Made by a program: the position numbers and the translations under genes
Notes under the pieces: model-generated
What the model was told of the DNA's origin: nothing
What the model saw: the letters and a program-made list of their open reading frames with translations, nothing else
The model's database searches: none
Part shown: positions 1-25,793 of the stretch, one piece after another
How positions within the stretch are numbered: the stretch's first letter is position 1
How the letters are laid out: every line of letters starts with the position of its first letter
Virus record (IMG/VR): IMGVR_UViG_3300025890_000140
Location: 1 to 25,793 of that record
Direction: 5' to 3' (one strand)
DNA length: 25,793 nucleotides
Origin: a virus

Positions 1-1
1 C

Positions 2-538
2 AAAGAAAAGATTAAAAGAAAAGTAGGTAGACCAAGCAAAGCTGATTTGGAGTTAAGAGCAAGGGAAGCTGAAAAACAAAGAGTAATTGAATGGGTTGTA
101 GTTATAGGTATTATTCTTGTTTTAGGTATTTTTACTCAAAATGTTAAAGCAGATGAAATGGTGCATAAATTTAAATCGCCATCATTTTCTGGCATAGGTG
201 CATCTGCACATTATCTTACTATTGAAAACCAACAATTTAATCGTAAACAAGCGCTCAAAGCGGAAATAAAAGCATTACAAGACGAAATAGAAAGAGATAA
301 AGAAAATACAACTCTTGCAAGATTTATAAGAAACTTAGAATCCAGGATTTATGCCCAACTATCAAGACAGCTAGTAGAAAACTTATTTGGCGAAACTCCA
401 AGTGATAGTGGTGTGCTAGAGTTAGAAGGTAACAGGATAGAGTATAATGTTGTAGATGGAATAATAACTTTAAAAATAACAGATTCAGATGGCAATACGA
501 CAACTATATCCCTTCCTATTGGTAGCTTTACTTTCTAG
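2..538 (+). CDS. csgF: CsgF-like curli assembly protein (5' end off the window)
   Basis: CsgF is the curli accessory protein whose N-terminus plugs the CsgG pore and whose C-terminal part nucleates fibres at the cell surface. The match is family-level and visible by eye: a membrane/signal segment (VVVIGIILVLGIF), a likely cleavage after VKA, then HKFKSPSFSG, like the F-x-NP-x-F-GG start of mature CsgF. A charged linker, a helix (IYAQLSRQLVENLFG) like the CsgF Ile/Leu-rich helix, and an Asp/Thr-rich beta C-terminus ending SLPIGSFTF follow. The frame is open to the left edge with no ATG; the TTG at 47 lacks a visible ribosome site, so the true start is probably outside. The visible cytoplasmic tail contains KRKVGRPSKAD, an AT-hook-like basic motif absent from ordinary CsgF. 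The gene overlaps csgG by 50 bases. Confidence 0.85.
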   Translation, partial: KEKIKRKVGRPSKADLELRAREAEKQRVIEWVVVIGIILVLGIFTQNVKADEMVHKFKSPSFSGIGASAHYLTIENQQFNRKQALKAEIKALQDEIERDKENTTLARFIRNLESRIYAQLSRQLVENLFGETPSDSGVLELEGNRIEYNVVDGIITLKITDSDGNTTTISLPIGSFTF

Positions 539-1352
539 CTGTGCATTAATAATAGATCCATTAGAAAATAACCTACCTCCTTTTCAAAAAATAGAAAAAC
601 CTACTATAGGAACATTGCTTGTTCCAGAACTAGCTAACTTACAAACAGCTAACAAAAAAAAACCAGTTGTAGCTATTTACGCAGGTTCTTTTACAGATCA
701 AACAGGACAAAGACGAAGTAATAGTTCGTATGCAACCTTTTCTTCTGCTGTAACCCAGGCACCAGATGCATACCTTATTAGAGCCTTAAAACACGCAGGC
801 AGTAAACATGATGGTTTCTTTGAAGTAGTAGAAAGGGTTGGTCTAGACAATGTAACTAAAGAAAGACAGATTATAAGAAGCACTAGGCAAGAGTTTAAAC
901 AAGATACTAAATTACAACCACTTATGTTCGCAGGTTTGATAATGCAAGGTGGCGTGATATCATATGAAAGCAACGTAAAATCTGGTGGTGCAGGTGCTAG
1001 ATATTTAGGCATTGGCATGTCTAGGCAATACAAGCAAGACACCGTAACCATTTCTTTACGCACAGTTTCCGTCAGTACAGGTAAGGTACTGCTAGAGGTT
1101 CTTGTAACCAAAACAATATTAAGTGCATCTATAGACCAGGATGTATTTAGATTCATAACTGATTCAACTGAACTTGTTGAAATAGAAAATGGATTAGTAA
1201 GAAATGAATCTATAAATATTGCATTACAAACAGCAATAGAGACTGCTGTATTACAAACTATAAAAGAAGGAGTAACTAGAGGGTATTGGAACTATGAAAA
1301 ATTTAAAACTATTGATTGCGATAATGATTGTATCGCCTCTTTACGCGGCTGA
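489..1352 (+). CDS. csgG: CsgG-like outer-membrane curli secretion channel lipoprotein
   Basis: CsgG forms the nonameric outer-membrane pore through which curlin subunits leave the cell. The 287-aa length suits the family. It has a lipoprotein signal peptide with lipobox LSSC (Cys18). The family signatures are strong: VVERVGLDNVTKERQIIR (about 114-131), then SYESNVKSGGAGARYLGIG with Q-Y-K-Q-D (about 164-190), then VSTGKVL...TKTILS and DVFRFI, then SINIALQTAIETAVLQTIKEGVTRGYW. In the constriction-loop region (about 73-86) Tyr81 and Phe84 are present, but the Asn next to the conserved Phe in E. coli is Thr83 and the loop is about one residue longer. No csgE or csgC homologue is visible nearby. 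The start overlaps csgF, and the 3' end overlaps the curlin-like gene by 59 bases, so translation is probably coupled. Confidence 0.93.
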   Translation: MAIRQLYPFLLVALLSSCALIIDPLENNLPPFQKIEKPTIGTLLVPELANLQTANKKKPVVAIYAGSFTDQTGQRRSNSSYATFSSAVTQAPDAYLIRALKHAGSKHDGFFEVVERVGLDNVTKERQIIRSTRQEFKQDTKLQPLMFAGLIMQGGVISYESNVKSGGAGARYLGIGMSRQYKQDTVTISLRTVSVSTGKVLLEVLVTKTILSASIDQDVFRFITDSTELVEIENGLVRNESINIALQTAIETAVLQTIKEGVTRGYWNYEKFKTIDCDNDCIASLRG

Positions 1353-2004
1353 TAACGAAATATATGTAGATCAAGCTGGTGCTACAGCAAACATAGACTT
1401 AGAACAGTTAGGATCATCTAATATTATTGGCGGCTTACAATCTGTTGCAGGCACACTTACAGCCTTAGATTTAGATGGATTAAACTTAACGCTAGATATA
1501 AACCAAATAGGTAATACTAATAAATTTCTTGGTGATATCTTAGGTGATAATATTACTGGCTTTTTTGAATTTGATGGAGATGGTAATAACTTTACTATAC
1601 AAGCCGATCCTACAGATACTTACGGTATTGATGGCTCAGACTATAACGTAGATGTAACTGGTAGTTCTAACAACTTTACCTTAGATACAGGAACATCTGC
1701 ACTTGCAGGCGACCTTGATCTAGACTGGATTATTAACGGTGACAGCAACACATTTGATTTTGATATAAACTATGATGGTGCTACTAACTATGTAGATGTA
1801 GATGGAGATAGCAATACAGTAAACTTTACAGGAAGCGGATATGCGGGTGGATACTTCTATCTTGACCAAACAGGAAACAGCAGAACATTCAACATCATAC
1901 AGTCATCAACTCTTGCTTCTGATTGGTTACAGATTAACTCTACTGGTTCTAACGGTACTGTTTGTGTCGTTCAGAATGATGGCGGAACAACTACAAGCTG
2001 TTGA
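1294..2004 (+). CDS. Secreted curlin-repeat-like (putative amyloid fibre) protein
   Basis: The 236-aa protein has a clean Sec signal peptide (basic MKNLK, hydrophobic core, cleavage after LYA near residue 18). The mature part is acidic and rich in Gly, Asp, Asn and Thr, with repeated short strand-turn units: Q-L-G-S-S-N (38-43), Q-I-G-N-T-N (71-76), G-D-G-N-N-F, G-S-S-N-N-F, G-D-S-N-T-F, G-D-S-N-T-V and Q-T-G-N-S. This recalls the curlin Q-x4-N beta-arch repeat, although several units carry Asp where curlin has Gln. It ends with two Cys (CVVQ...TSC). Its place directly after csgF-csgG makes it the obvious export substrate, so fibre-subunit function is an inference from repeats plus context. 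A repetitive secreted beta-helix adhesin is the main alternative. It overlaps csgG (59 bases) and the FecR gene (164 bases). Confidence 0.7.
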   Translation: MKNLKLLIAIMIVSPLYAADNEIYVDQAGATANIDLEQLGSSNIIGGLQSVAGTLTALDLDGLNLTLDINQIGNTNKFLGDILGDNITGFFEFDGDGNNFTIQADPTDTYGIDGSDYNVDVTGSSNNFTLDTGTSALAGDLDLDWIINGDSNTFDFDINYDGATNYVDVDGDSNTVNFTGSGYAGGYFYLDQTGNSRTFNIIQSSTLASDWLQINSTGSNGTVCVVQNDGGTTTSC

Positions 2005-3034
2005 CGTAGGGAGCATATCTGAACTAAAAGGTTCAGCTCAAATAGTAAGAGACAAGCCATATAAAGCTACAGAGTCTTTTGATATACAACAAAATGATGA
2101 AGCAGTTACGACTAATGGTCGTATGGCTATTACCTTTCTTGATGATTCTAAAGTAAAGCTTACCGAACACTCTCAGCTAACTATAGATGAATATATTTTT
2201 GATCCTAATCCTAGTAAGTCTAAAATGGCCATTACTTTTGGTCTTGGTACAGCTAGGTTTATTACAGGTAGTTTTAATAAGATAGATAAAGCTAATATAG
2301 ATCTTAAAACTCCAACAGCAAATATAGCAATAAGAGGTACTGATTTTACAGTTACAGTAGATGAAACAGGAAGAAGTTTATTAATACTGCTACCAGATGA
2401 ATTTGGTATATCTAGTGGAGAAATTATTGTAACTACAGCTATGGGTACGGTTACACTTAACAAACCATACGAAGCTACAACAGTAGATGTTTTTGAAAAA
2501 TCACCTAGCTCACCTGTAATCTTAGACCTAACACTAGATCTTATAGACAATATGCTTATTGTTAACCCACCTAAAGAAGAGGTCGTTATAGAAGAATCTA
2601 TACAAGCAAAAAAGAAAAACATACTAGACTTTGATGGTTTAGATGAGGACTTTTTAGAAGAAGACTTCTTAGACTCAGAGCGAGAGCTAGAGTTTACAGA
2701 GCTAGATATAAACTATCTTGATGTAAACTTCTTAGAGGACTTGCTAGATGTCATAGACGCATTACAAGAAATAAAACAAGAAGATCAGTTAGCTCAAGAT
2801 GCTACATCTACCAATATAGTTGGCACTCAACTAGGACAGGATTTAAAAACGCAAGTAACATCTTTTATAACAGGAGAAGTATTAACACTTATGCGTAGTG
2901 TTAGCGATACAGCTAGAGTAGATATAGATTCTTCTGGAAGCTATACTGTAATCTTTATACAAGATGGGACATCTAATATTATTAAAGTAAATGGTGGTAA
3001 TGGCAGCACTATAAAAATAACTCAAAGTAATTAA
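1841..3034 (+). CDS. Secreted FecR-domain protein with curlin-like C-terminal tail
   Basis: The FecR-type domain spans about residues 54-220. Its signatures are VGSISELKGSAQIVR, LTEHSQLTIDEYIF and the classic PTANIAIRGTDFTV. An Asp/Glu-rich linker (about 246-318) follows, then a C-terminal module ending IKVNGGNGSTIKITQSN that resembles a curlin repeat (Q374-D-G-T-S-N379). The ATG at 1841 is favoured because AGGAAG lies 5 bases upstream and because this start supplies a hydrophobic signal/anchor (about 23-44, LLLLIGYRLTLLVLTVLF). Starting at the ATGs near 1973-1976 would remove all export signal. That signal is encoded inside the 3' end of the curlin-like gene in another frame. FecR periplasmic domains usually pass signals to a partner; here the next gene is a CHASE2 cyclase, joined by a TAATG overlap. 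Domain call is firm, role is inferred. Confidence 0.85.
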   Translation: MRVDTSILTKQETAEHSTSYSHQLLLLIGYRLTLLVLTVLFVSFRMMAEQLQAVDVGSISELKGSAQIVRDKPYKATESFDIQQNDEAVTTNGRMAITFLDDSKVKLTEHSQLTIDEYIFDPNPSKSKMAITFGLGTARFITGSFNKIDKANIDLKTPTANIAIRGTDFTVTVDETGRSLLILLPDEFGISSGEIIVTTAMGTVTLNKPYEATTVDVFEKSPSSPVILDLTLDLIDNMLIVNPPKEEVVIEESIQAKKKNILDFDGLDEDFLEEDFLDSERELEFTELDINYLDVNFLEDLLDVIDALQEIKQEDQLAQDATSTNIVGTQLGQDLKTQVTSFITGEVLTLMRSVSDTARVDIDSSGSYTVIFIQDGTSNIIKVNGGNGSTIKITQSN

Positions 3035-4785
3035 TGAAACGACTATTATTACCTATACTTATATTACTATCACTACCTTTAATATTTCAAAGCACCCCTA
3101 CAGAAATATTAAAGTTAAAAATATTTGATACTTTTGTAACAACGCCAGAACCTTCTGGTAATTTTGTAATACTTAATATAACTGAAGAAGATGTTGCTAA
3201 TGAAGGGGGATGGCCATTTCCTAGAAGAAGTCTTGCAAAAATTCAAGTAGATCTAATTAATGCAGGAGCTATGGGAGTTGGTTGGGTTATAGGATTTCCA
3301 CAAGCTGATCGTATGGGTGGCGATGAAACTTTTGCTACTACATTAGGTTATGCACCATCTGTATTAGCTATGTTTGAAAATGCAAATGGTAAATATCCTA
3401 AAACAACTGGAACAGTTATAAAAGGTAATGATGTTGGCGGCATGTTTACACCTGGTGTTATACAAAATATTGATATTTTGCAAAATCAATCAAACCAAGG
3501 TATAGCAAGTGCACCAGTTGATATAGATAACTTAGTCAGAAGAATACCATTATTATTAAAAACACCAGATGGATATGTATCTTCTTTTGGTACAGAAGTT
3601 TTAAAAGTATTAACAGGTGCTAAAACTTACATTATCACTACAAATGATAATGGTATACAAGAGATATCAGTCAGAGGAATACCACCAGTTAAAACAGATA
3701 GTCTTGGTCGTAAGTGGATTAGTTGGGTTAATACACCACAAACAAATTTAAAAGAAATGGATGTAGCAGGTAAATTTGTTTTTGTTGGAGTCACTGCCCC
3801 AGGAATCATGCCTCAAATTGCAACTCCGGTTGGATTATTAGAGCCACATAAAATTCAAGCAGCATTATCTGAGTCAATTTTGTTAGAAAAGTCTCCCTTT
3901 ATTCCAGATTTTGCTCTTGCGTTAGAAATTTTAATTTTTGTAATATTTGTGTCGTTGACATGGCTTGTAATTAATTATCTTGGTATAACCAAAGGCGTAA
4001 GTCTGGCTATAATTTTACTCTTTACTACAAGCCTTACAGGAGCTTATAGTATTCAAAAAGGCTATTTAATAGACTTTTCGTGGACTTTTGTATCACAATT
4101 CATTACTGGTGCGATAGCTTTCTACTTAAACTTTAGAAAGCAGTTTAAATTGCGTCAACAAATTAAAAAACAATTTGAACATTACTTAGATCCAAGACAA
4201 GTTAAAAAACTACAAGACAATCCTGGATCATTAGTTTTGGGTGGAGAACGAAGATATTGCACATTTTTATTTACAGACGTTAGAGGATTTACGGCAATGT
4301 CTGAAAAGTTAGAGCCAGAAGAAGTAACTAAAATTATGAACAAAGCATTAACAATTCAAGCTGATGCAGTAAAAGAATACGGAGGTATGGTAGATAAATA
4401 CATAGGTGACGCAATGATGGCTATTTTTAATGCACCAATAGACTTACCGAATCATGAAACTGCTGCCGTCCTTTGTGCTAAAGAGATACAAGAAAACATT
4501 AAAAAAGCAGATATTGATGTTGAAATAGGAGTAGGGGTTAATACTGGTTATGCAGTAATTGGGAACATGGGTAGCAATACTAGGTTTGATTATACTGCTA
4601 TAGGTGATGCTGTTAATCTTGCAGCAAGACTTGAGAGCTCAACAAAGGAGGTTGGAGAAGATATTGTTATAGGTTATGATACTATCAATGCAAAAGATTT
4701 TAGTGATCAAATAATTCTAAAAGAACTTAATAGCATAAAGGTAAAAGGAAAAGAAAAATCTATAAATATTTATACAATCTTATGA
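3034..4785 (+). CDS. CHASE2-domain class III adenylate cyclase (membrane)
   Basis: The predicted 583-aa sensor makes cyclic nucleotide, most likely cAMP from ATP. Layout: N-terminal membrane helix (about 3-19); extracytoplasmic CHASE2 domain (about 25-285), including F-PRRSLAKIQVDLINAGA and FVFVGVTAPG; three membrane helices (about 293-316, 320-338, 345-366); a linker; and a cyclase catalytic domain (about 405-560). Catalytic residues look complete: metal-binding Asp415 (FTDVRGFT) and Asp459 (DKYIGDA), purine-specifying Lys455 and Asp519 (RFDYTAIGDAVN), Asn528 and Arg532. The Lys/Asp pair points to ATP, not GTP. No truncation or frameshift is seen. It is coupled to fecR (TAATG) and to the holin-like gene (ATGA). 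FecR-CHASE2 cyclase neighbours occur in bacterial genomes, so transfer of a ready-made pair is plausible. cAMP output and ligand are inferred. Confidence 0.93.
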   Translation: MKRLLLPILILLSLPLIFQSTPTEILKLKIFDTFVTTPEPSGNFVILNITEEDVANEGGWPFPRRSLAKIQVDLINAGAMGVGWVIGFPQADRMGGDETFATTLGYAPSVLAMFENANGKYPKTTGTVIKGNDVGGMFTPGVIQNIDILQNQSNQGIASAPVDIDNLVRRIPLLLKTPDGYVSSFGTEVLKVLTGAKTYIITTNDNGIQEISVRGIPPVKTDSLGRKWISWVNTPQTNLKEMDVAGKFVFVGVTAPGIMPQIATPVGLLEPHKIQAALSESILLEKSPFIPDFALALEILIFVIFVSLTWLVINYLGITKGVSLAIILLFTTSLTGAYSIQKGYLIDFSWTFVSQFITGAIAFYLNFRKQFKLRQQIKKQFEHYLDPRQVKKLQDNPGSLVLGGERRYCTFLFTDVRGFTAMSEKLEPEEVTKIMNKALTIQADAVKEYGGMVDKYIGDAMMAIFNAPIDLPNHETAAVLCAKEIQENIKKADIDVEIGVGVNTGYAVIGNMGSNTRFDYTAIGDAVNLAARLESSTKEVGEDIVIGYDTINAKDFSDQIILKELNSIKVKGKEKSINIYTIL

Positions 4786-4964
4786 CAAAATCAAATGAAG
4801 CAATAAACAAAATAGAAACACACGAAAAAGAGTGTTCTATTAGATACGCAAATATAGAAAAAAGATTAGAAGATGGATCTAAGCGTTTTGATAAACTAGA
4901 AAACATGATATGGGCTGTGTATCCTTTTATACTGGTATCTTTGGTTCTATCTAGATTTGTATGA
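4782..4964 (+). CDS. Holin-like small membrane protein
   Basis: The 60-aa protein has a charged, probably coiled-coil N-terminal half (about 8-42, with KIETHEKECSIRYANIEKRL) and one C-terminal membrane helix (about 43-58, IWAVYPFILVSLVLS). This layout matches XhlA-type and other one-helix phage holins. It overlaps the cyclase stop as ATGA and the Rz-like gene as ATGA, and it is the first gene of a holin / Rz / Rz1 / lysozyme cassette. The function would be to permeabilise the inner membrane for lysozyme release. The assignment rests on size, topology and position only; no catalytic or diagnostic residues exist for such proteins. Confidence 0.6.
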   Translation: MTKSNEAINKIETHEKECSIRYANIEKRLEDGSKRFDKLENMIWAVYPFILVSLVLSRFV

Positions 4965-5356
4965 GCAAAGTCCTGATAGGGATAATTATTGTTATGACAA
5001 CAATAACCTATTATTTATATACACAAAACAAAGTTCTTTCAGGTAATAACATTGCTTTAGAAAGTGCTGTAGCCACACAAGAAGAAGCTATTGCTAGTTT
5101 ACAAAACGATTTTGCACTACAAACATCCAGTTTATTAGACTTACAAAGTCGCAATCAACAAATTCAACAAGAAATGACAAGGTACCTTGACATATTTAAA
5201 AGACATAACTTAACCAAATTAGCCGCAGCTAAACCTGGTTTAATAGAACCTAGGGTAAACAAAGGGACAAAAGATGTATTTGATAGCATTGAAGAAGACA
5301 GTCGTAACATTGACAGTCTTGATGATGGTTTGCAGTTGCAGTCTGTTACCAACTAA
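4961..5356 (+). CDS. Rz-like inner-membrane spanin (i-spanin)
   Basis: The 131-aa protein has an N-terminal membrane anchor (about 4-21, VLIGIIIVMTTITYYLYT) followed by a long Gln/Ser/Leu-rich segment predicted to be coiled coil (about 28-80) and a polar periplasmic tail. This is the usual design of an i-spanin, which links to an outer-membrane lipoprotein and disrupts the outer membrane at the end of lysis. The strongest support is the next gene, a short lipoprotein starting inside this one in another frame (83-base overlap), the standard Rz/Rz1 arrangement. Spanin sequences are poorly conserved, so the call is architectural. Confidence 0.72.
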   Translation: MSKVLIGIIIVMTTITYYLYTQNKVLSGNNIALESAVATQEEAIASLQNDFALQTSSLLDLQSRNQQIQQEMTRYLDIFKRHNLTKLAAAKPGLIEPRVNKGTKDVFDSIEEDSRNIDSLDDGLQLQSVTN

Positions 5357-5639
5357 ACAGATAGAAGTAACTGCAAAACCAATGGAAAGAACCATTGTTC
5401 AACCCATCATGCCTAGAGAAATAGATCTTAAAGATCCATATTGGTATGTAGTCTCAGATAAAAACTTAGAAGAGTTTTTAGCAAGGGTTGAGAAAGACCA
5501 AGGTCAAGTGGTATTCTTAGCTATGTCTGTGCCCGATTACGAGCTTATGGCATATAATATGCAAGAATTAAAAAGGTATATAAATGAGCTTAAAGAAGTT
5601 GTTGTCTATTATAAAACAGTTACTACAAAGGAGCAGTAA
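5274..5639 (+). CDS. Rz1-like outer-membrane lipoprotein spanin (o-spanin)
   Basis: The 121-aa lipoprotein has KK followed by a hydrophobic stretch (VVTLTVLMMV) and a lipobox-like V-C-S-C, with Cys22 the likely lipidated residue. Its start lies inside the Rz-like gene in a different frame. It is longer than typical Rz1 proteins and has a helical C-terminal half (about 85-115) that could pair with the i-spanin. The ATG at 5274 has only a weak upstream purine run (GGGA); the TTG at 5289 (just before the KK) is a possible alternative and would give a compact signal peptide. It ends just before the lysozyme gene, whose ribosome site (AAGGAG) lies over its last codons. Confidence 0.72.
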   Translation: MYLIALKKTVVTLTVLMMVCSCSLLPTKQIEVTAKPMERTIVQPIMPREIDLKDPYWYVVSDKNLEEFLARVEKDQGQVVFLAMSVPDYELMAYNMQELKRYINELKEVVVYYKTVTTKEQ

Positions 5640-5640
5640 T

Positions 5641-6084
5641 ATGAACATATCACAAGAAGGCTTGTCCCTTATTAAAAGGTTTGAAGGCTGTGAATTACAA
5701 GCATATAAGTGTGCTGCTGGTGTTTGGACAATAGGATATGGCTCAACTAAAGGCGTTAAAGAAGGCGATACTATTAGTCAAGAAGAAGCAGATAAATTAC
5801 TTTTACATGAAATGGAAGAGTACGAAGGGTATATAAATGATATGGTTACTGTTGATTTAGAACAAAACCAATTTGATGCTATGGTTTCTTGGGTGTTTAA
5901 CTTAGGACCTGCTAATTTAAAAGCTTCTACTTTATTAAAAGTATTAAATGCTAAAGATTATGAAGGCGTACCAGCACAAATAAAAAGATGGAACAAAGCC
6001 GGAGGTAAAGTGTTGCAGGGTTTAATAAGAAGAAGAGAAGCGGAATCTTTGTTGTTTGCAGGCAAAGAATGGCATGAGGTTTAA
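5641..6084 (+). CDS. Endolysin, GH24 (T4/P22-type) lysozyme
   Basis: The 147-aa muramidase cleaves the glycan backbone of peptidoglycan to lyse the host. The catalytic E-8aa-C/D-5aa-T motif is intact: Glu15 (KRFEGC), Cys24 (AYKCAAG) and Thr30 (VWTIGYG). The Cys variant at the second position is known in P22/P21-type enzymes. A further family region is FDAMVSWVFNLG (about 78-89), and the end carries GLIRRREAESLLF. No signal peptide or SAR helix is visible, so release depends on the holin. The frame is open further upstream (to 5584), but the ATG at 5641 has AAGGAG at optimal spacing and matches the family N-terminus ISQEGLSLIKRFEG, so it is the chosen start. Confidence 0.94.
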   Translation: MNISQEGLSLIKRFEGCELQAYKCAAGVWTIGYGSTKGVKEGDTISQEEADKLLLHEMEEYEGYINDMVTVDLEQNQFDAMVSWVFNLGPANLKASTLLKVLNAKDYEGVPAQIKRWNKAGGKVLQGLIRRREAESLLFAGKEWHEV

Positions 6085-6086
6085 CA

Positions 6087-7955
6087 ATGCCGTTGCAGAA
6101 ACTTACATTTAGACCAGGTATTAACAGAGAAGGTACTGCTTATGATAACGAGGGCGGTTGGTTTGATTGTAATTTAGTTCGTTTTCGTAAAGGTAGACCA
6201 GAAAAGTTTGGCGGTTGGGAAAAATCAACAGTTAATACTTATTTAGGCACAGCAAGAGCTTTGCATCCTTGGATTTCTTTAGAAGGTACAAAATTTTTAG
6301 GATTAGGTACAACTTGGAAATATTATATAGAAGCAGGTAATGCCTTTAATGATATAACTCCTATAAGAGCTACTACATCAGCAGGTGATGTTACATTTTC
6401 CGCATCAAATGGTGATGCCACAATTACTGTAGCAGATACAGCACATGGTGCTGTTAAAAATGATTTTGTAACATTTTCAGGTGCTGCTACTCTTGGTGGC
6501 AATATTACAGCAACGGTTTTAAATCAAGAATACCAAATAGTAAATGTAGTAAATGACAATAGTTATACTATTGAAGCTAAAGATACATCTGGTGCTGCTG
6601 TAACTGCTAATGCTTCTGATTCTGGTAATGGTGGTTCATCTGTTGTTGGTACTTACCAACTTAATGTAGGATTAGATGTATATGTCCCAGGAACAGGTTG
6701 GGGATTAAACGGCTGGGGTCAAGGTGCTTTTGGTAGTACATCTGCATTAAGTGATACCAATCAGCTTAGAATTTGGACGCATGATAACTTTGGTGAAGAC
6801 TTAATGATAAACCAAAGAAACGCAGGCATATATAAATGGACTGAAAATAGTGGTTTGTCAGCAAGAGCTGTAGAGCTATCTGGTATTTCAGGTGCTAACC
6901 TAGTACCTACCAAAGGTTTACAAGTTATCACATCTGAAAAAGACAGGCACTTAATTGTTTTAGGATGTGATCCTATATCTGGTTCTGCTAGAACAGGTGC
7001 TATTGATCCTATGCTAATAGCATTTAGTGATCAAGAAAACGCACTAGATTTTGAGCCATTATCAACTAACACGGCAGGGTCTTTAAGATTATCATCTGGT
7101 TCTTCTATTATTGGTGGCGTAAAAGCAAGACAAGAAATATTAGTTTGGACTGATACAGCCCTTTACAGTATGCAATTTATTGGACCGCCTTTTACTTTTG
7201 GTATTAATTTAATTAATGAAGGTACAGGGTTAATAGGTCCTAAAGCAGCAATAACTACTCCTAGTGGTGTCTACTGGATGAGTTATAACAACTTTTATTC
7301 ATACAACGGTAGTGTGGCAACTTTACCATGTTCAGTGCATAACTATGTGTTTACAGACATAAATCTTACACAATCTTTTAAAATTAATGCGTTTACCATA
7401 AAAGATAAAAGTGAAGTAGGCTGGTTCTATTGTTCGTCTAGCTCAGATGAAATAGATAGATATGTAATGTATAACTATGTTGAAGGTATATGGTTTTATG
7501 GACAGTTATCAAGAACAGCATGGCTTGATTCTGGTATAGAAAATTATCCTAGAGCTGTAATGAACGGATATTTATACCAACAGGAAAAAGGTTTTGATGA
7601 TGATGGCTCTCCTATGACTAATGTTTACATTGAAAGTTCTGACCTTGATATAGGAGATGGCGAACAATTTAGTTTCTTAAAAAGAATAATTCCTGATTAC
7701 AAATTTATAGAAGATCAAAATAATGGGCATGTAAATATTGTTTTGAAAACAAGAAACTTCCCAGGTGATTCTTTAACAATAAATTCAACTAATGCAATAA
7801 GCTCTACTACACAACAAGCTTATGTACGCAGTAGATCAAGGCAAATAGCATTACGATTTGAATCAGATGATGATGCTACAAATGATGGTAATCTTGGCAT
7901 AGGATGGAGGTTAGGAGCTACACGTATAGACATAAAGCCAGATGGTAGAAGATGA
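6087..7955 (+). CDS. Virion structural protein (tail/stabilisation-type)
   Basis: The 622-aa protein begins LTFRPGINREGTAYDNEGGW then FDCNLVRFRKGRPEKFGGW, a start I associate with a widespread structural protein of marine and other podovirus-like phages, in the role of P22-type packaged-DNA stabilisation or tail proteins. Residues about 97-195 form a Thr/Ala/Asn-rich beta insert (ITVADTAHGAVKNDFVTF, then NDNSYTIEA) resembling small Ig/FCCH-like tail domains. The rest is rich in Gly, aromatic and beta strands with repeats of the W-x-D/S-G type, possibly a propeller-like fold. It starts 2 bases after the lysozyme gene and ends in an ATGA overlap with the next gene. The virion role is inferred from family look and location. 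Confidence 0.62.
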   Translation: MPLQKLTFRPGINREGTAYDNEGGWFDCNLVRFRKGRPEKFGGWEKSTVNTYLGTARALHPWISLEGTKFLGLGTTWKYYIEAGNAFNDITPIRATTSAGDVTFSASNGDATITVADTAHGAVKNDFVTFSGAATLGGNITATVLNQEYQIVNVVNDNSYTIEAKDTSGAAVTANASDSGNGGSSVVGTYQLNVGLDVYVPGTGWGLNGWGQGAFGSTSALSDTNQLRIWTHDNFGEDLMINQRNAGIYKWTENSGLSARAVELSGISGANLVPTKGLQVITSEKDRHLIVLGCDPISGSARTGAIDPMLIAFSDQENALDFEPLSTNTAGSLRLSSGSSIIGGVKARQEILVWTDTALYSMQFIGPPFTFGINLINEGTGLIGPKAAITTPSGVYWMSYNNFYSYNGSVATLPCSVHNYVFTDINLTQSFKINAFTIKDKSEVGWFYCSSSSDEIDRYVMYNYVEGIWFYGQLSRTAWLDSGIENYPRAVMNGYLYQQEKGFDDDGSPMTNVYIESSDLDIGDGEQFSFLKRIIPDYKFIEDQNNGHVNIVLKTRNFPGDSLTINSTNAISSTTQQAYVRSRSRQIALRFESDDDATNDGNLGIGWRLGATRIDIKPDGRR

Positions 7956-8278
7956 GCAAACTTTTACAAACTCAACTACCATTAGCAATAGGTCCTGTAG
8001 ATCCAGAGCTTTTTAATCGTTTAGTTAGAATACTTGAGATTAACCTTGGTGCAGTTGATCTTGATAATGTTAGGCAAATAAGTGATCCAGAAAAGAATAC
8101 ACTAAAGTTTAATGATGGTAGCATTATATGGAATACGACAGTTGGTGTCCTTCAAGTTTATACAGGCAACAAGTGGATTGACATAGGTGAAAGAACACTA
8201 GAACAAGGTTTTGAGATGACATCTAGTGTTGGTGAGGTTACTATTAATATAGCAGGTAGCACAATAATTACTTTATGA
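7952..8278 (+). CDS. Unknown small protein in tail module
   Basis: A 108-aa protein with no family I can name. The middle contains LKFNDGSIIWNTTVGVLQVY and TGNKWIDIGE, a pattern seen in short phage tail/fibre-associated modules where a beta strand precedes a W-x-x-I/L unit. There is no signal peptide or membrane helix. Start and stop both overlap neighbours (ATGA at each end), placing it firmly in the structural operon. It is probably a virion component or an assembly helper. Confidence 0.6.
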   Translation: MSKLLQTQLPLAIGPVDPELFNRLVRILEINLGAVDLDNVRQISDPEKNTLKFNDGSIIWNTTVGVLQVYTGNKWIDIGERTLEQGFEMTSSVGEVTINIAGSTIITL

Positions 8279-8982
8279 GCAATACAGCAGAAGACCTAAT
8301 ATACCAAACTAAAAACCTTTTACTTACCTATCCTGCTGACTGGTACATACAAAAAGATACATTTGATGCTGTAAAAGACTCTATAGCACCAATAGTTAGC
8401 TTTTACGAAGATAGTGGCGTAGAGCCTAGAAAAGACACCAAGTTAGACAAAATTATTGAAGAACCATTAAAAGATGTGTACACAGTACCATTCTTTTCTA
8501 AAAAGTTTTGCGACATACTTTTAGATGAAATGAAGAATTTAGAAGACCATTTTGGCTTTGTACCTAACCCAGAAGAAGATAATTTACGACAAATACCAGA
8601 AATAACTTTTCAAGATAATTGCCCGCAAATCTTTCAATCTTTGATGCAAACGATATATACTATAGGCAATCCTATATTTTTGAATATTTGGAATCGCCAT
8701 GTAGACAGTGGTGCAATACAAATAGCAAACTATAATTTAAGGGATAAAAAACAAGGTGCTTGGCATCATGATGCAAGTGCTGATATTAGTATGGTAGTTC
8801 CTTTGAACACTGGAAAGTACAAAGGTGGCGGAACTGAGTTTTTGAAACGTGGTACAGTCGAGCCATTACCTACAGGCCACGCTCTAATTTTTCCGAGTTT
8901 TACTCATATGCATAGAGGACTTGCAGTAGAATCAGGAGATAGATACTTATTAGTATTTTGGTTAAAATGTTTACAGGAATAA
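8275..8982 (+). CDS. 2-oxoglutarate/Fe(II)-dependent dioxygenase (prolyl-4-hydroxylase-like)
   Basis: The 235-aa protein carries the iron-binding triad in the right order: His164-x-Asp166 (GAWHHDASAD) and distal His213 (FTHMHRG), with Arg223 (SGDRYLLVFW) ten residues later to hold 2-oxoglutarate. GGGTEFLKRG (184-193) is the usual loop between them. These double-stranded beta-helix enzymes oxidise C-H bonds, often hydroxylating Pro/Lys side chains or demethylating bases. Residues 1-110 are not recognised and could bind the substrate. Its position between structural genes suggests a virion-protein substrate, such as the Pro- and Lys-containing proteins downstream, but this is inference; a nucleic-acid or host-protein target is equally possible. 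Confidence 0.9.
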   Translation: MSNTAEDLIYQTKNLLLTYPADWYIQKDTFDAVKDSIAPIVSFYEDSGVEPRKDTKLDKIIEEPLKDVYTVPFFSKKFCDILLDEMKNLEDHFGFVPNPEEDNLRQIPEITFQDNCPQIFQSLMQTIYTIGNPIFLNIWNRHVDSGAIQIANYNLRDKKQGAWHHDASADISMVVPLNTGKYKGGGTEFLKRGTVEPLPTGHALIFPSFTHMHRGLAVESGDRYLLVFWLKCLQE

Positions 8983-8988
8983 TAGAGC

Positions 8989-10272
8989 ATGAATAGAATA
9001 GACAACTCAAATAAAGGCATAGCAGGTTTAGGAAGAGGAGAAGATTCTATGCTTGCCCACGTAGCACCAGGAGAAATGGTAGTCCCACCAGTTATCTCTC
9101 CACAAACACAAGAAATAATTAAAAGAGAAATGATGTCTGCTGGACTAGATCCCAATGAATATACTGTGGGTCAAGGCATGTCTATTAACCCTATTACAGG
9201 TATGGCAGAGTTTGGCTTCCTTAAGAAGCTTGGTAAAAGTTTAAAGAAAGTAGTTAAAAAGGTAGCCCCCGTTGCTATGTTTATTCCTGGAGTTGGTACA
9301 GCACTCGGTGGAGCATTAGGTGGTCTAGGTGGACTAGCTGCAAAAATACCAGGCATAGGCGGTGCATTAGGAAAAGCTGGAACCTTTATAGGATCAAATA
9401 TTTTAAGCCCTTTAGCTGGAGCTGGTATTCCTGGTATATCTTCAATAGCTGGAGGAATTACAGGTAATAGTTTTGGTGGATTTAGCAATATTATGGCAGG
9501 ACTAAAAAACCCTTTAGCTGGTGGTATGTTTGGAAAAACTGGATCTACTTATGCAGGTGGGCCTGCTGCTGGAAAAGGATTAGCAAATAAATTTGGTTTA
9601 GGGAGTGGCACACCAGGACAGGTTGCTGCATCAGGTCAAGCTCAACAAGCCCAACAAGCATTACAGGCAATGACACCAGCACAAATAGCTGCAAACCCAC
9701 AGGCATATCAACAATTATTAGCTCAAGCTAATGCTTCATCAGGATCTCCTTTTGGAAATTTATTTGGTGGAGGCGGAGGTCTTGGCGGTTCTTTAGGAAT
9801 GGCTGCCCTTGCTGCTTTATACGGTAAAGCTGTTAAAGATGACTATTCACGTAAAGAAGGTGGACTTAAAGATATAAGGCAATCTGTAAGACCAGATCTT
9901 ATGCCAGCTCCTACATTTACAGGTTTTGACTTAGGTGTTAGAAAAAATGTTGCTATGGGTGGCTTACAAGAACTACGACCTAAATTTGCAATGGGCAGAT
10001 CAGTAATGGCTAACGAATTAGATATGCGTATGGGTGGTCCTTCTATAGGTCCAGGAACAGGTAAAAGTGATGACATACCAGCTATGTTAAGTGATGGTGA
10101 GTTTGTAATGACTTCTGCTGCTAACAATGGTTTAGGTGGATTTAAAGTAACAAAGACAGAAACAGGTATAGAATTAATACCAAATGGTGAGCCAAACAGA
10201 CAGAAAGGTGCAAAGAATATGGACAAACTTATGAAAACCTTTGAGAATTTTAACAAAATAGGACAAGCATAA
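8989..10272 (+). CDS. Gly/Ala-rich virion protein with tape-measure-type motifs
   Basis: A 427-aa protein. It carries two copies of a short phage-tail motif: G-R-G-E-D-S-M-L-A-H-V-A-P-G-E-M-V near the N-terminus (about 15-31) and KSDDIPAMLSDGEFVMT near residues 360-376. The motif type (D-x-[IV]-x-A-x-L-x-x-G-E-[FM]-V) is common in tape-measure and tail-tip associated proteins. Between them lie a Lys-rich amphipathic stretch (LKKLGKSLKKVVKKV, about 78-92), followed by Gly/Ala/Leu-rich hydrophobic segments (about 93-180) that could insert into membrane, and a Gln/Ala-rich region. It begins 6 bases after the oxygenase gene and ends in a TAATG overlap. Likely an internal or ejected virion protein; no enzyme signature is visible. 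Confidence 0.6.
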   Translation: MNRIDNSNKGIAGLGRGEDSMLAHVAPGEMVVPPVISPQTQEIIKREMMSAGLDPNEYTVGQGMSINPITGMAEFGFLKKLGKSLKKVVKKVAPVAMFIPGVGTALGGALGGLGGLAAKIPGIGGALGKAGTFIGSNILSPLAGAGIPGISSIAGGITGNSFGGFSNIMAGLKNPLAGGMFGKTGSTYAGGPAAGKGLANKFGLGSGTPGQVAASGQAQQAQQALQAMTPAQIAANPQAYQQLLAQANASSGSPFGNLFGGGGGLGGSLGMAALAALYGKAVKDDYSRKEGGLKDIRQSVRPDLMPAPTFTGFDLGVRKNVAMGGLQELRPKFAMGRSVMANELDMRMGGPSIGPGTGKSDDIPAMLSDGEFVMTSAANNGLGGFKVTKTETGIELIPNGEPNRQKGAKNMDKLMKTFENFNKIGQA

Positions 10273-12851
10273 TGCGTTTTAATAGAGGATCTATTATGGC
10301 TCCTATAGGTAGCCCTACTAAAATGACGGGCAGAGATCAAATGTCTATTGGTGGTCTTGGCGGTGGTATGGACTTTGATACAAGCCAATTCCTTACAAAA
10401 TCAGATCTACCTACGTTTGATACAAGCCAATTTCTTACTAAAAGCGATATGCCAACAGCTTTTGATCCATCACAACTAGAACAACAGATAGGTGGATTAC
10501 AAAAACAAATAGGCAACATACCTTCTTATGACGACACAAATATAAGAAATATGATAGGCAACATACCTCAGTTTGACGACTCTGCCATCAGAAGAATGAT
10601 AGAGGATAATCAAAGAAGTATAGGCAACATACCTAGCTTTGATCCTAGTAGTTTACAATCACAAATCGAAGCTAACAAAAACTTACTAAGCAACATACCT
10701 CAATTTGACGACTCTGCTCTACGACAGATGATAGAGCAAAACAAAAATAGACCTGGGTTTGATGCTAGTGGTTTACAGTCTCAGATTGGTGGTATAGAAG
10801 ATAGACTAAGTAATTTACCTCAGTTTGATCCGTCTAACCTACAAAGTGGTATTGCTGGATTAACAGACAGACTAGATAATTTAAATATACCAGAGTACAA
10901 GGCACCAGACCTATCTGGATTTGCTAGAAAAGAAGACATACCATCTTTTGATAGAAATGCTTTAAGAGATGAATTATTTAAAGACATAACAGGAAGCATA
11001 AAAGTTCCTGAAGCACCTATTTTTGATAGAGATGCACTGATAAGAGATATTAGAAGCGGTATTGATATACCCAAACCACCTTCTTTTGATAGAGATGCTT
11101 TGATTGAAGATATTAGAGGTGGAATTAACATACCTTCGTTTGACAGAGAAAAACTAATAGAGGACATTAGAGGTGGAATTAATATACCTCAAGCACCTGC
11201 TTTTGATAGACAAAAGCTTATAGAAGATATAAGAGGCGGTATTAACATACCTCAAGCACCAGACTTATCTGCTTTTGATACTAGGTTTGCAGATATGCAA
11301 AAAAGAATTGATGAGTTATCACAAAGACAAGCACCACCACAAAATGAAAATCAACTAAAACCTGAAGATTATATGGGAAGAAAAAACTTTGTAGGCAGAC
11401 CTCCTCAACCAGTTCTTCAACTAGATCCTCTGGGTAGATCCATATCTCCGGTAGCACAGAATATTGATATTACTGGCGGACTAGGTGACTTCGTACCACC
11501 TCCAGGATATAAAGAAGGGCCAACAGAAGGCGGCCCAGCAGAAAGACCTGGTGGACCTATATCAATAAGACCAGACTTACTACCACCCAAGCGTGATGAT
11601 TTCATGTCAATCGGTGGACCTGGAGGTGGAATAAATGATCCTAGAATGCAGCCTATGCCAGAGCCTATTAATGCAGATCCTGGCGATTTTATGCCAAGAA
11701 CCCCAGAAGTAGGTCTTGCACAACCAGCACCAGTTCAACCTGCTCCTACCGAGCCAGCTGCAGTGGCGCCTACGGCTGGAGCAGACCCTACACAAACACA
11801 AATGCCTATGGGTGCAATAGATCCTGTGTTATTACAACAAGCTACATCTGAGACACTAACAGACCCATTAATTAGATCTCTATACTTTGGTACACAAGAT
11901 TCACCAGGGTTCTATCAGCAACTACAACAAGCTGGTGCTAACTTAATTGGTAGTGACGTACCATTACAACAAACAGCAGGTTTATCTCCATTAGAGCTAT
12001 TAGCAAGACAAAAAGCTGTTGCTGGTCTTGGTGGTTTTGAACCATTCCTACAACAAAATAGAGATTTAGTAGATCAGGCTATAGCACAATCAAGAAGGGC
12101 TGAAGAACTACAAGATCCTTATTACACACAAGCTGAAGAAATATACAAAGATACTATGGGTGCTTATGACCCAAGCATGACTCAGCAGTTCTACAATCCT
12201 TACGAGGATGCAGTGGTACAAAAAACCATACAAGATGTAATGGAAGCTGGAGATAAGCAAGATATAGCCTCAAGAGCTCGTGAAATTAGTTCTGGTGCCT
12301 TTGGTGGTAGTAGAGCAAGACTAGGTGCTGAAGAACGTAGAGAGTCCCTAGGAGAAGGTTTAGCACAGGCATTAGGCAACATAAGATCACAAGGCTTCCA
12401 AAGTGCACAAGCAACTGGATTAGGTGAGTTTGCAAGACAACAAGCAGCTAAGAGAACCGGAGCACAAGGACTTATGGGTATAGGTGTTGGCAGAGGAAGT
12501 GCTGCATCACAACTAGGATCACAATTAGCTGGATACGGAAGCCAGATTGGTGGTATAGGTCAGACACAAGAACAAATGAGAGCAGGACAAAGAGGTGAAC
12601 TATCTGGATATGGTGGTATAGGAAGAGGTATTGCTGAGACTGGTTTAGGTAGAATATTTGAACAACAGGTTGGACAACAGTACAGACCTATGCAAACACT
12701 AGGACAAATTGGTTCTATGCTACCTGGTTATCAAGCATCTGGCACAAAGATTGATTCACAGTATGGTATGCCAACAGATCCTTCAGCAGCAGGACTAGGT
12801 GCAGCATTTAGTGCCTACGGTGCTTTAGCACCAAGACAAGGACAAACCTAA
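10272..12851 (+). CDS. Long repeat-containing virion protein (FD-x3-L repeats)
   Basis: An 859-aa protein. Residues about 34-340 are a run of degenerate repeats of 20-30 residues built on P-x-FD-x3-L-x-x-x-I, for example FDTSQFLTKSD (twice), IPQFDDSALRQMIEQ, and late copies FDRDALIEDIRGGINIP that are nearly identical. A Pro-rich linker (about 350-530) follows, then an Ala/Gln/Gly-rich helical region (about 560-850) with ISSGAFGGSRARLG and long Q-A-G-x-G segments. MSIGG-x-GGG occurs twice (about 24-32 and 444-452). The layout, elongated repeat stalk plus helical C-terminus, fits a tail fibre or internal-virion/ejection protein. Both ends overlap neighbours as TAATG. I do not recognise a named family. 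Confidence 0.6.
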   Translation: MRFNRGSIMAPIGSPTKMTGRDQMSIGGLGGGMDFDTSQFLTKSDLPTFDTSQFLTKSDMPTAFDPSQLEQQIGGLQKQIGNIPSYDDTNIRNMIGNIPQFDDSAIRRMIEDNQRSIGNIPSFDPSSLQSQIEANKNLLSNIPQFDDSALRQMIEQNKNRPGFDASGLQSQIGGIEDRLSNLPQFDPSNLQSGIAGLTDRLDNLNIPEYKAPDLSGFARKEDIPSFDRNALRDELFKDITGSIKVPEAPIFDRDALIRDIRSGIDIPKPPSFDRDALIEDIRGGINIPSFDREKLIEDIRGGINIPQAPAFDRQKLIEDIRGGINIPQAPDLSAFDTRFADMQKRIDELSQRQAPPQNENQLKPEDYMGRKNFVGRPPQPVLQLDPLGRSISPVAQNIDITGGLGDFVPPPGYKEGPTEGGPAERPGGPISIRPDLLPPKRDDFMSIGGPGGGINDPRMQPMPEPINADPGDFMPRTPEVGLAQPAPVQPAPTEPAAVAPTAGADPTQTQMPMGAIDPVLLQQATSETLTDPLIRSLYFGTQDSPGFYQQLQQAGANLIGSDVPLQQTAGLSPLELLARQKAVAGLGGFEPFLQQNRDLVDQAIAQSRRAEELQDPYYTQAEEIYKDTMGAYDPSMTQQFYNPYEDAVVQKTIQDVMEAGDKQDIASRAREISSGAFGGSRARLGAEERRESLGEGLAQALGNIRSQGFQSAQATGLGEFARQQAAKRTGAQGLMGIGVGRGSAASQLGSQLAGYGSQIGGIGQTQEQMRAGQRGELSGYGGIGRGIAETGLGRIFEQQVGQQYRPMQTLGQIGSMLPGYQASGTKIDSQYGMPTDPSAAGLGAAFSAYGALAPRQGQT
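10371..11283 (+). repeat. Coding tandem repeats, FD-x3-L-x3-I type
   Basis: This part of the 859-aa gene encodes at least ten degenerate units beginning with Phe-Asp. Early copies (10371-10450) are a near-duplicate pair, FDTSQFLTKSD-[LM]-P. Late copies (about 11080-11270) share the core LIEDIRGGINIP three times, with similar DNA, showing recent internal duplication at this end. Early and late unit types differ, so the array has probably grown by local duplication more than once. Confidence 0.8.
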
Positions 12852-14776
12852 TGAACTTTATGAATCGTAAAATGTTCCAAGCTGGTGGTGGTGCAAATGC
12901 ATTAGGACCTTATGATATTTTAGACAAAAAAACAGGACAAATAACAACCGTTAGACCTGATTTTATTAACACACCTGGATTTAATCCATATAAAATTTTG
13001 TCAGACTCTTCTTTGGAAAAAGGTCCTGCTGTAATGACTATATTACAACAATTTAAAGAAAGAGATGCACCACAGATAGGTCCTTTTCAAATGGGTGAGG
13101 ACATTGGTACGAACATAGCTGATCTTGGATTTGGTGTAGCCAGAGCCACTGAACCATATATTAGAGGAGTTTCAAGAGCTGTAGGAGAGATTACAGGTAT
13201 ACAAGGTCTTAAAAACTTTGGTGGTAAACAAAAATTTAGCCCATCAATTGGATTGGGTGGCATAGATTTATTTAAACCAACTTACGAAAGTTATGTGCCT
13301 AGTGATGAAGATAGAGCAAGAGGCATGCTTGGTTTGGTAAAAGAAAGAGATGGATCAATACTTGACCCGATTACTGGTGCTATTGATGATTTAACATCTG
13401 CACCTACAGATCGTTCTAGTTTTGATTTCCGTGATGAAGACATGAGAAGTAAAGTAAGCCAAGCTGATTATGACGCTATGCAAACAATGGCACCAAGTTT
13501 TGATCCATCTACAGATCCGATAACTCCCATGTTAGATGAGCTACAACAAGAAAGAATAGATTTAGAAAATAGATTTGTTGAAGAAGACATACAAAGACCA
13601 GCAGATGTAAATGTAGATGAGATTACAAGCTTACTAAATGACATAGAAACACCTGGTTTTAATCTAAATAAAACAGAAGCTGATAGCTTATTAGAAACAA
13701 CTAATAAGTTTGAAGGCTTATCACCAGATGAATTAAAATTTGAGTTAGATAAAACTAAGTTACCAGGCATGGATGCTTTAGATGATCAAAAAGCACAAGT
13801 TGCAAAACAAGTTAAAGTAATAAATCAACTAGAGGCAGCAGGAATTGATCCCGATAAATACTTTAATACAGCTCGTAATCCTGTATCTAAAAAACTTAAC
13901 GAACCAGGATTTTTTGGGTCTGATAGATTCTTAAACTTTATAAGAAATGTTGGAGCTGGTTTGGCAGAGTCAGGGCAAATGGGTCCAGGTCTGGTGTTAG
14001 GAGCTGCAAAGGCTGCGGAAGAAAGAGCTGCAAGAGATATAGCTGCGGATGAAAAAAAAGCTGAAATGGATAAACTTATAGCTATAGAAGAAAAGAAAGC
14101 TGAAATAGCAGCAGCGGGTGGTCCTGAAACTTCGTTAAAGAAATTGTTAAGAACTAATGCACAAGAAATGAACGCTGATTACAATGAGGTAGTTAGCGGT
14201 AGCAATACTTTAAACACTATAAAGAGAGTGCAAGAAATTGTTTTAAATGAAGATACGTCTTCAGTGAAAGCATTTATTGGAGAAATAACAGAGAAAGTAG
14301 GTGTATTTTTTGATGTAAATGGTAAGCCTAGTAAAACAGGTAAAAAGTTTGAAGATTTAGAGCCAAGAGTCAGAGCAAAAGTTTTATTAAATAATATTAA
14401 ACAAGCAAACATTCGTGAAATTCTTGGTGAGTCTGGTAAAACTATATCTAACTTAGATAGACAAATTATTGATGAATTAGTTGGTAGCCTTACATTAGGA
14501 ACTAATCCTATCGAAGTTCTTGAAACATTATCCTTAACTGAAAGAAGTGTTTTAACTAATATACAAGCAGCACAAAGCAGATTACAAACTAACTTTACTT
14601 TTGCAGCAGAAGAGGGTGATTATGGTTTAAGCTTAATTGAAAATAATGATAGTTTAATAAATTATATTGCAGCACTAAGAAAAGATCCTAGTACCTTACC
14701 TGTTGGTAAAGATTATTCAAATAAATATGCTGACGTAACTGCAAGAAGAAGAAAAATAACTCTTGCAAAAGAATAA
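12851..14776 (+). CDS. Unknown large virion-type protein
   Basis: A 641-aa protein I do not recognise. It starts with MNRKMFQAGGGANALG, a Met/Gly-rich start of the kind seen on several structural proteins of this phage type. The middle (about 190-320) is acidic and helical, and a strongly charged Ala/Glu/Lys helix lies at about 380-415 (AAEERAARDIAADEKKAEM). The C-terminal third (about 420-630) is helical with no membrane segment or enzyme motif visible. TAATG overlaps on both sides place it in the late operon between two other large proteins, a usual position for internal core/ejection proteins. The assignment is by position and composition only. Confidence 0.58.
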   Translation: MNFMNRKMFQAGGGANALGPYDILDKKTGQITTVRPDFINTPGFNPYKILSDSSLEKGPAVMTILQQFKERDAPQIGPFQMGEDIGTNIADLGFGVARATEPYIRGVSRAVGEITGIQGLKNFGGKQKFSPSIGLGGIDLFKPTYESYVPSDEDRARGMLGLVKERDGSILDPITGAIDDLTSAPTDRSSFDFRDEDMRSKVSQADYDAMQTMAPSFDPSTDPITPMLDELQQERIDLENRFVEEDIQRPADVNVDEITSLLNDIETPGFNLNKTEADSLLETTNKFEGLSPDELKFELDKTKLPGMDALDDQKAQVAKQVKVINQLEAAGIDPDKYFNTARNPVSKKLNEPGFFGSDRFLNFIRNVGAGLAESGQMGPGLVLGAAKAAEERAARDIAADEKKAEMDKLIAIEEKKAEIAAAGGPETSLKKLLRTNAQEMNADYNEVVSGSNTLNTIKRVQEIVLNEDTSSVKAFIGEITEKVGVFFDVNGKPSKTGKKFEDLEPRVRAKVLLNNIKQANIREILGESGKTISNLDRQIIDELVGSLTLGTNPIEVLETLSLTERSVLTNIQAAQSRLQTNFTFAAEEGDYGLSLIENNDSLINYIAALRKDPSTLPVGKDYSNKYADVTARRRKITLAKE

Positions 14777-17700
14777 TGCAAATATTTGATGTAGAAATTG
14801 CCCCAGGTGTTGTAGAAACAGTTGAGGCAAAAAATGCCGATGAAGCAAGAAAAAAAGTAAAAGCTTTGATAGCTCAAGGTGCCATGTCCCCTTTCTATGA
14901 CGAGCTTTTTTTTGACTATGAAACTGGTGTAGATAATAAAAGGTTAAGAAGAAACTTGGCCATGGCTGAAACCACAGAAGAACAAAACAAAGTTCTTACA
15001 AACATCATACAAGCAACACAAAAATCAGATACAGCTTCCGAACAAGATAATATATTAGTTAATGAAGTAGGTGAACAAGGCTTTACTAGAAATACAAAAG
15101 GTCAAATAGCTTTGACACCTTATGGTATGAAACAACTTGGTTTTGGCAAACTTATTAAAACAGAAACACTTACTGATGGTTCAATAATTAACAAAAATAC
15201 TGTTATAGATGAAAACGATTTTAATCTAAAAACAGGAGATCTTTCTGATTTTGCAGGAGTTGCTGGACCTATTATAGGTACTATTGCTGCCTTTTCACCA
15301 CAGCTTAAAGTCCTTAAAGGTCTTGAATTTATAAGCAAAAGACCAGTGTTTTCTCGTATGTTTATGGCTGGTGTTGGTAGTGCTGGTGGTAAAGCTGTTG
15401 AAGAAGAAGTTATTGAAACCTTAGAGGGATTTCAACTACAAGAAAGAGATGCTATTAATAATTTGTATAAACAAGAATTTGTCTTGGGATCTGTAGCACA
15501 AGGTCTAGGTGAAGGTGTATTTAAAATTTATCAAACATTTTTAGGAGCAAGGGCTCCTACCGCTGATAAACGAATATTATTTCAACAAAATCAAAATAGA
15601 TCTGTCGCTGATGTGATGAAACTTGATGTTGAACTTGGTAAAGAGGCAACTGAAAAACAAATTAAAAAAGCTATTAAAGATGGCAAAGTTAAGAAATTTA
15701 ATTGGAAAATGGATAAAACTACTGGAGCCGTCCCTTCACAACAAACACTCCAGAGAGAGTTGCCAGGAAGAGGTCAAAGTATTGCAGAGCAGGTTATAGG
15801 TAATAACAGAGATGAAAAAAATGCTGCATATCTTATGGCAGAACTCAATTACATCATGCGTGGTGTCAAAGATGAAAAAGCAGCACTTGACTCTTACATA
15901 TCGCAATCTCAAAAAGGCAGGCTTGATGAATCTATTAATGAAAAATTACAAAGCTTAAGAAGTAAAGAAACAGATGTAACAAATAGATTAGAAGAATTAT
16001 TAAAAGAAGTTACTGAAGATGCTTTAGAGGTAGGTAATTACGGCAACATACCTAGCAGAAGAGAGTTTGGTGAAACCATAAAAGAAACTGTGTCAACAGC
16101 TAGAGCATTTGTTACAAGAGAAATGGGTGCTGAATACAAAGCGATAGATAATTCTATGAAAGATATGCGTAGTATCTTTAAAATGGAAAAAGATGATTTT
16201 GGCGAACTACAATTAGTTGGAAGAGCCAGACCAGGACAGTTAGATGAAAGAGGCATGCAAGCTAAAGATATTACTGTACCCAAAGGTGGTGAAGAACAAG
16301 CTGTAGCTAATACCATAAATGCAACAATTAATGATACTGCTAATACTTATTTTGAAAAGTCTTTATTTAGAATTAAATCATTTCAAGACGATTTCCCTGG
16401 TTACGATTTAAGTATTCAAGATCCTAATGTTAAAGGTGGGACAATAAAACAAATTGAAGAAAAGTTTAAAGAACTTTATAAAATGACTACGCCAAAAGCT
16501 ACAGAACAAGGTCAAGGTATAAGTTTGTTTCAATTAAGAAACTTAGTTAAGGATTTAGATTTATATATAAAAGAAAGTCCATTGCCTACACCACAAAGAG
16601 AGCTTTTATATGATTTAAAAAGATTTATAGATGCTTATGGTGTTGATAATCCTAAAAGCATAATGACTGATTTAACTAAAGAATCATTAGCAACTATTAA
16701 TACAAGATTAAAGCGTCAAGGTATAACTATGACAAGAGAGCAAGATCAAACAATTAAAAACTCTCTTAATTTATTGCGTGATACAAACAGAAAAAATGCA
16801 CAAAGAATGCAACCATTTGATAATTTAAACATACAAAAAATTATCTCTAACGCATCTAAAGGTGCACACCCACCAGATGAAATATATCAAAGGGTATTCT
16901 TGGGTGGATCTGCTAAAGATTTAGATGATTTATTTAGAGCTACAAGAAACTATGATGAATATTTAAAAGCTATAGGTAAAGAACCGGTCACAGAACGTAG
17001 GTTAAAAGCACAATTAAAGAAGAAGTTTTTTGATGATGCTGTATATAAAGCTACAGATGGTGAAACACAAAGGATTAACTTTACTACCTTTGCAAGACAG
17101 TTTGATAACTTTGATAAAGATATGATGAACAACGGCAAGTTAGATGTTTTATTTAGAAATACTGTTGGTAATACAAGCGGTAGACTTGTTAGGGAAACTA
17201 TAAGAAATATAAATAGAGTGCAACCTAACCTCAAACCACAACAACTAAGAGATCTTGTAGATGATTTCACTGGCACAAACATAGGCTTAGATGCAAGTGA
17301 TCAAGGCAAGGCTTTTATAAGGGGTTTAACTGATTTAGCCAATGAATCTGAAAAAGTCCTGAAATTTAGAGCTAATAGAGCTATATCACAGCTACCAGAA
17401 AAAGGTATAGAAGCTACAACAGATACCATATTTAGACCAGGAAATGCTACTGTAATTAATAACTTAAAAGGCACTGTTGATGCAGATGTTTTTAACAGCA
17501 TACAACAGGCAAGTATGATGAAGTTGCTTAAAAGATCAGTTGACTTTAATGGTAAGGGTAAAATTAACGATATATTTAAACCTGGTAACTTAGAAACAGC
17601 CCTTAACAGTTATGGTGATGAAACACTAGAAGCTATGTTTGGCAAAGAAGTAACACAAGGCTTGCGTGCATTTCAAAGAGAAATAGATGTGCTGACTAAG

Positions 17701-18201
17701 GGTGAAAGTGGTAGAGGTGGTAGTGCTGGTGGATTGGTTGCTGCTGGACTTGGTGCTGCTGTAGTTTTTGCACCTTTACAAACCTTACCAGCTTTAATAG
17801 GTTTATCAATAGTAAGAAAGGTATTTGAAAATTCATTTTTAGTTGGGTTATTAACTAAGACAGATCCAGGTAGAATTGCACAGTTGATTCAAGGAGTTGA
17901 AAGAGCGGCAAGACAATTTGGAGTTAGAATGGTTGACGGCACTTATGTTGAACAAACTGTCGACTTTATAGGTGAGGGTATAGATGAGGGTATAAACTTG
18001 GGTAAAACAGCAGTTGGCATTACAGATGAAGAAATATCTAATGCTACCCAACAACTAAGAAACCAAGTAACTGCACCAATTAAACAATTACCAGGACTAC
18101 CACAAGTAACGCCAGTACAAACACCACAAACACCAACAGATCCTTTATCGCAAGAAAGATTAGACTTTGCAGAACAGGTAGCTGGTAGACCTGTACTTTA
18201 G
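14776..18201 (+). CDS. Very large putative internal-virion/ejection protein
   Basis: At 1141 aa it is the longest gene here and the last of the + strand late operon. It opens with a compact domain (about 1-40, IFDVEIAPGVVETVEAKNA then DEARKKVKAL) of the sort that heads many phage core proteins. It has a Gly-rich possible membrane segment near 200-212 (MAGVGSAGGKAVEE), and long Lys/Glu/Gln-rich helical stretches through about 260-980. A Gly/Ala hydrophobic region at about 977-1016 (GGSAGGLVAAGLGAAVVFAP) could insert in membrane, followed by a Pro/Gln-rich tail. Size, helical content and end-of-operon position match T7 gp15/gp16-like ejection proteins, but no lytic transglycosylase motif is evident to me. 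Its stop overlaps that of the opposing primase gene. Confidence 0.6.
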   Translation: MQIFDVEIAPGVVETVEAKNADEARKKVKALIAQGAMSPFYDELFFDYETGVDNKRLRRNLAMAETTEEQNKVLTNIIQATQKSDTASEQDNILVNEVGEQGFTRNTKGQIALTPYGMKQLGFGKLIKTETLTDGSIINKNTVIDENDFNLKTGDLSDFAGVAGPIIGTIAAFSPQLKVLKGLEFISKRPVFSRMFMAGVGSAGGKAVEEEVIETLEGFQLQERDAINNLYKQEFVLGSVAQGLGEGVFKIYQTFLGARAPTADKRILFQQNQNRSVADVMKLDVELGKEATEKQIKKAIKDGKVKKFNWKMDKTTGAVPSQQTLQRELPGRGQSIAEQVIGNNRDEKNAAYLMAELNYIMRGVKDEKAALDSYISQSQKGRLDESINEKLQSLRSKETDVTNRLEELLKEVTEDALEVGNYGNIPSRREFGETIKETVSTARAFVTREMGAEYKAIDNSMKDMRSIFKMEKDDFGELQLVGRARPGQLDERGMQAKDITVPKGGEEQAVANTINATINDTANTYFEKSLFRIKSFQDDFPGYDLSIQDPNVKGGTIKQIEEKFKELYKMTTPKATEQGQGISLFQLRNLVKDLDLYIKESPLPTPQRELLYDLKRFIDAYGVDNPKSIMTDLTKESLATINTRLKRQGITMTREQDQTIKNSLNLLRDTNRKNAQRMQPFDNLNIQKIISNASKGAHPPDEIYQRVFLGGSAKDLDDLFRATRNYDEYLKAIGKEPVTERRLKAQLKKKFFDDAVYKATDGETQRINFTTFARQFDNFDKDMMNNGKLDVLFRNTVGNTSGRLVRETIRNINRVQPNLKPQQLRDLVDDFTGTNIGLDASDQGKAFIRGLTDLANESEKVLKFRANRAISQLPEKGIEATTDTIFRPGNATVINNLKGTVDADVFNSIQQASMMKLLKRSVDFNGKGKINDIFKPGNLETALNSYGDETLEAMFGKEVTQGLRAFQREIDVLTKGESGRGGSAGGLVAAGLGAAVVFAPLQTLPALIGLSIVRKVFENSFLVGLLTKTDPGRIAQLIQGVERAARQFGVRMVDGTYVEQTVDFIGEGIDEGINLGKTAVGITDEEISNATQQLRNQVTAPIKQLPGLPQVTPVQTPQTPTDPLSQERLDFAEQVAGRPVL

Positions 18202-20321
18202 TTATCTTCAAAGAAGGTAGGATCTACAGCTACAAACCTTTTAGCTGGTCTGCCTTTACCACCGACTTTAATCTCAACCTCTTGTATCTCCCCTGCGTTC
18301 TTAAGCCTTTCAATAATCTCTTTTACTTCATAAGACTTCATACTTCTAAATAGTTCGTGTCTATCTACCTCTCGTTTAGATATGCCCTCGCCATTCCTGG
18401 ATCTAATAAATGATAGTACCTGTTTAATCTTAGACTCGGTTGCACTACTTGCCACCTTGTCTCTACATGCTTCTATAAACAATAAGTCATAGTATCTAAT
18501 AAAATCTACAGCCCAGCGTGTCACATCTCCTGTAATGGTCATAGCATCAGCATTAGTTGCCAGAGTACATAACAATGCCATACGCATAGCTTTCTCTTTA
18601 GAACGGCTTAGAAGAGGCTCTAGGTTATCTTTTTCAAGTATATCTTGTCGTTTAACTATCTCTCTAGCAAAGTCTTGTAGGATCTCTTCTGATTCCCTGT
18701 CAAAGTTTAATACTATCTGATCAAGATCTAACTCTGCATTATCCCTGGATAGATCACTCATAGTTCCTCTTTGTCTTCTAACATAGTTTACCCAGTTGAC
18801 AATAGAGGTTGGTGGCGATTTGAATCTTTTGAGTTCACCCACTCTCCTTGGCTCTGTAGATTCAACGACTACAAAACGGTTTAGGAACCCGTCTGCAATC
18901 CTGCCACCATTTAACGCACTGTAAAAATTCTTAGGTACTGATAAGCCAACCAATGTAATTGCTGGTTTGTGAGTCACACGGCTCATCATCTGTTCTTTGT
19001 ATTGTTCTTGGACATTCATAAGTGAATAGTTATCTGGTCGCAAAGTACCATGGCAACGACCCCAAGCTTCCATAAGTGTTTGTATGCCATCTTCTTTATT
19101 GGTATTACCTGAATTACTTATGGCTTCTAATCTTTTACCAAACTCATCCATTATGGTTATCTGTGTTGGTCGCATCTTTAATACCGAATGCACAGCACCA
19201 CTTGATGTATAACCATCTCCTACAACAAGCTTGTCATGGTCTGAAGCATTTAAAACTGACTCTACAAATGTTTTTATATTCTCTTTACCCTGACCTGACT
19301 TAGCTATACCCATGAAATACATAGATGAAAAGTTATTCATGTTGGTTCTGTAAATACGACCACAGGTGACACTGGTTAATGCTAATGCACCAACAAGTGA
19401 TAGCTCTGGTTGAGGTACTTGTGCTATCTCTTCACAAAACTTAAACATGTCTTTAAGAAGGCCTGGAGGATTAAATAGATCTTTTGGTTTTTGTATGGTT
19501 TCTGTGGCTTGTATAAATAATGGTGCTATCTTGTTTTTTCTATCGTGTGTACTTTTGACGCTCTCTACTACGCCATCTATCTCTGTCTGTGGTAAGGGTG
19601 GATTGTTATTTTTGTTCCAGTTTTGTAGAAAGATCTTTACAAATTCTGTATTGACATTTTTAGATATTAGGTAGCCTGCAATTCTTGCAGCTCCATCATT
19701 CCTGGATCCTTCTAATACACCATCTAATGAGAAGGGTGCAGTTTGAACTCCTGTATCTGTCTTTGGTACGCCAGTTATCTTTTGAAACTCAACCTCTGTA
19801 AAGTCTGGTAAATCATTGTGATCATAGATCTTCCAGTCCGGGAAGGTGACAGGTTTATATACTTGTCCGTTTGCATGTCTGTTCCAAGGTGCAATTATTA
19901 ATCCACCAACTCCTCTAATATCTATGAGTCTTTCAATGGGAGTGTCGTTAGTTCTTCTTGTAGCAAAGGTAGTGTAGTTCTCTGGGTTGTTATAATAGTA
20001 ATGCATACCCTTACCAGTAATAACTTTGAATGGACAAGCAGGCATATTCTTTTCTACCCAGTCCATAGCCTCTGGAGAGTCAGCATCAACAACCACAAAC
20101 TTACCACAGACAAGTGCAACCTGTAAGTTGTCTCTGCCCTTAAACCATGATTCTACAAGGCTTCTTTCAGGTCTTGACTGTTTGTATTGCTCCCAACTGC
20201 CTAGAAAAGATGGTGGCTTTTTGTTGGATCTTTGTAGAGGTACAACATTATAGCCTTCATCATAATAGGCAAGTGCTTGCTCTAAGGATGTGTCGTCCTC
20301 AGTTATATTGAGCTGAAACAC
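18198..20321 (-). CDS. Primase-polymerase/helicase fusion (Prim-Pol plus DUF3987-like ATPase)
   Basis: A 707-aa replication protein. The N-terminal archaeo-eukaryotic-type Prim-Pol domain (about 10-170) carries Asp79-x-Asp81 (VVVDADS), His107 (GKGMHYYY) and Asp134 (DIRGVGG), the expected catalytic set. A primase C-terminal-like helical segment (about 195-260) follows. The ATPase/helicase domain (about 290-560) has a loop GIAKSGQGKE (339-347), where the usual Ser/Thr after GK is Glu, and Walker B ITIMDEFG (Asp392-Glu393). The C-terminus (about 640-700) looks like a small winged helix (ISKREVDRHELFRSMKS) and ends basic. Such proteins prime and unwind at phage/plasmid origins. The start is GTG, 1 base after the Cro-like gene, without a strong ribosome site of its own, so translation is probably coupled. 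Confidence 0.87.
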   Translation of the reverse strand: MFQLNITEDDTSLEQALAYYDEGYNVVPLQRSNKKPPSFLGSWEQYKQSRPERSLVESWFKGRDNLQVALVCGKFVVVDADSPEAMDWVEKNMPACPFKVITGKGMHYYYNNPENYTTFATRRTNDTPIERLIDIRGVGGLIIAPWNRHANGQVYKPVTFPDWKIYDHNDLPDFTEVEFQKITGVPKTDTGVQTAPFSLDGVLEGSRNDGAARIAGYLISKNVNTEFVKIFLQNWNKNNNPPLPQTEIDGVVESVKSTHDRKNKIAPLFIQATETIQKPKDLFNPPGLLKDMFKFCEEIAQVPQPELSLVGALALTSVTCGRIYRTNMNNFSSMYFMGIAKSGQGKENIKTFVESVLNASDHDKLVVGDGYTSSGAVHSVLKMRPTQITIMDEFGKRLEAISNSGNTNKEDGIQTLMEAWGRCHGTLRPDNYSLMNVQEQYKEQMMSRVTHKPAITLVGLSVPKNFYSALNGGRIADGFLNRFVVVESTEPRRVGELKRFKSPPTSIVNWVNYVRRQRGTMSDLSRDNAELDLDQIVLNFDRESEEILQDFAREIVKRQDILEKDNLEPLLSRSKEKAMRMALLCTLATNADAMTITGDVTRWAVDFIRYYDLLFIEACRDKVASSATESKIKQVLSFIRSRNGEGISKREVDRHELFRSMKSYEVKEIIERLKNAGEIQEVEIKVGGKGRPAKRFVAVDPTFFEDN

Positions 20322-20322
20322 T

Positions 20323-20670
20323 TTAAGCTTCTGTGTCTAGTATTTCAGATATGGGTCCATAAATAGACTCATAATCTAAACGACCTTCAGTTGCTCGTAT
20401 AATTTTTTTTGCTTGATTAATAGTTGGTTGTCTGTATCCATATCTCCAAGACTTACATGATGCTTCAGAACAATCAAACTCTGCCGCAGCTTTTGCTTGT
20501 CCTAAAAATTCTATATAATCTCTAAGTGAATATTTTTTAACCCTCCTATCGGTGTGGTTTGGTTTGATTCCCATAGTTTCAAATTCCTTTAGTTTTCTTG
20601 TTGCTAGTGTCTTTGTTCTAAAATAATAATTCGCTTGCCAGGTTTGGTCTTCTTTATTGATGTTGTCCAT
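20323..20670 (-). CDS. Small HTH protein, Cro-like repressor candidate
   Basis: A 115-aa protein. The segment at about 57-92 (LGQAKAAAEFDCSEASCKSW then RYGYRQPTINQAKKI) reads as a Cro-type helix-turn-helix: A-K-A-A-A-E-F first helix, S-E-A-S-C-K-S-W recognition helix, then the conserved Y-G-x-R-x-P turn and A-x-x-I. The tail RLDYESIYGP resembles the end of Cro proteins. Residues 1-50 are basic. The ATG at 20670 follows GGAGAAG at good spacing. It is divergent from the Sak4 gene across a 102-base region with a promoter and inverted repeats, the classic place for a self-regulating early switch. DNA binding is likely; regulatory role and operator are inferred. Confidence 0.72.
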   Translation of the reverse strand: MDNINKEDQTWQANYYFRTKTLATRKLKEFETMGIKPNHTDRRVKKYSLRDYIEFLGQAKAAAEFDCSEASCKSWRYGYRQPTINQAKKIIRATEGRLDYESIYGPISEILDTEA

Positions 20671-20685
20671 TTACTTCTCCTTTTC

Positions 20686-20713
20686 AACATTATGTTAAAA
20701 TAACATTTTACAT
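20686..20713. promoter_or_regulatory. Inverted-repeat operator candidate
   Basis: Three AACAT half-sites lie here: AACAT (20686-20690), its inverse ATGTT (20692-20696), and AACAT (20702-20706). Two perfect dyads result: AACAT-T-ATGTT and ATGTTA-AAA-TAACAT (20692-20706). They overlap the -35 of the rightward promoter and lie just upstream of the ribosome site of the Cro-like gene, so a protein bound here could block both directions. Binding by the Cro-like protein is inferred from position. Confidence 0.5.
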
Positions 20714-20736
20714 ATTGTACTTATCTGTTATATAAT
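20707..20736 (+). promoter_or_regulatory. Sigma70-type promoter for the Sak4-DUF669 operon
   Basis: A -35 TTTACA (20707-20712, five of six consensus bases) is separated by 18 bases from a perfect -10 TATAAT (20731-20736). Transcription would begin near 20743, giving a leader of about 30 bases to the ATG at 20773. The -35 abuts the AACAT dyads. On the other strand a CATAAT (20694-20689) could be the -10 for the Cro-like gene, but no convincing -35 is visible for it. Confidence 0.65.
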
Positions 20737-20772
20737 ATGCAAGTTAAATTTATTACTACAGGAGAAGTAGAT

Positions 20773-21495
20773 ATGGAAATACAAAATAGAATAGTATCTC
20801 CGCAAAAGTTAGTACAGAACCAAGGTGCAAAAATCTTGGTATATGGTATGGCTGGAGCAGGGAAAACTACATTAGCTAAAACCGCACCAGGTAAGGTACT
20901 TGTTATAAGTGCTGAAGCTGGTTTGTTATCTATTAAAGATGCAAACAATGTTGAAGCTATTGAAGTAAAAGAAGCATCAGAAGTTATGGAACTTCACAAT
21001 GCTTTGAAGTCTGGAGCATTACAATACGATACAGTATGTTTAGATTCAGTATCAGAAATAAGTGAGATCTTACTTACATGGGAGAAGTCTCGTAGTAAAG
21101 ATCCACGTATGGCATACGGTAATGTCCAGGAATCTGTGACAAATTTAATGCGTGCATTTAGAGATTTAAATATGCATGTATTATTTCTTTGTAAAGAAGA
21201 TGTGGTTAATGATGATGGCGTATTAAGACACGCTCCTAAAATGGTCGGTACTAAATTAGGCGAATCAATTACATATTTCTTTGATGAAGTTCTTGCACTT
21301 CGCATCATTGAAGATCAAGATGAGGACGGTAAAAATGTCCAAACGAGATGGCTACAAACTACGTATGGTCAAGGCTATAAAGCTAAAGATCGTAGTGGAA
21401 AGCTGGAGGCTTTTGAGAAGCCAAACATAACTGCCTTAATTGAGAAGTTAGGGTTTACATTAACTAACGACAATATAGGAGAAGCAAATGTCTGA
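20773..21495 (+). CDS. Sak4-like RecA-fold ATPase (AAA_24), single-strand annealing recombinase
   Basis: A 240-aa protein. Walker A GMAGAGKTTLAKTAPG lies at about 25-40 and a Walker B-type strand TVCLDSVSEI at about 83-92. VISAEAGLLSI (about 44-54) and QTTYGQGYKAKDR near the end are typical of the phage Sak4/AAA_24 nucleotide-binding family. Sak4 proteins are RecA-core ATPases that anneal or exchange single strands with the help of an SSB. The frame extends to an ATG at 20737, but that start lies next to the -10 box; the ATG at 20773 has AGGAGA 7 bases upstream and is chosen. It is the first gene of a two-gene operon and overlaps the DUF669 gene by 8 bases. Confidence 0.87.
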   Translation: MEIQNRIVSPQKLVQNQGAKILVYGMAGAGKTTLAKTAPGKVLVISAEAGLLSIKDANNVEAIEVKEASEVMELHNALKSGALQYDTVCLDSVSEISEILLTWEKSRSKDPRMAYGNVQESVTNLMRAFRDLNMHVLFLCKEDVVNDDGVLRHAPKMVGTKLGESITYFFDEVLALRIIEDQDEDGKNVQTRWLQTTYGQGYKAKDRSGKLEAFEKPNITALIEKLGFTLTNDNIGEANV

Positions 21496-21952
21496 TTTCG
21501 GTGATGTAGAATTTTTTGATAACTTGGAGGAACTATCATCAGGTGGTGGTGTCCCTCTTGCTCCAGATGGAGAACATAACGCAAAGGTTATTGCTACAGA
21601 CAAATACAAGTCTAAAGCAGGTAATCATACGCTAAAGGTCACATTTCAATTAGATGGCGGTAAGTATCGTGATCATAATGAATGGTATAACCTTTGGGCT
21701 ACTAACGAAGACAACAAAAGAATAAGCACGGAGATATTTACCAGGCTTACGAAAGCTGTTGGCTTTAAGAAGTATCCAGAGAACCATAGCGACTTTGTTG
21801 GCAAGAGACTGGTGTTAAAGACTGAACAGATTGAAGATCAGTTTGAAGGCGACAATGGAGTGGTAAATACTAAGAAGACTAAGATCCGATTGTATTTGCC
21901 AGAAGCTGATTCTGAAATGAGTCCACCAAAGGAAATGGTCCCTCCTTTTTAA
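21488..21952 (+). CDS. DUF669-family protein, probable SSB-like partner of Sak4
   Basis: A 154-aa protein with the DUF669 pattern: acidic N-terminus with FFDNLEE, then LAPDGEHNAKVIATDKYKSK, KVTFQLDGGKYRD, NLWATN and a KKTKIRLYLP strand, suggesting an OB-like beta barrel. DUF669 genes regularly follow phage Sak4/annealase genes. The C-terminus ends PPKEMVPPF; the terminal Pro-Phe after acidic residues recalls the partner-binding tip of bacterial SSB (IPF). Ribosome site AGGAGA precedes the ATG, which lies inside the Sak4 gene. A strong terminator follows 16 bases after the stop. The SSB role is inferred from family context. Confidence 0.82.
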   Translation: MSDFGDVEFFDNLEELSSGGGVPLAPDGEHNAKVIATDKYKSKAGNHTLKVTFQLDGGKYRDHNEWYNLWATNEDNKRISTEIFTRLTKAVGFKKYPENHSDFVGKRLVLKTEQIEDQFEGDNGVVNTKKTKIRLYLPEADSEMSPPKEMVPPF

Positions 21953-21968
21953 TCTAAGGGATAAAACT

Positions 21969-21991
21969 AAGGGGCTTTATGCCCCTTTTTT
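21969..21991. terminator. Rho-independent terminator, end of Sak4-DUF669 operon
   Basis: A perfect 7-base-pair stem, AAGGGGC (21969-21975) and GCCCCTT (21981-21987), with loop TTTAT, followed by TTTT for the + strand transcript. It lies between convergent operons; on the - strand a weaker U-containing stretch (TTAGTTTTA) follows the hairpin, so it may stop both. Confidence 0.88.
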
Positions 21992-22061
21992 ATTTGTTTT
22001 GTACTAAAGCGTAAATCATTAGTAGCAGTATGCCTAATACGGCATAGAAGCTCATATCCAT
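21990..22061 (-). CDS. 23-aa membrane micro-ORF (putative)
   Basis: A very short frame, MDMSFYAVLGILLLMIYALVQ then NK and stop. It would be a single membrane helix with a polar end. It is supported by a good ribosome site (GAGGAG, in the last codons of the DUF3310 gene), a TAATG overlap with that gene's stop, and by the terminator lying right after its stop, so it fills otherwise empty DNA. Its length gives no statistical support, so chance is possible. If real, it is a one-helix membrane peptide of unknown role. Confidence 0.45.
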   Translation of the reverse strand: MDMSFYAVLGILLLMIYALVQNK

Positions 22062-22282
22062 TACTGCTCCTCTAATTCTTTAATCAAACGATTAAGATAC
22101 CATACAGACTTTTTAAGATCCTCAATGTTTCTACCTTTATGATCTTCTCTCCAAATGTACTTAATTGCTGCAGCTTTTAGGTAGCCTTTAAACTCTTCTC
22201 TGGACAAAGCGGCCTTAATTGCGTCTATACATTCCACGGATCCTGTTCGGTAGTGTGCCGGGTGGTTTACATTATCTGTCAT
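22061..22282 (-). CDS. DUF3310 family protein
   Basis: The 73-aa protein matches the DUF3310 pattern closely: VNHPAHYRTGSVECIDAIKA, then FKGYLKAAAIKYIWREDHKG and DLKKSVWYLNRLI. Members are common in phages and are sometimes annotated as nucleotide kinase-like or linked with nucleotide metabolism, but no activity can be read from the sequence. It lies in the - strand early block, overlapping the 52-aa gene upstream (11 bases) and coupled to the 23-aa frame downstream. The start ATG at 22282 follows GGAGG. Confidence 0.88.
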   Translation of the reverse strand: MTDNVNHPAHYRTGSVECIDAIKAALSREEFKGYLKAAAIKYIWREDHKGRNIEDLKKSVWYLNRLIKELEEQ

Positions 22283-22430
22283 TTTTTTTATCCTCCATCA
22301 TGTTGTTATGCATGTTTAACCAATCTATATCTTCCTCTTCTACTTTTTTATCTGCTAAATAATAAAGATAAGAAGAAACCTCTCTCCATTTTCTATCAAG
22401 AAATCTATCTAATTTTTTAAAAAAATTCAT
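22272..22430 (-). CDS. 52-aa small acidic/basic protein, unknown
   Basis: The frame encodes 52 residues beginning MNFFKKLDRFLDRKW, then REVSSYLYYLADKKVEEEDI, and ending NNMMEDKKNDR. It fills the gap between the RecE-like and DUF3310 genes. Support: ribosome site AGGAG 4 bases before the ATG, coupling with the RecE-like stop just upstream, and an 11-base overlap with DUF3310. It is amphipathic-helical with aromatic residues and no recognised domain. Position suggests a small early phage protein acting on the host or on recombination. Confidence 0.68.
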   Translation of the reverse strand: MNFFKKLDRFLDRKWREVSSYLYYLADKKVEEEDIDWLNMHNNMMEDKKNDR

Positions 22431-23306
22431 TTACTCCTCTCTATAAAAATTACCAGTATCAAGATCCACAACATTAGGGCTGTTATATATCGTTGCTGGT
22501 TGACCATTTAATACCTTGTTGTACTCCTCTAAGTAATCACTTAGATAGTTCCAACCTACTTCCATGTCGGTATGGTTCATCTTAAATACTTTGTTTGCAA
22601 AGGGTACCTTCTTTTCCTGTGCTACAAATACAAAGTCATGCACCTGGAATCCTGAAGCTTCAAAGCCACGTTTATACCATGCTGCTTGAAGATCATAAGA
22701 ATATCGTCTAACAGAGTTTGTGAAGCCTCTGACAGAACAATCGCTAGTAGTCTTATAATCTACAAGCACTACGGAGTTGTTTGCTTGTGGCATATCAAAA
22801 GGATTTAAAACAACATCTGCTCTAGTTTTACAAAGCAAACCTTGTTCATACCAATATAGTGATACTTCATAGGGTGAATCTAAGACCTGGGGAAAGTCTT
22901 TATCTGGATTTAGATAAGCACTTGATTCAGGTACTAAACTGCCTTTCATACTATATATAGTATCTTTGTCCTTCTCATTAATAACAGTTAAACCTTTAGC
23001 AAGACTTTCTTGTTTTAATGATTTATTTGCATTGGTATAAGGAGATCCATTTATACAGACAACATCAGTAAAAAATGCACCCTCTCCCTCTACAATTAAT
23101 GAATGAGCAGCAGATCCAAAGTTCATGGCTGAAGTTGGTTCAATAACCTCTTCAAGTGCATGAAGCTGACTCTGACTAAACCTTCTGATATTAGATGAAG
23201 ATATACCAGGACCGTTATGATAAACCTGGTTGTCTAAGTTTGGAAAGTAGATAGCATCTCCAATCTGTTTGTGAGGATAGTCCTCTAACATATCTGGTAC
23301 TTTCAT
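22431..23306 (-). CDS. RecE/exonuclease VIII-like PD-(D/E)XK nuclease (DUF3799 type)
   Basis: A 291-aa protein with the motif order of RecE-family exonucleases: YHNGPGISSSNIRRFSQS (start motif), AMNFGSAAHSLIVEG with His88, CKTRADVVLNP (catalytic Asp164), VVLVDYKTTSDCSV (Asp182-x-Lys184) and LQAAWYKRGF (Gln/Tyr motif). These enzymes digest one strand from double-strand ends and supply single strands for an annealase; here the partner is probably the Sak4-like gene on the opposite strand. The start ATG at 23306 follows GGAGG and overlaps the stop of the 63-aa gene (ATGA). The length is typical of phage versions without extra N-terminal domains. Confidence 0.87.
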   Translation of the reverse strand: MKVPDMLEDYPHKQIGDAIYFPNLDNQVYHNGPGISSSNIRRFSQSQLHALEEVIEPTSAMNFGSAAHSLIVEGEGAFFTDVVCINGSPYTNANKSLKQESLAKGLTVINEKDKDTIYSMKGSLVPESSAYLNPDKDFPQVLDSPYEVSLYWYEQGLLCKTRADVVLNPFDMPQANNSVVLVDYKTTSDCSVRGFTNSVRRYSYDLQAAWYKRGFEASGFQVHDFVFVAQEKKVPFANKVFKMNHTDMEVGWNYLSDYLEEYNKVLNGQPATIYNSPNVVDLDTGNFYREE

Positions 23307-23494
23307 GATGCCTCCTTAGATTTATTAAGTTCGTCAACTGCTGATTGCAGTTCTTTAATAGCAACACCACATTGCCAAACAAGGTAATTGATCTTATCTT
23401 GTTCTATTTGTTGTTCTAAGTCTTCCTTAGATGGGTTTGTAATACCTATAACTTCATCTAAGATATCGGTTACGTTTACTTCTTTTTTACTCAT
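23303..23494 (-). CDS. 63-aa early protein, unknown
   Basis: A 63-aa acidic helical protein (MSKKEVNVTDILDEVIGI; later LEQQIEQDKINYLVWQ and LQSAVDELNKSKE) with a probable short coiled coil. No family recognised. It is the first gene of the - strand block. The start follows GAGGAG, downstream of a TATAAT-type box at 23531-23526, and the stop overlaps the RecE-like start. Coupling to the nuclease suggests an accessory or regulatory role. Confidence 0.7.
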   Translation of the reverse strand: MSKKEVNVTDILDEVIGITNPSKEDLEQQIEQDKINYLVWQCGVAIKELQSAVDELNKSKEAS

Positions 23495-23517
23495 AATTTA
23501 CTCCTCTATGTGTATAG

Positions 23518-23552
23518 TTGGTATATTATATTAATTTATGTATAATGTCTAG
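23518..23552. promoter_or_regulatory. Divergent promoter pair
   Basis: The 105-base gap between the divergent operons holds two perfect TATAAT boxes. Rightward: 23542-23547 with only a partial -35 (TTGGGT at 23518, 18-base spacer). Leftward: 23531-23526 with TAGACA (23552-23547, five of six) at a short 15-base spacer. The two promoters overlap, so firing of one would hinder the other. The rest of the gap holds the two ribosome sites (GAGGAG leftward, GAGAGG rightward). Confidence 0.5.
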
Positions 23553-23599
23553 TATGCGTAACAACGTAAATACATAAAGAAACTAAGAGAGGTAAAATA

Positions 23600-23803
23600 A
23601 TGAGTAAATCAAACAATCTTTATACAATGATGAGACTTTCCTATGAACAAGCTGTAGATGATTACAACGATAAAAAAGTTGATTCAGTGCTATCAGCATA
23701 CAAGAAATACCATATTATTAATGTTGGTATGGAAGCTTGTGATCCCCAAGGCGAGATAATCAATTTTTATGATGACGATAACAGACAGGAAGCTATGGTA
23801 TGA
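23600..23803 (+). CDS. 67-aa unknown protein upstream of the methyltransferase
   Basis: A 67-aa acidic protein (LYTMMRLSYEQAVDDYNDKK, then VDSVLSAYKKYHIINVG) with a helical N-terminal half and a short beta/acidic end (NFYDDDNRQEAMV). I do not recognise it. The ribosome site GAGAGGT lies about 8 bases upstream, and the stop overlaps the methyltransferase start as ATGA. It is the first gene of the rightward operon; a role with the methyltransferase is possible but not shown. Confidence 0.65.
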   Translation: MSKSNNLYTMMRLSYEQAVDDYNDKKVDSVLSAYKKYHIINVGMEACDPQGEIINFYDDDNRQEAMV

Positions 23804-25491
23804 AGGTACTAAGTTTGTTTGATGGTATGTCTTGTGGTCGTATTGCATTAGATCAACTCGGCATACCAGTAGAAAAGTATTATGCAAGTGAGATAGATAA
23901 GTATGCTATCCAAGTTAGCCAAGCTAACTATCCAGACATAGAGCAAGTGGGGGATATCTGCAACTTAGATCCAAAAGATTACAAAGACATAGATCTAATA
24001 TTAGCCGGATCTCCATGCCAGGGATTTAGTTTTGCAGGAAAACAACTTGCTTTTGATGATCCTAGATCTGCATTGTTCTTTGAGTTCATACGATTATTAA
24101 AAGAAATAAAGCCTAAATACTTCTTGTTAGAAAATGTAAGAATGAAAAAAGAGTTCTTACAGGTTATATCTGAGCAAGTATCAGAGTGTTATCCAGAGAT
24201 CCCTTTCGGAATAGAGCCAATATTTATCAATAGTTCTCTTGTATCTGCTCAATCAAGGCAAAGATACTATTGGACTAACATACCAGGAATTAAGCAACCA
24301 GAAGATAAAGGCATAGTTTTAAGAGACATATTAGAAGATAACTTTGATAGTGATAGAGACAAAAGCTATTGTATTGACGCAAATTACTCTAAAACAGGTG
24401 CAAAACCCCATCATTACAAGGACAAATACCGTAGACAGTTGGTAAATAAACCAATCAAAGTAGGTATGAATGTAGAAGAAGTAAAGGTTAGGAAGCATGA
24501 AGTCAACATATCTGGGCTACAACATCTATTAAGAGAGATGAAGAAAGAGTCTGGTAAAACAAACAAACAGATAGCTGAAGAAACTAATATGCCAGTCACA
24601 AAGGTAGAGCATTGGTTTAGAACTGACAGTAGCTTTGCAATACCTGGGGACAATATATGGCTAAAACTTAAGGAAGTATTGGGTATTAAGACAGATGTCT
24701 TTGATAGAGAAGTCATGGAGTTTGAATACAGAGATGGTGTTTACGAAACAAAACAAAGAGTTTATAGCGAAAATGGTAAATCTCCGACAATCACAGCAAG
24801 TAATACTGAGCAATACATAGAGACTAAGCCCAAAAAAGCTTATGACATACCTAGAGAAATACTTAAAGATAATGAAAGACAAAGGAGAGTATATGATCCT
24901 AGTGGCAAATCGCCAACAATTCTTGGTAGAAGTGATAGTCCAAAGATAACTACACCCAAGCAAATAGGCATAGCAACGGACATTAACGGACATGACATAC
25001 TTAAAAGAGTCTATAGTCCAGATGGTAAAGCACCCACAGTAAACACTTGTCAAGGTGGTAATCGTGAGCCAAAGGTAGTCACTGGTGGTGCATTTCGTGG
25101 TAGAGCCTATGATAAAGATGGTAAAAGAAAGGATCGTGATGGTAGTTCTGTTGCCAATCAAACAACACAGATGCTTGAATTACGCAAAGATGATAAGTCA
25201 AACGCTATAACTACAGTGAATAAGGATAGCCTGGTTGTATCTCCGATAAGAGAGAAGTCTAAAACAGTTAGATCTGGTGGCAGAGGATCTTATGATAGAC
25301 ATGAATGGGATAGTGTTGATGAACTACATTGGCGTAAACTAACGCCTTTAGAGTGCGAAAGACTGCAAACAGTCCCAGATAACTATACAAACCATGTATC
25401 TAACACCCAGAGATACAAAATGCTCGGTAATGGCTGGACAGTTGCAGTTATCAAGCATATCTTTGAGAGTATGGATCATGAAGATAACTAA
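23800..25491 (+). CDS. DNA (cytosine-5) methyltransferase with HTH insert
   Basis: A 563-aa enzyme that would transfer a methyl group from S-adenosylmethionine to C5 of cytosine. Motifs: I FDGMSCGR (7-14), IV SPCQGFSF with catalytic Cys73, VI ENV (111-113), VIII QSRQRYYW (151-158), IX LTPLECERLQTVPDNY (about 514-529), and X RYKMLGNGWTVAVI (538-551). The catalytic half looks DNMT3-like, as in other phages. Between VIII and IX there is a large variable region: an HTH-like segment (about 239-296, SGKTNKQIAEETNMPVTKVE then HWFRTD) and four R-x-Y-x-x-x-GK repeats (320-442), which should form target recognition. No restriction partner is in view, so self-protection of phage DNA is the likely role. 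ATGA overlap upstream. Confidence 0.93.
   Translation: MKVLSLFDGMSCGRIALDQLGIPVEKYYASEIDKYAIQVSQANYPDIEQVGDICNLDPKDYKDIDLILAGSPCQGFSFAGKQLAFDDPRSALFFEFIRLLKEIKPKYFLLENVRMKKEFLQVISEQVSECYPEIPFGIEPIFINSSLVSAQSRQRYYWTNIPGIKQPEDKGIVLRDILEDNFDSDRDKSYCIDANYSKTGAKPHHYKDKYRRQLVNKPIKVGMNVEEVKVRKHEVNISGLQHLLREMKKESGKTNKQIAEETNMPVTKVEHWFRTDSSFAIPGDNIWLKLKEVLGIKTDVFDREVMEFEYRDGVYETKQRVYSENGKSPTITASNTEQYIETKPKKAYDIPREILKDNERQRRVYDPSGKSPTILGRSDSPKITTPKQIGIATDINGHDILKRVYSPDGKAPTVNTCQGGNREPKVVTGGAFRGRAYDKDGKRKDRDGSSVANQTTQMLELRKDDKSNAITTVNKDSLVVSPIREKSKTVRSGGRGSYDRHEWDSVDELHWRKLTPLECERLQTVPDNYTNHVSNTQRYKMLGNGWTVAVIKHIFESMDHEDN
24757..25125 (+). repeat. Internal repeats in methyltransferase target-recognition region
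   Basis: Four units begin R-V/A-Y-x-x-x-GK at residues 320, 363, 403 and 435. Three continue S/A-P-T-I/V and are followed by a variable loop; the spacings are 43, 40 and 32 residues. They occupy the place of the target-recognition domain of C5 methyltransferases. The DNA copies are diverged, so duplication is not recent. Confidence 0.75.
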
Positions 25492-25660
25492 ACTAGATAA
25501 AGTAAGGTGTTGTATCTGCAATGGATACATTAAACCTATGAAAGACAGTAGAGGCAAGGTAGTTTGGGATCAAGGCAACAATGCTTATCCTGTGAAGGTA
25601 GGACGTTGTTGTGATGACTGTAATTGGAACCAGGTTATACCAGCAAGACTAAAAGAATAG
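25478..25660 (+). CDS. Small zinc-ribbon-like protein
   Basis: A 60-aa protein with two Cys pairs, Cys11-x2-Cys14 (VRCCICNGYI) and Cys45-x2-Cys48 (GRCCDDCNW), the usual layout of a zinc ribbon. The linker is KVVWDQGNNAYPVKVG and it ends VIPARLKE, a tail I associate with small zinc-ribbon proteins of phages. The frame is open further upstream, but this ATG fits the family start and overlaps the methyltransferase by only 14 bases. Probably nucleic-acid or protein binding; role unknown. Confidence 0.75.
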   Translation: MKITKLDKVRCCICNGYIKPMKDSRGKVVWDQGNNAYPVKVGRCCDDCNWNQVIPARLKE

Positions 25661-25673
25661 CTTTTGGGAAAAT

Positions 25674-25693
25674 TATCGTGTTATCATGCGATA
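25674..25693. repeat. Short inverted repeat in 32-base gap
   Basis: TATCG (25674-25678) and CGATA (25689-25693) form a 5-base dyad around a 10-base centre, directly at the start of the last gene. Too short to be a sure terminator (no T-run follows); it could be an operator or chance. Confidence 0.25.
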
Positions 25694-25793
25694 TGCCTAA
25701 AATTGTAGACATAAAAGATAAGATGGGTAAACCCACACTACAAGAAGTTATTAAACGCTTAGATACTATGTTTGATAACATGGTATATAGAGG
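25693..25793 (+). CDS. Partial gene, cut by right edge
   Basis: An open frame from ATG to the window end, 33 codons visible: MPKIVDIKDKMGKPTLQEVI, then KRLDTMFDNMVYR. Not recognised. The helical, charged start fits many small phage proteins. There is no strong ribosome site upstream, so the start may lie at a later Met. Confidence 0.5.
   Translation, partial: MPKIVDIKDKMGKPTLQEVIKRLDTMFDNMVYR

Follow-up and report, generated by a model that had tools for sequence, protein, structure and literature searches.

A candidate Cro-like switch at predicted overlapping divergent promoters between the replication and recombination operons of a marine phage group

Introduction

How might a phage set the balance between replication and recombination when the operons for these two tasks leave one short gap in opposite directions? 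This question is raised by a 102-bp gap in a 25,793-base phage fragment of A+T-rich DNA from a virus record, the whole of which we refer to as the window. A cro-primase operon runs leftward from the gap and a sak4-SSB operon runs rightward. A sequence-only reading of the window had previously described the gap as a Cro-like switch region with one near-consensus promoter and overlapping AACAT/ATGTT dyads. We analyzed the locus in the window and in its relatives, and we suggest that it offers a compact and testable model of how a marine phage group might balance replication against recombination through one regulator, acting at a candidate site that is short, almost unique in each record and recognizable in distant relatives.

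Results

Gene layout in the window and its relatives

The leftward arm begins with a gene for a 115-aa protein (20323-20670, - strand; cro in the following), which was assigned to the Cro/CI-type helix-turn-helix (HTH) proteins from Pfam, PHROG and a structure model, as described below. It is followed by a Prim-Pol/DUF3987 primase-helicase gene (18198-20321, - strand; Pfam Prim-Pol, 3.4e-19; PHROG DNA primase, 1.4e-86), whose GTG start lies one base beyond the cro stop codon, so that cro heads a leftward replication operon. The rightward arm encodes a Sak4-like ssDNA annealing ATPase (20773-21495, + strand; phrog_124, 1.6e-48; AAA_24, 1.3e-24) and a DUF669 single-strand DNA-binding protein, or SSB (21488-21952, + strand; DUF669, 8.9e-7; phrog_378, 1e-8). 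The earlier description of a Cro-like HTH gene and a regulatory gap between replication and recombination operons is thus well supported by the protein families, the fold and the layout in relatives; it did not mention that the HTH gene is linked to the primase. Elsewhere in the window, at 10272-12851, an 859-aa protein with many FDxxxLxxxI-type repeats (recognized by eye) is encoded, without a Pfam match.

We used three queries against viral contigs, namely the Cro-like protein, Sak4 and an 18-row alignment, took up to the best 80 loci per scan, and compared loci L001-L226 and the window. The cro and sak4 genes were divergent in all 218 loci in which both were found. The primase was seen in 216 loci, and in 214 of these it was on the same strand as cro and no more than 60 nt away from it; in the two exceptions, the match starts only at primase residue 129. 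The 218 loci include many overlapping fetches of the same contigs, and it is the 43 distinct gaps, themselves related, that carry weight. Column counts over these 43 gaps use a looser pattern that includes all distinct gaps, and a 40-gap set leaves out L152, L153 and L158, which were missed by a strict pattern fixing several bases. Outside the 218 loci, cro was found without sak4 at contig ends (L003, L168 and L074) and in cultured phages (L162 and L163), and sak4 without cro at contig ends (L115 and L150) and beside other HTH genes (L164 and L165).

The HTH protein

The Pfam Cro family (PF09048) scored 17 bits against the 115-aa protein and did not reach its curated cut-off of 32.7, and it matched 15 of 18 members at E-values up to 0.1 (best, 9.3e-6). 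The transcriptional repressor family phrog_35 also matched the 115-aa protein (E 3.9e-5). Weak matches to Pfam YdaS_toxin occurred in 3 of the 18 members, and weak matches to HTH_3 in five of eight records (the window and seven relatives), each within the cro gene itself. In the structure model, the mean pLDDT is 74 and rises to about 90-95 in residues 51-90; the modelled DNA-binding domain spans approximately residues 46-110, with a long low-confidence helix ahead of it, and has five helices (49-56, 58-65, 69-77, 84-93 and 100-104), mostly at high pLDDT. The top structural match in the PDB was the YdaS N-domain 8co2 (Z 8.3 over 69 residues, rmsd 3.9; Foldseek E 0.013), followed by CylR2, Xylella Cro and P22 c2 at Z 7-8, a level that is common. 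Foldseek returned no match to the model below E 0.001, and a search for solved relatives by sequence returned none below E 0.1. Because the Pfam Cro cut-off was missed and the HTH-fold matches were found, we call the modelled protein a Cro/CI-type (lambda repressor-like) HTH protein and keep it outside the Pfam Cro family.

Among cultured phages, nine records showed a weak match to the 115-aa protein, with 29-46% identity and none over 80% of the protein. The best by E-value was Pseudomonas phage PARCL1pr (46% over 56 aa). This phage is temperate; the matching gene is in the Cro position and diverges from an HTH regulator gene, and an integrase gene follows downstream.

Predicted overlapping promoters

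The near-consensus promoter TTTACA-18-TATAAT of the sequence-only reading is indeed present at 20707-20736 (+ strand). This predicted rightward promoter, Psak, agrees with the consensus at 11 of 12 positions, which is uncommon by chance: when the 102-bp gap was dinucleotide-shuffled 2000 times, 1.55% of the shuffles reached 11/12 on either strand. Its TATAAT is in register in 37 of the 40 tabulated gaps, and transcription would be expected to start near 20743 (+ strand). On the other strand we found a predicted leftward promoter, Pcro, which had not been noticed before (TTGCAT-17-TACAAT, 20714-20742, - strand; -35 box at 20742-20737, -10 box at 20719-20714). With only 8 of 12 consensus positions in the window, Pcro is weak on paper, and the support for this prediction is comparative: the TTG of its -35 box is invariant in 43/43 gaps, the remaining three bases being variable, and five bases of its -10 box (TAC-AT) are likewise invariant in all 43. 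Its start would be expected near 20707 (- strand), which would place the diverging starts about 36 bp apart. The predicted boxes of both promoters occupy the same 36 bp (20707-20736 on the + strand and 20742-20714 on the - strand), and this arrangement is conserved in the relatives.

A second divergent gap of the window, at 23495-23599, has a rightward TATAAT that runs into a leftward -35 box, TGTCTA. This overlapping divergent pair persists, without a TAC-N5-GTA dyad, in 28 of 35 distinct gaps, and these phages may use such overlapping arrangements habitually. To the right of this second gap lies a gene for a 563-aa cytosine-5 methyltransferase (23800-25491); since its family match covers residues 1-558 on a profile of 324 positions, a long insert is likely, and weak HTH matches occur around residues 240-275.

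A candidate operator shared by both promoters

One short sequence, TTTACAnATnGTA (20707-20719), covers both the Psak -35 box and the Pcro -10 box; it contains the dyad TAC-N5-GTA, and we regard it as a candidate operator, O2, from its conservation and near-uniqueness. It occurs in exact form in 32 of the 43 distinct gaps, with one change in eight and with two changes in three (L152, L153 and L158, which read GTTTCATATAGTA), and its core can be recognized down to 52% Cro protein identity (L226). Over the 43 gaps, 7 of the 13 columns of the core are invariant, compared with 1 of 41 fourfold-degenerate sak4 columns; on the earlier 40-gap set, a Fisher test of core versus fourfold columns, chosen post hoc, gave a P value of 9e-6. 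Every invariant column falls within a -35 or -10 box, and given that the pair at 23495-23599 is conserved without the dyad, conservation by itself is no proof of an operator.

The bases that are held in these boxes are more informative. At the third position of the Psak -35 box, T occurs in 38 gaps and C in five, and the consensus G never occurs; at the third position of the Pcro -10 box, C occurs in 43/43 gaps and T never. Both of these positions sit in the dyad arms, so that the non-consensus bases hint at an operator, and the avoidance of the promoter consensus there favours the operator reading over plain promoters. The arms of the dyad are short (only 3 bp each); the dyad is intact in 35 of the 43 gaps, and its left arm is broken in the other eight (CAC in five, TTC in three).

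We also asked how often such a site occurs. O2 is the top site of the window, with 18.7 bits versus 10.1 for the runner-up, and the exact pattern occurs once per record in 20/20 records. In 16 of them, the match lies at the switch, as judged from the locus coordinates of the relatives. In the other four (G016-G019, one clade), the sole exact match falls within the primase gene, at a distance of 1,065 bp from the switch, and the switch copy carries one change; we read the match in the primase gene as chance. Other one-mismatch matches in the 20 records numbered 29, a count that leaves out the 20 exact matches and the four one-change switch copies, versus 21 for a reversed control pattern. Both the recognition helix and the O2 site are nearly invariant among the relatives, and no covariation between the two was seen. 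Given the single exact site per record and its near-unique score, the Cro-like protein appears to act locally, on this gap alone.

The AACAT/ATGTT dyads and a second candidate site

The dyads on which the sequence-only reading had rested the operator are both present, namely AACAT-T-ATGTT (20686-20696) and the 15-bp dyad ATGTTA-AAA-TAACAT (20692-20706). Their role as operators is, however, mostly unsupported. Perfect dyads with arms of at least 6 and a spacer of up to 9 were found in 46% of 2000 dinucleotide shuffles, and the observed number of five dyads (nested ones counted separately) was reached in 17% of shuffles, so that we rejected the dyads as operators by number alone. AACAT-N-ATGTT occurs in 2 of the 43 distinct relatives' gaps; the exact 15-bp dyad, looked for in relatives that keep the gene, is likewise kept in 2/43 only, which is the outcome that the sequence-only reading had itself named as refuting it, and is probably due to chance. 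Consistently, an ungapped 40-gap alignment anchored on O2 showed no invariant column among the 20 just upstream of O2.

The first dyad may nevertheless hold a real site. It contains ACA-N3-TGT at 20687-20695, in the predicted cro leader, which we designate as a clade-specific candidate second operator, O1. This motif is found in 16/16 of the closest gaps (Cro identity of about 83% or more) and in 0/27 of the others, compared with a mean of 0.28 of 43 in mononucleotide-shuffled flanks. It lies outside any promoter box, with its centre 22-24 bp from that of O2 and with five different centres among the 16 gaps. Against fourfold sites, of which 13/70 are invariant, the P value was 1e-4; this is only a guide, because the motif was found post hoc, because the pattern searched for itself fixes the arms, and because the 16 gaps are related.

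Ribosome sites and leader RNA

Near-copies of a ribosome site ahead of both genes had also been pointed out, and GGAGAAGTA is indeed found as the Shine-Dalgarno site of cro (20680-20672, - strand; 20672-20680 in window order) and of sak4 (20761-20769, + strand). The suggestion that they arose by duplication, or that the two genes share translational control, is by contrast unsupported. A third exact copy of GGAGAAGTA occurs at 2873; with up to one mismatch, the window contains 12 copies versus a shuffled mean of 6.7, a count of 12 being reached by 6 of 100 shuffles. The ribosome site of the SSB gene reads GGAGAAGCA, and the sak4 site is not kept as a copy in the relatives, where it drifts, for example to AAAGGAGATTGAGAA. 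In view of this drift, the two sites look like ordinary Shine-Dalgarno sites, and we rejected duplication in favour of ordinary variation. The cro leader RNA folded no better than its shuffles (z 0.12), and a search of the window against Rfam gave no match.

Stand-alone copies of the HTH domain in SAR86

A scan of one genome per species, covering 84,980 species, returned five loci. One of these is TMED104 (L226), a phage-like contig of 53,352 bases in a Gammaproteobacteria MAG, which carries the full switch with 52% Cro identity; according to the genome search, this MAG and the SAR86 genomes belong to one family. The four other loci lie on SAR86 contigs of 267-880 kb and encode a stand-alone HTH domain of 65-83 aa that is 58-77% identical (L227, 8040-8285; L228, 7995-8192; L229, 8019-8270; L230, 7974-8207), with a recognition helix nearly or fully identical to that of the phage protein. 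Sak4 was searched for in these four genomes and was absent. Beside the L228 copy lie an ARPP-1 gene (2.5e-62) and a UDG-like gene, the latter identified from a sub-threshold match (E 0.008), and the surroundings of the other three copies look similar by eye for both genes. The dN/dS values for two pairs of copies were about 0.05 (0.0068/0.143) and 0.13 (0.098/0.743), so the stand-alone domain is apparently under purifying selection. In the family to which the L228 genome belongs, 6 of 107 genomes showed a match, namely the four with the copies, TMED104, and one further genome whose match is weak (38% identity), and a 68-column tree placed the four SAR86 copies among the phage sequences with weak support. 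At the four loci, none of the top-scoring sites was comparable to the operator of the phages, and each of the four genomes contains 0 to 1 exact O2 sites. When eight proteins of the SAR86 cassette were searched against defence families, the only result was one weak Cas6b match (E 0.0025).

These copies hint at SAR86 as the host group and at an uptake of the domain by these bacteria. As speculation about their role, we consider, with considerable doubt, that a chromosomal SAR86 cassette with ARPP-1 and UDG-like genes took up the phage repressor domain, which could then recognize the operator of phages of this group as they enter and shut down their replication and recombination. If true, this would be an immunity-by-repressor device without a prophage. 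The copies suggest a possible link between the phage group and SAR86 and raise an immunity idea that can be tested. The window also encodes, consecutively at 2-4785, CsgF, CsgG, a possible curlin-repeat protein (spotted by eye, without a Pfam match), FecR and a CHASE2-adenylate/guanylate cyclase. A similar curli secretion cluster is described for HTVC023P-type pelagiphages (PMC9599517); that of the window lies beside a different replication module. Taken on their own, these genes would bring SAR11 phages to mind, as opposed to the hint of SAR86 as host. A literature search of limited scope yielded no direct match, either for a curli-bearing SAR86 phage or for a repressor of a SAR86 prophage.

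Discussion

Proposed mechanism and its alternatives

We suggest that the best reading of this locus, and one that we consider reasonably probable, is that a single Cro-like repressor, itself autoregulated, shuts a pair of overlapping divergent promoters. The gene layout is observed, as are the conserved overlapping promoter boxes, the near-unique site and a protein with an HTH fold. Psak, for sak4 and SSB to the right, and Pcro, for cro and the primase-helicase to the left, would be two sigma-70-type promoters whose presumed activities share the same 36 bp, so that on any one template, RNA polymerase at one of them should keep polymerase off the other. Pcro would give rise to the Cro-like protein, which would bind O2 as a dimer; occupancy of O2 would cover the Psak -35 box and the Pcro -10 box, and as the protein accumulates, both operons would be shut, which gives the direction of regulation that we infer. 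In the closest clade, the autorepression would become tighter through binding of the dimer to O1, the additional site within the cro leader.

It is also possible, though somewhat unlikely, that TTTACAnATnGTA is conserved simply as two overlapping promoter boxes and that the HTH protein binds elsewhere or acts otherwise, in which case the palindrome would be a by-product of TTTACA lying beside TACnAT. The confinement of all invariant columns to -35 or -10 boxes, the conservation of the pair at 23495-23599 in the same phages without a dyad, and the broken dyad arm in 8 of the 43 gaps all agree with this. However, non-consensus bases are kept in both boxes, the O2 motif repeats outside the promoters at O1 in 16/16 close gaps, and the window offers no better candidate site. 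That the main Cro operators are instead the AACAT/ATGTT dyads at 20686-20706 seems very unlikely to us: the dyads exist and the first one contains O1, but they occur at chance level in shuffles, their exact forms are found in 2/43 relatives, and none of the 20 columns just upstream of O2 is invariant in the 40 gaps.

Two further explanations appear highly improbable, to about the same degree. A Cro-like HTH protein beside divergent promoters could belong to a lysogeny switch of the lambda kind, in which Cro is opposed by a CI repressor, and weak cultured-phage matches to the protein do sit in phages annotated with an integrase. Nevertheless, no match to tyrosine or serine integrase families was obtained in 8/8 records, that is, in the window and seven relatives of 39-56 kb, none of which is known to be complete. 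No CI partner was found in these seven longer relatives, the HTH_3 matches in the eight records lie only within cro, and the partner operon begins with sak4, not with a repressor gene. We disfavour a lysogeny switch, as integrase family matches are absent from these eight records. The other explanation is that the dyad in the cro leader acts as RNA, through a hairpin, attenuation or shared translational control; the 15-bp dyad does lie within the predicted leader, but the fold score (z 0.12), the lack of an Rfam match in the window and the poor conservation of the dyad speak against it.

Comparison with known systems

The lambda-type switch comprises Cro, a divergent CI repressor, an integrase and three operators between the promoters. 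The present locus resembles the lambda OR/Cro system in having a small Cro-like repressor and a candidate operator near promoters, with sites 22-24 bp apart in the close clade. It differs in that no CI was found in the phages studied here, in that there are one or two candidate sites instead of three, one of them widely conserved and the other clade-specific, and in that the regulator heads a primase operon with sak4 as its divergent partner. In the domain structure, the top match to the HTH domain is the YdaS N-terminal domain of prophage CP-933P (8co2), yet the identity is 22%. A single operator has a precedent in phage PY54, whose Cro is reported to bind only one (PMC4488713). In Burkholderia phage KL1, a regulator gene overlaps the primase gene (PMC3483164).

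Cultured phages provide the nearest gene layouts. Of 11 records examined around Sak4 and primase matches, which are top matches and not a random sample, six show the layout or nearly so. In Idiomarinaceae phage 1N2-2, Alteromonas phage XX1924 and Salicola phage CGphi29, an HTH-primase operon diverges from a Sak4 operon, as in the window. Roseobacter phage CRP-902 is similar, with one gene between the HTH gene and the ATPase; in Bhz54, two genes lie between, and the small protein is without a Pfam match and matches a PHROG repressor at 0.0025. Loktanella pCB2051-A has a weak HTH match, and its divergent arm carries an exonuclease, with no Sak4 in the stretch examined. H40/1 has the HTH gene, but its primase is on the opposite strand. 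The layout was not seen in the stretches examined of Seurat, Mcat17, Erebus and Vibrio 1.030.O, and the primase of Mcat17 lies outside that stretch. The cultured phages also differ in that their HTH genes fall in HTH_3, YdaS or P22_Cro where a Pfam family is reached, and their gap sequences look unlike that of the window (compared by eye, unaligned).

A literature search of limited scope gave no direct match for a Sak4/primase switch of this type. A close regulatory parallel is with plasmid pLS20, for which overlapping divergent promoters, Pc and Pr, are described with the regulator Rco (PMC4207663); experiments there showed repression of one promoter by Rco, dual control of its own (activation as well as repression), and DNA looping between two operators. 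The likeness lies in overlapping divergent promoters, an HTH regulator encoded by one arm and control of both arms, which is inferred in our case; the -10 and -35 boxes of both predicted promoters share the same DNA here. The differences are that the phage gap has no visible partner site for looping and that its arms are replication and recombination operons. Taken together, this kind of phage gene switch is already known, and the region looks like a new example of it, not a new kind.
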